Source: a virus
Reading direction: 5' to 3' (one strand)
DNA length: 48,063 bases
Virus record (IMG/VR): IMGVR_UViG_3300031999_000042
Span: 1-48,063 of that record
In this document: piece by piece, positions 1-48,063 of the stretch
Layout of the letters: the number at the start of each line of letters is the position of its first letter
Numbering within the stretch: position 1 is the first letter of the stretch
Notes under the pieces: generated by a model
What the model was told of the DNA's origin: nothing
The model's database searches: none
The model's input: the letters and a program-made list of their open reading frames with translations, nothing else
Translations under genes and position numbers: made by a program

Positions 1-127
1 ATCGAACGAGTGTCGAAATCGTCCGAGTAATCCTCAGTCAGCGGGAACCTGTTGTAGAACTTGAGCCAGGTTTCGCTCTTGTCCGCGAGCAGATACCACG
101 CTGTCCTGCTGGTCAGGTAGTGCGGCT
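1..127. repeat. Terminal direct repeat, left copy
   Basis: These 127 bases are identical to the last 127 bases of the window (47937-48063). Both copies lie inside the major capsid gene, and its reading frame continues exactly when they are merged. This is the signature of a circular or circularly permuted genome assembled with a 127-base overlap, not a biological repeat. The unique length is 47,936 bp. Confidence 0.95.
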
Positions 128-875
128 TGATAACCTGGAGATCCTCAGCCAGCAGAGAGTTGATTGCGTTGTTGGCGTCAGTCGGCCTGTACGGGGACCC
201 AAGCAACTCCCGCGCGAGCCAGCGAAGCTCAGGCGGAATAACCAAGAACTTCGGCTTGAGTGCGACCGGAAGCCCTTGGCTATCAATGATTCGCTCGTAC
301 TGGTCGAGCGCGAGCTGAATCGCTGAGAAGCTCAAGTCCTGGTCAACCGCAGGTCGGTTCGGGAATGTCCCAGCAGAGCTAATGTAGCTGGACACACCGG
401 GGCCGATGTTTGTGGCCCTTGGCCCACCCAACAGCGGATGCGCTGCATTAAACAGCGATACGCCGTCAATGGTGGTAATCGTTGTGAAACCCAGGTTGAA
501 GACGTTCCAGGCGCTCTGCTCGCGTGAGAAGTGTGCGCTGCGAGCAATCGCTTTCGGCACCTGCTTGATAAGCTGGTACTGGTCGTCTTCGTAAAGTTCC
601 CAGGACGACCGCACGCCAAGAGCAAAGGTCGTGTGGATGTACCGCTTAGTGCCGCCTTGGATTGCATCCTCGTACTGGATAGCCTCGGCTTCGGGCTTTT
701 CGACCATTGGGCCAAGCCCAGAGAACTCGACTTCGTCCTCGTAGGCGGCTGTGGAGTTTTCGATGTTGAAAACCAACGAGTACTCCTCAGCCCGTTGAAG
801 CATGTCAAGCCAATGGACGAACATATCCCGGAGTCCTGGGGCCATTAACTGTGCGAATTGCCCTCTTACCATCAT
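1..875 (-). CDS. Major capsid protein, N-terminal 291 codons (gene crosses the contig ends)
   Basis: This is the head shell subunit. Joined to 47861-47936 it gives a 951-bp gene (316 aa). Two tandem ATG codons (875 and 872) follow a purine-rich GGAGAAGGAG ribosome site. The protein begins MMVRGQFAQLMAPG and carries the segment SLFNAAHPLLGG, which I recognise from HK97-fold and Mu gpT-like major capsid proteins. Its position fits: terminase, portal, scaffold, two small head genes and then capsid, all on one strand. The HK97 fold is inferred from the motif and the gene order. The contig break inside it is an assembly artefact, not a truncation. Confidence 0.88.
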   Translation of the reverse strand, partial: MMVRGQFAQLMAPGLRDMFVHWLDMLQRAEEYSLVFNIENSTAAYEDEVEFSGLGPMVEKPEAEAIQYEDAIQGGTKRYIHTTFALGVRSSWELYEDDQYQLIKQVPKAIARSAHFSREQSAWNVFNLGFTTITTIDGVSLFNAAHPLLGGPRATNIGPGVSSYISSAGTFPNRPAVDQDLSFSAIQLALDQYERIIDSQGLPVALKPKFLVIPPELRWLARELLGSPYRPTDANNAINSLLAEDLQVIKPHYLTSRTAWYLLADKSETWLKFYNRFPLTEDYSDDFDTRS

Positions 876-896
876 TTTCCCTTCTCCTTCTCCGGG

Positions 897-1457
897 CTAT
901 GCGAGCATTTGCCGGGCTGCGGGGAGAACAACAAAGTACACTCCACGAGAATCGTTTGGGTCTATGCCGACGATTCTTACGGCAACATATGTACCTTTCG
1001 CCTTGTCAACATACCAGTGGAGATCGGTGTCTATGGTTAAACCATAGGACTTGCCGATGTCAGTGGCGACGGCGGTCGTGCCAACTTGGCCATGAAACAC
1101 CACCTCCTCCGACGCCAACTCAACACCAACCTTACCATCATTGAGTGGCGCGCCACGCGGAATGTTGACTGCGGCGGGCTGATTCGGCACCGTCCCGAAC
1201 GACAGGGTCTTTGGAACCCCAAGTGTGGTCAGGTACGATGCGTCTTCGAGGGAAAAGCCTGCGATGGCATCAGTAACAGCAGAACCGCCATCGCCAGGCC
1301 ACGCTATGACCCCGCCGGTAGTTGTGTACACTTTGACGGGGGTGCCGGCCAAGAACGTCTGGATCGCGTCCTCAGCAAGACGACGAACCGGAGGTTGGTT
1401 CGCGGTTGTCGTCCTCACAGCACGGATCGGAATGGATACTCCCGAGGAACTTGCCAC
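897..1457 (-). CDS. Putative head decoration or stabilisation protein
   Basis: This 186-aa protein is rich in Thr, Val, Gly and Ala with few charged runs, and looks all-beta. It starts at GTG (1457) after GGAGG with a short spacer and ends 21 bp before the capsid start. Short motifs such as GTPVKVY, IPRGAPL and HWYVDKAKG suggest a beta-barrel like small phage capsid decoration proteins. No signal peptide or catalytic motif is visible. A head role rests on its place directly before the major capsid gene, so the function is inferred. Confidence 0.6.
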   Translation of the reverse strand: MASSSGVSIPIRAVRTTTANQPPVRRLAEDAIQTFLAGTPVKVYTTTGGVIAWPGDGGSAVTDAIAGFSLEDASYLTTLGVPKTLSFGTVPNQPAAVNIPRGAPLNDGKVGVELASEEVVFHGQVGTTAVATDIGKSYGLTIDTDLHWYVDKAKGTYVAVRIVGIDPNDSRGVYFVVLPAARQMLA

Positions 1458-1470
1458 GGGTTTTTACCTC

Positions 1471-2013
1471 CTACTTGGATTCGCCTCCAACTACGGCTTC
1501 GACTTCTTTCTCCCCCGGAAGAAAAGCTGAAATCTTTCTGGTCAACTCCGGCGGAGCCCCGACCTCCGCGAGTGCTTCCCGTAGGCTCTGTTTGCCCTTC
1601 TCCTCTTTCAACCTGCGGGTCAAGCGATCAGTAGCCCGCTCGACGTTGTACTTGAGGGCGCCGAGGTAATCTTTCTTGGCAATCTTCATCAAGATGAGGT
1701 CTCCCTTGATGATGGCGCTGTCTTTCAGCAAGAACGTAGGAGCCTCAACGTCGTTCACTGTGGCGTTGACAAAGCCCATGGACTTCATCTGCTCGTACCA
1801 GATGCCGTCCATCGCCAGACGGTTGACCCACCGCAGCGAGATGTTGGGGTTCTTGACCCTCAAGTTGGTGAAATCGGCCGAAGAAAGTGGCTTCGCCACG
1901 ATAGTTTCATCACCAAGAAACTTGGCCCCTGCCGGGGGCGGCGCGCCAGCAGGCGCCGGCGGCGTCGGAAGATTCTGAGACGTAACTGCTGGTGTTTTGT
2001 TATCCTGCAACAA
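1471..2013 (-). CDS. Conserved head-module protein of unknown function
   Basis: This 180-aa protein starts at a TTG pair (2013) about 8 nt after a GGAG site and overlaps the upstream coiled-coil gene by 14 nt, which suggests translational coupling. Residues 15-33 are a Pro/Ala-rich linker. The rest looks folded and includes NPNISLRWVNR and KSMGFVNATV, segments I associate with unnamed proteins next to capsid genes in environmental phages. The C-terminus is charged and helical. The role is unknown; an internal head or capsid-assembly factor would fit the position. Confidence 0.7.
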   Translation of the reverse strand: MLQDNKTPAVTSQNLPTPPAPAGAPPPAGAKFLGDETIVAKPLSSADFTNLRVKNPNISLRWVNRLAMDGIWYEQMKSMGFVNATVNDVEAPTFLLKDSAIIKGDLILMKIAKKDYLGALKYNVERATDRLTRRLKEEKGKQSLREALAEVGAPPELTRKISAFLPGEKEVEAVVGGESK

Positions 2014-2719
2014 ATGTCAACTCCTTCTGACGCTTCTTGTAGTCCTCCGGCGTCATCTTGAATTTCGCCGCGATCTTGAGTTGCTCCGGCGTTAGCTCCT
2101 CGCTCGGCGGAGGCCCCCCCGGGGGCGCAGCGCCAACCGGCTCAACCAGGAACCAGTTCTCGCCCTTCTTCGCGGCCTCAACCAACTCCAAAGCGTGCCG
2201 GCCCTTGATAAGGTCAAAGAGATTGACCCAGGTTTGCGGGTGAACCTGCTGCACAATCGGAACCTGCTTCGCAAGTTCGTCAATCTCGGCGGAGTATTTG
2301 TCATACAACGCCGTCAAGTTTAGCCCACCAGGTTTGCTCTCGGTTCGAAGCCTGTCCCTGGCGAGCATTCGGGCCGTAGCCGCGGCGGAGCTGTAGGCCA
2401 TAGATGCAATTGGAGCGGCCCGCTCGGCGAAAGCCTTGTCTTCATCAACCAAGAAGCTGGTCAAGCCCGTCTGTTGCTGTTGCTGCTGTTGCTGCTGCCC
2501 CTGCGCTGCCTCAAGCTCCACCAGCTTTGCTCTGACCTGCTCAAACTCAGTGGCCTGCGTCGCGGCGGCTGTTGCCGCTGTCGCTGCGTCGGTACGAACT
2601 TTCTCCAAATCCGCCCTGACCTGAGACGCCTCCTGTAGTTCTTTCACAATTTCTTCCGAAGTCTTGCTCTTGAGGTTCTCTGGAATCTTCGATTCGTCTT
2701 GTTTGCTGAACCAGGACAT
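2000..2719 (-). CDS. Putative capsid scaffolding protein
   Basis: This 239-aa protein is mostly helical. Residues 20-75 form a long Glu/Ala/Val-rich segment of coiled-coil character. It is followed by a tract of nine glutamines encoded by CAG/CAA repeats, a helical middle part, a Pro/Gly linker and a short charged helical C-terminus with PEQLKIAAKF and KKRQKEL. Acidic coiled-coil proteins with a basic C-terminal helix between portal and capsid genes are typically scaffolds. The start ATG at 2719 is just downstream of the previous stop. The assignment comes from composition and order; no protease domain is seen. Confidence 0.6.
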   Translation of the reverse strand: MSWFSKQDESKIPENLKSKTSEEIVKELQEASQVRADLEKVRTDAATAATAAATQATEFEQVRAKLVELEAAQGQQQQQQQQQTGLTSFLVDEDKAFAERAAPIASMAYSSAAATARMLARDRLRTESKPGGLNLTALYDKYSAEIDELAKQVPIVQQVHPQTWVNLFDLIKGRHALELVEAAKKGENWFLVEPVGAAPPGGPPPSEELTPEQLKIAAKFKMTPEDYKKRQKELTFVAG

Positions 2720-2995
2720 CTACTTAACCCCCTTAGTGTAAGCGACCGTTTTGACTTTCCCTGCCGCTAAATCCCTTTCATACTGGCGTAAGGACTCTTG
2801 GATGTTGGAAACCTCCTCGAAAGCGTCCAACTTTCCCTGCAAACGATTCATCACATGCGGCTCACTGGCGGCCCGAAGTAACCGCAAGGTTTGCGAGAAC
2901 CTCTGGGCCACCCATCTGTTGAAGTGAACCGCCTCCGGCTGCCCCAGCCATTGGAGCACCGCCGACTTGTGCTCCAGGAGTTCCTCGTACTTCAC
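2720..2995 (-). CDS. Small helical head-module protein overlapping the portal 3' end
   Basis: I place the start at the GTG at 2995, because GGAGG lies about 7 nt upstream, giving 91 aa beginning VKYEELLEHKS. A TTG at 3031 would give 103 aa but has no ribosome site. The gene overlaps the portal 3' end by 134 bp in another frame, an unusually long overlap for this genome. The protein is helical and charged, with segments LQWLGQPEAV and NIQESLRQYERD. No family is recognised. It probably belongs to head assembly given its position. Confidence 0.6.
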   Translation of the reverse strand: MKYEELLEHKSAVLQWLGQPEAVHFNRWVAQRFSQTLRLLRAASEPHVMNRLQGKLDAFEEVSNIQESLRQYERDLAAGKVKTVAYTKGVK

Positions 2996-4757
2996 TCTTT
3001 GCCTCCGGCACCATGCGCTCAACTTCGTCAAAGCCGAAGTGACGCAGAATAACCTTCATAAGATTGTTCGCCGCAATGATGGTACTGCTAACGTAGTCCT
3101 TGACGTTTGGCGGTGACAGCGGGTTAGCCGCTGCTTGGAGCATCTGTGTTATCATCCCATAATGTCGGGACATCAGACCAGACAACATGATGTCATTCTG
3201 CTTCTCGACTTCGCGGTTGACGCTCGCGGTAGTTGAAGCAATCGGCAAGCCAATCGTGCCAGCTTTAACGGCTTCAAGACCAGCCCTGATGTCCTTCGCC
3301 TTATCGCCAAACAGGTCCGCCCGGTCTCCAACACCGAACTCCGCGTACTGCCGTACCAGCATACGGCCGAGCTTTGTATGCGCGTACCGAGCATCGGAGA
3401 TATTCAGGTCGCTGCGGTTATTGCCTTCCTGCAAAAGCGACAAAGTCCCCATTGCGGTGTAGACACCGCGCTTGCCCGGACCGCCAGCGCCAAAGCCCTG
3501 CTGCGGAGGGCTGACGCCAGTTCGCCGCTCAGCGAGGTCCAGCAGAAGGCGCTCCTCCTCCATTGTCATCGGTGAAGGCTCGCCAAAGGACATCATTTCC
3601 AATTCGTCCTTAGCCGCAGGAACCAACGCGCCGGGGAATATATTGTAGCCCTCATGCAGTTTTGAGTCCGGGTCCACACGGGCGACCTTGGCGTTAGCCA
3701 CCGTCATTGCATCACGCCTTTGGTTGTGAACCTCTGAGATTTCCTCCTGCATCGGACCGAGAGCTTCGCAGAAGCCAATGCCGTGGAACACCCCCTCACG
3801 GGCGAGGAGCCTGCCAGCAATGAAAAGCTCGTCTGGGTAATACTGGTAAACCGCACGGAGCAGCGTGTCGGTGCCCATGTGATACCAAGCAATGATACGA
3901 GTCCGGAGGTTGTTCACCTTGTAGATGCAATGGCACTCGTAAATGTCCCACTCCGCGTAGTCGTAGTCAAGCGGCGATCTGACATCCGCATCCGCTTGTC
4001 TTTGAAGTTGTGCTGGCGCGGGGCCGGCTCGGTCGGGGGTTTTCAGGACAACCTCAGTTGCCTTCTTGTCGAAGACCCCCATGAACTCACGTTCCTCAAT
4101 CTCGTGCCGCTGCATCCGTTGGATGTGGGCTTTAATGTCTGCGCCTTCAACAGTCCTCGCCGATGGGGGGATGAGGAAATTCTCAAACTGGACCTTCTCC
4201 GGCTTCGGCCCCTCGTACTTTGGACGGCGGGTATGGGTGAACTCAGTTGTCACCGGCGATAGGCCATCACCAGCAGGAACCACCCAATCCTCAAGGGAAA
4301 GCTCATGTGGGCACTTGATGACGCCAGTCCCAAACGCAATGACATCATCGTAGAACTCGGAGTAAACCCTGTAAAGGTCAAGCTCTGTTGGCTCGAAAGC
4401 GACATACTGCATAAGCTCTTCAAGAGCCTCACGCATCGGCTCGCCAGCGCCTTTGTGTGTGCCGAGAACACGGAAGTACCAAAGCGGCCGGGTCTTGAAA
4501 ACCGCCGCCATGAACCTCGATTTCAGTGAGTCACAGAAAATCGCAACGATGGGGACAATAAGATTGCTCGCGCCGTGGAACGGATACTCCCGGACCTTCT
4601 CCTTCGGCTGCGCTTCACGGAGCATCCGCCATTCACGCAGTCGTTGGGTGTGCAGCGTTTTAAGACCGTCCTGCATCGCGCGGACGCGGTTCTTGAGGTG
4701 CTTCTTCAGAGCCGCTTCAGCGTCGCTAGACAGGGTTACTTTGACTATCGTTGGCAT
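2862..4757 (-). CDS. Portal protein
   Basis: This 631-aa protein is the dodecameric head vertex ring through which DNA is packaged. Near residue 60 it has PFHGASNLIVPIVA, typical of large T7/P22-type portals in which a start with Pro-Gly/Ser-Asn precedes a helical clip. It continues with long alternating helical segments and ends in a Gly/Ala-rich tail. Length and position between the large terminase and scaffold genes match the family. The ATG at 4757 overlaps the end of the small membrane protein gene by 32 bp. The C-terminal 56 codons also encode the start of the next gene. Confidence 0.85.
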   Translation of the reverse strand: MPTIVKVTLSSDAEAALKKHLKNRVRAMQDGLKTLHTQRLREWRMLREAQPKEKVREYPFHGASNLIVPIVAIFCDSLKSRFMAAVFKTRPLWYFRVLGTHKGAGEPMREALEELMQYVAFEPTELDLYRVYSEFYDDVIAFGTGVIKCPHELSLEDWVVPAGDGLSPVTTEFTHTRRPKYEGPKPEKVQFENFLIPPSARTVEGADIKAHIQRMQRHEIEEREFMGVFDKKATEVVLKTPDRAGPAPAQLQRQADADVRSPLDYDYAEWDIYECHCIYKVNNLRTRIIAWYHMGTDTLLRAVYQYYPDELFIAGRLLAREGVFHGIGFCEALGPMQEEISEVHNQRRDAMTVANAKVARVDPDSKLHEGYNIFPGALVPAAKDELEMMSFGEPSPMTMEEERLLLDLAERRTGVSPPQQGFGAGGPGKRGVYTAMGTLSLLQEGNNRSDLNISDARYAHTKLGRMLVRQYAEFGVGDRADLFGDKAKDIRAGLEAVKAGTIGLPIASTTASVNREVEKQNDIMLSGLMSRHYGMITQMLQAAANPLSPPNVKDYVSSTIIAANNLMKVILRHFGFDEVERMVPEAKSEVRGTPGAQVGGAPMAGAAGGGSLQQMGGPEVLANLAVTSGRQ

Positions 4758-4980
4758 TAGGCTTCTTCACGTCGGGCTGTGGGCCGCTATCACCACTTCG
4801 CGGAACATTACGGCCCCCAGTCATCAAGGCCACAACAGCACCGCCGATACTGGCAAACATCGAAATGAGTGCTTGTTTGGTGTTGGCATCACCACTGAAA
4901 TAAAGGACCGCGAACAAAAGCAGGACGAATAAAAGGGTTAGAATCAGTTTGTCAAAGTGCTTACTGACCGTGTCGTTCAT
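4726..4980 (-). CDS. Small membrane protein, holin candidate
   Basis: This 84-aa protein has a hydrophobic segment at about residues 12-28 (LILTLLFVLLLFAVLYF), a second moderately hydrophobic one at about 37-54 (ALISMFASIGGAVVALM), and a hydrophilic C-terminal tail rich in Ser, Asp, Asn and Pro. Two membrane segments and small size fit a class II holin. It lies between terminase and portal, not beside an endolysin, so the holin role is only a candidate. It may instead be a membrane-bound assembly or exclusion protein. Confidence 0.55.
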   Translation of the reverse strand: MNDTVSKHFDKLILTLLFVLLLFAVLYFSGDANTKQALISMFASIGGAVVALMTGGRNVPRSGDSGPQPDVKKPNANDSQSNPV

Positions 4981-4986
4981 GCCCAG

Positions 4987-5115
4987 TTACCTCTTCTTCT
5001 TGTGGGGCTTCAATCCTGTCGCCGAAATACAAACCGCCCAAGGATTGACCTTCTTGCTCTTGCCTTGTTGCCGGGCCTTGACTTTTGCCACGCATCTTTC
5101 AAGCTTTGCTGGCAT
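4987..5115 (-). CDS. Small basic conserved phage protein (42 aa)
   Basis: This short gene lies 1 bp after the large-terminase stop codon. The product is strongly basic and contains VNPWAVCISATGLK followed by a Lys/Arg tail. I recognise the NPWAVC...TG pattern with basic flanks as a recurrent signature of unnamed small proteins in terminase-portal regions of environmental phages. It is far too basic to be structural on its own and may bind nucleic acid. Function is unknown, but codon placement and tight spacing support a real gene. Confidence 0.72.
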   Translation of the reverse strand: MPAKLERCVAKVKARQQGKSKKVNPWAVCISATGLKPHKKKR

Positions 5116-5116
5116 C

Positions 5117-6805
5117 TCAATTCACCATCCCAACGTAGGAATAGGGCTGCCCAATATGCCGTGCCTGCTGCCGATTCGCCACCAACATCTTGCGGAACAC
5201 CTCAGAGCTACGCGGGCTTTTCAACATCTGCGGCGTGTACGCCATCGCATCGAGGATGTCGCAGTAGCGCCCTTTCGGAAACGAAGTGTATTCACCGATG
5301 AAATCCTGAAATTTCTTTTGGATCCAAAAGCGGCCGCTCTCGAAAATCGGAGATAGGACATTCCGGATACGCCATTCCTTCTTCCTGGTCATTGTCCCGT
5401 CTGGGGCTTCGCATTCACCATTCAACTCGATAATCCGCAAGGACCGATTTTCAATCATGTTTCGGTAGCTGATATGGTATGCGAGGTACTTCTGCGCAGC
5501 AACGGTCTCAAGCCCGAACCGGCGCAGACCCCACCTGTCTGCGATTTTGTAGATTTCCCCGATGTAACTATCGTAACTAGCATGACCCGCCCAGCAATCC
5601 AGTAGGTAATAATCCCCAGTTTCGGAGAGCCCAATGACCACAATTGAATGACGGCAACGTCCCGCCGCAGCATTGCCAGCGTGATTCGGGTCGGAGACCA
5701 TACAAATCTGTAGATGGCCGTACAGGAGGTCTTTTTTGACGATTCCATCTTTGACCTCGTGGGTGATCCGGTCACGGTTGTCGGCCGTCTTTTCAGTGTG
5801 GTAGTACCCAAGCCACTCAGGCTTGAAGTCGGCGTTCTCAGGAGATGCCGGGTTATTAAGGAACTGGCAACTAAAATGGTAATTGCCCAGGCGCTCTCGG
5901 AGTCTCAAGAGCTTCTCGAAGCTAAATTCCTCCGGAAAGATTGGCCGGTCCGCAGGGTGCTCGCTGCAACAGCCGCCGAGAGCAGAATGGCTGTGGAAAA
6001 CGAACCAGGGTTCGTTTTCACGAATGTACGAGCTGAGGTCGTGGAAGGACCAGCGGTTGCCGACAACAAGTTCGTTGCTTTCGTGGTTGGCATCCCCAGA
6101 CTCAAACACGCCCACTAGGAGTCTATGGAAATCAATTGTCCCGTCCATGATGGCGGGCGACTCGATCGCTTTCCGGCCCACAAGGTCATCCTCTATTACA
6201 CCACCGGGATAATGCCGAGACTGCAACGCGCCGCCGACACCAATGAAATCGAACGTGCCCTCGCCGTGGGCTCCGCCGGTGGTTGAGGATAGTCGGCGGG
6301 TGTGGAGGGAAAAGTTGGTCCAGCTTTCTTGCGGAGTCGGTAAGACTTCCGGGAAGAGCCCACGAAAGAGGGCGTTCGACTCGTAGTGCCAACGGATTCG
6401 TTTGCCGAGTTTCGCGGCGTTTGTAATGTTTTCGGAGACTAGAAGGATGCGGGTATCGGGGTCATGGCGTCTAAGAATCCACTTGACAAACTCGTCGGAG
6501 TAGCCAAGGCTCTTGAAGCCATCAATGTCTTGGTTGGAAACCGGTAGTGACCACCAAACCGGCAGTCCTTCGGAACAGATTGTGGACTTGAAGTGGTCTC
6601 TGGGGAACTCGTAAACGTCCTTTATGTAGTCCCGTTCAAGGGAGGAGCAGAATGGAAAGTGAAGGTGCTCCACCAAACGCTTGCGGCGAAGCCCAATCTT
6701 GACGAAGTAGTACAAAGAGCCAAGGCAGTTAAGCCGCAAAGCTGCTATCTTGGCGTCATTGTCCGGTAGCCCCAACACTGGGATTGGAACGAATCTTTCG
6801 GCCAT
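5117..6805 (-). CDS. Terminase large subunit (packaging ATPase and nuclease)
   Basis: This 562-aa packaging motor cuts concatemers and drives DNA into the head. A Walker A-like segment PRDHFKSTI lies at residues 68-76 with a coupling segment ILLVSEN at 120-126. The Walker B segment GVIEDDL is at 202-208, with the catalytic acid pair. The RNase H-fold nuclease shows VSDPNHAG (Asp372), FGLETV (Glu433) and YCDILDA (Asp516/519). The P-loop is the divergent form without GxxGxGKS common in T7-like and related terminases. It starts at 6805, immediately after the 33-aa acidic peptide gene, and is followed by portal genes. Confidence 0.9.
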   Translation of the reverse strand: MAERFVPIPVLGLPDNDAKIAALRLNCLGSLYYFVKIGLRRKRLVEHLHFPFCSSLERDYIKDVYEFPRDHFKSTICSEGLPVWWSLPVSNQDIDGFKSLGYSDEFVKWILRRHDPDTRILLVSENITNAAKLGKRIRWHYESNALFRGLFPEVLPTPQESWTNFSLHTRRLSSTTGGAHGEGTFDFIGVGGALQSRHYPGGVIEDDLVGRKAIESPAIMDGTIDFHRLLVGVFESGDANHESNELVVGNRWSFHDLSSYIRENEPWFVFHSHSALGGCCSEHPADRPIFPEEFSFEKLLRLRERLGNYHFSCQFLNNPASPENADFKPEWLGYYHTEKTADNRDRITHEVKDGIVKKDLLYGHLQICMVSDPNHAGNAAAGRCRHSIVVIGLSETGDYYLLDCWAGHASYDSYIGEIYKIADRWGLRRFGLETVAAQKYLAYHISYRNMIENRSLRIIELNGECEAPDGTMTRKKEWRIRNVLSPIFESGRFWIQKKFQDFIGEYTSFPKGRYCDILDAMAYTPQMLKSPRSSEVFRKMLVANRQQARHIGQPYSYVGMVN

Positions 6806-6907
6806 TCAAATCTCTTCCCAACCAAAGATTTCGTCCGGCGACTCATCCTGCGCCTCTTCAACCTCGCCCTCGTCCGAGCCTTCTTCCAGCTCGGGCCAAT
6901 CTGGCAT
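6806..6907 (-). CDS. Acidic 33-aa peptide between the terminase genes
   Basis: The ATG at 6907 sits 5 bp after the upstream stop and the TGA at 6806-6808 directly abuts the large-terminase ATG. The product is extremely acidic (Glu/Asp in about half the positions) with three Trp, beginning MPDWPELEEGSDE. It has no recognisable domain. A DNA-mimic or terminase-binding role is conceivable but is only inference. The precise fit between two stop/start boundaries is the main support. Confidence 0.55.
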   Translation of the reverse strand: MPDWPELEEGSDEGEVEEAQDESPDEIFGWEEI

Positions 6908-6912
6908 CTCGT

Positions 6913-7167
6913 CTAAGGCCAATTGTAAATCCCCCGTGTCCGCTTTTGCGTTTGCTGCCGTGATTGCTCAACAGAGTTGGCGGGTGTTGGAACCTCCGGT
7001 TGGACATTGATTTGCCTGCGGGGGGACTCAAAGGTTCTTCCTGGTGCTTGCTTCTCCCCATTGGAAGACACAGCAGTCCTCGCGCCTCCAGCCATGAGCG
7101 CTGGCTGCCCAGTGACCGCGCCAACAACGGCTTCGCCAATCCCAACGAGCTTCTTAAACCAACCCAT
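6913..7167 (-). CDS. Hypothetical protein with N-terminal amphipathic helix
   Basis: This 84-aa protein starts MGWFKKLVGIGEAV after a clear AAGGAGGT site that overlaps the end of the small-terminase gene. The first 20 residues are hydrophobic/amphipathic. The rest is Gln, Pro, Thr and Arg-rich and probably disordered, ending IYNWP. Short phage proteins beginning with GWF and a basic tail occur beside terminases, but I cannot name a family. Confidence 0.6.
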   Translation of the reverse strand: MGWFKKLVGIGEAVVGAVTGQPALMAGGARTAVSSNGEKQAPGRTFESPRRQINVQPEVPTPANSVEQSRQQTQKRTRGIYNWP

Positions 7168-7168
7168 G

Positions 7169-7645
7169 CTATTGTACGACCTCCTTCTTCGTAGCTATGG
7201 TAGCTGCGACAGAGTCGGCGGTTTCGGCGGTAGCTCCAAGGACTGCGTCGGGGATAGCAGTATTCTGCGGTAGCCCCTGTGCAACCCTGAAACGCGAGAA
7301 AGTGCGCTCTGGATCCCGGTCCAAGATTTCCTTCGCGGCTTCCATCCTAGCCCGCAGGTCTTTTCTTTGAGCCACAGTCTCCAGCAACGCCCGCATTGCG
7401 GCTGGTACTCCTACAGAAAAAGTCTTCTTCATCTCCTCAGCGCGGCCGGCTAGCGCCTCGTCCATCTTGGACAACGTGCCGTTGAGGACTGCTTCCTCTT
7501 CTTGCTGGTACTCAGGAGTGGCAAGAATGCGCGAGAGCCCCGACCGAGTCATCCCAAACATTTCGCAGATGCGCTCATCCTTGATATTACCGGAAGTGCG
7601 AAGCCGAGCAATTTGGGCGACTTTGATTCCGACTCTTGGAGTCAT
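7169..7645 (-). CDS. Putative terminase small subunit
   Basis: This 158-aa protein has an N-terminal helix-turn-helix-like region (about residues 5-45, with GNIKDERICEMFGMTRSGLSR), a central Glu/Ala/Met-rich helical part suited to ring oligomerisation, and a disordered tail. Small terminase subunits have this layout and bind the packaging site on DNA. It is the first gene of the late operon, about 24 nt downstream of the expected start of the late promoter transcript. Sequence alone cannot exclude a transcriptional regulator, but the position before the large terminase supports the call. Confidence 0.75.
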   Translation of the reverse strand: MTPRVGIKVAQIARLRTSGNIKDERICEMFGMTRSGLSRILATPEYQQEEEAVLNGTLSKMDEALAGRAEEMKKTFSVGVPAAMRALLETVAQRKDLRARMEAAKEILDRDPERTFSRFRVAQGLPQNTAIPDAVLGATAETADSVAATIATKKEVVQ

Positions 7646-7675
7646 AACGCAGGTACACTCCTAGCCAGACAAGAC

Positions 7676-7704
7676 AACATAACACAAAGTCGTCACTTTG
7701 TCAA
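7676..7704 (-). promoter_or_regulatory. Late promoter for the leftward arm
   Basis: On the minus strand, TTGACA (7699-7704) is followed by exactly 17 nt and TATGTT (7676-7681), close to the sigma-70 consensus. The first gene, the small terminase subunit, starts about 31 nt after the -10 box. No other strong promoter is visible upstream of the packaging genes. Confidence 0.75.
7684..7701. promoter_or_regulatory. Operator-like palindrome inside the late promoter
   Basis: ACAAAGT-CGTC-ACTTTGT is a perfect 7-bp inverted repeat with a 4-nt centre. It fills the spacer between the -35 and -10 boxes and touches the -35 box. A protein bound here would block polymerase. The half-site ACAAAG(T) recurs in the upstream elements of the three early promoters. 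The regulator is unknown. Confidence 0.65.
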
Positions 7705-8021
7705 GCCCCAAGCCGTTGAAACTACAAGCCTTACATTTTTCCTACTAAACAGCTACTAAGAGGAAGGCTCTAGTTTCCAGCCAACGAAGCTCTGGCCCAG
7801 CAGCGAAGCTACACACCACCGTAGGTATTCACATCGTAAACGTCTATGGTGTTGGAGATTAGCGAAGCGTGGTGCGTAGCAGGGCTGGAAATTGAGAAAA
7901 TTGGGAGATTAGCGAAGCTGGAAATTAGGAAAAATTCATTGGGGGGCCTCCCCGCGCGCCGCCGCCTTTGCTTTTTTGTGGCCCAGTGTCTCTGTAACAC
8001 TATAGTTGAGTACTGCTCTCC
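7705..8021. other. Divergent intergenic region, non-coding
   Basis: No gene is supported here. The segment separates the late promoter from the early leader. It contains three copies of GCGAAGC (7803, 7862, 7912), one GCGTAGC (7874), and a repeated phrase GGAGATTAGCGAAGC (7853-7868 and 7904-7918 areas). A GC-rich stem GGGG-GGCCT-CCCC lies at 7941-7953, and TATAGT at 8001-8006 is a possible early -10 box. A matching -35 box is weak, so the early promoter call is tentative. Confidence 0.5.
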
Positions 8022-8034
8022 TGCTCTTTGACAA
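8022..8034 (+). promoter_or_regulatory. boxA-like antitermination element
   Basis: TGCTCTTTGACAA matches the E. coli ribosomal-RNA boxA (TGCTCTTTAACAA) at 12 of 13 positions. In rRNA and lambda nut sites the transcribed boxA loads NusB-S10. Here it lies at the start of the early arm, 24 nt before a hairpin, resembling a boxA-boxB pair. The embedded TTTGACA could alternatively be a -35 element, but no -10 is found at the right distance. Confidence 0.5.
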
Positions 8035-8057
8035 CTGAATAGCGTGTCAGTGTCGCG

Positions 8058-8073
8058 GAGCGATACTTCGCTC
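8058..8073 (+). promoter_or_regulatory. Small hairpin downstream of boxA (boxB-like)
   Basis: GAGCGA-TACT-TCGCTC is a perfect 6-bp stem with a 4-nt loop, just before the first early gene (start 8086). Size and spacing from the boxA match are similar to boxB hairpins of nut sites. It is separated by only 12 nt from the start codon and could instead affect translation. No N-like protein is assigned. Confidence 0.4.
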
Positions 8074-8085
8074 TGGGAGATTAAC

Positions 8086-8340
8086 ATGCGAAATGGAGAT
8101 GTAGTAATACTACGCTTCGGAGCTTCAGCGACGCATCTAGCAGTATATAGACGCGAAACCCCAACGAAGTACATAGTTGACGTTGTACATTCCATGCGGC
8201 GCGCAGTCTCGAAGCGTGTGAGAGTCCCCAAGGACAGATTCATAGCTCGATGTCCCAGAATCGTCTATGAGCTACTCTGCAACTCTGGGATTATGCAGAA
8301 CATCTACATTCAAACCCGCCGAAAGCGCAAGCGCAGCTAA
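8086..8340 (+). CDS. First early-arm protein, hypothetical basic protein
   Basis: This 84-aa protein starts at ATG 8086 after GGGAGA; an earlier ATG at 8044 has no ribosome site and would overlap the hairpin. It is strongly basic, with segments VVILRFGASATHLAV and a C-terminal tail of Arg/Lys (TRRKRKRS). Composition suggests nucleic-acid binding. As the first gene behind the boxA-hairpin leader it is a natural candidate for an antitermination or host-takeover factor, which is inference from position only. Confidence 0.6.
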   Translation: MRNGDVVILRFGASATHLAVYRRETPTKYIVDVVHSMRRAVSKRVRVPKDRFIARCPRIVYELLCNSGIMQNIYIQTRRKRKRS

Positions 8341-8384
8341 TATCGCTGCGCGATACTGACACGCCCGATGTGCAATAGCGGGCG
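8331..8384 (+). repeat. Two inverted repeats after the first early gene
   Basis: GCGCAGC (8331-8337) pairs with GCTGCGC (8345-8351) across the stop codon, and CGCCCG (8362-8367) pairs with CGGGCG (8379-8384). Neither is followed by a T tract, so they are not clear intrinsic terminators. They lie in the 71-bp leader of the next gene. Confidence 0.5.
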
Positions 8385-8411
8385 CCCCTAATTCAACATG
8401 GGGGTGTCCGG

Positions 8412-8720
8412 ATGGATAAGATTGTTGTTGAGTTGTCGCCCGCTTTAGCGTCAATGGTGGCCAGTACGTTTGACGCTGCGAAAAAGCGGAATGACCCGAG
8501 GTTCCGATATTGCTCAAGTACCGCGGGCTTCACCGATGAGCTGCTGGGTTTTGCTATCGTCCGGCTGAAGTCCGAATGGACTTCGCGGGATAAGTACCGC
8601 GAAGCCTACGACTTGCGCGAAGTGGTCGCGGGGAACAAAGCGCCCACGCCCGCACAAGTGCAACTCCTCCAGCAGGCGCTGGACAGGCTCAAGCCGGCTG
8701 GGGTTCAGCCGAAAGCGTAG
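8412..8720 (+). CDS. Hypothetical early protein
   Basis: This 102-aa protein starts at ATG 8412 after a GGGGGTG-type site. It is predicted helical, with segments PALASMVASTFDAAKKR and VQLLQQALDRLK and a central REVVAGNK. It has no cysteine pair, no membrane segment and no family I recognise. A short inverted repeat (ACTAT-TGC-ATAGT, 8738-8750) sits in the gap before the next gene. Confidence 0.6.
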   Translation: MDKIVVELSPALASMVASTFDAAKKRNDPRFRYCSSTAGFTDELLGFAIVRLKSEWTSRDKYREAYDLREVVAGNKAPTPAQVQLLQQALDRLKPAGVQPKA

Positions 8721-8762
8721 CAGTGAAAGGGGCGTCCACTATTGCATAGTCGGGGGTGGAGT

Positions 8763-8999
8763 ATGATTAACATCGAATCAATACTCCACCGCTTACAACG
8801 TGATGCCGAGCAAACGCGGCTGCGCGCCGCGGAGCGCTACGCTATCGCGCGTAGCCCGATACGCTATAAACCGCAGGCGCGAACCGCTATTGAGCTTGAC
8901 CGTGAACTATCGGTAGCTCAGGCGAACAGGGTTGCCGGAGCGCCGATATTTTGTTGCCACGGTAAACTCGCTCGGATACAATGTAAGCGGTGCGGGTGA
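8763..8999 (+). CDS. Small basic protein with C-terminal zinc-site pattern
   Basis: This 78-aa protein begins at ATG 8763 after GGGGGTGGAG. The N-terminal half is a charged helix (SILHRLQRDAEQTRLR). The C-terminus carries FCCHGKLARIQCKRCG, a compact Cys/His cluster able to bind zinc. Codons 25-31 lie in a 7-bp inverted repeat (GCTACGC 8836-8842, GCGTAGC 8849-8855), a word common in nearby non-coding DNA. Function unknown. Confidence 0.6.
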   Translation: MINIESILHRLQRDAEQTRLRAAERYAIARSPIRYKPQARTAIELDRELSVAQANRVAGAPIFCCHGKLARIQCKRCG

Positions 9000-9030
9000 G
9001 CAAAGCTCGTGGTGCTGCAGCGCTGATGCC

Positions 9031-9148
9031 GCGACAAGGCGGTGGGGAACGCGGTAGCTTAGGCGGGGAAACCTCCTCCGTGCTCCGCAGGAGATATCCA
9101 CGGAGTGGGAACCCCGCTACTTCCGCAAAAGCCCCGCCGCCCTGCCGC
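9031..9148 (+). ncRNA. Long structured RNA candidate (element R1)
   Basis: This gap forms a nearly continuous rod. GGCGG-T-GGGG (9038-9047) pairs with CCCCGCCGCC (9132-9141). Further in, GCGG (9051-9054) pairs with CCGC (9123-9126), CGGGG (9064-9068) with CCCCG (9112-9116), CTCCGTG (9076-9082) with CACGGAG (9099-9105), and CTCC (9083-9086) with GGAG (9090-9093) around the loop GCA. GTGGGAAC follows the inner stem on the 3' side, as in elements R2 and R3. No coding frame or known riboswitch is recognised. An ORF here exists only as a by-product. Confidence 0.55.
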
Positions 9149-9181
9149 TGTATCACCGCGCAAGCAGCCCTGCCCAACCCA

Positions 9182-9224
9182 AGCGGGTGGCTCTGCCACT
9201 GCCACCCGCTCCTACCTTCGGTAG
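9182..9224 (+). repeat. Two tandem hairpins in the early intergenic region
   Basis: AGCGGGTGGC (9182-9191) and GCCACCCGCT (9201-9210) form a perfect 10-bp stem with a 9-nt loop. Immediately after, CTACC-TTC-GGTAG (9212-9224) forms a 5-bp stem with a 3-nt loop. There is no T tract directly behind, so a rho-independent terminator is unlikely. These may be part of the same structured transcript as R1. Confidence 0.55.
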
Positions 9225-9595
9225 ACGCTGTGTGTGTGATAGATTGCGCCTGCGAGATAGCGAGTCCTAGAAAACAGCTCTAAACAGATGTTCCTGCGCA
9301 AAGCACGCAAGCAAGCATAGCTCAGCTACGCCAGCGGAGCTAAAAGCCAAACGCCAAATAGACAATTCGGCAACTTCGTTGGGGAGAACTAATCCCTTTT
9401 ATTTTTCTAATTTTTTTATTTTTTTTTTTTTTGGTAATAATAGTTTTAAGTCCTCCGTAGTTTTTTGGTGCGGTGCACGGGTGGGGAGCTTCGCTTGTGG
9501 TGCAGCGTAGCTGCGCTAGGAACATCTGTCCAGAGCTGTTTTGGACCGAACACTATCACAAACACAACAGCGTAGCGCTCTAAGTGTAACTCACT
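9225..9595. other. Non-coding region with AT-rich tract, origin candidate
   Basis: No gene is supported. A sharply AT-rich stretch (about 9393-9451) includes a run of 14 T (9419-9432) in an otherwise GC-rich genome. It is flanked by small palindromes such as GCAGC-GTA-GCTGC (9502-9514) and GCTTCGC (9488-9494). An easily melted tract beside short repeats fits a replication origin, but no clear iterons are present. The T run after a weak GC region could alternatively end upstream transcripts. Confidence 0.4.
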
Positions 9596-9647
9596 GAAAA
9601 CAAAGCAATTGTTTCTCTTGACAAGCAAAGCTCCGCTACGCTATGCT
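9596..9647 (+). promoter_or_regulatory. Early promoter P1 with conserved upstream element
   Basis: GAAAACAAAG (9596-9605), then 12 nt, then TTGACA (9618-9623), then 18 nt, then TATGCT (9642-9647). The same upstream box at the same 12-nt spacing precedes two other early promoters. The expected RNA start coincides with ATG 9655, so the transcript is probably leaderless. Confidence 0.7.
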
Positions 9648-9654
9648 TACTATT

Positions 9655-10077
9655 ATGACAACCGAAATCTCAACCGAAGTCCGTCCAACCGAAGCATGGT
9701 GCCGTTGCGGAAAGCCCGCAAAGCGGGTTCACTGTCCAGCTTGTGGGTCTCTGACCGTGTATGGCTTGCCGTCACGGGCAGAGTGGAAGACTTTGCCAGA
9801 TGGCACAGAAATCGAAGTTATGTCCTATCGGTGCCGGCGGTGCAGCCACATCTTCAACGACTTTGAGTGGATGCTGCAATGCGAAGCGCCAAAGCTGGAG
9901 AACAAGACCATGCGGGAGCGGCGCTTGCAGGATGAAGCTGAAACAAAGCTAGCCGCGGCTCTTGCCGAAGTCGGCGGGGACCGGAAGGAACTCCTGCGGA
10001 GGTTGCTGGGCAAGCCGGCGGCGGCTGCGCAAGATGGTGCTCTGACAGAGCCCACCAGCGGAAAGGAGGTGATTTGA
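9655..10077 (+). CDS. Zinc-ribbon protein with helical C-terminus, leaderless
   Basis: This 140-aa protein has two cysteine pairs near its start (WCRCGKPAKRVHCPACG) and a third (YRCRRCSHIF) about 45 residues later, an arrangement typical of zinc ribbons. The C-terminal half is charged and helical. I choose ATG 9655 because ATG 9643 lies inside the -10 box of P1; with ATG 9655 the mRNA would start at or next to the start codon and has no Shine-Dalgarno site. Probably a DNA- or RNA-binding early protein; function unknown. Confidence 0.65.
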   Translation: MTTEISTEVRPTEAWCRCGKPAKRVHCPACGSLTVYGLPSRAEWKTLPDGTEIEVMSYRCRRCSHIFNDFEWMLQCEAPKLENKTMRERRLQDEAETKLAAALAEVGGDRKELLRRLLGKPAAAAQDGALTEPTSGKEVI

Positions 10078-10078
10078 C

Positions 10079-10492
10079 ATGAGAGCGGAGACCACAGAAA
10101 AGATAGAAGTGTGGGAAGGACAAGTCTGCATCAGGATACTTGTACAAGCTCAGCCAGAACACATACCAGAGGCAATGAGAATCATCACGAGGGCAGCCGA
10201 GCACCTTGTAACAAGGGAGAGGGAGGTTGTGTGGGCAGGAATAGGAGCAAAAATCAGCCTGCTCAGCGTGGACGGCCCACTCCCTCTACCAGAAGGCAGC
10301 GAAGCAATGACAGAGCACCCACTTGTGACAATCCTGAGAGAGATAAGCGAACGCTGGAGCAGAATATCTCATGCCGCAGAACCCGGCTCGCTACTGCAAC
10401 GCGCATGTAGCACGCGCGTGAATGATGCAAACACGCTCCTGTACCAGTTTACTCAGGCAGAAAAGAAACTTAGAGAGGCAACAAAGGCATGA
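10079..10492 (+). CDS. Hypothetical early protein
   Basis: This 137-aa protein starts 1 bp after the previous stop, with GGAGGTGATT inside the upstream gene as ribosome site. An N-terminal alpha/beta part (VCIRILVQAQPEHIPEAMRII) is followed by helical charged segments. No catalytic or metal motif is visible and I recognise no family. It overlaps the next gene by 4 nt (ATGA), indicating one transcript. Confidence 0.6.
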   Translation: MRAETTEKIEVWEGQVCIRILVQAQPEHIPEAMRIITRAAEHLVTREREVVWAGIGAKISLLSVDGPLPLPEGSEAMTEHPLVTILREISERWSRISHAAEPGSLLQRACSTRVNDANTLLYQFTQAEKKLREATKA

Positions 10493-10698
10493 CCAACGCC
10501 CAAATGTGGAACAGTCTCAGCTACCAGCAAAAGCGGGTGCTGCTTCGCATTGCCACCAACACGCAGAGCGTGGAGCCGCTCTTGCTAATGCACAAATTCA
10601 ACGAACAGCACCGCCTGGACACAGTCCTGCGGGACTGGGCCGCGCTATCGCGGCATGTCAAAGAGTCTATCCAACGTCTGACAAGGAGGGCACCATGA
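10489..10698 (+). CDS. Small helical early protein
   Basis: This 69-aa protein starts in an ATGA overlap. It is helical and basic with segments LSYQQKRVLLRIA and DWAALSRHVKESIQRL, resembling a small DNA-binding helical bundle, but without a clear helix-turn-helix. Function unknown. Confidence 0.6.
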   Translation: MTNAQMWNSLSYQQKRVLLRIATNTQSVEPLLLMHKFNEQHRLDTVLRDWAALSRHVKESIQRLTRRAP

Positions 10699-10850
10699 AG
10701 TTGATTCGTAAGCACGGCGAGAAATACATTTACCGCTTACCGTCTGGATGGTTCGTCAAGCAGCACCCAATGGCCCAGCTCAGGGTGTATGGGTCGCCTA
10801 GCGGTAAGACCCGATTCGCGGTCCGTGTACTCAACTGCTCCGCTTTCTAA
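10695..10850 (+). CDS. Small basic protein (51 aa)
   Basis: It starts at ATG 10695 after AAGGAGGG and overlaps the previous stop by 4 nt. The product is basic and aromatic with YIYRLPSGWFVKQH and a beta-rich pattern ending NCSAF. Spacing and ribosome site support it; no family recognised. Confidence 0.6.
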   Translation: MKLIRKHGEKYIYRLPSGWFVKQHPMAQLRVYGSPSGKTRFAVRVLNCSAF

Positions 10851-10880
10851 CCCAGCGGAGCCGGCAGGTTTGCCGCCTGC

Positions 10881-10992
10881 CTTCGGCTTCTCGCTTTATG
10901 TGGCGTGCCAACGGCACGACGAGAACCCGTCGCCAGATAGAATGACGGAATAGTGGGAACCGCTATCTGGCACACTAAGCGGGGAGCCGAAG
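10881..10992 (+). ncRNA. Three-way-junction RNA candidate (element R2), riboswitch-like leader
   Basis: A closing stem of 12 pairs (10881-10892 with 10981-10992, two G-U) encloses hairpin CGTGCC-AAC-GGCACG (10904-10918) and hairpin GCCAGATAG/CTATCTGGC (10932-10940, 10963-10971). GTGGGAAC lies in the second loop near its 3' side. The closing stem ends directly before the AGAGAGGTGG ribosome site of the gene at 11004, so folding could control translation. It matches no riboswitch I know. Confidence 0.6.
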
Positions 10993-11003
10993 AGAGGTGG
11001 CCA

Positions 11004-11165
11004 ATGGCCAAATCAACCTTCAACGTCGAGTTGACCGTCCGACACGGTGATGAGCTGGATGACCCAGCGAAAGCTGAGGATTACCTCACTGACGCCCTCC
11101 AGCAGATGCTCAATGCTTTCGATGATATTGTGGATTTCCAGTTGGAGAAGATACGAACATGGTGA
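11004..11165 (+). CDS. Small protein under the R2 leader
   Basis: This 53-aa protein starts at ATG 11004, a few bases after AGAGAGGTGG. It begins with a short beta segment (TFNVELTVRHGDE) followed by an acidic helix (YLTDALQQMLNAFDDIVDF). I recognise no family. If R2 is a regulatory leader, this protein and the overlapping next gene are its targets. Confidence 0.6.
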   Translation: MAKSTFNVELTVRHGDELDDPAKAEDYLTDALQQMLNAFDDIVDFQLEKIRTW

Positions 11166-11365
11166 TACGCAAATCAGTGCCGTGGCACAACGTAAGGGCC
11201 GTCAAGGCCCTAGCACCGGAAGGCCAGCTCGTGGCCTTTGTTGATAACCTATCCGCACTACAGCGGCGGATGCTACGCCGCATCCTAAAGTCTTTCCTTG
11301 CCAAGAAGCAAAAACTCACGCGCAAGCGTGCCAAGAAATCGCGCAAAGCCTTGAAAACAAAGTAA
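11159..11365 (+). CDS. Small very basic protein
   Basis: This 68-aa protein overlaps the previous gene by 7 nt. The C-terminal third is almost entirely Lys/Arg/Ala (QKLTRKRAKKSRKALKTK), suggesting nucleic-acid binding. Its last codons overlap the upstream box of promoter P2: GAAAACAAAG encodes part of the LKTK tail. The 25-aa peptide at 15579 has the same arrangement with promoter P3, so the gene end and promoter may have been duplicated together. Confidence 0.6.
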   Translation: MVIRKSVPWHNVRAVKALAPEGQLVAFVDNLSALQRRMLRRILKSFLAKKQKLTRKRAKKSRKALKTK

Positions 11366-11403
11366 TTATAGTTCTTGACACTTTCGCCCTTATGGCTCAT
11401 ACT
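11353..11403 (+). promoter_or_regulatory. Early promoter P2 with conserved upstream element
   Basis: GAAAACAAAG (11353-11362), 12 nt, TTGACA (11375-11380), 17 nt, CATACT (11398-11403). Spacing of the upstream box to the -35 box is identical in P1 and P3. The leader to the next gene is about 50 nt and has a normal ribosome site. Confidence 0.75.
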
Positions 11404-11461
11404 GCTAACGTAGTTGGAAACGAAATCGGTCGCCCATCGGTCGACCAGAAAGGAGAGCCAA

Positions 11462-11899
11462 ATGAAAACCTACACCGAAACCCGAGGCGCTGTCAAGGTC
11501 GGGGACGACATCAAAGTCCTGACCGAGAAGCAAATCGAGAAAGCCCAGAAGGAGGCCACCGAGAACAACCAGCCGGAGCCGGAACTCCAGTCCCTACAGA
11601 CCGTGGAGTTCATCGAGGCGGAGACTTGGGCCGAGGCGTTGGAGTTGGCCCAGAGCGAACCCGTCGCTGTGGACATCTTCAACCGCGGTTCAATCCTGAA
11701 ACAGCAAGCGTATGTCCGCGACTTGCTGGCGGACCCGGCGTACCAGCCCGTCGAGGGCGCGCTGGACCTCCGCGCGAGCGTCGCCGAAGTGAAGGAGCGC
11801 CGGAAGGCGACCCCGAAGGAAAAGGCACTCAAGTTCCTGGCGGGGCTCAGTCCGGAAGACCTGGCGGCCGTTATCGCGCAGTTCGCTTCTGCGGGATAG
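11462..11899 (+). CDS. Hypothetical acidic early protein
   Basis: This 145-aa protein starts at ATG 11462 after AAAGGAGAG; a TTG at 11414 has no ribosome site. It is acidic, with a beta-rich N-terminus (GAVKVGDDIKVLTEKQ), a middle segment (FIEAETWAEALELAQSEP) and a helical end (EKALKFLAGLSPEDLAAVIAQF). It is the only gene between promoter P2 and a strong terminator, so it is probably expressed as a single-gene unit at high level. No family recognised. Confidence 0.65.
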   Translation: MKTYTETRGAVKVGDDIKVLTEKQIEKAQKEATENNQPEPELQSLQTVEFIEAETWAEALELAQSEPVAVDIFNRGSILKQQAYVRDLLADPAYQPVEGALDLRASVAEVKERRKATPKEKALKFLAGLSPEDLAAVIAQFASAG

Positions 11900-11933
11900 C
11901 TTCGCTGGCTTTGCTGGAAAGCTGCACCCCCAA

Positions 11934-11976
11934 CCGTCCTGTGATACAGAACACCGTATCACGGGGCGGTTTTTTT
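11934..11976 (+). terminator. Rho-independent terminator
   Basis: GTGATAC (11941-11947) and GTATCAC (11956-11962) form a perfect stem around an 8-nt loop, extended outward by mostly paired CCGTCCT and GGGGCGG. Seven T residues follow directly (11970-11976). This is the clearest terminator in the window and closes the P2 unit. Confidence 0.9.
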
Positions 11977-12001
11977 ATTGCCTAGAGGCCAAGGAGCCAA
12001 T

Positions 12002-12445
12002 ATGGCCAATGTAAGAATTTGGTGGGACACTTCCGTATCGGCGTATCGCATCGCTACTCCGTACTCAATGGAGTTTGTCACCGCCATCAAAGCACTCATA
12101 CCCGCCAGCGACCGCGCCTTCGACCCCACAACGAAAGTTTGGACCTTCACCGAGCGGTTCTTTGACCCGATGCGGCTTCTCTGCGAGAAGGTCTATGGCA
12201 AACACAACGTAGTTGCGGTAACGCGGCAGCAGGCCCAGTCCGCCCAGGCGCCAGCCAGCATTACGAAATCCACAGCCTCACAGCTTGCTGTGGATTTCCT
12301 AACGCTTGTCGGTTTCGATGCCGCGCAAGCGGCCTATCGGAGGGCAGCGACAGTGTTGCATCCGGACCACGGTGGAGATATGGAAGCAATGACCAAACTG
12401 AACGCAGTTTGGGACCGTCTACAGAAGGAGGTGTTCAAGGTCTGA
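12002..12445 (+). CDS. DnaJ-like J-domain protein with novel N-terminal domain
   Basis: This 147-aa protein starts at ATG 12002 after AAGGAG. The C-terminal part (about 95-147) matches a J-domain: a helix AAYRRAATVLHPDHGG with the HPD motif at 120-122, then KLNAVWDRLQ. J-domains stimulate Hsp70 ATPase, so it probably recruits host DnaK. The N-terminal 70 residues (VRIWWDT, DPTTKVWTF) form a separate alpha/beta domain I cannot name. The stop overlaps the VWA gene by one base (TGATG), implying coupled translation and a joint role. Confidence 0.8.
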   Translation: MANVRIWWDTSVSAYRIATPYSMEFVTAIKALIPASDRAFDPTTKVWTFTERFFDPMRLLCEKVYGKHNVVAVTRQQAQSAQAPASITKSTASQLAVDFLTLVGFDAAQAAYRRAATVLHPDHGGDMEAMTKLNAVWDRLQKEVFKV

Positions 12446-13149
12446 TGGCCATCATAAAAAACAACAACGCCCTCCAAAAGCCCCACCGCGTTGGCGGTGG
12501 CTTGCCTGCGCTTCACCAGCGTGTGCTGGCGCAGGTGGACAAGCCCATTGACCTGACCGCGAAACCCAACCGAGTCGCACTCATCTGCGACAACAGCGGC
12601 TCAATGTCGGCAATGGACGACTACAACGTGAAGAAATCCCGCATCGAATATCTCCGCGAAGCGGTTCAGTCGTTCCTGCAAAGCTGCAATCCCGACGACA
12701 CTGAAATCGCCATTTACAACTTCGGCGGCAAGGACGAGGACGACCGGAGGCTCGGCACAGACTTCGGCACGCTCACAGTCTGCGCCCTGACAATGCAGGC
12801 CCAAGGCGGTACGCCGATGGGATGGGGCATGGAAAAAGCCCTGCGGGAACCGCTCTCACGGGCCGTTCTTATCTCCGACGGCGAGGCGACCGACGGCGAT
12901 GCCTCATACAAACAAGCCGAAACATTCTGCGCCGCACAAGTCCCGGTCGACTGCATCCACATCGGCCCGACTGAAAGTGGCGAAGCCCGGCTGCGGCGCA
13001 TAGCAGAGCTGACGGGCGGAATCTACATCAAGTTCAAGGACGTAGCGCAACTTGCGACGAAGCTCCACTACCTGACCCCCGCCTATCGCGGTCTGCTTTG
13101 CGACAAAAATGAGGCCAAGCTACTGCTTGGCGCGGATGAGGTGGACTAA
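12445..13149 (+). CDS. von Willebrand factor A (VWA) domain protein
   Basis: This 234-aa protein carries a full MIDAS metal site: DNSGSMS at 49-55, Thr123 in GGTPMG, and Asp145 in ISDGEATDG. VWA domains bind partner proteins through a divalent metal. The alternating beta strands (RVALICD, TEIAIYNF, RAVLISD, VDCIHIG) fit the Rossmann-like fold. There is no signal peptide, so it acts in the cytoplasm. Coupled translation with the J-domain gene suggests one chaperone-like or remodelling complex. The start ATG 12445 lies in the TGATG overlap. Confidence 0.85.
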   Translation: MAIIKNNNALQKPHRVGGGLPALHQRVLAQVDKPIDLTAKPNRVALICDNSGSMSAMDDYNVKKSRIEYLREAVQSFLQSCNPDDTEIAIYNFGGKDEDDRRLGTDFGTLTVCALTMQAQGGTPMGWGMEKALREPLSRAVLISDGEATDGDASYKQAETFCAAQVPVDCIHIGPTESGEARLRRIAELTGGIYIKFKDVAQLATKLHYLTPAYRGLLCDKNEAKLLLGADEVD

Positions 13150-13390
13150 GCTGCAAATAAGCACCACCAACCCGAAAAAGCGCCAAACACGCGGCAAGCG
13201 TGCTCACTTCCATATCCTCACTTGCCCAAGCTGCGGCGCCCAGATATGCTCCGCATATCGTGTGCGGCACACCTACACCGCGCTGCGGGATTGGCTGGCC
13301 GACGCCTTCGCCCTGCGCCGCAAGTTTGCGTCTTCGACGCCGAATCAGCCAACTTTGTTTGGAGGGGACAAACCATGGCTCGTGAAATAG
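13136..13390 (+). CDS. Small basic protein with CxxC motif
   Basis: This 84-aa protein starts at ATG 13136 inside the VWA gene end (14-nt overlap). It is basic at the N-terminus (TTNPKKRQTRGKRA), has one CPSCG pair, and continues helical (YTALRDWLADAFALRRKF). With only one clear CxxC, zinc binding would need dimerisation or other ligands. A G/A-rich ribosome site for the next gene lies in its 3' end. Function unknown. Confidence 0.55.
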   Translation: MRWTKLQISTTNPKKRQTRGKRAHFHILTCPSCGAQICSAYRVRHTYTALRDWLADAFALRRKFASSTPNQPTLFGGDKPWLVK

Positions 13391-13596
13391 CAGTAGCAGA
13401 GTGGCGGGTGTTCACCGGCGCAGTCGAGTGCCCACGGTGCAAGCTGGTAATGCACATCGCCGATAGGCCGATGTCACTGGAAGTGGTCGACTGCCGTGTT
13501 TGCGGTACAGTCTGCTCGATAATCAAGCCTCGGGACGAACTTGGCCGGGAGTTGGTGCCAAGAGTGAGTAGTCCGGGGGAGGGTCCAGCGAGATGA
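13375..13596 (+). CDS. Zinc-ribbon protein (73 aa)
   Basis: It starts at ATG 13375 after GGAGGGGAC and overlaps the previous gene by 16 nt. Cysteine pairs ECPRCK and CRVCG are separated by about 22 residues, the usual geometry of a zinc ribbon, between short beta segments. No enzymatic motif. Likely a nucleic-acid or protein-binding adaptor. Confidence 0.65.
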   Translation: MAREIAVAEWRVFTGAVECPRCKLVMHIADRPMSLEVVDCRVCGTVCSIIKPRDELGRELVPRVSSPGEGPAR

Positions 13597-13850
13597 GCCA
13601 ACGAGTCAGAGCGAAGGTCTGCAAGTTATCACTTTGTGAATGCGGCTTCCACGTCCTGCGAGATGAAATAGGTATCGGGGCTGAGTACACCATTTACCCA
13701 GATTCCATCGAGAAGGGATGGACATTCATCTGCGGCGGCTGCGGAGCTATGCTAAAGGTTGCGGTTGTACTAGCCGACCAAACCGAAGGGAAGCCTCGAC
13801 GGCCGCTGCCGCTTGACATTTTCGATTATCCAAACTCCGCTCAAGTGTGA
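13593..13850 (+). CDS. Zinc-ribbon protein (85 aa)
   Basis: It overlaps the previous gene by 4 nt (ATGA). CKLSLCECG near the start and ICGGCG about 35 residues later form a likely zinc site, with beta segments between. The C-terminus is Pro-rich and acidic. It is the third zinc-ribbon-type gene in a row, directly before the FtsK-like motor. Function unknown. Confidence 0.65.
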   Translation: MSQRVRAKVCKLSLCECGFHVLRDEIGIGAEYTIYPDSIEKGWTFICGGCGAMLKVAVVLADQTEGKPRRPLPLDIFDYPNSAQV

Positions 13851-13854
13851 TTAA

Positions 13855-15006
13855 ATGATGAAGACCACCGCGAATCTGACCGCAGAACAAGTTGCCATCC
13901 TAGCAAAGATTGCGGTGAAATTCGCCGAACTCGGCGTTGAAGCGGACTTCGTACCTCCGGTAGCTGAAGGCCCAATTATATCAGCGTACCGCTTCTTCCC
14001 AACAAGCCGGACCCGCGTTTCCCACCTAGAGGTGCTCGCCTCTGACATCGCGGTGACGCTCGGCGTGGAAGATATCCTGATAAAGCGGTTGCCGGGTGAG
14101 AGTGCCGTCGGCGTTTTCGTACCGAACGCCAAGCGTTCCTTCATTGATTTCAAAAACACCGTCAACGCAGTTTGGACACACCAGGCCAGCGACCTTCGGT
14201 ATGATGTGCCGTTGAACCTTGGCGTAGACCACCTAGGTCGACCTGCGATTGAAAACCTAGCAATGCTGCCGCACTTGCTTATCGCCGGAAGCACCGGCGC
14301 AGGAAAGTCCACGCTGCTGAGCAGCATCCTCGCCACGATTGTTTATATTGTAAACAGCAACGCCGTTCAGCTTGTGCTGTCGGATACGAAGAATGTCGAG
14401 TTTGGGCACTTCATTGGTGCTCCGCACCTGCTGTTCCCGCCAGCAACCAGCGTCTATCAAACCCTTGAGCAGATGGACTGGGTCATTGATGAGATGGAAT
14501 CCCGGCTCAAAAAGCTCAGCAAAACCGGCTGCCGCAACGTGCATGAATACAACCTTATCTGCGCGCCAACAGGCGGGCGCTGCACACCATTGCCATTCAT
14601 CGTCCTTGTCATTGACGAACTCGCGGATTTACTCATGGACAGGGCGCGTCCGAGCGAGGGTCGCGGCCCGTCCATCGGCAAAATCGCCGAGTCGAAGCTA
14701 TCTGCGATAGTGCAGAAGTCACGGGCTGCTGGGGTCTATGTCATCGCCTCGACCCAGCGACCTTCGGTGAACGTAGTTATTGGCTCAATCAAAGCGAACT
14801 TCCCAGCAAGGCTGTCGTTCCGGCTTCCCAGCGAGGCCGACAGTCGGACTGTCTTGGGCTTCTCAGGGGCCGAGCACCTTTTGAGCCGAGGCGACATGCT
14901 GTTTGTAAGCCCGAATCGACCGGGGGTCTTGAGACTCCACGCGCCGTATGCGTCAATTACTGACATCCAGGCTGCGGTAGAAGCAGCCATCCAAAGGAGC
15001 GTATAA
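13855..15006 (+). CDS. FtsK/SpoIIIE-like DNA translocase
   Basis: This 383-aa protein has the FtsK motor domain. An N-terminal alpha/beta part (to about 130) is followed by Walker A GSTGAGKST (145-153), SDTKNVEF (176-183, counterpart of the FtsK DPK motif) and Walker B FIVLVIDELADLL (248-260). VIASTQRPSVNVVIGSIKANFPARLSF and LLSRGDMLF are strongly conserved in FtsK. There are no membrane segments and no gamma domain, so it lacks the usual KOPS-reading part. In bacteria FtsK pumps dsDNA; a phage version might act in DNA segregation, conjugation-like transfer or replication. It has no good Shine-Dalgarno site. Confidence 0.9.
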   Translation: MMKTTANLTAEQVAILAKIAVKFAELGVEADFVPPVAEGPIISAYRFFPTSRTRVSHLEVLASDIAVTLGVEDILIKRLPGESAVGVFVPNAKRSFIDFKNTVNAVWTHQASDLRYDVPLNLGVDHLGRPAIENLAMLPHLLIAGSTGAGKSTLLSSILATIVYIVNSNAVQLVLSDTKNVEFGHFIGAPHLLFPPATSVYQTLEQMDWVIDEMESRLKKLSKTGCRNVHEYNLICAPTGGRCTPLPFIVLVIDELADLLMDRARPSEGRGPSIGKIAESKLSAIVQKSRAAGVYVIASTQRPSVNVVIGSIKANFPARLSFRLPSEADSRTVLGFSGAEHLLSRGDMLFVSPNRPGVLRLHAPYASITDIQAAVEAAIQRSV

Positions 15007-15007
15007 C

Positions 15008-15214
15008 ATGGCAAACCTTTGTACCAAACAACCAGCAGACCATACAGGAATTAGGCCGGCCGATAAGTATTGCTACCAGTGCGGTGCGTTGGTAAGAAAG
15101 GGCCACTTCACCTGCGCCAAGTGTGGCGTGGAACTTGAACCACACCAGGAATTCTGCTCAGACTGCGGTTCTAAAGCGGGGGAGGTCGAATGGACGCAAT
15201 CATCCTCGGGATAG
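15008..15214 (+). CDS. Double zinc-ribbon protein (68 aa)
   Basis: Three CxxC pairs appear in order (YCYQCG, TCAKCG, FCSDCG), resembling double zinc-ribbon modules. The gene starts 1 bp after the FtsK-like gene stop and overlaps the next gene by 25 nt. It may be an adaptor of the FtsK-like motor, by proximity only. Confidence 0.7.
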   Translation: MANLCTKQPADHTGIRPADKYCYQCGALVRKGHFTCAKCGVELEPHQEFCSDCGSKAGEVEWTQSSSG

Positions 15215-15450
15215 CCGAAGACAAAGAAGCCCGCGTCTTTGAAGGCGCCCTCTGTGTCATTATCTTTTCCGGAGGAATAAAACCGAAGGTCACTTTTATG
15301 AAACGGCCGGAACTCCCCGGCTGGCTCAACGCCCATCCAGCGCCGGCGCCTGGCGCCAGGATGCTCATTGGGACGGTGTCAATCGTCGGGGAGTACCTAG
15401 GCACAACCACGGGAATGCCGACGCCGACTGGGGAGGTTGGACATGCGTAG
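15190..15450 (+). CDS. Hypothetical protein
   Basis: This 86-aa protein starts at ATG 15190 after GGGGGAGGTCGA. N-terminal beta-rich segments (IILGIAEDKEARVFEG, ALCVIIFSGG) are followed by a Pro-rich loop and another beta stretch (MLIGTVSIVGEYLG). I recognise no family. It is part of a run of closely spaced small genes. Confidence 0.55.
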   Translation: MDAIILGIAEDKEARVFEGALCVIIFSGGIKPKVTFMKRPELPGWLNAHPAPAPGARMLIGTVSIVGEYLGTTTGMPTPTGEVGHA

Positions 15451-15465
15451 CAGGGAGGCGCATCT

Positions 15466-15582
15466 ATGATGGAACTCTTGTGGTTTCTCGCCCGTTTGGT
15501 ATGCGTGGTGGTAGCAGGGTATGTAGTCGTCCCAGGCATAATCTTCTGGCTTACAGAAATTGCACCGGGAGACAAGCAATGA
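15466..15582 (+). CDS. Single-pass small membrane protein (38 aa)
   Basis: It starts at ATG 15466 after GGGAGGCG. About residues 4-30 are strongly hydrophobic (LWFLARLVCVVVAGYVVV), ending with a short polar tail EIAPGDKQ. It overlaps the next short gene by 4 nt. It may be a small membrane regulator; a holin role is possible but it sits in the early arm. Confidence 0.5.
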   Translation: MMELLWFLARLVCVVVAGYVVVPGIIFWLTEIAPGDKQ

Positions 15583-15656
15583 ACACGCCGGAAAAACCGA
15601 AATGCAGGCTTATTAAGAAAACTGCTAAGTCGCTGAAAACAAAGTGCTTATTTTAG
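15579..15656 (+). CDS. Basic 25-aa peptide overlapping promoter P3
   Basis: It starts in an ATGA overlap with the membrane-protein gene. The product MNTPEKPKCRLIKKTAKSLK-TKCLF is basic. Its last codons coincide with the GAAAACAAAG box of P3, just as the 68-aa basic protein at 11159 ends over P2. It may be a decayed copy of that gene end; confidence is low. Confidence 0.35.
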   Translation: MNTPEKPKCRLIKKTAKSLKTKCLF

Positions 15657-15685
15657 TTGACAAGTAGTTGTGACTATGAGACACT
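15635..15685 (+). promoter_or_regulatory. Early promoter P3 with conserved upstream element
   Basis: GAAAACAAAG (15635-15644), 12 nt, TTGACA (15657-15662), 17 nt, GACACT (15680-15685). The start codon of the next gene (15691) is 6 nt behind the -10 box, so the mRNA is predicted leaderless. Confidence 0.7.
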
Positions 15686-15690
15686 AGAGC

Positions 15691-15867
15691 ATGGCAACTC
15701 CAAATCCAAACCGGAAAACGCTTTCATTTCAGGTTTCCCTGCTGCTGTGGGAGCGGCTTAGACACCGCATACCGAGGTACGGGGACCGCTCCGAGGTGCT
15801 ACGTCAGCTTGTTGAGAAGTTCTTGGCGGGGGACGTGGTAATAATTAAAGCTCCTAGGAGGATTTGA
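15691..15867 (+). CDS. Ribbon-helix-helix-like small regulator candidate, leaderless
   Basis: This 58-aa protein was found by frame inspection. The N-terminus TLSFQVSLLLWERLR could form the DNA-contacting strand and first helix of a ribbon-helix-helix (Arc/MetJ) dimer; GDRSEVLRQLVEKFLAG matches the second helix, with the typical S-E-V-L-R pattern. It is the first gene after P3, has no ribosome site, and would be translated from a leaderless mRNA. It is the best candidate for the protein that reads the ACAAAGT sites, but this is inference. It overlaps the next gene by one base (TGATG). Confidence 0.6.
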   Translation: MATPNPNRKTLSFQVSLLLWERLRHRIPRYGDRSEVLRQLVEKFLAGDVVIIKAPRRI

Positions 15868-16430
15868 TGTCAGCCTGTTTTTACTGTGAGTCTGAGGGCT
15901 TAGGCGACCTCGCAGTCGAGACGACAATGGCCTGCCGCATATGCAGCAACCTCTACTGCGAAAACCACGCCTCCGAAGCCGAACCAACATTCTGTAAAAA
16001 CTGCACGGCAACCCCCAAGCTCGAAATCACCGAAAAGCCATTGATTGACGATGAGGGCGTCCAGCACAACGGCCGGGAAATCTCCATCAAAGGCGAGACG
16101 TGGTACTCACAGTGCCGCATCATCTCCGAGCTTTCCGAAGTCGAGCTTCCCCAATGGATTGACAAATATCGGATGATGCTCCACGACGCGGAACGCGCTA
16201 AGGAGTATCGCCAGATAATGCTCTCTGCGTTGGAGCTTGAGCAAGCTGACCGTGCGCATACAAAAGCACGGGCGCTGCGGTATGTCAAGGTTCCAACGAC
16301 TGCTGCGAAGCAAGCGGCCGCAAAACCGCGCCGAGACAAGATTACATCGGTTATTGAGTCGTTGAAGTCCGCCGGCCTGACGGCCGCAGATTTGCAGGCG
16401 TTGATTGCGGCGAAGGTGCAACAGAAATGA
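15867..16430 (+). CDS. Protein with N-terminal treble-clef-like zinc region
   Basis: This 187-aa protein has a cysteine/histidine-rich N-terminus (CFYCESEG, CRICSNLYCENH, CKNC) like B-box or treble-clef zinc fingers, then a helical middle (about 75-130) and an Ala/Lys-rich linker. A C-terminal helical motif SLKSAGLTAADLQALIAAK resembles small oligomerisation or H-NS-like C-terminal segments. ATG 15867 follows CTAGGAGG. Probably nucleic-acid binding; no exact family. Confidence 0.65.
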   Translation: MSACFYCESEGLGDLAVETTMACRICSNLYCENHASEAEPTFCKNCTATPKLEITEKPLIDDEGVQHNGREISIKGETWYSQCRIISELSEVELPQWIDKYRMMLHDAERAKEYRQIMLSALELEQADRAHTKARALRYVKVPTTAAKQAAAKPRRDKITSVIESLKSAGLTAADLQALIAAKVQQK

Positions 16431-16693
16431 GCCATGGTACGGCGACGACAAGAAGGAAGCTACCGCCATATCGCCCAAGGGCCAAGTGCCCAAAGTGCGG
16501 CCATCAGAAAGTTGACACAACTTTCCACGCAGCTAAGATGTTCTACCAAGACGGCTGCGCCTTTGCCGGCTGGCACGGCGGGAAAATGCAGCGGGAGCAC
16601 CTACACCGCACTTGCCTACATTGCGGCTTTGAATGGCCGGAAGCGTGTGAAGATTCCAAATGGAAAAAGACGAAGAACCCGACGACAAAGTAG
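16427..16693 (+). CDS. Zinc-ribbon protein (88 aa)
   Basis: It starts in an ATGA overlap. CPKCG near residue 21 and CLHCG near residue 63 flank a His-rich segment, giving a zinc-ribbon layout like restriction-protein or primase ribbons. The tail is Lys/Thr-rich. No other domain. Function unknown. Confidence 0.65.
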   Translation: MSHGTATTRRKLPPYRPRAKCPKCGHQKVDTTFHAAKMFYQDGCAFAGWHGGKMQREHLHRTCLHCGFEWPEACEDSKWKKTKNPTTK

Positions 16694-16857
16694 ACGAGTA
16701 TGGAGATTGGGTGTCGCTCTTATGCTTCCGCGACTTCCACCATCTCTGTCACCATGAGAAGGATTGCCACTGCCCTTGCCATAAACAAGAGAAGCCAAAT
16801 GAGACACATGAGACACTCAGCACTCGGAAGATTCCTGAGAAAAATCGAGCCAGATAG
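16660..16857 (+). CDS. Small Cys/His-rich protein
   Basis: This 65-aa frame overlaps the previous gene by 34 nt and the HNH gene by 59 nt. It holds CFRDFHHLCHHEKDCHCPCH, a dense Cys/His block able to bind metal, between acidic and basic ends. The HNH insertion may have disturbed this locus, so it could be a truncated remnant. Moderate support. Confidence 0.4.
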   Translation: MEKDEEPDDKVDEYGDWVSLLCFRDFHHLCHHEKDCHCPCHKQEKPNETHETLSTRKIPEKNRAR

Positions 16858-17311
16858 CAACGGTTGTTGGCTGTGGAAAGGTTGCATAGAGGCTGCTGGG
16901 TACGGCAAGTTCTACAACGGCCACGAGGTTGTGAGGGCTCACGCCTACGCATACCAACAATTTCTTGGCCCCTACGATGCGAGCTTCTTGCAGGTTCACC
17001 ACAAATGCCATAATAGGTCCTGTGTTAATCCCCAACACCTAACACTGACCACAAGCAGAAACCACCCCGATAGCCCAACCTGCACAAACAGGCAGATAAG
17101 CCACTGTCTGAGGGGGCATGAATATACCAAAGAAAACACTGGCCGCGCGAAAGGCACTCTGTCTAGGTATTGCAAACAATGCCACCGAGAAAGACAAGCA
17201 GAGCGGAGGAGACTAGAACATGGGCGCTACAAACAATTCTTGCGAACAAAGCCCCCCGACCCACAACGAGGTCCCGGGGCTGGCGACGCCGCTGTTCCAC
17301 GTTCTCCCTGA
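16799..17311 (+). CDS. HNH homing endonuclease
   Basis: This 170-aa protein starts at ATG 16799. GCWLWKGCIEAAGYGKF followed by QVHHKCHNRSCVNPQHL is the classic small HNH endonuclease with His-His, zinc cysteines and Asn-Pro-x-His-Leu. A second cysteine cluster (HCLRGHEYTKEN, YCKQCHRERQ) lies in the C-terminal half and resembles DNA-recognition modules of such enzymes. The reading frame runs 92 nt into the nuclease gene, which is unusual and suggests recent insertion. It is a selfish nuclease rather than a core phage gene. Confidence 0.85.
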   Translation: MRHMRHSALGRFLRKIEPDSNGCWLWKGCIEAAGYGKFYNGHEVVRAHAYAYQQFLGPYDASFLQVHHKCHNRSCVNPQHLTLTTSRNHPDSPTCTNRQISHCLRGHEYTKENTGRAKGTLSRYCKQCHRERQAERRRLEHGRYKQFLRTKPPDPQRGPGAGDAAVPRSP

Positions 17312-18230
17312 CGGTCGGTGGAGCTTTATGTACGACTCCAGCACGATAAAACCCTTCTCACTTTGCGAACGGCAGTTTCACTACCAGGTTCTCCGGAACC
17401 TCCGCAGGAAAGGCCGCCGGGCGTCCATGGACATCGGTTCTTGGTGGTCGGCCGTGATGTCCGACTTCTATGAAGGGATGTTGGCGGGGACGCTGACCCA
17501 ACAATCAGCGTTGCTGAGCGCGGCCCGGAATTGGGCCGCCCTGGACATGGACGCCCTCGAAGAGCACGACCCCCGCGGCTTCAAGTCCTTCGGCGGCCGT
17601 GATGGCGCTATCACAATGATTGGGAGATACCACAACCGTCAGGCCGATATTGACTCCAAGATGTGGAAGATTGTGTCCACAGAAGCCGGCGCCGGTCGCA
17701 GGCACGAAATCCTTGTCGGCGAGAACAATAAAGTCGTCGTTTATTATGTAATCAAACCCGACATGCTAGTCGTTGACCAAAACCGGCTGTGCCCAGTTGA
17801 CCACAAAACAGTTGATAGAATCAGCGCAGACCTTATCAAGAAGTACAAGCCGCACGACCAGATTCAAGGCTACATCTTCGGCGTTGGTGCTATCGCAAAG
17901 AGCATTGGCTGGGACTTGCCGGTCGACCGTTGTATCGTCAATGTTTGTGCTCGGACGGAGCCGAAAGATGATGCCGTTCGATTCACGCGGGTTTATCCGA
18001 GCTACTCTTTGCCAGAGATGCAGGAGTGGCAGGCTCGGAAGGTCGAGCAGGCCACCCGGCTCCGCTATTGCTTTGAGAACGACGTTTGGCTTGCTGACGA
18101 CCAAGCCTGCCATATCTACAGCGGTTGCAGCTACCGGCTCATCTGTGCAGTTCCACCAGGCTCGCGTGAGTTGGTTATAAACGCGGACTACGTCCAGGTT
18201 GAGCCGTGGGTGCCTTATGAAATCGAGTAG
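17220..18230 (+). CDS. Cas4/RecB-like PD-(D/E)XK nuclease with Fe-S cysteines
   Basis: This 336-aa nuclease starts at ATG 17220 after GCGGAGGAG. SLCERQFHYQ (Cys49) is the N-terminal cysteine of the family. The active site is seen as KPDMLV (Asp181) and PVDHKT (Asp194, Lys196). Near the C-terminus ACHIYSGCSYRLIC supplies three more cysteines, matching the 4Fe-4S cluster of Cas4, AddB and related 5'-3' exonucleases. It probably resects DNA ends for recombination together with the ATPase and SSB candidates downstream. Confidence 0.8.
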   Translation: MGATNNSCEQSPPTHNEVPGLATPLFHVLPDGRWSFMYDSSTIKPFSLCERQFHYQVLRNLRRKGRRASMDIGSWWSAVMSDFYEGMLAGTLTQQSALLSAARNWAALDMDALEEHDPRGFKSFGGRDGAITMIGRYHNRQADIDSKMWKIVSTEAGAGRRHEILVGENNKVVVYYVIKPDMLVVDQNRLCPVDHKTVDRISADLIKKYKPHDQIQGYIFGVGAIAKSIGWDLPVDRCIVNVCARTEPKDDAVRFTRVYPSYSLPEMQEWQARKVEQATRLRYCFENDVWLADDQACHIYSGCSYRLICAVPPGSRELVINADYVQVEPWVPYEIE

Positions 18231-18254
18231 GCAGTAGAGCTAAAAGGAGTCGGC

Positions 18255-18512
18255 ATGAAGTTCCGAAAGAAGCCGGTTGTTATCGAGGCCATTCAGTGGA
18301 CGGGCAGCAATTACGAGGAAGTATCTGAGTTCATGCAAACACAAAGGGGGACAGTTGATATTGACGACCCCCTGAATCCTGCCCTACTGGTCCACACAAC
18401 AGAAGGTGTTATGAAAGCCAGTCCTGGTGACTGGATTATTCGTGGGGTCAAGGGCGAGTATTACCCCTGCAAACCTGACATCTTTGAGATGACCTACGAA
18501 CCAGTGATGTGA
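18255..18512 (+). CDS. Conserved small phage protein (PGDWIIRGVKGEYYPCKPDIF family)
   Basis: This 85-aa protein begins MKFRKKPVVIEAIQW and contains SPGDWIIRGVKGEYYPCKPD near its end, both instantly recognisable from many unrelated phages. Function is not known in the family. It starts after AAAGGAGT. It lies between the nuclease and the ATPase genes and is probably co-transcribed. Confidence 0.8.
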   Translation: MKFRKKPVVIEAIQWTGSNYEEVSEFMQTQRGTVDIDDPLNPALLVHTTEGVMKASPGDWIIRGVKGEYYPCKPDIFEMTYEPVM

Positions 18513-18545
18513 GGCACAGCAGGAGGAACAAGGAAAGGAGTCAAC

Positions 18546-19334
18546 ATGGAACTTGTAATAGCCGACCAAATAACACCATTTACGAAGCTGAAATTAGCTG
18601 AAATCGGGCCGGAAAAGTCCGGCAAATCCCGCCTCGCCGCCACCGGCAGGAAGCCAATTCTGTTCTTCGACTTCGACCAGCGGGCTGAAAGCATCGCCGG
18701 CATCTCAGGCGTGTACGTCATTACGTTCCGTGACCGCGGGTATCCCTACCAGCCAGAGGCTTTCAGTGAGATGCTGGACGTTATGACCAAGCTGGAGCAG
18801 AGCTTAGACTTGTCCCTGCTTGGCTTTGACGTTCCTCCGGGAACCTTGGTGAAAACGCTCGTTGACGATAGCATGTCAACAATGGCAAAAGCTGCAATGG
18901 AATTCGCGCTGTTCACGACCAAGGAAATCCGGCGCGAAATCAGCGTCGGCGGCAAGATGATGGTCAGGATTCCAAAGAGCTATGATGCCTGGGCCGCCGA
19001 GATGTCCATGGTCGAAGCGGTGGTTCTTAGGCAACTGGCGCTGCCGGGCGTTGATGTTATCACAATCTTTCACGAAGCTGCTGAGGAGGCACCGGAATCA
19101 ACCGACACAAACCCGAGGTTCACCGGCAAAGTCACTACATTCCCGGTGCGTTACCATCGGTTGCTCAAGTACTTCAACGAAGTTTGGCGGATAAGCCGCG
19201 CCGGCGGCACTGTACCGCAGGTCAAAATCGCACCGGACTATCAATTCACAACAGCAACCTGCCTCAACCTTGACCCGGTTGAGCAGCCGAACATCGAGGA
19301 AATGCTGCGCAAGCAGCCACAAAAAACTACATAG
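18546..19334 (+). CDS. Sak4-like RecA-fold ATPase (AAA_24-type)
   Basis: This 262-aa protein has Walker A GPEKSGKS (21-28), a first strand FFDFDQ (40-45), and a Walker B-like TLVDDSMSTM. Phage ATPases of this kind, often annotated as AAA or Sak4, promote single-strand annealing with an SSB partner. The neighbouring genes are a PD-(D/E)XK nuclease upstream and an SSB candidate downstream, the classic recombination set. It starts at ATG 18546 after AAAGGAG. Confidence 0.8.
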   Translation: MELVIADQITPFTKLKLAEIGPEKSGKSRLAATGRKPILFFDFDQRAESIAGISGVYVITFRDRGYPYQPEAFSEMLDVMTKLEQSLDLSLLGFDVPPGTLVKTLVDDSMSTMAKAAMEFALFTTKEIRREISVGGKMMVRIPKSYDAWAAEMSMVEAVVLRQLALPGVDVITIFHEAAEEAPESTDTNPRFTGKVTTFPVRYHRLLKYFNEVWRISRAGGTVPQVKIAPDYQFTTATCLNLDPVEQPNIEEMLRKQPQKTT

Positions 19335-19346
19335 GAGGTTTTACCA

Positions 19347-19811
19347 ATGCCGAGAATGGGTGTAAGCACCGAATCCCTGAAAGGAATGCCGACGATGCCG
19401 CAGGACATCTACACCGTCCGACTCGACGGCTTCGAGCCACGATTCTCCAAAGACCGCGGCTCAGTCAACCTCAACCCGAAGCTGGTGGTTATCAACCACC
19501 CAACACTCAACGACCGCCGGGTCTTCGACAACCTCAACAGCAAAGCTGGCTGGATTCAGCTTGATTTCTGCCACGCTTTCGGGCTCCCGATGCTCGTTGA
19601 AGGAGACACCTCCTTTATCCCCGGCGAGTTCCAGGGACCGGACAACGACCCGGAGAGGTGGAGCTATGTCGGCCCGCTGACCGGCCGGCTCGCAAAGGCC
19701 GAGGTTGCTGAGGTGGACAACCAAAGGGGTGGCACCAGGAACGCTGTGAAGCGGTACATCTGCGCGGTTGCTGGGTGTTCCACAAAGCACAGTGACAACT
19801 TGGTTGGGTAG
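19347..19811 (+). CDS. Putative single-stranded DNA-binding protein (DUF669-like)
   Basis: This 154-aa protein starts after AGGAGG. The beta-rich central part (YTVRLDGFEPRFSK, LNPKLVVINHP) and the segment WSYVGPLTGRLAKAEVAE, followed by YICAVAGC, resemble DUF669-like phage SSB proteins found beside Sak4-type ATPases. Aromatic residues are spread as in OB folds. Assignment relies on gene order plus the pattern. Confidence 0.6.
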   Translation: MPRMGVSTESLKGMPTMPQDIYTVRLDGFEPRFSKDRGSVNLNPKLVVINHPTLNDRRVFDNLNSKAGWIQLDFCHAFGLPMLVEGDTSFIPGEFQGPDNDPERWSYVGPLTGRLAKAEVAEVDNQRGGTRNAVKRYICAVAGCSTKHSDNLVG

Positions 19812-19962
19812 CAGAGCTTGGGCGCGTGCGGCGTGTGAGCCGTGGGATTCCGAACGGGTCGAGGTCATGCGCATAGACCCACCTAGCCGTCGGAGGCAAG
19901 CGGCCACGCGTCCATCAAGATGCGCCGCCAGCGAGGTTCGATTCCTCGTGTCCTACGCAACC
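19802..19962 (+). ncRNA. tRNA-like structured segment, unassigned
   Basis: A TPsiC-like arm CGAGG-TTCGATT-CCTCG (19932-19948) is unmistakable, but no 5' acceptor half or anticodon arm fits a tRNA. Instead GGTTGGGTAG (19802-19811) pairs at 9 of 10 positions with CTACGCAACC (19953-19962). Internal stems include GGGTC/GACCC (19856-19860, 19876-19880) and CGCGT/ATGCG (19907-19911, 19920-19924). It may be a degenerate tRNA, a tRNA-mimic RNA or a former attachment-site remnant. It begins inside the last codons of the upstream gene. Confidence 0.35.
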
Positions 19963-19976
19963 TGCCTGAATGGCGA

Positions 19977-20056
19977 AAGTGGGCTGGACACATTGGTATG
20001 ATGGCGGCTCCAAGAATGCGGGCGGCCTAGTGGGAACTGAAAGACACGGCCCACTT
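19977..20056 (+). ncRNA. Structured RNA candidate (element R3)
   Basis: AAGTGGGCTG (19977-19986) pairs with CGGCCCACTT (20047-20056), ten pairs with one G-U. Inside, CCTAGTGGGAAC (20027-20038) shares GTGGGAAC with elements R1 and R2. A gene with a normal ribosome site starts 60 nt downstream (20116). No known riboswitch family recognised. Confidence 0.5.
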
Positions 20057-20115
20057 CAAGGTTCCAGTAACCAGTCTGGCGGGTCGCCCGGTTCAAGAAA
20101 GGTGCAAGGGCAGGA

Positions 20116-20319
20116 ATGATGGACGACCAGATTCTATCACTAATCCAGCAAGTAATTGACCGCTTACCATTAGGCGAGCCACATCGGGTCTGTGTCTTCT
20201 GCTTAGCTAACAGAGCGCCCAAATACGATGAGGTCACGTGCGGTTGGATACACCGATTTGGAATCGCAGGGCAGGCGATTGGGTGCAGAAGCAAGACTGG
20301 ATGTGTATTTCAGCTATAA
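20116..20319 (+). CDS. Small protein with CVFC pair
   Basis: This 67-aa protein starts at a tandem ATG after AGGGCAGGA. A helical N-terminus (MMDDQILSLIQQVIDRL) is followed by VCVFCLANRAPKYDE and further cysteines (TCGWIH, GCRSKTGC), so zinc binding is likely. It follows R3 directly. Function unknown. Confidence 0.6.
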   Translation: MMDDQILSLIQQVIDRLPLGEPHRVCVFCLANRAPKYDEVTCGWIHRFGIAGQAIGCRSKTGCVFQL

Positions 20320-20350
20320 AACTCCCAGTGAGGCACGGCAGGAGGGAACC

Positions 20351-20620
20351 ATGAAGCGCAAGGCGAAGAGATGGTGTGTGTGGGCAAGGTTTCAATGGCC
20401 TGCACCTAACACTTGGGTGCTTATCTGTACCTTCGAGAACCCCAACAGGAGCTACTCAGCCCGAGAATTGGCAACGGGATTTGTCGTTGAACGAAAATTA
20501 GTGCCAAATCTGGCGTTGTCCAGTTCTAGTTCTGGTCTTCAGATAATGCCGGGTTGGAAGCGAGACAGTTTTAGGATACTTCCCGAAGGCCAGCGGCCCA
20601 AGGCGAGGAGGAAACGGTGA
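20351..20620 (+). CDS. Small basic hypothetical protein
   Basis: This 89-aa protein starts at ATG 20351 after GGAGGGAACC. It is basic, beginning MKRKAKRWCVWARFQW, with a beta-rich middle and a Lys/Arg tail. The next gene begins with the similar MKRKKI-like VKRKKI, and both use GAGGGAACC or GAGGAGG ribosome sites, hinting at local duplication. No family. Confidence 0.55.
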   Translation: MKRKAKRWCVWARFQWPAPNTWVLICTFENPNRSYSARELATGFVVERKLVPNLALSSSSSGLQIMPGWKRDSFRILPEGQRPKARRKR

Positions 20621-20781
20621 AGCGCAAAAAGATATGCGGTCTTGACTACCTTGAGCAGCGTCCTGAAAAGTACGTGGCTGATGAGAGACTTTGGCATCTG
20701 CGCTGCGCCATTGTGGACATCACAAGGATGCTTCGTGAACTCGCCGCCGCCAAACCGATCCCGAAACGGAGGGAACCATGA
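20617..20781 (+). CDS. Small protein (54 aa), GTG start
   Basis: It starts at GTG 20617 in a 4-nt overlap (GTGA), with GGCGAGGAGG upstream, and ends in an ATGA overlap with the next gene. The product VKRKKICGLDYLEQ is basic then helical (HLRCAIVDITRMLREL). Both overlaps are typical of coupled genes. Function unknown. Confidence 0.55.
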   Translation: MKRKKICGLDYLEQRPEKYVADERLWHLRCAIVDITRMLRELAAAKPIPKRREP

Positions 20782-21734
20782 GCGACGACCGTTGTCCTGA
20801 ACACGACTGCGACATCGCGGTGTGCTTTGAGGAGCATAACATGAAAGGCGAGGAGGAAAGCATGACTGAGTTGGAACTTGAGCATCTGAGCCAAAAGAGA
20901 CTCAACTACAGTGCCCTCATTTGTATGAAAGTAGCCGAGGAGATTCGTCATCTGCGCGAGGAAATCGCCTCCCTCAAGACCGAAGCCGAGCGCGACAAGA
21001 GCGCAGCACGGCTGGCGTTTGACACTCTAGCGGAGGAACGCGACCACCTCAGGGCCGAGCGCGAGCGACACATCGAAGCGGCGGCCCACAAGGAACTCGA
21101 CTGGTTTGCCGAGAAGCGCCGTGCGGATTTGCTTGAGGCGAAGTGCGCGGAGTTATGGCAACTTCTGGAGACTGTCAAATATCGGATTGACTTGCCCGCT
21201 CCGAATATCAGTGGGTCGAATGGTCTGCGGAAACTATTGGAGACGCTTCCCAACAACCCCGGCCAACTGCTGCTCGACCGGCTGCGTCGGGCGGATTTGC
21301 TTGAGGCGAAGTGCGCGGAGATGGCATCAGTTCTTCGGAGGACTCGCCACCGTCTGCTTGTGATGGTAGAGGCGGACGGCGAAGATGCTTTGTACGCAGA
21401 TGAAATTAAGGCCGTTGATGCCACCCTTAAGGACAACCCCGGCCAACCGCTGCTCGAACGGCTGGCTTGGCTAGAATCTCAGAATCGAAAACAACTCGAC
21501 TATTCAATCGCCCTGCAACGGCTAGTCGAGCATATTTGCCATGTCGGTTCCATTCCAGAGGAAATAGCAAAAGACTGTCCGCATCATGCAGAGATGGCTA
21601 GGAAGCACTTGAAGTGGCTGGAGAAGCTGGAGCGGGTGCGGGAACATGCAGCAATGAGTTTCAAGAGGCCGTTTTACAAGCCAGACATGGAATTGGGAAA
21701 AGCCCTTGCCGCCTGCAAGGAGGTGAAGCCGTGA
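20778..21734 (+). CDS. Coiled-coil protein with internal repeats
   Basis: This 318-aa protein is almost wholly helical and charged with long heptad-like stretches. RRADLLEAKCAE occurs at about 114 and 170, and a second motif (NNPGQLLLDRL, DNPGQPLLERL) follows each repeat. The DNA has a 30-bp exact direct repeat (around 21122 and 21292), so the duplication is recent. A second start at ATG 20862 has an even stronger AGGCGAGGAGG site, so a shorter 290-aa form is likely as well. No function known. Confidence 0.7.
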   Translation: MSDDRCPEHDCDIAVCFEEHNMKGEEESMTELELEHLSQKRLNYSALICMKVAEEIRHLREEIASLKTEAERDKSAARLAFDTLAEERDHLRAERERHIEAAAHKELDWFAEKRRADLLEAKCAELWQLLETVKYRIDLPAPNISGSNGLRKLLETLPNNPGQLLLDRLRRADLLEAKCAEMASVLRRTRHRLLVMVEADGEDALYADEIKAVDATLKDNPGQPLLERLAWLESQNRKQLDYSIALQRLVEHICHVGSIPEEIAKDCPHHAEMARKHLKWLEKLERVREHAAMSFKRPFYKPDMELGKALAACKEVKP

Positions 21735-22138
21735 GCCTGCGAGATGAATGCCTTGCTGTGTTTCACTCTGTGGGAAGAGTTCCCGGCGACTTTGCCCTGC
21801 TCTGGAATTGGATAGAACAGAAGCTCACCGAAGCGCGGGCGGAGATGGTCGAGCGGTGCACGATGGCCTGTCAGTTAGATGCACGATTGATAGACGACGC
21901 CTCACTACGCAGAGGTTATCTGATGGGCTGTGCGGACGCTAAAGCTAAAGTTTACGCCCTCTCACCCGACCCGCACGCGAGAGAGCGCTGGGAGTTGGAG
22001 GCAAGGCGGGAAGTGTGGAAACTCGTGAAGATTCTAGTCAACCGAGAGAGCTTCCTGTCCGTAGATAGCAAGGCCGAAGCCGAGATCGCCGACCTTGAGC
22101 GCCAGCTCGCCGCGCTGCCGAAGGGGGCTAGACAATAA
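21731..22138 (+). CDS. Hypothetical helical protein, GTG start
   Basis: This 135-aa protein starts at GTG 21731, overlapping the previous stop, after AAGGAGGTGAAGCC. It is helical with segments VGRVPGDFALLWNWIEQKL and ERWELEARREVWKLVKIL. The C-terminus (AEAEIADLERQLAAL) is coiled-coil-like, as in the preceding protein, and the two may interact. No family recognised. Confidence 0.55.
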   Translation: MSLRDECLAVFHSVGRVPGDFALLWNWIEQKLTEARAEMVERCTMACQLDARLIDDASLRRGYLMGCADAKAKVYALSPDPHARERWELEARREVWKLVKILVNRESFLSVDSKAEAEIADLERQLAALPKGARQ

Positions 22139-22329
22139 TGGACTTTTCTGACCGGTTCATCTACCTAATAGGACTCTTCACCGTAATCATCTTCTGCATC
22201 TTTGGCATCATCAGCGCCGCAAGGTTCCTGCTGATTTGTTTTTACAGGAACTACCGTGACGTGGCTACGGAAGCCGAGGTTTCAGACCCGGAGAATGTAA
22301 AACAATGGCATCCGATGAACGAACGGTAA
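22138..22329 (+). CDS. Single-pass membrane protein (63 aa)
   Basis: About residues 7-34 are strongly hydrophobic (FIYLIGLFTVIIFCIFGI), followed by a polar cytoplasmic tail. It shares one base with the previous stop and overlaps the methyltransferase gene by 25 nt. It may be a membrane-linked partner or an exclusion factor. Function unknown. Confidence 0.6.
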   Translation: MDFSDRFIYLIGLFTVIIFCIFGIISAARFLLICFYRNYRDVATEAEVSDPENVKQWHPMNER

Positions 22330-23603
22330 ACATTTCCGACGTAGTTGTCTCCGACCGCATCCGCGCTGACCTCGGCGACATCGACTGGCTGTGTAACTCC
22401 ATTAAAGAGTACGGTATTATCGAGCCGGTAGTTCTGTCGGTCGAGGTGGACTCCAAGCGCGTTCTACTGATTGCCGGCCGCCGCCGCTTATCCGCACTTG
22501 AGCGCCTCGGCCGCACGGAACTACGCCATGGTATTGAATTTATCTGGCGCGGTGAGGAAAGCCCCTTGCGGCGCAAAGCGGTTGAGCTTGAGGAGAACCT
22601 CCGCCGGAAGGACTTGACTTGGGTGGAGATTGTCACAGGCAAGCAGCAGTTGTTGGATTTGATGCAATCCATCCATGGCGCCGCTGAGATTGGCGGTCGC
22701 ACCCGCGCCGAACGCGCTGCGGGCGAAAGCCAAGGCTTCGGCATCAACAAGCTAGCCGCGATGCTCGGCGAGAGCCCTGCTCTAACCAGCAAAGACCTCG
22801 ACGTTGCCAGGGCGTTGGCTATCTTGCCTGACCTAGCAAACGCTGAGACCAAAGAGTCTGCGATTCGCCGGGCGTCAATAATCGTAGCGGTGGCCCAGAT
22901 GCGGCAATCGGCGAAAGCAGCCCCGCCGGGCGAGAAACTCTGGACTTTGTATGAAGGAGATTTTCGTGATAACATATCTAAAATCCCTGGCGACTCGGTT
23001 GACCTTGTTTATACGGACCAGCCATTTGCTGTGGGTCTTGACAAGATGTCCAAGCACGCAGGGGGTGTTGTTAGCTATTCCGATGAAAAACCCGACATGG
23101 TGGCATGTCTTCCTGATGTGGCGAGGGAAGCATTTCGTATCCTACGCGGAGACAGGTTCGCCGTTTTCTTCTTTGGGTTTAACTATTACACCAGACTTGT
23201 ACTGCATCTATTACAAGCCGGGTTCACGGTTAATCCGGTCCCTGTCATCTGGTTCAAGCACACTCGTTCCACCGAAAACCCCAACACCCGCTACGCCAAC
23301 GCCTACGATCCAGCAATCGTAGCGATGAAAGGCTCGCCGGTGTTTATCCGCCCGGGCCAAGCCAACGTCATTGACATGCCGGCGGTGACGCCAAGCGAAC
23401 GAATCCAAATCGCACAGCAGCCGGTGGCGCTCGTTGAGAAATTCATCCGTGACATGGTCGCGCCTGGCGCTTTGGTCGTTGACCTGATGGCCGGCAGCGG
23501 GACTACTGGGGTGGCGGCATTGCAATGCAAGTGCCGGGTTATCCTGTTCGAGCGTGAGCCGGCGGCTTGCGCGGTAATCAAAGCGAGGCTAGGTGCCCTA
23601 TGA
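22305..23603 (+). CDS. ParB-like domain fused to DNA methyltransferase
   Basis: This 432-aa fusion has an N-terminal ParB/sulfiredoxin-like domain (GRRRLSALERLG at 58-69, ELEENLRR at 94-101). The C-terminal methyltransferase has motif IV TDQPF at 237-241 and SAM-binding DLMAGSGTTG at 393-402, the beta-class order (IV before I). Motif IV normally reads DPPY/F; Gln in place of the first Pro is unusual and may alter base choice or activity. Such fusions are common in phages and modify phage DNA. It probably protects the genome from host restriction. Confidence 0.85.
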   Translation: MASDERTVNISDVVVSDRIRADLGDIDWLCNSIKEYGIIEPVVLSVEVDSKRVLLIAGRRRLSALERLGRTELRHGIEFIWRGEESPLRRKAVELEENLRRKDLTWVEIVTGKQQLLDLMQSIHGAAEIGGRTRAERAAGESQGFGINKLAAMLGESPALTSKDLDVARALAILPDLANAETKESAIRRASIIVAVAQMRQSAKAAPPGEKLWTLYEGDFRDNISKIPGDSVDLVYTDQPFAVGLDKMSKHAGGVVSYSDEKPDMVACLPDVAREAFRILRGDRFAVFFFGFNYYTRLVLHLLQAGFTVNPVPVIWFKHTRSTENPNTRYANAYDPAIVAMKGSPVFIRPGQANVIDMPAVTPSERIQIAQQPVALVEKFIRDMVAPGALVVDLMAGSGTTGVAALQCKCRVILFEREPAACAVIKARLGAL

Positions 23604-23827
23604 TTCCACACCACAAACTCGAGGATGTACGGCGGATAGCGGGTGAACTCCAGGGCCCCAACCTCGACTTCAAGGCCGAAGAGCTTATCAACGAGATACT
23701 GGGGGTTTTATTTGGGCGCAGCTACGGAGAGATTAAAGAAGCTCTGCGAGGAGCGGAACCTCCGGTACGTCGGGACGCGGGGCAATACCCACAGTCTGGT
23801 CTGCGTAGTCGGCGAAGCTCCGGGTGA
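23600..23827 (+). CDS. Short protein overlapping the UDG gene, possibly its frame-shifted N-terminus
   Basis: This 75-aa frame starts in an ATGA overlap with the methyltransferase gene. Its first 45 residues (KLEDVRRIAGELQG, FKAEELINEILGVLF) look like real helical protein. The last 30 are Pro/Arg/Ser-rich and look like out-of-frame sequence. The downstream UDG frame becomes protein-like exactly where this one ceases to be, around 23700-23745, near GGGGGTTTTA. A +1 shift there (programmed, or an indel or sequence error) would fuse the two. Confidence 0.45.
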   Translation: MIPHHKLEDVRRIAGELQGPNLDFKAEELINEILGVLFGRSYGEIKEALRGAEPPVRRDAGQYPQSGLRSRRSSG

Positions 23828-24845
23828 GGTCGAGGAAAGACTTGGATTCCCATTCACCGGCCCATCGGGCCAAGAGCAAGACCGGATGCTCAGCGAAGCT
23901 GGCTTGACCGACTGCTGGTTTACCAATTGCTACAAGTGTCGGCCGCCGGACAATGACCTAGCGAAGCTGCCGGGGCTAGGGATTCCACTTGAAGCCTACG
24001 AGGACCAACTTTGGGAGGAACTCAATGAAACAAGACCAACGCTCATTATTGCTGCTGGTGCTACTGCTCTTGGCCTTCTTGGCGGCCCTGCTACTTGCGG
24101 CCGAGCTGGCCCACAGATTACTAAGTGGCGTGGAAGCCTCCTCACTTGTAGCAGGCTTGGGCATCAGCATTTTGTTATTCCTATTTCTCATCCAGCCTTT
24201 GTGCTCCGCGAGTGGTCCGAACGGGACATCTCCATCTTCGTCCTCCGGAAAGTCCGGGAAGAACTAAACTACTTCCTCGCCAACGGCAAGCTCCAACCCT
24301 TGCCCGAGCGCCAGCTTATCATCGAACCAACGTTCGATGATGCGTTTGCGTTCTTGAACGAAATCGCCGAAAAGAAAACACGGGTGTCGGTGGATATTGA
24401 AATGTTATTTCGGAGGTTTCCATACACTGTGGCTCTCGCCACAAGCCCCAGCGTAGCTATGAGTATTGGGTTTGGGGATTATGAGGGGGAGCATGGAGCG
24501 AAGCTGTGGAGGTTGCTTGACAGAATCTTCCGCAATAATAACCAGATTGGGCAGAACTACCTTGGCTTCGATAGCCATTGGCTGGAGACTTTGGGCTTTC
24601 GTGTGAACACTGGGTTGGTAGATGATACGATGGTAGCGCATCACGTCCTGTGGCCGGAGCTTCCGCATAAGCTGGAGTTCCTGGCGATGCAGTTTACCCG
24701 CGAACCCTTCTGGAAAGACGAAGGGAGGCGGTGGACACCAAAAGACGGAAAGAGTAAGTTGATGAAATACAATGCCAAGGATGCAGCAGTGACCTATGAG
24801 GTGTTTCTGAAAGAACTGGAGGAACTCAATTTTCCAAAGCCTTAG
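23643..24845 (+). CDS. Uracil-DNA glycosylase-like domain fused to DEDD 3'-5' exonuclease
   Basis: The 400-aa frame has a family-4-type UDG domain: VVGEAPGEVEERLGFPFTGP (55-74), NCYKCRPPDN (95-104) and ISHPAF (181-186). The proofreading exonuclease follows: VDIEM (Asp251, Glu253), NYLGFD (305-310), VDDTM (326-330) and YNAKDAA (376-382). The true start is unclear: the ATG at 23643 has no ribosome site and the first 28 residues look non-natural, so the start is either TTG near 23712 or a shift from the preceding frame. The family-A polymerase domain follows in +1 frame with no ribosome site. UDG-exo-pol may be one protein. Confidence 0.8.
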   Translation: MNSRAPTSTSRPKSLSTRYWGFYLGAATERLKKLCEERNLRYVGTRGNTHSLVCVVGEAPGEVEERLGFPFTGPSGQEQDRMLSEAGLTDCWFTNCYKCRPPDNDLAKLPGLGIPLEAYEDQLWEELNETRPTLIIAAGATALGLLGGPATCGRAGPQITKWRGSLLTCSRLGHQHFVIPISHPAFVLREWSERDISIFVLRKVREELNYFLANGKLQPLPERQLIIEPTFDDAFAFLNEIAEKKTRVSVDIEMLFRRFPYTVALATSPSVAMSIGFGDYEGEHGAKLWRLLDRIFRNNNQIGQNYLGFDSHWLETLGFRVNTGLVDDTMVAHHVLWPELPHKLEFLAMQFTREPFWKDEGRRWTPKDGKSKLMKYNAKDAAVTYEVFLKELEELNFPKP

Positions 24846-24848
24846 CAG
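24840..24848 (+). other. Candidate +1 frameshift site between exonuclease and polymerase frames
   Basis: The exonuclease frame ends CCA-AAG-CCT-TAG-CAG. A +1 slip of the P-site at CCT-TAG would read on as Ser-Ser-Phe-Tyr-Thr-Asp-Tyr-Glu-Met-Pro-Leu, a natural PolA exo-pol junction. A stop codon in the A-site after a slippery Pro codon is a known +1 pattern. The open polymerase frame begins at 24811, and the first ATG (24868) has no Shine-Dalgarno. Confidence 0.45.
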
Positions 24849-24867
24849 CTTCTACACCGACTATGAA

Positions 24868-26217
24868 ATGCCGCTTGCTCGCGCCTTCTTCGAGATTGAG
24901 AAGCGCGGCGTCGCCGTAGACCCAGCGAAGCTGGATGAGCTACGACGGTACGTGAACGCGGAGCTTGCCAAAAGCTGTGCTGCCGCAAGCGGGGTTATTG
25001 GCAGAGCCGTTGCTCCAAGCACCGCTGAGGCTGTCGCTCTTGGCGAGGGCACGCTCAACCTTGGTTCTCCAGCGCAACTGCTGGTAGAGTTCAAGCGGCT
25101 AGGACTGAAAGTCCCAAGGAGCAGGAAGACCGGGAAGGAATCAACTGGTGAGGACCAACTCAATACCATGTTCGCCGAAACCGGCCATGCCTTCCTCCGG
25201 GAAATCCTGCGCGTGCGCGAGCTTAGCAAGGTTCTCGGAACTTATGTCAACGCGAAGCTGGCTAACAATATCCTATACGGCTCGTTTGTGGTAACCGGAA
25301 CAAAGGGCGGTCGCCGCTCTTCAAGGAAGAGCTTCCTTGGTCTTGGGACAGACCTACAAAACCTACCAAAGCATTCCGACCTTGGCAGGATGTTCCGTAG
25401 GTGCATCGTGGCCCGGCCTGGAAAGATATTCGTTGCCGGTGATCAAGACCAAGCAGAGGACTGGATTGTCCAAGCAATAATCGCTGATAACTCCGGCGAC
25501 ACCTCCGGTCTTGACGAGCTTCGCGCGGGTGTTGATAGGCACCAAAAGCTGGCCTCGCTTATCTTCTCACGTCCAGCCGACGAATGCGGAAAAGGAACAC
25601 CGTTCCGCTTCTATGGTAAGAAAACGCGCCATGCTGGCAACTATGGCATGGCCGGTAACAGGCTTTCGGCGGAACTCGCAAAAGAGGGGTTCCATATCAA
25701 CAAGCAGCAATGCGAGTTCTTCCTGGCAAAGTTCCACGAGTCCGAACCTTCGATAAGGGGGGTTTTCCAACGATATGTTGAACGAGAAATCTCGACGAAA
25801 AGGTTTCTGCGAACTCCTTTCGGAAGAGAACGATGCTTCTTCGGATGCCGTCCGTACGGTGACAACTCTTCCATCTTCCGAGACGCTTATTCATACACTC
25901 CTCAAAGCACTGTGGGTGACAACACGGGTCTGGCTATCCTTTACTTTGAGGGCTCCTGTCCGGGCCTTGTGGTCATGGATTTGCATGACGAGGTTGTGCT
26001 TGAGGTTCCTGATTCGGTCAGTGCAGTTATCCCAGCGGCGGACCAACTCCGCAAAGCCTTCGACCGAGAAATCAGATTTCCCAACGGAACTACAATCGTG
26101 ATACCAACACAGTTCAAGCTCGGCTACAACCTGAGGGACATGGCCGAATGCGGCAGATACAACGAAGCTGGATTACTGCGTACCTACAATACGTTGAACC
26201 AATTGCCGAGAGCCTAA
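24868..26217 (+). CDS. polA: Family A DNA polymerase, polymerase domain
   Basis: This 449-aa polymerase domain makes phage DNA. Motif A is FVAGDQDQAEDW (188-199, catalytic Asp192), motif B KKTRHAGNYGMAGNRL (251-266), and motif C LHDEVV (372-377, Asp374). The thumb region lies at residues 1-130. No exonuclease is present here; it is encoded immediately upstream in the +1-offset frame. It ends in a 70-bp overlap with the next ATPase gene. Phage PolA proteins are usually one chain, so either a split enzyme or a frameshift product is expected. The symbol follows the general family. Confidence 0.88.
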   Translation: MPLARAFFEIEKRGVAVDPAKLDELRRYVNAELAKSCAAASGVIGRAVAPSTAEAVALGEGTLNLGSPAQLLVEFKRLGLKVPRSRKTGKESTGEDQLNTMFAETGHAFLREILRVRELSKVLGTYVNAKLANNILYGSFVVTGTKGGRRSSRKSFLGLGTDLQNLPKHSDLGRMFRRCIVARPGKIFVAGDQDQAEDWIVQAIIADNSGDTSGLDELRAGVDRHQKLASLIFSRPADECGKGTPFRFYGKKTRHAGNYGMAGNRLSAELAKEGFHINKQQCEFFLAKFHESEPSIRGVFQRYVEREISTKRFLRTPFGRERCFFGCRPYGDNSSIFRDAYSYTPQSTVGDNTGLAILYFEGSCPGLVVMDLHDEVVLEVPDSVSAVIPAADQLRKAFDREIRFPNGTTIVIPTQFKLGYNLRDMAECGRYNEAGLLRTYNTLNQLPRA

Positions 26218-27344
26218 GGAGTTTCCACTTTTGGTCTGCGGCGACGATTATAGCAGCGACTTTGAAGCGGCATGTGTGGGTTGACAGGGGCTCGTGGAAG
26301 CTATTCCCTAACATCTACACCGTCCTCGTTGCGGCTCCAGGTGGTGGCAAAGGCGGGGCGATGAACCCGGCCGTAGAGATTGCAAAGGCGGCCGGTACTG
26401 TCAATCTCCTCAGCGACCGGCTGACGATGCCTTATGTCCTAGAGAAGCTGTCAAAGGGGTTCCAAGCGCACTCCGTAACCGCGACCGGCGGCGTCGCCTT
26501 CGGCACCGACGCATCGGCGTTGTTATACGCTCCAGAGCTTTCAGTCTTCATAAGATACCCTGATGAATACCTCCCCGACCTATCAAATCTGTGGGACGCT
26601 AGAGAGGGTGATTACCCGTACTGCACCCGCGGCAAAGGAGAGTTTATGATTCGGTCACCTTCGGTGACTATACTTGCCGGCTCGGCGCCAGCTTGGCTAG
26701 TGCGCTCGATTCCATCAAACGCGATTGGCGGCGGATTCACACGGAGGCTAAACTGCGTCTATGGCAGGGAGCAAAAGAACTTCATGCCGTGGCCGGTGCT
26801 GCTGCCAAACGACCCGGCGAAGGATGCCCTCATTGACGGCCTACGGCACATCTCAGCGAATCTGAACGGCGAATTTACATTCGAGGACAGCGCCAAGCCG
26901 GTCTTTGAAAAGTGCCACTCAGAGTCCAAGTCCAACGAGTTCGACGACGAGGCAACGTCGGTTTACAAAACCTCAAAGTGGGTACACGCAACGAAGTTGG
27001 CGATGTCGCTTAGCGCCGCTAAAAGCGACAGCAGGAAAATCAGTAAGGAAGACTTCGAGCTTGCGTTGGAGAAAACTGAAGAAGTCATAACCGACCTAGC
27101 CTTGGTGTTCCGCGCCAGCGGCGAGAGTGACCTGGTCGAGGTGGCGGACAAAGTCCTCCGTTTTGTTGAAATCCGAGGCTACGCCTCGCGTGCGGAGATT
27201 ATGCACCACCTTTGGCGGGATATCGGCTCTACCGAAAACATGAGCATAATCTTGGCAACGCTCCATGAAGGTGGGCTCGTAACTGAGTACCAACAGGGAA
27301 ATAAAACGCTCTACAAGACAGTTCCAACAAGGAGTAAGCCATGA
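26148..27344 (+). CDS. DUF3987-type replication ATPase (primase/helicase-associated)
   Basis: This 398-aa protein begins RSWITAYLQYVEPIAESLRS and has HFWSAATIIAATLKRHVWVD and the P-loop VAAPGGGKGG (61-70), both typical of DUF3987-like phage replication proteins. A mid-region carries STNA-like IPSNAIGGGFTRR and the C-terminal part has a winged-helix-like segment (SRAEIMHHLWRDIGS). It probably unwinds or loads at the fork with the polymerase. The 70-bp overlap with the polymerase gene suggests coupled translation. Confidence 0.8.
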   Translation: MRQIQRSWITAYLQYVEPIAESLRSFHFWSAATIIAATLKRHVWVDRGSWKLFPNIYTVLVAAPGGGKGGAMNPAVEIAKAAGTVNLLSDRLTMPYVLEKLSKGFQAHSVTATGGVAFGTDASALLYAPELSVFIRYPDEYLPDLSNLWDAREGDYPYCTRGKGEFMIRSPSVTILAGSAPAWLVRSIPSNAIGGGFTRRLNCVYGREQKNFMPWPVLLPNDPAKDALIDGLRHISANLNGEFTFEDSAKPVFEKCHSESKSNEFDDEATSVYKTSKWVHATKLAMSLSAAKSDSRKISKEDFELALEKTEEVITDLALVFRASGESDLVEVADKVLRFVEIRGYASRAEIMHHLWRDIGSTENMSIILATLHEGGLVTEYQQGNKTLYKTVPTRSKP

Positions 27345-27640
27345 CCGAAAATTTTTTGCTGCCGACCTCCGGTCGCGTGATTGTCCAGGAGGATCCCTTC
27401 AAGTATGAGGGCTTGATTAAGATACCAGACACCGCCAAGCGCCGCCCAACGACTGGCGTTGTCGTCGCCGTCGGCAAATACATAGACGAAGTCGCCGTTG
27501 GCGACCGCGTCGTGTTTGCCCAGATGAGTGGCACACTGATTCAGTTCAAAGACCAACCGGCGTTCCGTGTGCTGGTGCAGGATGAAATTCTGGCAAAGGT
27601 GGTTGGGGAAAGCCTTGAGTTGGAAGGGACTGTTGCATGA
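27341..27640 (+). CDS. GroES-like co-chaperonin
   Basis: This 99-aa protein has the Cpn10 layout: GRVIVQEDPFKYEGLIKIPD at the start, GVVVAVGKYI, VAVGDRVVFAQMSGT and a final RVLVQDEILAKV. Like gp31 of T4 it would replace host GroES to cap GroEL so that the large capsid protein can fold. It overlaps the previous gene by 4 nt. It is the only GroES-type gene here, with no GroEL. Confidence 0.85.
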   Translation: MTENFLLPTSGRVIVQEDPFKYEGLIKIPDTAKRRPTTGVVVAVGKYIDEVAVGDRVVFAQMSGTLIQFKDQPAFRVLVQDEILAKVVGESLELEGTVA

Positions 27641-27648
27641 GGTGAACT

Positions 27649-27861
27649 ATGGCGTTGTTCTATTGGAGGGGTGAGGAGACTGGAAACCCCTCAGTGGCCG
27701 CTATTTGTACTAACTGCGGCAAGATGGTATTAGCGTCAATCAAAGAAGCAATGCACAGCGGTATGTGGCGAAGGAGTGACGGCGTTTGGCACATGGTCTG
27801 CCAATTTGGCCGGAACGTACTAAGGTGGCGCATTGTCATTACCATCTTCCGCAAAGGCTAA
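27649..27861 (+). CDS. Small CxxC protein, last rightward gene
   Basis: This 70-aa protein starts at ATG 27649 after GAGGTGA. ICTNCG gives one zinc half-site, plus a His and Cys at GVWHMVC. It is a basic, Trp-rich protein and ends near the convergent region. A frame on the opposite strand is open here too, so it is moderately supported. Confidence 0.55.
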   Translation: MALFYWRGEETGNPSVAAICTNCGKMVLASIKEAMHSGMWRRSDGVWHMVCQFGRNVLRWRIVITIFRKG

Positions 27862-27902
27862 GGCAGGAGCCGCCGACCATGCCACATGGCATTCCGGGGG
27901 TT

Positions 27903-27920
27903 TTCGGTCAAGAGACCGAA
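27903..27920. terminator. Hairpin between the converging arms
   Basis: TTCGGTC-AAGA-GACCGAA is a perfect 7-bp stem with a 4-nt loop, placed between the last rightward gene (ends 27861) and the last leftward gene (ends 27954). No long T tract follows on either strand, so it is only a possible bidirectional terminator. Confidence 0.4.
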
Positions 27921-27953
27921 GGTGCCAGGGCTGGCCAGCGGCCCTTACCAAAG

Positions 27954-28082
27954 CTATTTCCCCTTGCCCTTCTTCAAAGTCGGACCGGAGGTCTTCTTGC
28001 CCTTATCCCCCGGTGCGATTTCAAGTGCTTTGCAGGTTGCCTTGACCTGCTCAACGCTAACGCTTGATTTGCCGATTGACAT
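27954..28082 (-). CDS. Small basic protein, last gene of the leftward arm
   Basis: This 42-aa protein starts at ATG 28082 after a strong CGGAGGAG site. The N-terminal half is helical (SVEQVKATCKALE); the tail is Gly/Lys-rich (TLKKGKGK). It was not listed as a long frame but the ribosome site and position support it. Function unknown. Confidence 0.6.
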   Translation of the reverse strand: MSIGKSSVSVEQVKATCKALEIAPGDKGKKTSGPTLKKGKGK

Positions 28083-28114
28083 ACACTCCTCCGTTGCTAT
28101 TCAGGATGTAAACA

Positions 28115-29998
28115 TCAAAAATGTTCTTCGACGGCCTTGGCCGTTTTCTCAACTAGCTTGGTAAAAAATCCCTTCTGGGTCAAAGACTTCTGCGGCTTCG
28201 CCCTCGGCGGGAATAGCTTCTTGCTAATCAGGGGGCCGGCCACAGGAACCCTGCCTACAACCTCCCGGCCTGTGGCCACGGCAGCTTGCTTGCCTTTCCC
28301 AACCATAGCGGCATGCACCGGGCGATAAGCAGACAAAGCCTCAGAGTACACCGAGCCAAGCATCCAGTTCGCAAGTGGCTGGATTGTAGGATGGGCGTAG
28401 GCGTAAAGGGCGTTCTCCCATACACCGAATAGACCAGCAGAGGCAATGTCGTCAAGATACCGGTCCAGCGGCTTCTTCGGGCGGTCCGCCAAGCCCTGGG
28501 CTCCGCCCTTGACCAAGGCCATCATGTCGGCCACGACTTCGCCGAAGGCAGGAAACACCGTTGCATAGAAGACCAGCGGTCGAAGCTCCCCCTCCAAAGC
28601 AGGCTTCAAAACCTGGTCCTTTATAAAACGAGCTTCCTTGAACCCATACTGCCGTAGGTAGGACCACATCCGCCATTCCGGCGATGTCCTCCACACCGGA
28701 GGTATGTCCAGCGCGCTTGTGCCAAGCAGAGCTAGGTCGGAAGCGCGCTTGCCGGCAGTTAGCAAGTCCTTCTCAGTAAGCGAACCCCTCGCCAACGCTT
28801 CGTTGACATCAGTTCCAAGGAGTAGCAGACGCTTCCGTGCAAGTTTATTCGCGGGGTCCCCCAACAAAGTTCGGAAGTTATGCTCGGCGGAAAACTTGCC
28901 AATGGAAGCCGCCCAGACTTTGCTGAACTCCAGGAGGCCACTAAGCCCGGTGTACTTTGTAACCTTCTCGCCAAGGCTTCCAGCGCGGACGCCGACGTAT
29001 TGGCGTGCTTGACGGAGGCCATCTCCGATGGAGTTGCCGGCTAGGATGGCGAACTCCTTTGCATTTCCGTATTCTGCCATAGCCCTGGCAAGACCACGGA
29101 GCGTGTCGCCGAGTCCAAACAGCAGGCCGTCGTGCAGGGTGACCTGGGGTAGGTGTTTGATAGCGACCCTGCTCAGCTTTGTTGCCGCCTCGAAGCTCAT
29201 AATCTTGTTAGCGATAGCCCTATCAGGGCCGCCTCGATACAGCCCAGTGACTATCTCATGCACAAATCGTGCATAGTTAGCACGACCGCCGCCGGCAGCA
29301 ATTTGCCCAATGATTAAGTCGGTGTTTTCGTTGTTGGCACCGAAGTTCCTGACATAAGCCAGCTTCTTAGCCGCCCGCTCGATGTAATCATAGGCAACGC
29401 CAACGTCAGTCCGGTGACCTGGAAGGTCGAGCGTTCTGGGCCGCTCGATGTTTGGAGCGTGAATCATCCGTGGGTGGTGGTAGTTGAGGATAGTGTTGGC
29501 TTCATACTCGTTTGCGGCTTTGCCGGATGCTATCAAATGAGCAATGGAGCGCCGGCGGCCAGCGCCCTCAAAGACCTCCGGTGCCCACATCTTGGGCCAG
29601 TAGTCCTTCAATAGCGGCGCCACCTTCACGCCAGTGGCCTTGATTTCGTGGTACAACCTGTCCGATTCAGACTGAAACGCAGCTATTGCTGCGTCCATGT
29701 CAACATTGCCGGTCGACTTACCGGCAAGCGCAGCTTCGGTGATCTTTTTGCCGGCGGTTGGATCGCCAAGGTACTTCTCCAAAAACGGCTTCAACCGGAC
29801 TATAGACGCGCCGCGGATTTGCGCTGCATCTGTTTCAAACGCCCGGTCTAGCTTGTACAGCGCCTCGCCCCAGGGGCCCATCCGGCGAAGCGCGTGCTCT
29901 CCGCTTTCAAGGACATCCTTAGCCACAGTGCTGCCGACTCCGCTTTCAAAGAAGCGACCGACAAGCCTTTCACCGAGTTTTAGTATAGCTCCGCCCAT
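28115..29998 (-). CDS. Large internal virion or DNA-ejection protein candidate
   Basis: This 627-aa protein is helical and Ala/Lys/Arg-rich. The region TSPEWRMWSYLRQYGFKEARFIKD (roughly 430-455) resembles segments in large polyvalent or ejection proteins of phages. Other parts (ASIGKFSAEHNFRTLLGD, KLSRVAIKHLPQVTLHDG) are similar in style. It starts in a TAATG junction with the next gene. Ejected inner-core proteins of T7-like phages lie in this position. Function inferred. Confidence 0.6.
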   Translation of the reverse strand: MGGAILKLGERLVGRFFESGVGSTVAKDVLESGEHALRRMGPWGEALYKLDRAFETDAAQIRGASIVRLKPFLEKYLGDPTAGKKITEAALAGKSTGNVDMDAAIAAFQSESDRLYHEIKATGVKVAPLLKDYWPKMWAPEVFEGAGRRRSIAHLIASGKAANEYEANTILNYHHPRMIHAPNIERPRTLDLPGHRTDVGVAYDYIERAAKKLAYVRNFGANNENTDLIIGQIAAGGGRANYARFVHEIVTGLYRGGPDRAIANKIMSFEAATKLSRVAIKHLPQVTLHDGLLFGLGDTLRGLARAMAEYGNAKEFAILAGNSIGDGLRQARQYVGVRAGSLGEKVTKYTGLSGLLEFSKVWAASIGKFSAEHNFRTLLGDPANKLARKRLLLLGTDVNEALARGSLTEKDLLTAGKRASDLALLGTSALDIPPVWRTSPEWRMWSYLRQYGFKEARFIKDQVLKPALEGELRPLVFYATVFPAFGEVVADMMALVKGGAQGLADRPKKPLDRYLDDIASAGLFGVWENALYAYAHPTIQPLANWMLGSVYSEALSAYRPVHAAMVGKGKQAAVATGREVVGRVPVAGPLISKKLFPPRAKPQKSLTQKGFFTKLVEKTAKAVEEHF

Positions 29999-31875
29999 TA
30001 GTCGGGCACCTTAGTTCTTTTGCCGCCGCCGAGTTGTGCCTCCTGCTCCGTCAACGCCTCAGTACGAAGCGCCGCTTTGCGCTTTCCTGCCATGCCTTCA
30101 GCGGCCTGCTCTTGCCGCAACTTCTTGGCAACCTCAGTTTCACCAGTGGCCTTTGCCTTCTCAATCAACAGCTTTCGCTTCCGGTCGATGTAGTCCTCGG
30201 CCGAGACGCGGCCGGCTCCAGCTTCCTGTTCAAGGCCCGCCAACTCGTTGTCAATCTCAGCTACGCTGCGGGGCGGTGCGGCGGCCTTGGCAGCCCGGGC
30301 CTTCGGCGCAGCCGCGGCCAACTCAACATTCATTCCTCTGTCCCTCAAGACATCTCTCAACGCCTGCGGGGCCTTCTTCCCCGGATTCAACTTCATGTGC
30401 TCCGCGACGGCGTTCCGGATAACTTCATCGGAACGAATCAACTCGGCCGCCTTTTCGTATGTCATCCTTGTAACCGGCGGCGCTGCCTCCTGGGCAACGG
30501 CCTGCGTTGCGCTGACGGCTTTCCCCACCTGGGGACTCTCGCCAGAGACTTGCGCGACTGTCTCGGCGGTAGAAGCTGTGGTAGTTGGCTGCGCTGCATG
30601 GTGTTTCTTGACAGCTTCATCAGCCGTCATTCCTTTCTTAATATCCTCGATTGCATCAAGGCTCCGAGTGCCCTTGGGCACAGCCTTGGCGTATTTCGTC
30701 AACTCGTTCGAGGCACGCCTTTGAACCTCCGCTTGGGCCATCTTAGTGGCCTTCTCATCGAGCTTCGCTACTGATGCTTTCGCCGCTGCGGCAGCCTTTT
30801 CTGCTTCTTTGGCAGTTTTTGCCGCCTCTTTTACGGTAGCCCCCCTAAACGAAAGCACCTGCTTTCGCACCTTGCCCAGCTTCAAAAGCTCCTCGGCGCT
30901 GAGGTTGAATCGTCCGTCCGGCGTTATAGCAGGCTTCCCGAACAAAGACTGGCTGATTTCGTTGTTGAGTTCGTCGGAGCCACTTGGACTCTTGAAAGTA
31001 GAGACCAGCTTGCTAACTTCCTCCGGAGTCTTAGCTGCTACACCGGCGGCCGCTGGCGCACCGACTGGAGCACCTGCCGCTGGTGCCCCTGGCAAGGGCT
31101 TCCCCAAGACGCGCCGCACAAGACGGCGGAGCGCAGGGACGCTCTCGCCAGCGGCGCCAAGAACAGCGAATGCCCCAGTTGTCCCTGCAAGCTCGCCTGG
31201 AGTTGCGGCGAACGGGGCAGCAAGTGCTGCCGTCTTTGGGAGTTGCGCAGCGGCCGTCTTGAGAACTCCAGCTCCCGGGCCAGTGGGAATAGCCGGCATT
31301 GCTTTGGCTAAAGCTGCGCCGGGGGCGATCTGGCCGCTAACCTCCGAAAATCCCGACAAGATTGGGTGCTTTGCAGCCCTCTCCTCAGACTGCTTGCGGA
31401 AGAACTCAGCTTCCTTCTCCCACCATTCCCATGGCTTCCCTGGCTCATTTATCAAGCCAAGGTACGACGGCGCACGCATGATGTTGGCTACGCCGGTCCC
31501 AGCACCAGCTAGGAACTGGCCAGCGAGGGCCGCTACATCCTTCCCAGTTTCAGCTCCAAACTCCTTCGCCCTTGTACCGAGTGGCACCCTAGAGCCTGGC
31601 GCGCCAGGCATAGCCGCGCTCGGCGCCGGTGCCTGACCGCGCTCCAGCGGCGCTGGCATTGCTTGGCGCAAAACACCGCGGATGAACTGCTGTTTAGACT
31701 GCTCCACCTCGCTGTCCGCCAAGCCCTTGGACAGCTTGGGACGAACCGTCAGCGTCCACAACCGCGAAAGAGCACGCTCTTGCAACTCAGGCGGTAGCCT
31801 CGCTAGGCGCGCCCGAAAATCAGGGCGGTTCGTCAAAGACCCAACTTGGGCCGGATTAAGGTTAAGACCCCCCAC
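29998..31875 (-). CDS. Large Ala-rich internal virion protein candidate
   Basis: This 625-aa protein starts at GTG 31875 after GGGAGA, overlapping the upstream gene by 14 nt. The N-terminus (LARLPPELQERALSRL) is helical; the middle is Pro/Ala/Gly-rich and probably disordered; residues 330-410 hold long Ala/Lys coiled-coil stretches. No enzyme motif is evident. Together with the two neighbours it probably forms the inner core or is ejected with the DNA. Confidence 0.55.
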   Translation of the reverse strand: MGGLNLNPAQVGSLTNRPDFRARLARLPPELQERALSRLWTLTVRPKLSKGLADSEVEQSKQQFIRGVLRQAMPAPLERGQAPAPSAAMPGAPGSRVPLGTRAKEFGAETGKDVAALAGQFLAGAGTGVANIMRAPSYLGLINEPGKPWEWWEKEAEFFRKQSEERAAKHPILSGFSEVSGQIAPGAALAKAMPAIPTGPGAGVLKTAAAQLPKTAALAAPFAATPGELAGTTGAFAVLGAAGESVPALRRLVRRVLGKPLPGAPAAGAPVGAPAAAGVAAKTPEEVSKLVSTFKSPSGSDELNNEISQSLFGKPAITPDGRFNLSAEELLKLGKVRKQVLSFRGATVKEAAKTAKEAEKAAAAAKASVAKLDEKATKMAQAEVQRRASNELTKYAKAVPKGTRSLDAIEDIKKGMTADEAVKKHHAAQPTTTASTAETVAQVSGESPQVGKAVSATQAVAQEAAPPVTRMTYEKAAELIRSDEVIRNAVAEHMKLNPGKKAPQALRDVLRDRGMNVELAAAAPKARAAKAAAPPRSVAEIDNELAGLEQEAGAGRVSAEDYIDRKRKLLIEKAKATGETEVAKKLRQEQAAEGMAGKRKAALRTEALTEQEAQLGGGKRTKVPD

Positions 31876-33214
31876 CAGATTCTCCCATTATCAGATATTT
31901 CAACAACTCGTCGTCTTTAGTCTCCATCAAGCCCTGCAAATCGTCAACTTCCTTTTCGACCTGCTGAGCTTGGCTTAGAAACGCGGCGGCTTCGTCGTCT
32001 TTGTCAGCCTTCAAGAGAGATGTATAGTTATTCCGCAGGTTGCCAGCCTCGGCTTTCTTGGCCGCTAAAAGCGCCCGAAGGTTCTTATTGTATTCGTCCT
32101 GAGTTCCACTGTGGCTCAACTCTGCGACGGCTACCAGGGTCGCCCCGCGAAGCCGCTGGACCTTCTCCCGAGACTCGGCATCAATAACAGCCTTGGCCAA
32201 AACTGTCTGCCGAGCCAACGCGCCGGTGATTTCGCGTGACACAATCAGGTCATGCGTCATTTGCGTCCTGGCATCTAGCGTAGCCCTCTGGACAGGGCTT
32301 AGCTCAAACCCAGCCGCAAACCTCGCAGCCTGGTACTGCTCTTCCCGGCCCAGGGGACTAGCGCCAAGCATCTCCGGCCCCCGGCCCTGCTGCATCATCT
32401 TTTGCTTGACACTCTCTGCCATTTCCGCCGTTCTAGCCTGCTCAGCAGCCGCGCGGGCCTGCGGCGTAGTCCCAGTCATAAACAGCGGTTGCGCTCCGGC
32501 ACCGGCCTGCGGCGCTGGCCTCGCCGCCCCCTGCTGCTCCCTCTGTTGCGCCTCCTTAACAGCTTGCTGCGCACCGACAGCCTCGGGCGAAGTTTCGCCC
32601 GGCTTCATCGCTTCTGCAACCGACCCGTAGATTTCCCTCAGAACCTTCTGTTTCTTCGGGTCGCTCATAATCGTCTGGATGATGCGCTTGTTCACCGGAT
32701 CGTCGGGGTTCTCATACGCCCTGAGAAGAACACTCATAATGTTTTGGGCTTCCGTCCGCTTCCGGTCTTCCGCCTGCTGCTTCATCCGTGAAATTGATTG
32801 CATTATGTTGCTGACAGCGCCGGAGACTGTCGCTGCTCTAGCACCACCTTTGGTGCGGAACTCGAAACCAGTTTCGTAGCCGCCAGGGGCGACGTATGGC
32901 CTCGAACCGGGCATCTGCTGCAACGCAGGCGCAGCGCGAGCGGCTCCGCCAGGAGGCACAGGCCCTGGCACAATCGCCGGCGGAGCCCCGCCAACTTGGC
33001 CTGGGAAGCCTTGGGCCTGCCCCTGCGGCTGCATTTGCGCCTGGATTTGCCCAAACTGCTTCAGCATTGGTGCAAGCACTTTCGTAATCTTCTCGAACAG
33101 GGCGGCGTTTCCCCCAGGAGCAGCCCCGGCTTGGGCCGCCGGGTCCGCACCACCTGGAGTCTGTACGACATTTTTCAAAAGCTCGCTGAGGTTGCCAAGA
33201 CCCATATTAGCCAC
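31862..33214 (-). CDS. Gln/Ala-rich internal virion protein candidate
   Basis: This 450-aa protein is Ala, Gln and Arg-rich with coiled-coil segments (AEQARTAEMAESVKQKMMQQ, NYTSLLKADKDDEAAAF). An N-terminal helical part carries repeated Pro/Gln/Gly. The ATG at 33214 follows GTAGGAGG. No catalytic site recognised. Position after the adaptor and before the other large proteins fits an internal virion role. Confidence 0.55.
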   Translation of the reverse strand: MANMGLGNLSELLKNVVQTPGGADPAAQAGAAPGGNAALFEKITKVLAPMLKQFGQIQAQMQPQGQAQGFPGQVGGAPPAIVPGPVPPGGAARAAPALQQMPGSRPYVAPGGYETGFEFRTKGGARAATVSGAVSNIMQSISRMKQQAEDRKRTEAQNIMSVLLRAYENPDDPVNKRIIQTIMSDPKKQKVLREIYGSVAEAMKPGETSPEAVGAQQAVKEAQQREQQGAARPAPQAGAGAQPLFMTGTTPQARAAAEQARTAEMAESVKQKMMQQGRGPEMLGASPLGREEQYQAARFAAGFELSPVQRATLDARTQMTHDLIVSREITGALARQTVLAKAVIDAESREKVQRLRGATLVAVAELSHSGTQDEYNKNLRALLAAKKAEAGNLRNNYTSLLKADKDDEAAAFLSQAQQVEKEVDDLQGLMETKDDELLKYLIMGESGGGS

Positions 33215-33223
33215 AAAAACCTC

Positions 33224-34255
33224 CTACATACCAATATCACCACCGGAGGTGACCTCACCACCCGCTCCGGTGTAGATTCCACCGCTGCTACCGCCGCCTC
33301 CACCTCTGATAGTCCCGTAGAGGTCAGCAATGCCACTCATAATCGACCCCGCAGAGCCCGCCAAGGCTCCGCCAACGCCAAGTCCGTAGGAACCTCCAAG
33401 ATACGGCGGAAACGTAGTCGCCATCCCAAACATCGCATTTATCAACGGCCCATACTCAGGACGAGTCCGGATGAACTCGGCCAAGAGCCTGTCAATTGAC
33501 GCCTGGTCGTAGCCCTGCAAAATCTCGGAGAGGTTGCCCATGCCCGTGGCCAGGAACTCTGAGGCGCCCATCTGCCGGGCTCTAGCGGCTTCCAAAGCCT
33601 GGGTCTGAGCCTGCATTAGCTGGGCGTTGATGTCTTTCTCTGTTTGGCCGTAGTAGTCTCCCATGGCCTGGCCAAAAGGCGATGAGGCAAGATTGCCAGT
33701 AAACGCGAACTGCTCCCGCATTCCTTCGGCGCCTTGACCAATCTGCCGCTGCATAGCCTCGACCATGGCTTTCCAAGCCGGAGTCTGGTCGACTGGCATC
33801 CCTGTCTTGGACATCTCCGACAAAGGCCCCAAACCAGGCGTTTCACCAGGCTGGCCGGTTTGGTAAAACTTCATCAACGCCTGAATCAACGGGTTGAGCG
33901 GAGCCGTGAGCTGTCCAGCTCCAGTCTCACCTCCGGTAGGAAGCAACGCTGACAAGTCAAACGGAGTTGCACCTTTGCCCATTTGGCTGGTCAAGAATTG
34001 CAGGAAGTTCTGCGTAAACGATGGGTCAAGCGGGTTGACACGCCAAAAGTCGGCCTGGCCAGGGTCAGTCAACATTGTACCCTGCTCATACGGAATGCCA
34101 GTGTCGCTGTATCCACGGCCAGTAGAAGCCGGAGGCACAACCCCCGGCGAAACCTGCGGAGAAGGCGGTAGCGGGTTGAACCATTGGTTCGAGCTGCCAC
34201 CAGGCGCGCCACCGCCGCCATCAAGTGCTCCTGGTCCATACGGCCAAGTTCCCAT
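33224..34255 (-). CDS. Structural protein of unknown function, helical
   Basis: This 343-aa protein starts at ATG 34255, where GGGAGG is 11 nt upstream; a TTG at 34264 would be too close to it. The N-terminus is Gly/Pro-rich. The middle (MREQFAFTGNLASSPFGQAM, EKDINAQLMQAQTQALEAAR) is helical and the C-terminus Gly-rich. Similar unnamed proteins follow the adaptor in environmental podoviruses. Probably virion. Confidence 0.55.
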   Translation of the reverse strand: MGTWPYGPGALDGGGGAPGGSSNQWFNPLPPSPQVSPGVVPPASTGRGYSDTGIPYEQGTMLTDPGQADFWRVNPLDPSFTQNFLQFLTSQMGKGATPFDLSALLPTGGETGAGQLTAPLNPLIQALMKFYQTGQPGETPGLGPLSEMSKTGMPVDQTPAWKAMVEAMQRQIGQGAEGMREQFAFTGNLASSPFGQAMGDYYGQTEKDINAQLMQAQTQALEAARARQMGASEFLATGMGNLSEILQGYDQASIDRLLAEFIRTRPEYGPLINAMFGMATTFPPYLGGSYGLGVGGALAGSAGSIMSGIADLYGTIRGGGGGSSGGIYTGAGGEVTSGGDIGM

Positions 34256-34260
34256 TTTTC

Positions 34261-35004
34261 TCAATACCTCCCTGCGAGCGTGTACGCCCGTTTAACAGGC
34301 TTTAGCGCCCTGGAATGACGCCAATCTTCGCGTTCCCGTTTCTTAATACGCCCCGCGAGCAAGCCCAACCTTGTTGGGTGCTTCGGGTCGCCGTGCAAAA
34401 GCATGTGAATCGTTGTCGCCTTCTCAAACTCCAGCAGTTCCATGAACCCGCGTTCAGCGGCGCTCAAGACCAGGACTTCGAGCCAGTCCCTTGGAAGCAA
34501 AATCTGCGTCACGCCAACCAGCGTATCATCAATTGGATGCTGGAGGTAATACCTCGACCGAACCTGATACGTCTTGTCTGGAGGAGGGTCGAACCCGATG
34601 GTTCCCTTGAACCTGTACCAGACAGACGGAGTTGAGGGCTGCTTTGAGCTTTTGTCAATATACTGGTACGAGCGAGATTCCAGCTTGCGCCAGCGACTGT
34701 TTGTTGGCGGGTCAAGCCACAAGCGGAAGTTCAGGAAACCAAGGTTCACATCGCCGGTGTTGACGAATAAAGCCTCGTCGTACTCGGCCTGGCCGATTGA
34801 CAAGACACAGTCCGGTCCATTCTCCTCAAGCTCCACAAACTCGTTCCGGAAATCCGGGTTAGCAGAAATCTCCAGCAGGGCGTCGCGCAGCCAAATCTCG
34901 GCGCGTGTCTTGTCGGAAACTCTGTTTTCAACCCTTGCAATGACTTCATCGGCTAGGGAACCGATGGTTGGTGTTGTTACGACGGCTCCAACTACAATAG
35001 CCAT
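34261..35004 (-). CDS. Head-tail adaptor (P22 gp4-like)
   Basis: This 247-aa protein begins with TPTIGSLADEVIARVENR and has AEIWLRDALLEISANPDFRNEF and the C-terminal block VLSAAERGFMELLEFEKA, a pattern typical of gp4-like adaptors that join portal and tail. The start ATG 35004 lies 14 bp after the spike gene's end. The tail-side arrangement supports it. Assignment is by pattern, not by a full alignment. Confidence 0.6.
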   Translation of the reverse strand: MAIVVGAVVTTPTIGSLADEVIARVENRVSDKTRAEIWLRDALLEISANPDFRNEFVELEENGPDCVLSIGQAEYDEALFVNTGDVNLGFLNFRLWLDPPTNSRWRKLESRSYQYIDKSSKQPSTPSVWYRFKGTIGFDPPPDKTYQVRSRYYLQHPIDDTLVGVTQILLPRDWLEVLVLSAAERGFMELLEFEKATTIHMLLHGDPKHPTRLGLLAGRIKKREREDWRHSRALKPVKRAYTLAGRY

Positions 35005-35017
35005 AGCTAGATACCTC

Positions 35018-37111
35018 CTACATATTCGTCACGCCCGCGCTGAGCGCGTAGGCGTTGGTCAGAGTCCCGTCGTAGCGGAAACTCTGCGCGCTGCACTTGG
35101 AAAGCGTCGCGCCGATGGTCATGCCACCCTTGACGTTTGTGGGCCAGACGAAGGTCCGGCTGCCGGTGCCGTCCTGACAGATGAGGAAATCAATCTGCTG
35201 CCCCGCCGTGGCATTCGAGAGCGTCGAGCTGGTCACGTTGTCCGTCAGCGTGATCTTCTGCGTGTTGCCGAGACTGGCATCGAAAGTCGGCGTGGCGGAG
35301 AAGGTGACGGTGTTGATTGGAGTCCAGGTCCCTGCCGCCTCGGAGTAGTTGCCATACCGTTTCAGATTGGCAATTCCTGCGCCGCCAAAGTCGTTTGCAC
35401 CGCCAGCCGCGGAGTCGCCGAGATGGTTCCCTTGGGCAGTCAAATGTTCCGGTGGAGTTGTATCACTCACCAGAATCTCGTAGCCCAGGAACCCGCTGAT
35501 GCGGTTGTCAGAGATGCTGATGTTCTTGTTTACGAGGGCTGTGGCGGCTTGTATCTTGATGCCGTCGGCGGCCCCGCCTGCGCCAGCCTGGGTGTTTACG
35601 AACGTGTTGCCGGTGATCGTACCGTCTCGCGCCCCAAGGATATTGACCCCATAGGTATCGCTGGTAAGCTGAACGGTGTCGTATTTGGCCACGTTCCCGG
35701 TGATGGAGAAGCCTTTAGATTCATCATTGGCAAAAGTGGCGTTCCCACCGATGTAGATGCAAGCGGCCCCGCTGTCCCCGGTATCTACCAAGCAAGAGTT
35801 CCCGGTGAACACGGCGTTGTCGACTCCGATGGCGCGGAATTGAACGCCGCCGTACTGATTGCCTTGAGACGGGTTCCTGGCCTGGTTGCCGATCCAACTG
35901 ATGTTTCTGCCTTCTGATACCTGCAAGCACCTTCCGTCACCCAAGCACTCATTAAACTCGAACTTGCCGTCGAAGAAAACCCGCGTGTTTGCCACCATAG
36001 ATGCCGGGCTGGCCTCTGCGCCATACCACCTGTGGGTTATGCCAATGTCCGGCGCCTGCGTGTTAAACTTGTTGTGGCGGATGCTCCAATTCTTAACGAA
36101 GCGCGTAGTAGCCGTGGATTCGAGCTTGATACCTCCCATCTGTGCGGCGGTCGCCAGAGCGCCCGTCACCGTCAGTTCGTAGTTGCAGGTATCTGAGACG
36201 AAACCGTCAACGTGTTGGATATTCAGGGCAGTCACGCGGACGAGATAGTATTCGTCAAACGCCACACTTTCCAGGGCGCGGGTCGCTTTAATCGTTGCCC
36301 CGTTGCACAGCAAATGGAAATTGTTTGCTGGGCCGGACACGTTGTTCCAAGTGACGTACATTCCAGAAGTCGAACCAACCCCAGAAGCAAGAGTCAGGAC
36401 TGTGGTTGGTGAAAGCTCCAGGGTTATGTTCGGCTTAGTGATATTGATTTGAGCGGCGGCACTCTGAGCATCTGTGAGTCCACGCGCATCTATTGTACCG
36501 CCTGTGATTGGTAGTGCGTCGTGGCAAGCCTGAATCTTCTCCCCTGCATTTGCGCCGCCTTTTCCGTCGGCCTTACAGACTTTATTGAGCGAGGATACAG
36601 TCGCATCTCCAACAACGGCTAGGTCTCCGGCGATGTTTGCAGTGGTGAAGTTACCAGCCACCGCATAGAAGTTCAGCCAGCGTCTTAAGGGAACCAAAGT
36701 ACCCAAGTCGTAGGCAGCATCGACCGAAGGGTATAACCCCCCAGCTACAGCGCCCGGCGTGACGGGCGTACTTAGGGAACGCAGCGCGACATGCCTTATT
36801 ACCGTGGTGTAGCCGCTGAACGAAACTTCGATGGCGACCTCGCTGGAAACAGCGTAGAATTCGTAGTTGCCGGTGGAGCTTGACAGAAATGGATTGGCCA
36901 GCGGTGTAGTGAGCGCGTAGTCGGAGTAGATTGTTGCCAACGGCGTACACGGCGTCGTTGTAGCCGGCTCTGTACAAACGCGGATGGAAGCTCCAGCGAT
37001 TGGCTTCCCCGAAGGGGAAAACGCAACATCGAAGTAGTGGGCAGAGTCAGTGGCGAAGAGCGCCGCTGGCAGTAGCAGAAAAGCCGCAAAAAGCAGAAGT
37101 TTTTTCCTCAT
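35018..37111 (-). CDS. Beta-helix tail spike with Sec signal peptide
   Basis: This 697-aa protein starts at ATG 37111, in an ATGA overlap and after TGGAGG. The first 20 residues, MRKKLLLFAAFLLLPAALFA, form a clear signal peptide, which is odd for a virion protein. A small beta domain (FDVAFSPSGKPIAGASIRV) follows, then parallel beta-helix repeats (about 220-590) with turns such as ITGNTF and ISDNRISGF. The C-terminal part is a beta-rich adhesin. It probably recognises or degrades surface polysaccharide. No catalytic residues can be assigned with confidence. Confidence 0.75.
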   Translation of the reverse strand: MRKKLLLFAAFLLLPAALFATDSAHYFDVAFSPSGKPIAGASIRVCTEPATTTPCTPLATIYSDYALTTPLANPFLSSSTGNYEFYAVSSEVAIEVSFSGYTTVIRHVALRSLSTPVTPGAVAGGLYPSVDAAYDLGTLVPLRRWLNFYAVAGNFTTANIAGDLAVVGDATVSSLNKVCKADGKGGANAGEKIQACHDALPITGGTIDARGLTDAQSAAAQINITKPNITLELSPTTVLTLASGVGSTSGMYVTWNNVSGPANNFHLLCNGATIKATRALESVAFDEYYLVRVTALNIQHVDGFVSDTCNYELTVTGALATAAQMGGIKLESTATTRFVKNWSIRHNKFNTQAPDIGITHRWYGAEASPASMVANTRVFFDGKFEFNECLGDGRCLQVSEGRNISWIGNQARNPSQGNQYGGVQFRAIGVDNAVFTGNSCLVDTGDSGAACIYIGGNATFANDESKGFSITGNVAKYDTVQLTSDTYGVNILGARDGTITGNTFVNTQAGAGGAADGIKIQAATALVNKNISISDNRISGFLGYEILVSDTTPPEHLTAQGNHLGDSAAGGANDFGGAGIANLKRYGNYSEAAGTWTPINTVTFSATPTFDASLGNTQKITLTDNVTSSTLSNATAGQQIDFLICQDGTGSRTFVWPTNVKGGMTIGATLSKCSAQSFRYDGTLTNAYALSAGVTNM

Positions 37112-37551
37112 CCGTGAGCCTCCAGCGCAATCGTTACGGCAATCCAAATCTCCTCCGCCCGTGCCTTGGCAGCGAGCAGTTTCTCAAACAGCCAGCCAAA
37201 CGCTGCTCGGGAACCCCGTATCTCATCCGCGCTCTCCCGGTAAGCACCGACAAGGATACAACCTTCGGTATCCGCATCGGTGTTCCCAGAGTGGATACGG
37301 ATGCCGGTGAAGCCTGGAACATCCAGCACTATCGGCATGTCCCGCTTGTACCGAGCGGACGGAGTAATGTCGACCCTGTAGGTCCCGGTAGGAATAGCCG
37401 TGACCTTCGGTATCTTCCACTCCGAGACGGGCTTGCCAGGAACCTCCCGGACGGTATCTTCGAGGGTGTAGCACTCGAAGACACCATCAATGAAAAGACG
37501 CCCAGCGGAGCTTTTCGGCGTTATTTGCTCACGCACCAAGTCCAGCTTCAC
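37108..37551 (-). CDS. DUF5675 family protein, possible lysis enzyme
   Basis: This 147-aa protein matches DUF5675 in style: LFIDGVFECYTLED, AIPTGTYRVDITPS, then GIRIHSGNTDADTEGCILVG. The His-Ser...Gly-Cys pattern resembles the catalytic HxnSxGC of L,D-transpeptidase/carboxypeptidase (YkuD) folds, so a peptidoglycan role is possible. No other endolysin is recognised in the genome. It is coupled to the spike gene by ATGA. Confidence 0.7.
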   Translation of the reverse strand: MKLDLVREQITPKSSAGRLFIDGVFECYTLEDTVREVPGKPVSEWKIPKVTAIPTGTYRVDITPSARYKRDMPIVLDVPGFTGIRIHSGNTDADTEGCILVGAYRESADEIRGSRAAFGWLFEKLLAAKARAEEIWIAVTIALEAHG

Positions 37552-37553
37552 AG

Positions 37554-37904
37554 CTACTTCGGCTCCTTAAAAGCCTTGTAGATTTTCACCTCGGCGCCGA
37601 TAAGCTCAATGGCCCCCTGCTCAAACAGTGCCTCATCGGCAAGTTCCTGCTTAGCAAAGAACTCCGAGTTCCTGATGACTTCCTTCACCTGAGGCAGAAT
37701 CAGAACCAACTTGTCGAGCTTGCTGCCGCCTTGCTGCCTAACGATCTCTCCGACGGCTTCAGCCGTAGCGAGCAGGTTCCCGACTGCCTCGAACGGGTCC
37801 GGCCCTGGGATTACCGCGCCGACAGCAGCGGCCACCGGCCGGGCGTAGGCAATTCCTTTCCAGATTCCCTTTCCAACTTTTCCTAAAAAGCTCAGTAACG
37901 ACAT
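37554..37904 (-). CDS. Hypothetical protein beside DUF5675
   Basis: This 116-aa protein starts at ATG 37904 after AAAGGAGG. An N-terminal amphipathic segment (LSFLGKVGKGIWKGI) and a moderately hydrophobic stretch (VAAAVGAVIPGPDPF) suggest membrane contact. The C-terminal half is helical (KLDKLVLILPQVKEVI). Because it lies beside the DUF5675 gene it could be a lysis accessory or holin-like protein, but there is no clear transmembrane span. Confidence 0.55.
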   Translation of the reverse strand: MSLLSFLGKVGKGIWKGIAYARPVAAAVGAVIPGPDPFEAVGNLLATAEAVGEIVRQQGGSKLDKLVLILPQVKEVIRNSEFFAKQELADEALFEQGAIELIGAEVKIYKAFKEPK

Positions 37905-37923
37905 ACATCCTCCTTTGATTTTT

Positions 37924-38043
37924 TTACTTCGTCAACCCCCGAAACGTCCCACCCCGCAGGATCAAGACAATCGTTCCCGTGCCCGAAAGCGAAACATCAT
38001 CCGGCGATGTGGCGGCGTCGGTCGCGAGTCTTACAATGACCAT
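37924..38043 (-). CDS. Small hypothetical protein (39 aa)
   Basis: It fills the gap between the metallophosphoesterase spike and the membrane-like protein. ATG 38043 follows GAAAGGG. MVIVRLATDAATSPDDVSLS and TIVLILRGGTFRG are beta-like and the Gly-rich end ends with LTK. The fit of ribosome site and frame supports it, but no family is known. Confidence 0.5.
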   Translation of the reverse strand: MVIVRLATDAATSPDDVSLSGTGTIVLILRGGTFRGLTK

Positions 38044-38054
38044 TGATGGCCCTT

Positions 38055-40688
38055 TCAGTTTCCTACACAGAAATAATTAACGACATCCGTTCCAGTTCCC
38101 GTGAATGCCAAAGCCGAACCCGAAGTCCGCGTGACCGTCACTACGTTTGCTGCCGTTGTCGCATCTCTTGGCCAACAGTCATAACTCGTGTTGCTTGTGA
38201 ATACTGCACTGCCGACCAGCGTGATATCGCAGCTGGTTCCCAAGGTGCAAGTACCCCAAACGAGATGCGTGTTGACCTGCTGTGTACCTGCCGCGTTGTA
38301 AGTCGTAGGAGTCGCCGCAAGGTTTGCGACTGGCGTGGTGCTGGTGATGCTGAGTGGCGCAGTCCCGGCGGCGAGGGTGGATTTAATCTGCCCCGTCCCG
38401 AGGAGTTCCAGTTTGTAGCCCCCAGCTCCATTGCCAATGACTACGCCCGCCGTGGAACCGTATTGATTGAATACGATACTTGTTCCACTGGCGGAATCAA
38501 TGCGGAGGTTCGAGCCGGGCGGATAATTAAAGCAAGCTGCTGTAGGGGGGCACGCAATGCTCGTCGTCGCCGTCCGCGTCGTAAATCGGAATCGGTCTCC
38601 GATGGCGAGGTCGGTTGCGCCCAGCCGCAATCCGCCCGCGACCACCGCGTCGCCATTAGTGACCAGAGCCCCCAGCGTCGTTACGGAGGCCAGAGGCATC
38701 GTGAATTGATCCCAAGGGGCGGTCTTGTAAGTCGTCAGGTAGGGACTGTAGGTCTTCACCTCGATAATTCCCAAGGAAGGCCGAACTTTCAGCAACCGGA
38801 TGTAACCATTCCCGCCATTGGTGTCGTTTTGATAGTCGGCCATCTCCTGGGGGATGGCGTAGCCGTGTGTCCCCATGTCCGTGCGCCTCGAAGAAAATGG
38901 AGCCTCGATGTGGTGTCCGCTGGCGACGAGGAGCAGTTGACGGTCGTTGGGCGCAGCGAAACTCGTCCACGCGGCGAGAGGATAGGCCCAGTTCCCGGTA
39001 GAAAAGTAGCTACTGCAGGGGTTGGGGTCACCGTCTTTTCCGAGTTCGCCGCTGGTCCCTACTAACCAAATGTGCGTGTCCACGAACCACCGGCGGCCTG
39101 TCTCAGCGTCCAGAATCCCTTGCGCCCAGGTCTGAATTGTTGTTCCCGGACACAGCCCCATTGTCAGGATTCCGTACTTCTTTCCGTCCACATCGAACTT
39201 GATGGCCATACTTTCGGTGTCACCAGCGGGAGAACTTCCCACCCACCAGGACTTTCCGCTCCAGCGCGTGGCCGGGAAGGTGTCATGCCATTTGCCCGTG
39301 CCCGTCAGATCGCGTGTGTTGGTGACGGTATAGTCATGGTTCCCAGGAGTCACCGCCACAGGGATGTTGGCGTTGTCAAGCACAGCGATCTGGCCGCCCT
39401 GCTGGGTGAATTGCGCAGCGGTGGTGGCATTAACGATGTCGCCGACGATAAAGACTGCTTGGATATTTTCGGCTGTCTTGTTGGCTACAATCCAGTCGAT
39501 GAAACTGGTCATCATGGCGATGAGGGAGGCAGAACATTCCCCATCCGCAGCGTAACATTGCGGATCGGGAATCTGAACGATGGTGAAGTCCGCCGCAGTG
39601 TCGCCCTGGAGGTCGGAGGCGAGTTTGCCGCGCAATGTCCCGCTCACATCCCCCGTGGGGATGGTCTGCTTCTGTCCCGCCGTGTAGGTGTTGGCTTGGT
39701 TGTTCAGCACGACGGAAGAATTCGTCGTGAGGTTCCCGCCCGTCACGGTCAGCGGCGCGGCATAGGGAAGGTAGGCGGAGAGATTATTCGGCGTCAGGGC
39801 GTCCTTCTGCCATTTAACGTTGAGGGCGTTGGAAGGAGCCGCAGGCGCCGCATCGTCAAAATCAGCATCCGTGGCTGCCGTCCCATTTACGGAGATGTTG
39901 TCGCCACTGCCGCCAGACCCACAAGCTGCGCCTGCATCTCCCACGCCTCCGCCCGCCACCCACTTCACGCAGTGATCGGTCGTCGGGTCCGCACCCGCTG
40001 CCTTGGTTACAAGTAGGGCTGCGGGAGAACTGCCGAAGAGATCAGCGGGCTTGGTAAGGGCATACTGAACGGCGGTGTCGTTGAAAAACCAGAAGGTATC
40101 GGGACTTCCCGCCAGAATCCCCCAATTGCCCGCCACGGGAGCGCCGGGGAGGGCGGCGGGGGTGATGTTCCCAAGGCCGGTGCCTCCGATAGTGAGTCCG
40201 GTTGCGGGGTCGTAGGTCAGCCCTGTATCGCCACCCACAGTATCGGTCCCAGTGAAATAGGCAACTTGATTGGCCGTAGCCGGCCCGACGGCACCTCCTG
40301 GCCTGCTAATATACCCCGTCCACACTGCGGTCACGGAGCCTGTACCGGTGAACGTCGTCACGAAATGGATGCGAACGTAGTTCACGGTGAAGTTGTATGG
40401 GATAGTAGCCCCATTCGAGGAACAGTCCTGAACGGCGATAATATCTCCATCACCCCACGTTATGTTGTCTGCTGAGGAGTCAACCTGTACCGAACAGACA
40501 GTCACCGTCCCGGACTTTGTCCAGGTAAGTTTGTGCCAGGAGATGGCGGAGCCGATTAGGCGGACGCCAGTGTCGGCGCCGATGGCAGAGGCGGCGTAAG
40601 ACCTCAACCCAGAGTACACAACAGTCTGCGCCTGCAATGGGAGCAGGGCGGCCAACAGCAGCGTAGCTAGGAGCGCCAGCTTTTTCAT
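38055..40688 (-). CDS. Tail protein with signal peptide and calcineurin-like metallophosphoesterase domain
   Basis: This 877-aa protein starts with MKKLALLATLLLAALLPLQA, a Sec signal peptide with a QAQ-like cleavage site. N-terminal beta-rich domains (about 20-340) look like fibre modules. The metallophosphoesterase domain follows with FTIVQIPDPQ, AVFIVGDIV, VTPGNHDYT and ASGHHIEAPF, the ordered motifs of the calcineurin fold. Then come beta-rich stalk-like repeats and a C-terminal adhesin-like domain. It probably cleaves a phosphoester on the cell surface during adsorption. Unusual for a phage spike. Confidence 0.75.
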   Translation of the reverse strand: MKKLALLATLLLAALLPLQAQTVVYSGLRSYAASAIGADTGVRLIGSAISWHKLTWTKSGTVTVCSVQVDSSADNITWGDGDIIAVQDCSSNGATIPYNFTVNYVRIHFVTTFTGTGSVTAVWTGYISRPGGAVGPATANQVAYFTGTDTVGGDTGLTYDPATGLTIGGTGLGNITPAALPGAPVAGNWGILAGSPDTFWFFNDTAVQYALTKPADLFGSSPAALLVTKAAGADPTTDHCVKWVAGGGVGDAGAACGSGGSGDNISVNGTAATDADFDDAAPAAPSNALNVKWQKDALTPNNLSAYLPYAAPLTVTGGNLTTNSSVVLNNQANTYTAGQKQTIPTGDVSGTLRGKLASDLQGDTAADFTIVQIPDPQCYAADGECSASLIAMMTSFIDWIVANKTAENIQAVFIVGDIVNATTAAQFTQQGGQIAVLDNANIPVAVTPGNHDYTVTNTRDLTGTGKWHDTFPATRWSGKSWWVGSSPAGDTESMAIKFDVDGKKYGILTMGLCPGTTIQTWAQGILDAETGRRWFVDTHIWLVGTSGELGKDGDPNPCSSYFSTGNWAYPLAAWTSFAAPNDRQLLLVASGHHIEAPFSSRRTDMGTHGYAIPQEMADYQNDTNGGNGYIRLLKVRPSLGIIEVKTYSPYLTTYKTAPWDQFTMPLASVTTLGALVTNGDAVVAGGLRLGATDLAIGDRFRFTTRTATTSIACPPTAACFNYPPGSNLRIDSASGTSIVFNQYGSTAGVVIGNGAGGYKLELLGTGQIKSTLAAGTAPLSITSTTPVANLAATPTTYNAAGTQQVNTHLVWGTCTLGTSCDITLVGSAVFTSNTSYDCWPRDATTAANVVTVTRTSGSALAFTGTGTDVVNYFCVGN

Positions 40689-40963
40689 AGCAAGTAAATC
40701 CTCACTTCGCCAGAATCGCAGGTTGGAACAACCAACCCATCAACCCAGCCAATTTTGCCGCTCCGCTCGGCGGACAAGTCGGACTTGCCGTTGCCGTCCC
40801 AAACTTTACGGCCCTGCCGGTCCTGGACAGCACAAACGTGGGTCTCGACAGTGTAGCCGACAAACTCAATGTGTTCGACCTTGACCATGTGGGTGAAGAT
40901 TGGCGTTGTACCGGCTTCGGCTGCAGGGACCGCAATTACTCGACCAGTCGCTTGGATTGCCAT
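40685..40963 (-). CDS. Small beta-rich tail-module protein
   Basis: This 92-aa protein starts at ATG 40963 after AGGAGG and overlaps the phosphoesterase spike gene by 4 nt. It is beta-rich (VKVEHIEFVGYTVETHV, GWVDGLVVPTCDSGEV). No motif recognised; probably a minor tail or fibre-attachment protein by position. Confidence 0.55.
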   Translation of the reverse strand: MAIQATGRVIAVPAAEAGTTPIFTHMVKVEHIEFVGYTVETHVCAVQDRQGRKVWDGNGKSDLSAERSGKIGWVDGLVVPTCDSGEVRIYLL

Positions 40964-41015
40964 TATTGTATACCTCCTAGGTATGATGCGGCGTTGATGT
41001 TCATGTTGTAAACAC

Positions 41016-42092
41016 CTATGTTTTCTTACAAAAGATGACTTTCACAAATGCAGGACGGTTGTCAAACTGCTCGCCTGTGAAAGTCTCTGCCGGAACGGTA
41101 TGCGTGTGCGTCGGCAAGGCCGAGCCAGTAAACGTCGGTGCAGGATGCGTATGTGCCTGCGCCGCGGCGTTGCTTGAACTCGTACCGATCTTCACCGCCG
41201 CCGTTGCTGTCCCTGCAATAGCGCTTACAGCCCCCACTGGCGTCCCAGCACCCGTCGGGCCGGTAGTGGTGGTGCTATTAGTCCCTTGCGGAGTGATACT
41301 GTTCGTCCCACCTGCTCCACCGATGTCGGAGTTCGCTGCAACGGTTCCTAGGAGGAACTTGCCGTTGAGTGAAACCTCTTCCGTCCATCCCGACCCTAAA
41401 GTAGCAGAGCAAGTTCCCGAAACGATAAGGACGACTGCACCGGGTGAAAGCCCTGGGCCTGGAGGGCCTTGCGCTCCTGTATCTCCTTTATCACCCTTAG
41501 CTCCAGTGTCGCCCTGCGGCCCTTGAATACCTTGTGGTCCCTGATCGCCGGTATCGCCTTTCGCTCCCGCCGGTCCTACATCCCCAGTATCACCCTTTGC
41601 CCCCTGCGGACCAGTATCTCCCGTATCGCCTTTGGGGCCGACAGCACCATCGTTTCCAGGAGGTCCTTGTGGGCCGGTGTTGCCCTGCAAGCCCTGGGCG
41701 CCGGTATCTCCCGTATCTCCCTTAACCCCCTGCGGGCCGGTATCCCCTACATCACCTTTGTCGCCCTTCGGGCCTGCTGGTCCTACATCGCCAGTATCTC
41801 CCTTCGGACCCTGAGGCCCAGGTGGCCCGCCTGCGCCCTGCTTCTTCCAGACACCAGGCTCCTCGCCATGCTTCTCACAGGTGTAGAAGTCTCCGTTAGA
41901 ATCGTCAATAGCAACGTAGTTCGGGAAACACACACCCGTCGGCACGCCGCTGAAATTGAACGCAACAGCAGGCCCGCGGTGTAGCGGCTGCGCAGCCGCG
42001 CTGGCGGCAAAGAGCAGCGCTGCTAAAAGATAAATAGTACCAGCGGAACTTCGCCAATTGTAGACCTTAACGAAATGGTTGTTTCTGTCCAT
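41016..42092 (-). CDS. Collagen-like tail fibre with signal peptide
   Basis: This 358-aa protein has a hydrophobic N-terminal segment [16 protein letters not shown] (19-34) followed by AAQP-like cleavage context, so a signal peptide or anchor is likely, after an 18-residue basic stretch. A short domain (35-85) precedes about 40 Gly-X-Y triplets (88-213), with KGDTGD and GPQG repeats. The C-terminal head has HTHPAPTF and HTHTVPAE, His-x-His patterns like metal-binding tail tips. No strong ribosome site precedes ATG 42092, and it overlaps the upstream gene by 70 nt. Confidence 0.75.
41440..41840. repeat. Collagen-type triplet repeat DNA
   Basis: The sequence encodes Gly-X-Y triplets in the fibre gene with 9- and 18-base period imperfect repeats (for example GGCGATACTGG-like units on the minus strand). 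Such DNA is prone to slippage, so the number of triplets may vary between phages. Confidence 0.7.
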
Positions 42093-42394
42093 GCGTCTGT
42101 GCCGTCGTAGATTTCTGTGGCTATCTCCCTCCGCGCGACGAAATACCCAGCCGGCAGCCTTCCCAGGTTATGGGTTACGGAGAAGTTGGTGTCCGGCGCG
42201 AACGGCGTAGTAACATCAGCCCAAACCCCGTCAATGTTATCCGAGTTGGTGCCATCTCCGAAAGAGATTCTCCCATTGACAATGCCAACAAGTTGTTCAT
42301 AGCCCAGTCGGATAATCCGGCAAAGCTCACCAAGCCACGACTCCGTCAAAGACGGCTTCCGAAACTCCAGCGTTGGCTTCGCCCTAGGCATCAA
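42023..42394 (-). CDS. Small tail-module protein
   Basis: This 123-aa protein starts at ATG 42394 in a 4-nt overlap with the previous gene. An N-terminal helix ([20 protein letters not shown]) is followed by a beta-rich C-terminal part ([19 protein letters not shown]) found in several small fibre or baseplate-associated proteins of environmental phages. It probably attaches fibres. Function inferred. Confidence 0.55.
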
Positions 42395-43980
42395 GCATTC
42401 CTATGCTCCCCGGAAACATCGTAGACCGGGGTGAATTCTGCGAAGCTTGACGGCGAGTTTGCGTCGCCGTCAAGACGCCAATCAAGGAACATCCCGGAAA
42501 GGCTGACTGGCACGGTGCGTACCACTGGGTCGCCAGACCCAGTCCCAGCAAACGAAACGGATTCCGTATGCACCTGGCCGCGTTCGTTGCGGAACCTCAC
42601 AGTGAAACTCAACGGCCCAAGGTCGTAGAAGACAATCCGGAACTTCTTGACAGTCTTGCCGTGGCGAGTGTCGTTCATCGCAAGACGGCCGCTTTGGATG
42701 AACCAGGGCGACTCAGAATAACCGGTGAAATCGACAAGACCGGGGGTTCCGTCGGAGAAGCCAACGAGCATCGAATCCATCCCGCCGTTGACCGGCAGGC
42801 CGGCAGGAGTCCAGTTTTGGTCGGCAATCGTGCCGACAAGGTCGCAGATGCGGATAGCATGGAAGTCGGAGAACGTAGATACCAAGTCAACCGCCTTATC
42901 GTAGGCGAAGCGTGTCCAGCTTCCCTCCTCGATGTTGTAAACCCAGACGGAGCCACCGCCGGGAATCACCAGCCAGTAGGCATTGAAGGCGTTGCCGGAG
43001 ATGCTGGAAGAAACAAAGCCATAGACCTTGTCCAGGTCAGCGACTTTTAGCTCGGCAAATATCCGCGCCCTCGCGCCCAGGCGGGCGGCGCCAGCAATCC
43101 CATACTCGCTCGTCATCGCCCGGCTGCCTATGGGCACGCTATTAGTGCCGTCGAACATATAAATGTCGTCTTTGCCGACATAGAACGCAGCCTGCTCGCC
43201 GAAGACTGCCAGGGAATACGGTGCGGTGTTGCCTCGATTGTTCTGGGTAATCGCCCTGAAGTCAAACGGGCGCAGCGCAACACCAGTCGGAACAATTTGA
43301 ACAATGCCACGCCAGTGGAACTGGTAGCCAATCTGGGAGATTCGGCACAGGCCAGTTATTGGGCCGAGATCACCAAGTTCATCGTGGACTCCTGCGGAGT
43401 ATGATGTCCAATCCGTAGGATCGCCGCTACGAGTCCAGCGGGTTCGTTGGTGGCACCGGCCGCCCTCAAGGGTGTCCGCGACGACAAGGTGCGTGCCAAT
43501 CTCAGCTAGATACCGGGCCGGAACAGCGTTCGCGCTTGCGGCAGCAAATGTATCCGTAATGCCGTCCCAAAGCTGGACTTTGTCAATTCCATTCGAGAAC
43601 AGCAGCTTGTGGTTGACGACAGTCCAGCCAAAGAGCCTCGGCGGCGCGCCGGCCAACGTGCCGGTGACATCCGACCATGTTCTGGTGCCGGACTGCCACA
43701 CTTTGATCTTTGTTGGGGTTATAACGCACTGAACCCTGTTCCCGGCAACCGTAAAGAAATCAGCTATCGCTAGGATTGACTCGCCGATGCTGGCTAGTGG
43801 CGTGTAGCCTGGCCGAACGTCCGCCCTAGCAGAACGGAACATTATGTTCCGGCAGTCGTAGAAGCCGAGGTTGCCAAGGACATGCTGTGGGAGCTCCGAT
43901 TGAATCCCGCCGAAAGGCCCGCTCATCGGCAGTTCTGGAAGCTCGTCTGGACGAAGTTGACCTGGCGGTAGAATTGGCAT
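42391..43980 (-). CDS. Tail stem / DNA-stabilisation protein (P22 gp10-like beta-propeller)
   Basis: This 529-aa protein starts at ATG 43980 (a longer start at 44007 lies inside the upstream gene). The N-terminus (FYDCRNIMFRSARADVRPGY) and repeated strands such as VWQSGTRTWSDVTG, VQLWDG and YNIEEGSWTRF are typical of phage proteins that form the tail stem and close the portal (gp10-type). Length matches. No catalytic motif. Confidence 0.65.
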   Translation of the reverse strand: MPILPPGQLRPDELPELPMSGPFGGIQSELPQHVLGNLGFYDCRNIMFRSARADVRPGYTPLASIGESILAIADFFTVAGNRVQCVITPTKIKVWQSGTRTWSDVTGTLAGAPPRLFGWTVVNHKLLFSNGIDKVQLWDGITDTFAAASANAVPARYLAEIGTHLVVADTLEGGRCHQRTRWTRSGDPTDWTSYSAGVHDELGDLGPITGLCRISQIGYQFHWRGIVQIVPTGVALRPFDFRAITQNNRGNTAPYSLAVFGEQAAFYVGKDDIYMFDGTNSVPIGSRAMTSEYGIAGAARLGARARIFAELKVADLDKVYGFVSSSISGNAFNAYWLVIPGGGSVWVYNIEEGSWTRFAYDKAVDLVSTFSDFHAIRICDLVGTIADQNWTPAGLPVNGGMDSMLVGFSDGTPGLVDFTGYSESPWFIQSGRLAMNDTRHGKTVKKFRIVFYDLGPLSFTVRFRNERGQVHTESVSFAGTGSGDPVVRTVPVSLSGMFLDWRLDGDANSPSSFAEFTPVYDVSGEHRNA

Positions 43981-43981
43981 A

Positions 43982-44662
43982 TTACAAACCCAACCATTGC
44001 ATAGCAAATTCTGGGCTGAGGTTGGGGGTCACAATGCAACTAACCGTTATGCCGCTGTCTTGGTACACCTGCAATTCCACATAGTCATTCGCAGCCAAAT
44101 GATAGACGGTGGTGACAACTCCAGCATTACTCGCTGTAAGCCGCGGGGTCCAGGTCGACCGCGCCAGGGAGGTGCCTCCATTGAGCAGAATAGTAGACCC
44201 GCGGAACCCTAAAGCGCTAATCGCAGCAAAATCGACCATGCCCACAATTACATACGTTCCGGCCTTCTGCGCGGTGAGGCGGCCGGGGTTGGCCCCTGGA
44301 TCGTGCAGCCCACCATTGTCGTACCGTTCTGTATCAAAAGTGAGCTTGGTATCTACGCCGCTAGGGATGTTAATCGGTGCTGAGTTGTACACCCGCGCTC
44401 CATCCGGCGTCGTAGGAGCCACCAGCGAAATCTCATCCCACCCAGTCCCGTTCCACCGATACACCTTGGCTTCATCGGTAGCAATGTAGGTAAGCCCTAC
44501 GAAGACCGCCTCCGGCGTGGGCCTGCTGGCGATCGGCCCGGACAGGAACAACCGTTCACGGATGTCAGTTTTAAGGTAACGAGTGACCTGCCCCAGCAAA
44601 CTAGCAAGTTGGGTATCTGGGGGATCGCTTTCAACCCACGTTCTGCTGTACACCACTGGCAA
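43982..44662 (-). CDS. C1q-like structural protein
   Basis: This 226-aa protein has an N-terminal helical region (SLLGQVTRYLKTDIRERLF) with a small beta insert, then a C-terminal C1q/TNF-like jelly roll, seen in FDTERYDNGGLHDPG, RLTAQKAGTYVIVGMVDF and YHLAANDYVELQVYQDSG. C1q-like domains on phages are trimeric receptor- or fibre-attachment modules. It overlaps the PurD-like gene by 32 nt. Confidence 0.7.
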   Translation of the reverse strand: MPVVYSRTWVESDPPDTQLASLLGQVTRYLKTDIRERLFLSGPIASRPTPEAVFVGLTYIATDEAKVYRWNGTGWDEISLVAPTTPDGARVYNSAPINIPSGVDTKLTFDTERYDNGGLHDPGANPGRLTAQKAGTYVIVGMVDFAAISALGFRGSTILLNGGTSLARSTWTPRLTASNAGVVTTVYHLAANDYVELQVYQDSGITVSCIVTPNLSPEFAMQWLGL

Positions 44663-45914
44663 TCTCCTCCTCGGAAATCCCTAGTTTCTCCAAGTCGTCC
44701 CGGACTACGTCGGCGAGATCACTTCTGTATTGCTTCCCAGGGATTTCCAGCTTGTCCGCAATCTTGTACGCCTTGCGGAAGGCGGAACGAACGGAGTCGC
44801 CGTGCCCTGTGACGACCCCGATAAGGGACTCCCCGCCGGACGTGACTAACTCCCCGTCCTCGTCCAGCGCGAGCGCGTATGGATAGAAGTGATTGAAATC
44901 CTCGCCGTCCAGGCCGCAAACCGCAATTCCCGGCTCCGCTTCGTACTTCGGATGCGGATATGGCGATATCGTGATGCGTACACCAGCCCCGAACCCCGGC
45001 CCGAGTGGCATCTCACCGCTTAGCTGGTCCCTCGCAAGGTCAGACAGGAACTTTCCAATTTCACCTTCAAAAAGCTCTAGGAACAAGATTACCGTAGTAT
45101 CGTAGCCGAATCTCGGCGTGAACTCAAGCCCGTAGGCTTCGCCGTCCTCAGTTATGATTGCGTTAATATCAATCGAACCGACGTAATGGTGACTCGCAAG
45201 GAACTCGGTCATACCGCAGAGAAGAGGACAGTCATTTGGACGGGCCCAAACAGCACCACCGCTGCAACCGCCGGAGGGTCCCAAGTCATTGTCCATTAAC
45301 TGTTTACGCTCTAAATTGTGTCCAAACGGCCTAAGGAAGTCGTGGCCGTCGAACCAACCCTCAGTGGAGAGTTCAGTGCCCTGGATAAACTCCTGCAACT
45401 CAAACTCAGGCTTACCATAGCTCTTCCTCCGTGCACGGTCCATCAACCCTAGCATGTCCTCTTGGCTGTAAGAAACTGAACTCGGAACGTTCCCGCTCAG
45501 GGGGCCAATAGGCTTGAACACTAGGCGATCCTTAAATCCGTTTACGAAATCGGTGGCTTTGTCCCAACTCCTAAACGTCCACGACCTAGGTGTCTTAATA
45601 CCGCAACTACACATCGCCTCACTGGCGAACTTCCTGTCTCCCTCAAGACGATCAGCGATAGAGCCTCCACAAGCAACGTAGAACCCACCAAGCCGGAGCG
45701 CGTCCACGACATAGCCAAACCCAGTGACATCAGGAACTATCACCGTCTCCGCATCAATGGAGAACTTCCAATCTGTCACCTTCGGGACAAGCCCATTCCC
45801 CATCGCTTGGCAATCCGACTGGGTTATCCACACCGCCACTTCATTGCCCTCTTCAAGTACACGAAGGGCGATGCCTAGACCATCACCGCTCTCTGAGAGA
45901 AACAAGAATTTCAT
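44631..45914 (-). CDS. PurD-like ATP-grasp ligase
   Basis: This 427-aa protein has the full length of phosphoribosylamine-glycine ligase (PurD). Visible parts: an N-terminal nucleotide-binding strand (KFLFLSESGDGLGIALRV), the ATP-grasp core FKPIG (133-137), ELQEFIQGTELS (172-183), and GPSGGCSGGAVW (212-223; PurD has GPNTGGMG-A). EFTPRFGYDT (264-273) matches the PurD metal-binding E-F-N-x-R-F-G. It ends with a C-terminal SAFRKAYKIAD part. Substrate specificity is unknown. It lies in the tail module, ATGA-coupled to the next gene, so it could modify virion or surface peptides instead of making purines. Confidence 0.78.
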   Translation of the reverse strand: MKFLFLSESGDGLGIALRVLEEGNEVAVWITQSDCQAMGNGLVPKVTDWKFSIDAETVIVPDVTGFGYVVDALRLGGFYVACGGSIADRLEGDRKFASEAMCSCGIKTPRSWTFRSWDKATDFVNGFKDRLVFKPIGPLSGNVPSSVSYSQEDMLGLMDRARRKSYGKPEFELQEFIQGTELSTEGWFDGHDFLRPFGHNLERKQLMDNDLGPSGGCSGGAVWARPNDCPLLCGMTEFLASHHYVGSIDINAIITEDGEAYGLEFTPRFGYDTTVILFLELFEGEIGKFLSDLARDQLSGEMPLGPGFGAGVRITISPYPHPKYEAEPGIAVCGLDGEDFNHFYPYALALDEDGELVTSGGESLIGVVTGHGDSVRSAFRKAYKIADKLEIPGKQYRSDLADVVRDDLEKLGISEEEIASGVQQNVG

Positions 45915-46180
45915 TTCCTGGGCATTAGCTCCAGCAACCTATCCAGCTTTGCTTCAACCCGTTCAAGGCGCTTCTCTATCATGTCAGTGCGGACGGTGTT
46001 GCTCTCAGCCCGCATCTCGAACGCCTTCTCCACCCTGCCATCGACCTGGGAGAACGCTTCTTCTACCTTGCTGTCAACGCGGGAGGAAGCCTGCGTCCAG
46101 GCAATGTACAGAGTTAGAAGCCAAAACACCGCGACTATAACGTACTTGTAGATGCCGTTGTGGTTCTGTGACTCTGCCAT
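45911..46180 (-). CDS. Membrane-anchored coiled-coil protein, spanin-like candidate
   Basis: This 89-aa protein has a short N-terminal tail, a transmembrane segment at about 12-28 (KYVIVAVFWLLTLYIAW), then a coiled coil to the end (VEEAFSQVDGRVEKAF, RLERVEAKLDRLLEL). An N-terminal anchor plus coiled coil is the layout of inner-membrane spanins. No o-spanin lipoprotein is found. It could also be an anchor for the ligase gene with which it overlaps. Confidence 0.6.
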   Translation of the reverse strand: MAESQNHNGIYKYVIVAVFWLLTLYIAWTQASSRVDSKVEEAFSQVDGRVEKAFEMRAESNTVRTDMIEKRLERVEAKLDRLLELMPRK

Positions 46181-46380
46181 TAGGTGTCCCTCACAATGTC
46201 GTCAATGACGGCTTGTGGAACAAAGCCCTTGATGCCGAGCTTCCGCTCCGCGTACTTCAACTTGTCCAAGTTCTCGTCGGTCATTCCGCCGGAACCGCCG
46301 TACACGCGCCGGAGGTTCTCCGCCTGCTCAGCGCGTGTACGACCGATTTTGAATCGAGTTTTGCTCGTCTTAATGAGCAT
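46180..46380 (-). CDS. Small hypothetical protein
   Basis: This 66-aa protein starts at ATG 46380; a TTG start at 46398 would overlap the upstream gene. The protein is basic then helical (MTDENLDKLKYAERKLGIKG) and ends VIDDIVRDT. Its stop shares TAATG with the next gene. No family recognised. Confidence 0.55.
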   Translation of the reverse strand: MLIKTSKTRFKIGRTRAEQAENLRRVYGGSGGMTDENLDKLKYAERKLGIKGFVPQAVIDDIVRDT

Positions 46381-46384
46381 AAGT

Positions 46385-47380
46385 TTATGCCCAAGCAATC
46401 AACCCGGCTGCATCATAACAGCCAACGATGGTGTTGCCGACCTTGGTGACGATTTCATTCGTCACTGTATCCTTGCAAGAGGCATCATCGGTAGCGAAGT
46501 GACAGCCGCTCACCAGAAAGTCGGTGCTGAGTAGGTCGTAGATGTACGCTGTGAGCGCACCGGCTCCTGCAAATGCTGGAACGTCGTGAACGAAACGGCA
46601 GTTGTCAACGAGATGTCCCGCAGATTGACCCGAAGATCCGGGAATCAGAAGGATGTCAACGTCAACATTAGCAACCACCGAGGCCGAGAAGACAGAGTTT
46701 CGGATCGTGGTAAAGTTGATGGTGTTGGTTCCGCTACCCTGTGCGACGCCATTGCGGCAGTCGAAGAAGTAGCAACGGTTGATGTCGGCCCACTTCGTCC
46801 CGATCAGTTTCACGCCGGCACTTGTAGTGTGAGCTGCCGAGCCCATGTCAGCGTTGCGGAAGTGGCAGTTGTAGAGCGACACCCCGGTCCCACCATAGGT
46901 CCCGTCTTCAATGATGTAAACACAGGAACCAACGCCGTCGCCGCGCTTGTTGAAACAGAGGTTTTCGATAGTCACAAGCGGAGCGTAGACCGAGAGTACC
47001 GGCGCGGTGGAGGCCGAGACGCATTTAAGTTGGAGACCGTAAACCTGGTTGATGTTATGCGGTACTCCGACGAGCGCGAGGTTGTTCTTACCAACAGCGA
47101 TACTCAAGTCCGTGGCAGCCTCAATGTAGGCTACCGGGTCACCGCCACTGACATCGTATCCCTTATCGAGGACGTAAATCACATCGTAGGGGCCAGCGAG
47201 TGCGAGAGCACGACCAATGGTCTTGAGGGCATTCTCAGGGCTCGTCCCCTCATAGCCATCAAGGCCATTGACGCCATCAACAAAAAATACATTGGCCTCT
47301 TTCTTCCAGCCAAGGTGGCCAGAGCCAAAAACAGGAGCCCCAAAGCTGGTAATTCCATTCGGAAAGTTCGTAAGCGACAT
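46385..47380 (-). CDS. Right-handed beta-helix virion protein
   Basis: This 331-aa protein starts at ATG 47380 after GTGGAGGTG. FFVDGVNGLDGYEGTSPENA (32-51) is a signature I recognise from many phage proteins near capsid genes, followed by right-handed beta-helix turns (LVTIENLCFN, VSLYNCHFRNAD, ADINRCYFFDCRNG, LVDNCRFVHD, FLVSGCHF). It probably decorates the head or is a spike; no catalytic residue seen. It follows a 221-bp gap and no separate promoter is obvious. Confidence 0.7.
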   Translation of the reverse strand: MSLTNFPNGITSFGAPVFGSGHLGWKKEANVFFVDGVNGLDGYEGTSPENALKTIGRALALAGPYDVIYVLDKGYDVSGGDPVAYIEAATDLSIAVGKNNLALVGVPHNINQVYGLQLKCVSASTAPVLSVYAPLVTIENLCFNKRGDGVGSCVYIIEDGTYGGTGVSLYNCHFRNADMGSAAHTTSAGVKLIGTKWADINRCYFFDCRNGVAQGSGTNTINFTTIRNSVFSASVVANVDVDILLIPGSSGQSAGHLVDNCRFVHDVPAFAGAGALTAYIYDLLSTDFLVSGCHFATDDASCKDTVTNEIVTKVGNTIVGCYDAAGLIAWA

Positions 47381-47601
47381 AATTCACCTCCACTAGGAAC
47401 ACGCTGGGTGGTTAGTCTTATCCCGCTCCCAGCCTGCCCGGGGGAATCGTGGACACCCCCGCTTACCCAGATTTTTTGCCCTGCGCCGCAAGCCCGATTA
47501 CGCACACGGCTGCCACGGGACGGGCGCCACAGGAGGTTGGCGGCGACGACTCCGCCTTTGCCGTGTTATCCCGCTCCGCCACGGAGTAGCAACGCAGGGC
47601 A
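47381..47601. other. Gap between beta-helix gene and zinc-binding gene
   Basis: No gene is supported. TTATCCCGCTCC occurs twice (47418-47429 and 47566-47577), 148 bp apart on the plus strand. It also contains GC-rich stretches. A late internal promoter or processing site is possible, but I see no consensus promoter. Confidence 0.4.
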
Positions 47602-47850
47602 TTAAAAAGTGTCGTTTGGCACATCACTGCTCCGCACCTCAGAAACTAAGTCCTTCGCCTCTTCCGAGGCAGACTCCAGGACCTCCGCGATTACCTGGTC
47701 CCGGTCGAGATTGGCCGGGTCGTCGAAGCAGTCTTGGCAGACCAGTAGGCTCCGCTGCATTGTGAGCTTATCCAGCGAGAAGTCTAGGCCACATCTGTCG
47801 CAACGGGACCAAGGAATGCCACGAATGCCGCTTCCAGCTTGACTCGGCAT
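47602..47850 (-). CDS. Small zinc-binding protein after the capsid gene
   Basis: This 82-aa protein has WSRCDRCGLDF and SLLVCQDCFDD, two CxxC pairs 17 residues apart, a compact zinc ribbon. Cysteine-pair proteins in this position beside major capsid genes are frequent in phages, without known role. The C-terminal half is acidic and helical (EVLESASEEAKDLVSEV). It starts 10 bp after the capsid stop codon. Confidence 0.7.
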   Translation of the reverse strand: MPSQAGSGIRGIPWSRCDRCGLDFSLDKLTMQRSLLVCQDCFDDPANLDRDQVIAEVLESASEEAKDLVSEVRSSDVPNDTF

Positions 47851-47860
47851 GAGCTACGCT

Positions 47861-48063
47861 CTATGGCCCGTTGGAACCCCAAACGCCCCACCAGTGGGTG
47901 GCACCAACCGAGAATCTCTGGTACGCAATCATTTTGATCGAACGAGTGTCGAAATCGTCCGAGTAATCCTCAGTCAGCGGGAACCTGTTGTAGAACTTGA
48001 GCCAGGTTTCGCTCTTGTCCGCGAGCAGATACCACGCTGTCCTGCTGGTCAGGTAGTGCGGCT
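47861..48063 (-). CDS. Major capsid protein, C-terminal part (joins 1-875 across the ends)
   Basis: The stop codon at 47861-47863 ends the capsid protein with RFSVGATHWWGVWGSNGP. The stretch 47937-48063 repeats positions 1-127 and is counted once in the real gene. With 1-875 it makes a 316-aa protein. The join is in frame across the duplication, confirming circular closure. Confidence 0.85.
   Translation of the reverse strand, partial: PHYLTSRTAWYLLADKSETWLKFYNRFPLTEDYSDDFDTRSIKMIAYQRFSVGATHWWGVWGSNGP
47937..48063. repeat. Terminal direct repeat, right copy
   Basis: Identical to 1-127. It lies wholly within the capsid gene, so it is better explained by assembly of a circular sequence than by a true terminal redundancy. 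Confidence 0.95.

Follow-up and report, generated by a model that had tools for sequence, protein, structure and literature searches.

R1, a rod-like RNA with 48 predicted pairs at positions 9024..9155 (+), has been conserved within its phage group as a structured RNA of the + strand. It was found in a 48,063 nt window, the whole stretch of DNA that we analysed, which is IMG/VR record IMGVR_UViG_3300031999_000042 from an uncultured tailed phage. Three gaps between 9,031 and 20,056 of the window, R1, R2 and R3, all on the + strand, had been read from the sequence as substantial folds that share the octamer GTGGGAAC and represent one new phage RNA element. As originally read, R1 and R2 are strongly folded and intergenic. 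R1 is also conserved in relatives and lacks an Rfam match; with its likely strand and limits defined, it is a specific RNA structure open to direct testing.

Conservation of R1 as a structured + strand RNA

Each segment was folded against 200 shuffled controls. R1 (9000-9180) reached -95.5 kcal/mol (z -6.28) and R2 (10850-11003) -76.0 kcal/mol (z -5.45), and in neither case was any of the 200 shuffles as low. The expectation of three substantial folds did not hold for R3 (19950-20110), which reached -57.4 kcal/mol (z -0.82, 41/200 shuffles as low), and tighter cuts of R3 gave z -1.14 (41/300 shuffles) and z -1.75 (16/300). The z-score was -6.35 for the R1 core and -5.23 for its divergent homologue in the related locus L002. 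Folds of the - strand were also good (z -5.2 for R1 and -3.9 for R2). A scan of the whole window, comprising 1370 segments of 140 nt on both strands with 25 shuffles each, returned 21 segments with z <= -4; R1 and R2 were among the 21, but not alone.

The R1 sample consisted of five sequences, one from the window and the others from four IMG/VR records related to it, which reduce to three distinct ones. A scan for one conserved R1 word identified 10 stretches, of which four were taken as R1: L022, L005, and L023 and L025, which are stretches within the records of L018 and L004. The R1 context was absent from L020, L021, L024, L026, L027 and L028, which were taken as chance word matches. Scans with the neighbouring proteins and with the downstream-hairpin word, the reach of which is close relatives, found the same four records only (three in one scan). 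R1 was absent from the terminase relatives that extend >3 kb upstream of the terminase gene (L008, L010, L011 and L013), so among the relatives seen it occurs in a small group only. A terminase alignment in bacterial genomes, with 150 of 432 candidates scored, yielded one distant locus, in a Sulfuriferula MAG, without an R1 match, and a DNA search of phage records with positions 8700-11300 returned zero matches. The gene order around R1 in L002 and L005 is the same as in the window, and the + strand gene block that holds R1 and R2 is taken to be the early region.

The 10-pair helix and further helices that had been described for the R1 rod are present in the predicted fold. Between the window and L002, the most divergent homologue, differences were located at 4/74 paired versus 11/27 unpaired positions (Fisher p 5e-5), and when every paired column with letters in both sequences was counted, 8/79 had changed, a number as low as which was reached by none of 134 rotations of the structure mask. 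On the + strand, pairing was preserved in 4/4 helix changes between the window and L005, 3/4 between the window and L002 and 7/8 between L005 and L002, versus 0/4, 1/4 and 1/8 on the - strand; these counts use the window's own predicted fold, which favours the window, and the rotation control and the L005-L002 comparison are partial answers to that bias. The original prediction had looked to covariation for support: the structure is kept and helix changes are mostly neutral to pairing, but none of the pairs had double-sided changes among the three distinct sequences, and with 500/500 shuffles scoring as high there was no covariation signal. Sliding the pairing partners by one column gave 6 further pair types versus 7 and a score of 0.085 versus 0.097, with 42% versus 99% of cells paired.

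Without its apical part, R1 is identical at 87/102 positions between the window and L002; the corresponding identities are 62-76% for third codon positions in three genes nearby and 65% for the spacer that follows R1. Over their whole length the same three genes are 78-85% identical to L002, so R1 does not exceed complete coding sequences in conservation. The apical part (approximately 9068..9108, +) is long in the window and a short hairpin in L002, where it corresponds to a 26-column gap. Because the indels in R1 (2, 26 and 1 columns) are in no case a multiple of three, R1 is noncoding. In the outer helix 18 of 21 pairs are invariant, and the low sequence variation in the R1 helices may mean that the sequence itself is recognized, and not just a double-stranded rod. 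An outer extension (9009-9023 with 9156-9173) pairs in the window, but by eye is unpaired in L002 and partial in L018, and was left out of the core for this reason. At its own sites, the R1 covariance model also gives matches of 40-50 bits on the other strand.

None of 4227 Rfam families reached the gathering cut-off anywhere in the window. A search of 8700-20300 with E up to 10 gave two chance-level matches, both located elsewhere, and a search of four loci gave mir-750 in L059 (E 0.004) and CrcZ in L002 (E 0.08), both far below gathering and taken as chance.

R1 is followed by a conserved hairpin of 10 pairs (9182..9210, +) with no T tract directly behind it and, one base further, by a conserved CTACC-TTC-GGTAG hairpin (9212..9224, +). 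A T-rich tract at 9397..9432 (+), present in all five aligned records with a longest T run of 14 to 29 per sequence, is possibly the end of the upstream transcript. Beyond it, a promoter-like block, GAAAACAAAG..TTGACA..TATGCT (9596..9647, +), precedes the gene starting at 9643 or 9655. The T7-like promoter word ACACTATAG was rejected as a candidate, with 4 matches at one mismatch allowed versus 3.25 expected, which is chance level. Upstream, R1 is preceded by a gene at 8742-8999.

R2, its ribosome site and R3

The R2 core (10881..10992, +) had been drawn as a three-way junction with a 12-pair closing stem; the stem proved to be 16 contiguous predicted pairs, enclosing three hairpins. The proposal that R2 adjoins a ribosome site was borne out, as the ribosome-site-like GAGAGGTG (10992..10999, +) is followed by the ATG at 11004 of a 53-aa gene without a Pfam match (11004..11165, +). 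A scan for an R2 word matched only the records of L018 and L004. The three known copies of R2 are all identical, amounting to one sequence only. In L018 an extra segment of ~400 bp containing two small ORFs (69 and 56 aa) lies directly after R2, which consequently precedes a different gene there.

For R3 (20003..20107, +), the 10-pair closing stem that had been described is present, but the region overall is not clearly more stable than its shuffles. In the relative G002 the closing stem is kept, the interior is replaced and the octamer is absent. A T-arm-like stretch precedes position 19960, but ARAGORN detected no tRNA or tmRNA anywhere in the window, nor in any of six loci.

Candidate functions of R1 and R2

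In the early mRNA of phage T7, RNase III processing sites between early genes split the message into separately stable pieces. The reading we favour, albeit tentatively, is that R1 and R2 are independent cis-acting mRNA structures, R1 a rod that RNase III would cut or that would protect the message and R2 an element of processing or translation control, with R3 a weak hairpin of no special standing. R1 would lie in the untranslated stretch after gene 8742-8999 as an intercistronic rod, where it may be cut by a host double-strand RNase of the RNase III type or may block 3' exonucleases, and its action would split the message into separately stable pieces. R2 would act likewise between genes 10695-10850 and 11004-11165, or would control the downstream ribosome site, and the octamer would have no role in the function of either. 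Both are long irregular hairpins between genes of one block, as expected of an RNase III-type intercistronic site. The T7 sites are likewise irregular hairpins in polycistronic gaps and, as R2 is, near the next ribosome site; they differ in that R1 is followed by two further hairpins, and the likeness is one of general plan. RNase III cleavage of R1 and R2 is a candidate activity, not one predictable from the present data.

R1 and its two hairpins could instead make up the body of a trans-acting small RNA, either separate or derived from a 3' UTR, with targets in the host or the phage, an explanation to which we give a minor share of the probability. The helix sequence is kept beyond the needs of pairing, as the invariant outer-helix pairs illustrate, and a putative promoter pair, TTGCCA-17-TACAAT, ends at 8982 directly before R1. 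However, by eye L002 does not preserve the -35-like hexamer and L005 has a different -10-like one, promoter-like matches are equally frequent in shuffles (6 versus a mean of 5.5), and neither hairpin has a T tract directly behind it.

About equally unlikely is a translational control leader, in which R2, and perhaps also the hairpin before gene 8412, would hold a paired ribosome site to be freed by a phage protein or an alternative 5' hairpin. As in known ribosome-site-sequestering leaders, most of GAGAGGTG is predicted to be paired, its mean unpaired probability being 0.29 in the window (0.28 in L018). In this fold the upstream GCCGCCT pairs with AGGTGGC. By eye, GCCGCCT could alternatively sit in a GGCAGG/CCTGCC hairpin. 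Such leaders differ in that a ligand or a conserved switch would be hypothetical for R2. The site is equally paired when the 5' part of R2 is removed (0.28), through the start of the downstream gene, so the proposed switch is not needed as an explanation; only one R2 sequence is known, and the different next gene in L018 argues against autoregulation by that gene's product.

Somewhat less probable again is that R1 and the two hairpins (~9024-9224) are an undescribed RNA of a small phage group, in which a protein or the polymerase recognizes the helix sequence and not its pairing alone. If this were true, they could represent an antiterminator of a new, factor-free type, for example, or a small RNA that the phage directs against a host process. 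Amongst known RNAs, 6S RNA is a long rod that opens into a large bubble at its centre. R1 is also a long rod, but its predicted fold has small internal loops only and it has no Rfam match, which places it outside the 6S family.

We consider it improbable that R1 and R2 act as antitermination RNAs of the put kind, bound to polymerase during transcription. Antitermination by put works through the zinc-binding domain of RNA polymerase beta'. In the published account of phage HK022 (PMC9378689), the put RNAs are ~70 nt long and have two stem-loops, and putL and putR are similar in sequence. The likeness lies in structured phage RNAs near early genes, here in an apparent early region, and in the two hairpins after R1, one base apart, which resemble the two-stem plan of put. 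R1 and R2 differ from this description in length and, by model, have no common sequence or structure. Copies of the promoter repeat were located at 9587, 11344 and 15626 (scans of 8900-20300, and of the whole window for close copies only); the same scans found none upstream of R1 and one, that at 9587, ~1.2 kb before R2, and these promoters are themselves putative.

No better placed is the idea that R1 is a DNA-level palindrome, such as an origin, recombination or packaging site, and not an RNA. R1 folds on both strands, and a 25-nt inverted repeat with a T tract lies just downstream of it. In addition, GTGGGAAC as a word is a direct repeat in the origin of the Streptomyces plasmid pWTY27, where a long inverted repeat that overlaps some of the direct repeats is bound by RepA (PMC3583192). 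In the plasmid the word occurs five times in 300 bp, whereas here single copies are kilobases apart. Furthermore, most helix changes in R1 are tolerated on the + strand as G-U pairs, but in a DNA cruciform they would produce mismatches.

The octamer and the single-element proposal

The proposal that R1-R3 represent a single new phage RNA element with GTGGGAAC as its mark is largely refuted, and we regard it as very improbable. A covariance model of all three had been suggested at the outset; models built separately for R1 and R2 found neither each other nor R3. With the R1 model, R2 reached 4.3 bits (E 0.42 in 251 bases), and the R2 model gave no match at R1 or R3 and a single 5.5-bit match on the wrong strand, at 9176-9211. 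Some resemblance is present, as R1 and R2 have the gapped word AGTGGGAA-(CC)-CCGCTA in common and R2 and R3 a 10-mer, and R1 and R2 can both be drawn by eye as a stem, a 5' bulge of 5-6 bases, GG.., GGGAA, CC.. and a stem. However, local alignments of R1/R2, R1/R3 and R2/R3 were matched by 66, 314 and 72 of 1000 shuffles respectively, and R1 aligns better with arbitrary pieces of the window (up to 25 versus 21).

Homologues do not retain the octamer itself at a matching position in the structure. The L002 homologue of R1 reads AAGGGAAC at the octamer site, and R3 in G002 and G003, two of three relatives, is without GTGGGAAC; R2 has no divergent homologue. Exact copies occur on the + strand at 9105-9112 in R1 and 10953-10960 in R2, as had been read, and at 20030-20037 in R3, where the reading of 20031-20038 was one base out. 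When its frequency elsewhere was checked, a fourth copy was found on the - strand at 35741-35748; dinucleotide shuffles give a mean of 1.56 copies, and 11/100 shuffles reach 4. The 9-mer AGTGGGAAC is likewise exact in all three gaps. Any 9-mer common to at least three gaps appeared in 12/300 shuffles (9 gaps, with limits set by hand), and an 8-mer common to all three shuffled segments in 8/2000. The sharing of GTGGGAAC and AGTGGGAAC is mildly unusual, before allowing for the many words and gaps searched by eye; the presence of the octamer in R1-R3, which had been judged unlikely to be chance, appears coincidental and is no basis for defining an RNA family. In the predicted fold of R1, the octamer extends from helix 4 through an internal loop into the beginning of helix 3, and in that of R2 it occupies the apical loop of a 9-pair hairpin, with three weak isolated pairs only.

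Conservation of the R1 rod

The window is an IMG/VR virus record of 48063 bases that encodes a terminase large subunit (5117-6805) and a portal or head-tail protein (2862-4757) on the minus strand. The plus strand carries a Sak4-like protein (18546-19334) and genes including an HNH endonuclease, an exonuclease, a ParB/methyltransferase protein, a DNA polymerase and a primase, and because of this gene content the plus-strand block is taken to be the early region. The intergenic segment R1 showed strong folding relative to shuffled sequence (9000-9180, z -6.28, negative values being more stable than shuffles; core 9024-9155, z -6.35). Among 18 related IMG/VR loci found by terminase, R1 was present in four: L018 (48416 bases), L004 (39537), L005 (4261) and L002 (5014). 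With the window, these are the 5 of 19 sources matched by an R1 covariance model; on whole records, 2/14 matched (those of L004 and L018). Several negative sources are fragments that end short of the region; L008, L010, L011 and L013 include sufficient upstream sequence to cover it, and the model did not find R1 in them. The L002 homologue is shortened, with the same rod, a small apical hairpin and a z of -5.23.

Of 74 paired positions, 4 differed between the window and L002, against 11 of 27 unpaired ones (p = 5e-5), and none of 134 rotations of the structure mask gave as few paired changes. Helix changes preserved plus-strand pairing in 4/4, 3/4 and 7/8 cases (window-L005, window-L002 and L005-L002, respectively) but minus-strand pairing in only 0/4, 1/4 and 1/8, which points to R1 being a plus-strand RNA. 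Counting against this, covarying base pairs, named as a check by the original prediction, were not seen in R1: there was neither a double-sided pair change nor a covariation signal relative to shuffles, because just three distinct sequences were represented. Without its apical part, R1 is identical at 87/102 positions between the window and L002, compared with 62-76% at third codon positions and 65% in the spacer after R1, and is about as well kept as the neighbouring genes over their whole length (78-85%). We consider it very likely that R1 is a real, conserved plus-strand RNA structure.

Relationship of R1 to R2 and R3

R1, R2 and R3 had been proposed as strongly folding members of one RNA element. 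R2 also folded strongly (10850-11003, z -5.45), but R3 did not (19950-20110, z -0.82; tighter cuts, -1.14 and -1.75). A relative, G002, keeps the R3 closing stem around a different interior, and its version folds better (z -3.15, 2/300 shuffles). Across the window, 21 of 1370 segments had z <= -4, so strong folding is not confined to these gaps. Upstream of R3, the non-coding plus-strand segment 19812-19930, after gene 19347-19811, is nearly identical in four records, and the segment following it is exchanged in two of them.

The R1 model scored R2 at 4.3 bits (E 0.42 in a search of 251 bases). The next best plus-strand match of the R2 model over 8000-21000 (9.4 bits, 11931-11977) was neither R1 nor R3, and local alignments among the three segments were no better than the shuffle range. 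A single family was rejected on these tests.

The octamer GTGGGAAC, the proposed mark of this family, had been placed correctly in R1 and R2, whereas the R3 copy starts at 20030, not 20031. One minus-strand copy brings the window to four matches, a number attained by 11/100 shuffles of the window. An 8-mer common to all three segments arose in 8/2000 shuffles of them, and a 9-mer in at least three of nine gaps, with gap limits set by hand, in 12/300; the common word is mildly unusual. In predicted folds, it spans a helix and internal loop in R1 and occupies an apical loop in R2. Nor is it kept at a matching structural place in homologues: R1 of L002 reads AAGGGAAC instead, and the R3 interior is exchanged in G002 and G003, where the word is absent (R3 of a third relative, G001, is the same as in the window). 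GTGGGAAC thus fails as a family marker. The identical word is described as an origin repeat of Streptomyces plasmid pWTY27, with five copies within 300 bp (PMC3583192), but the window copies are single and distant rather than clustered.

Possible roles of R1 and R2

The predicted R2 structure has a 16-pair closing stem enclosing three hairpins. L002 and L005 stop short of R2, and its core is identical in the three sequences compared (window, L004 and L018). As first noted, R2 adjoins a ribosome site: the 3' flank of R2 holds that of gene 11004, most of which is predicted to be paired whether or not the 5' part is included. L018 carries an extra ~400 bp (~5373-5778) directly behind R2, with two small ORFs (69 and 56 aa), before the counterpart of gene 11004.

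Most simply, R1 and R2 would be separate cis-acting elements of the message. The R1 rod may either be cut by RNase III or shield a 3' end, and R2 could be a processing site or control the ribosome site of the next gene. Phage T7 provides an analogy for RNase III processing of phage message, and on this basis an RNase III-type mechanism is tentatively suggested, at somewhat less than even odds. It is less likely that R1 and R2 are antitermination RNAs like put of phage HK022, since put copies, as described in PMC9378689, are alike and about 70 nt long, and R1 and R2 match neither feature.

Sequence features around R1 and in the putative early region

Behind R1, in 5/5 records, lie two hairpins separated by a single base, the first of 10 pairs and the second of 5. 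A T-rich tract comes next, and then a promoter-like repeat. The conserved T-rich tract, in non-coding spacer, is bracketed by a 25-nt inverted repeat (92%; 9271-9295 and 9518-9542). The promoter-like block, TGAAAACAAAG....TTGACA, has three plus-strand copies (9587-9625, 11344-11382 and 15626-15664), possibly the early promoters of the phage; those at 9587 and 11344 each have 10/12 sigma-70 matches, and 9587-9625 is conserved in L002 and L005 as well.

Elsewhere on the plus strand, adjacent ORFs 23643-24845 and 24868-26217 match successive portions of one DNA polymerase profile (phrog_17), which suggests a polymerase split in two; the protein at 22305-23603 combines a ParB-like and a DNA methyltransferase part. 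The plus-strand segment 8369-8411, before gene 8412, resembles its counterparts in L002 and L005 and contains a GGCGCCCC/GGGGGTGTC hairpin spanning a possible ribosome site. The predicted unpaired probability of GGGGGTG there is 0.03 in L002 and 0.10 in L005 (nearly fully paired), and 0.54 in the folded window segment.
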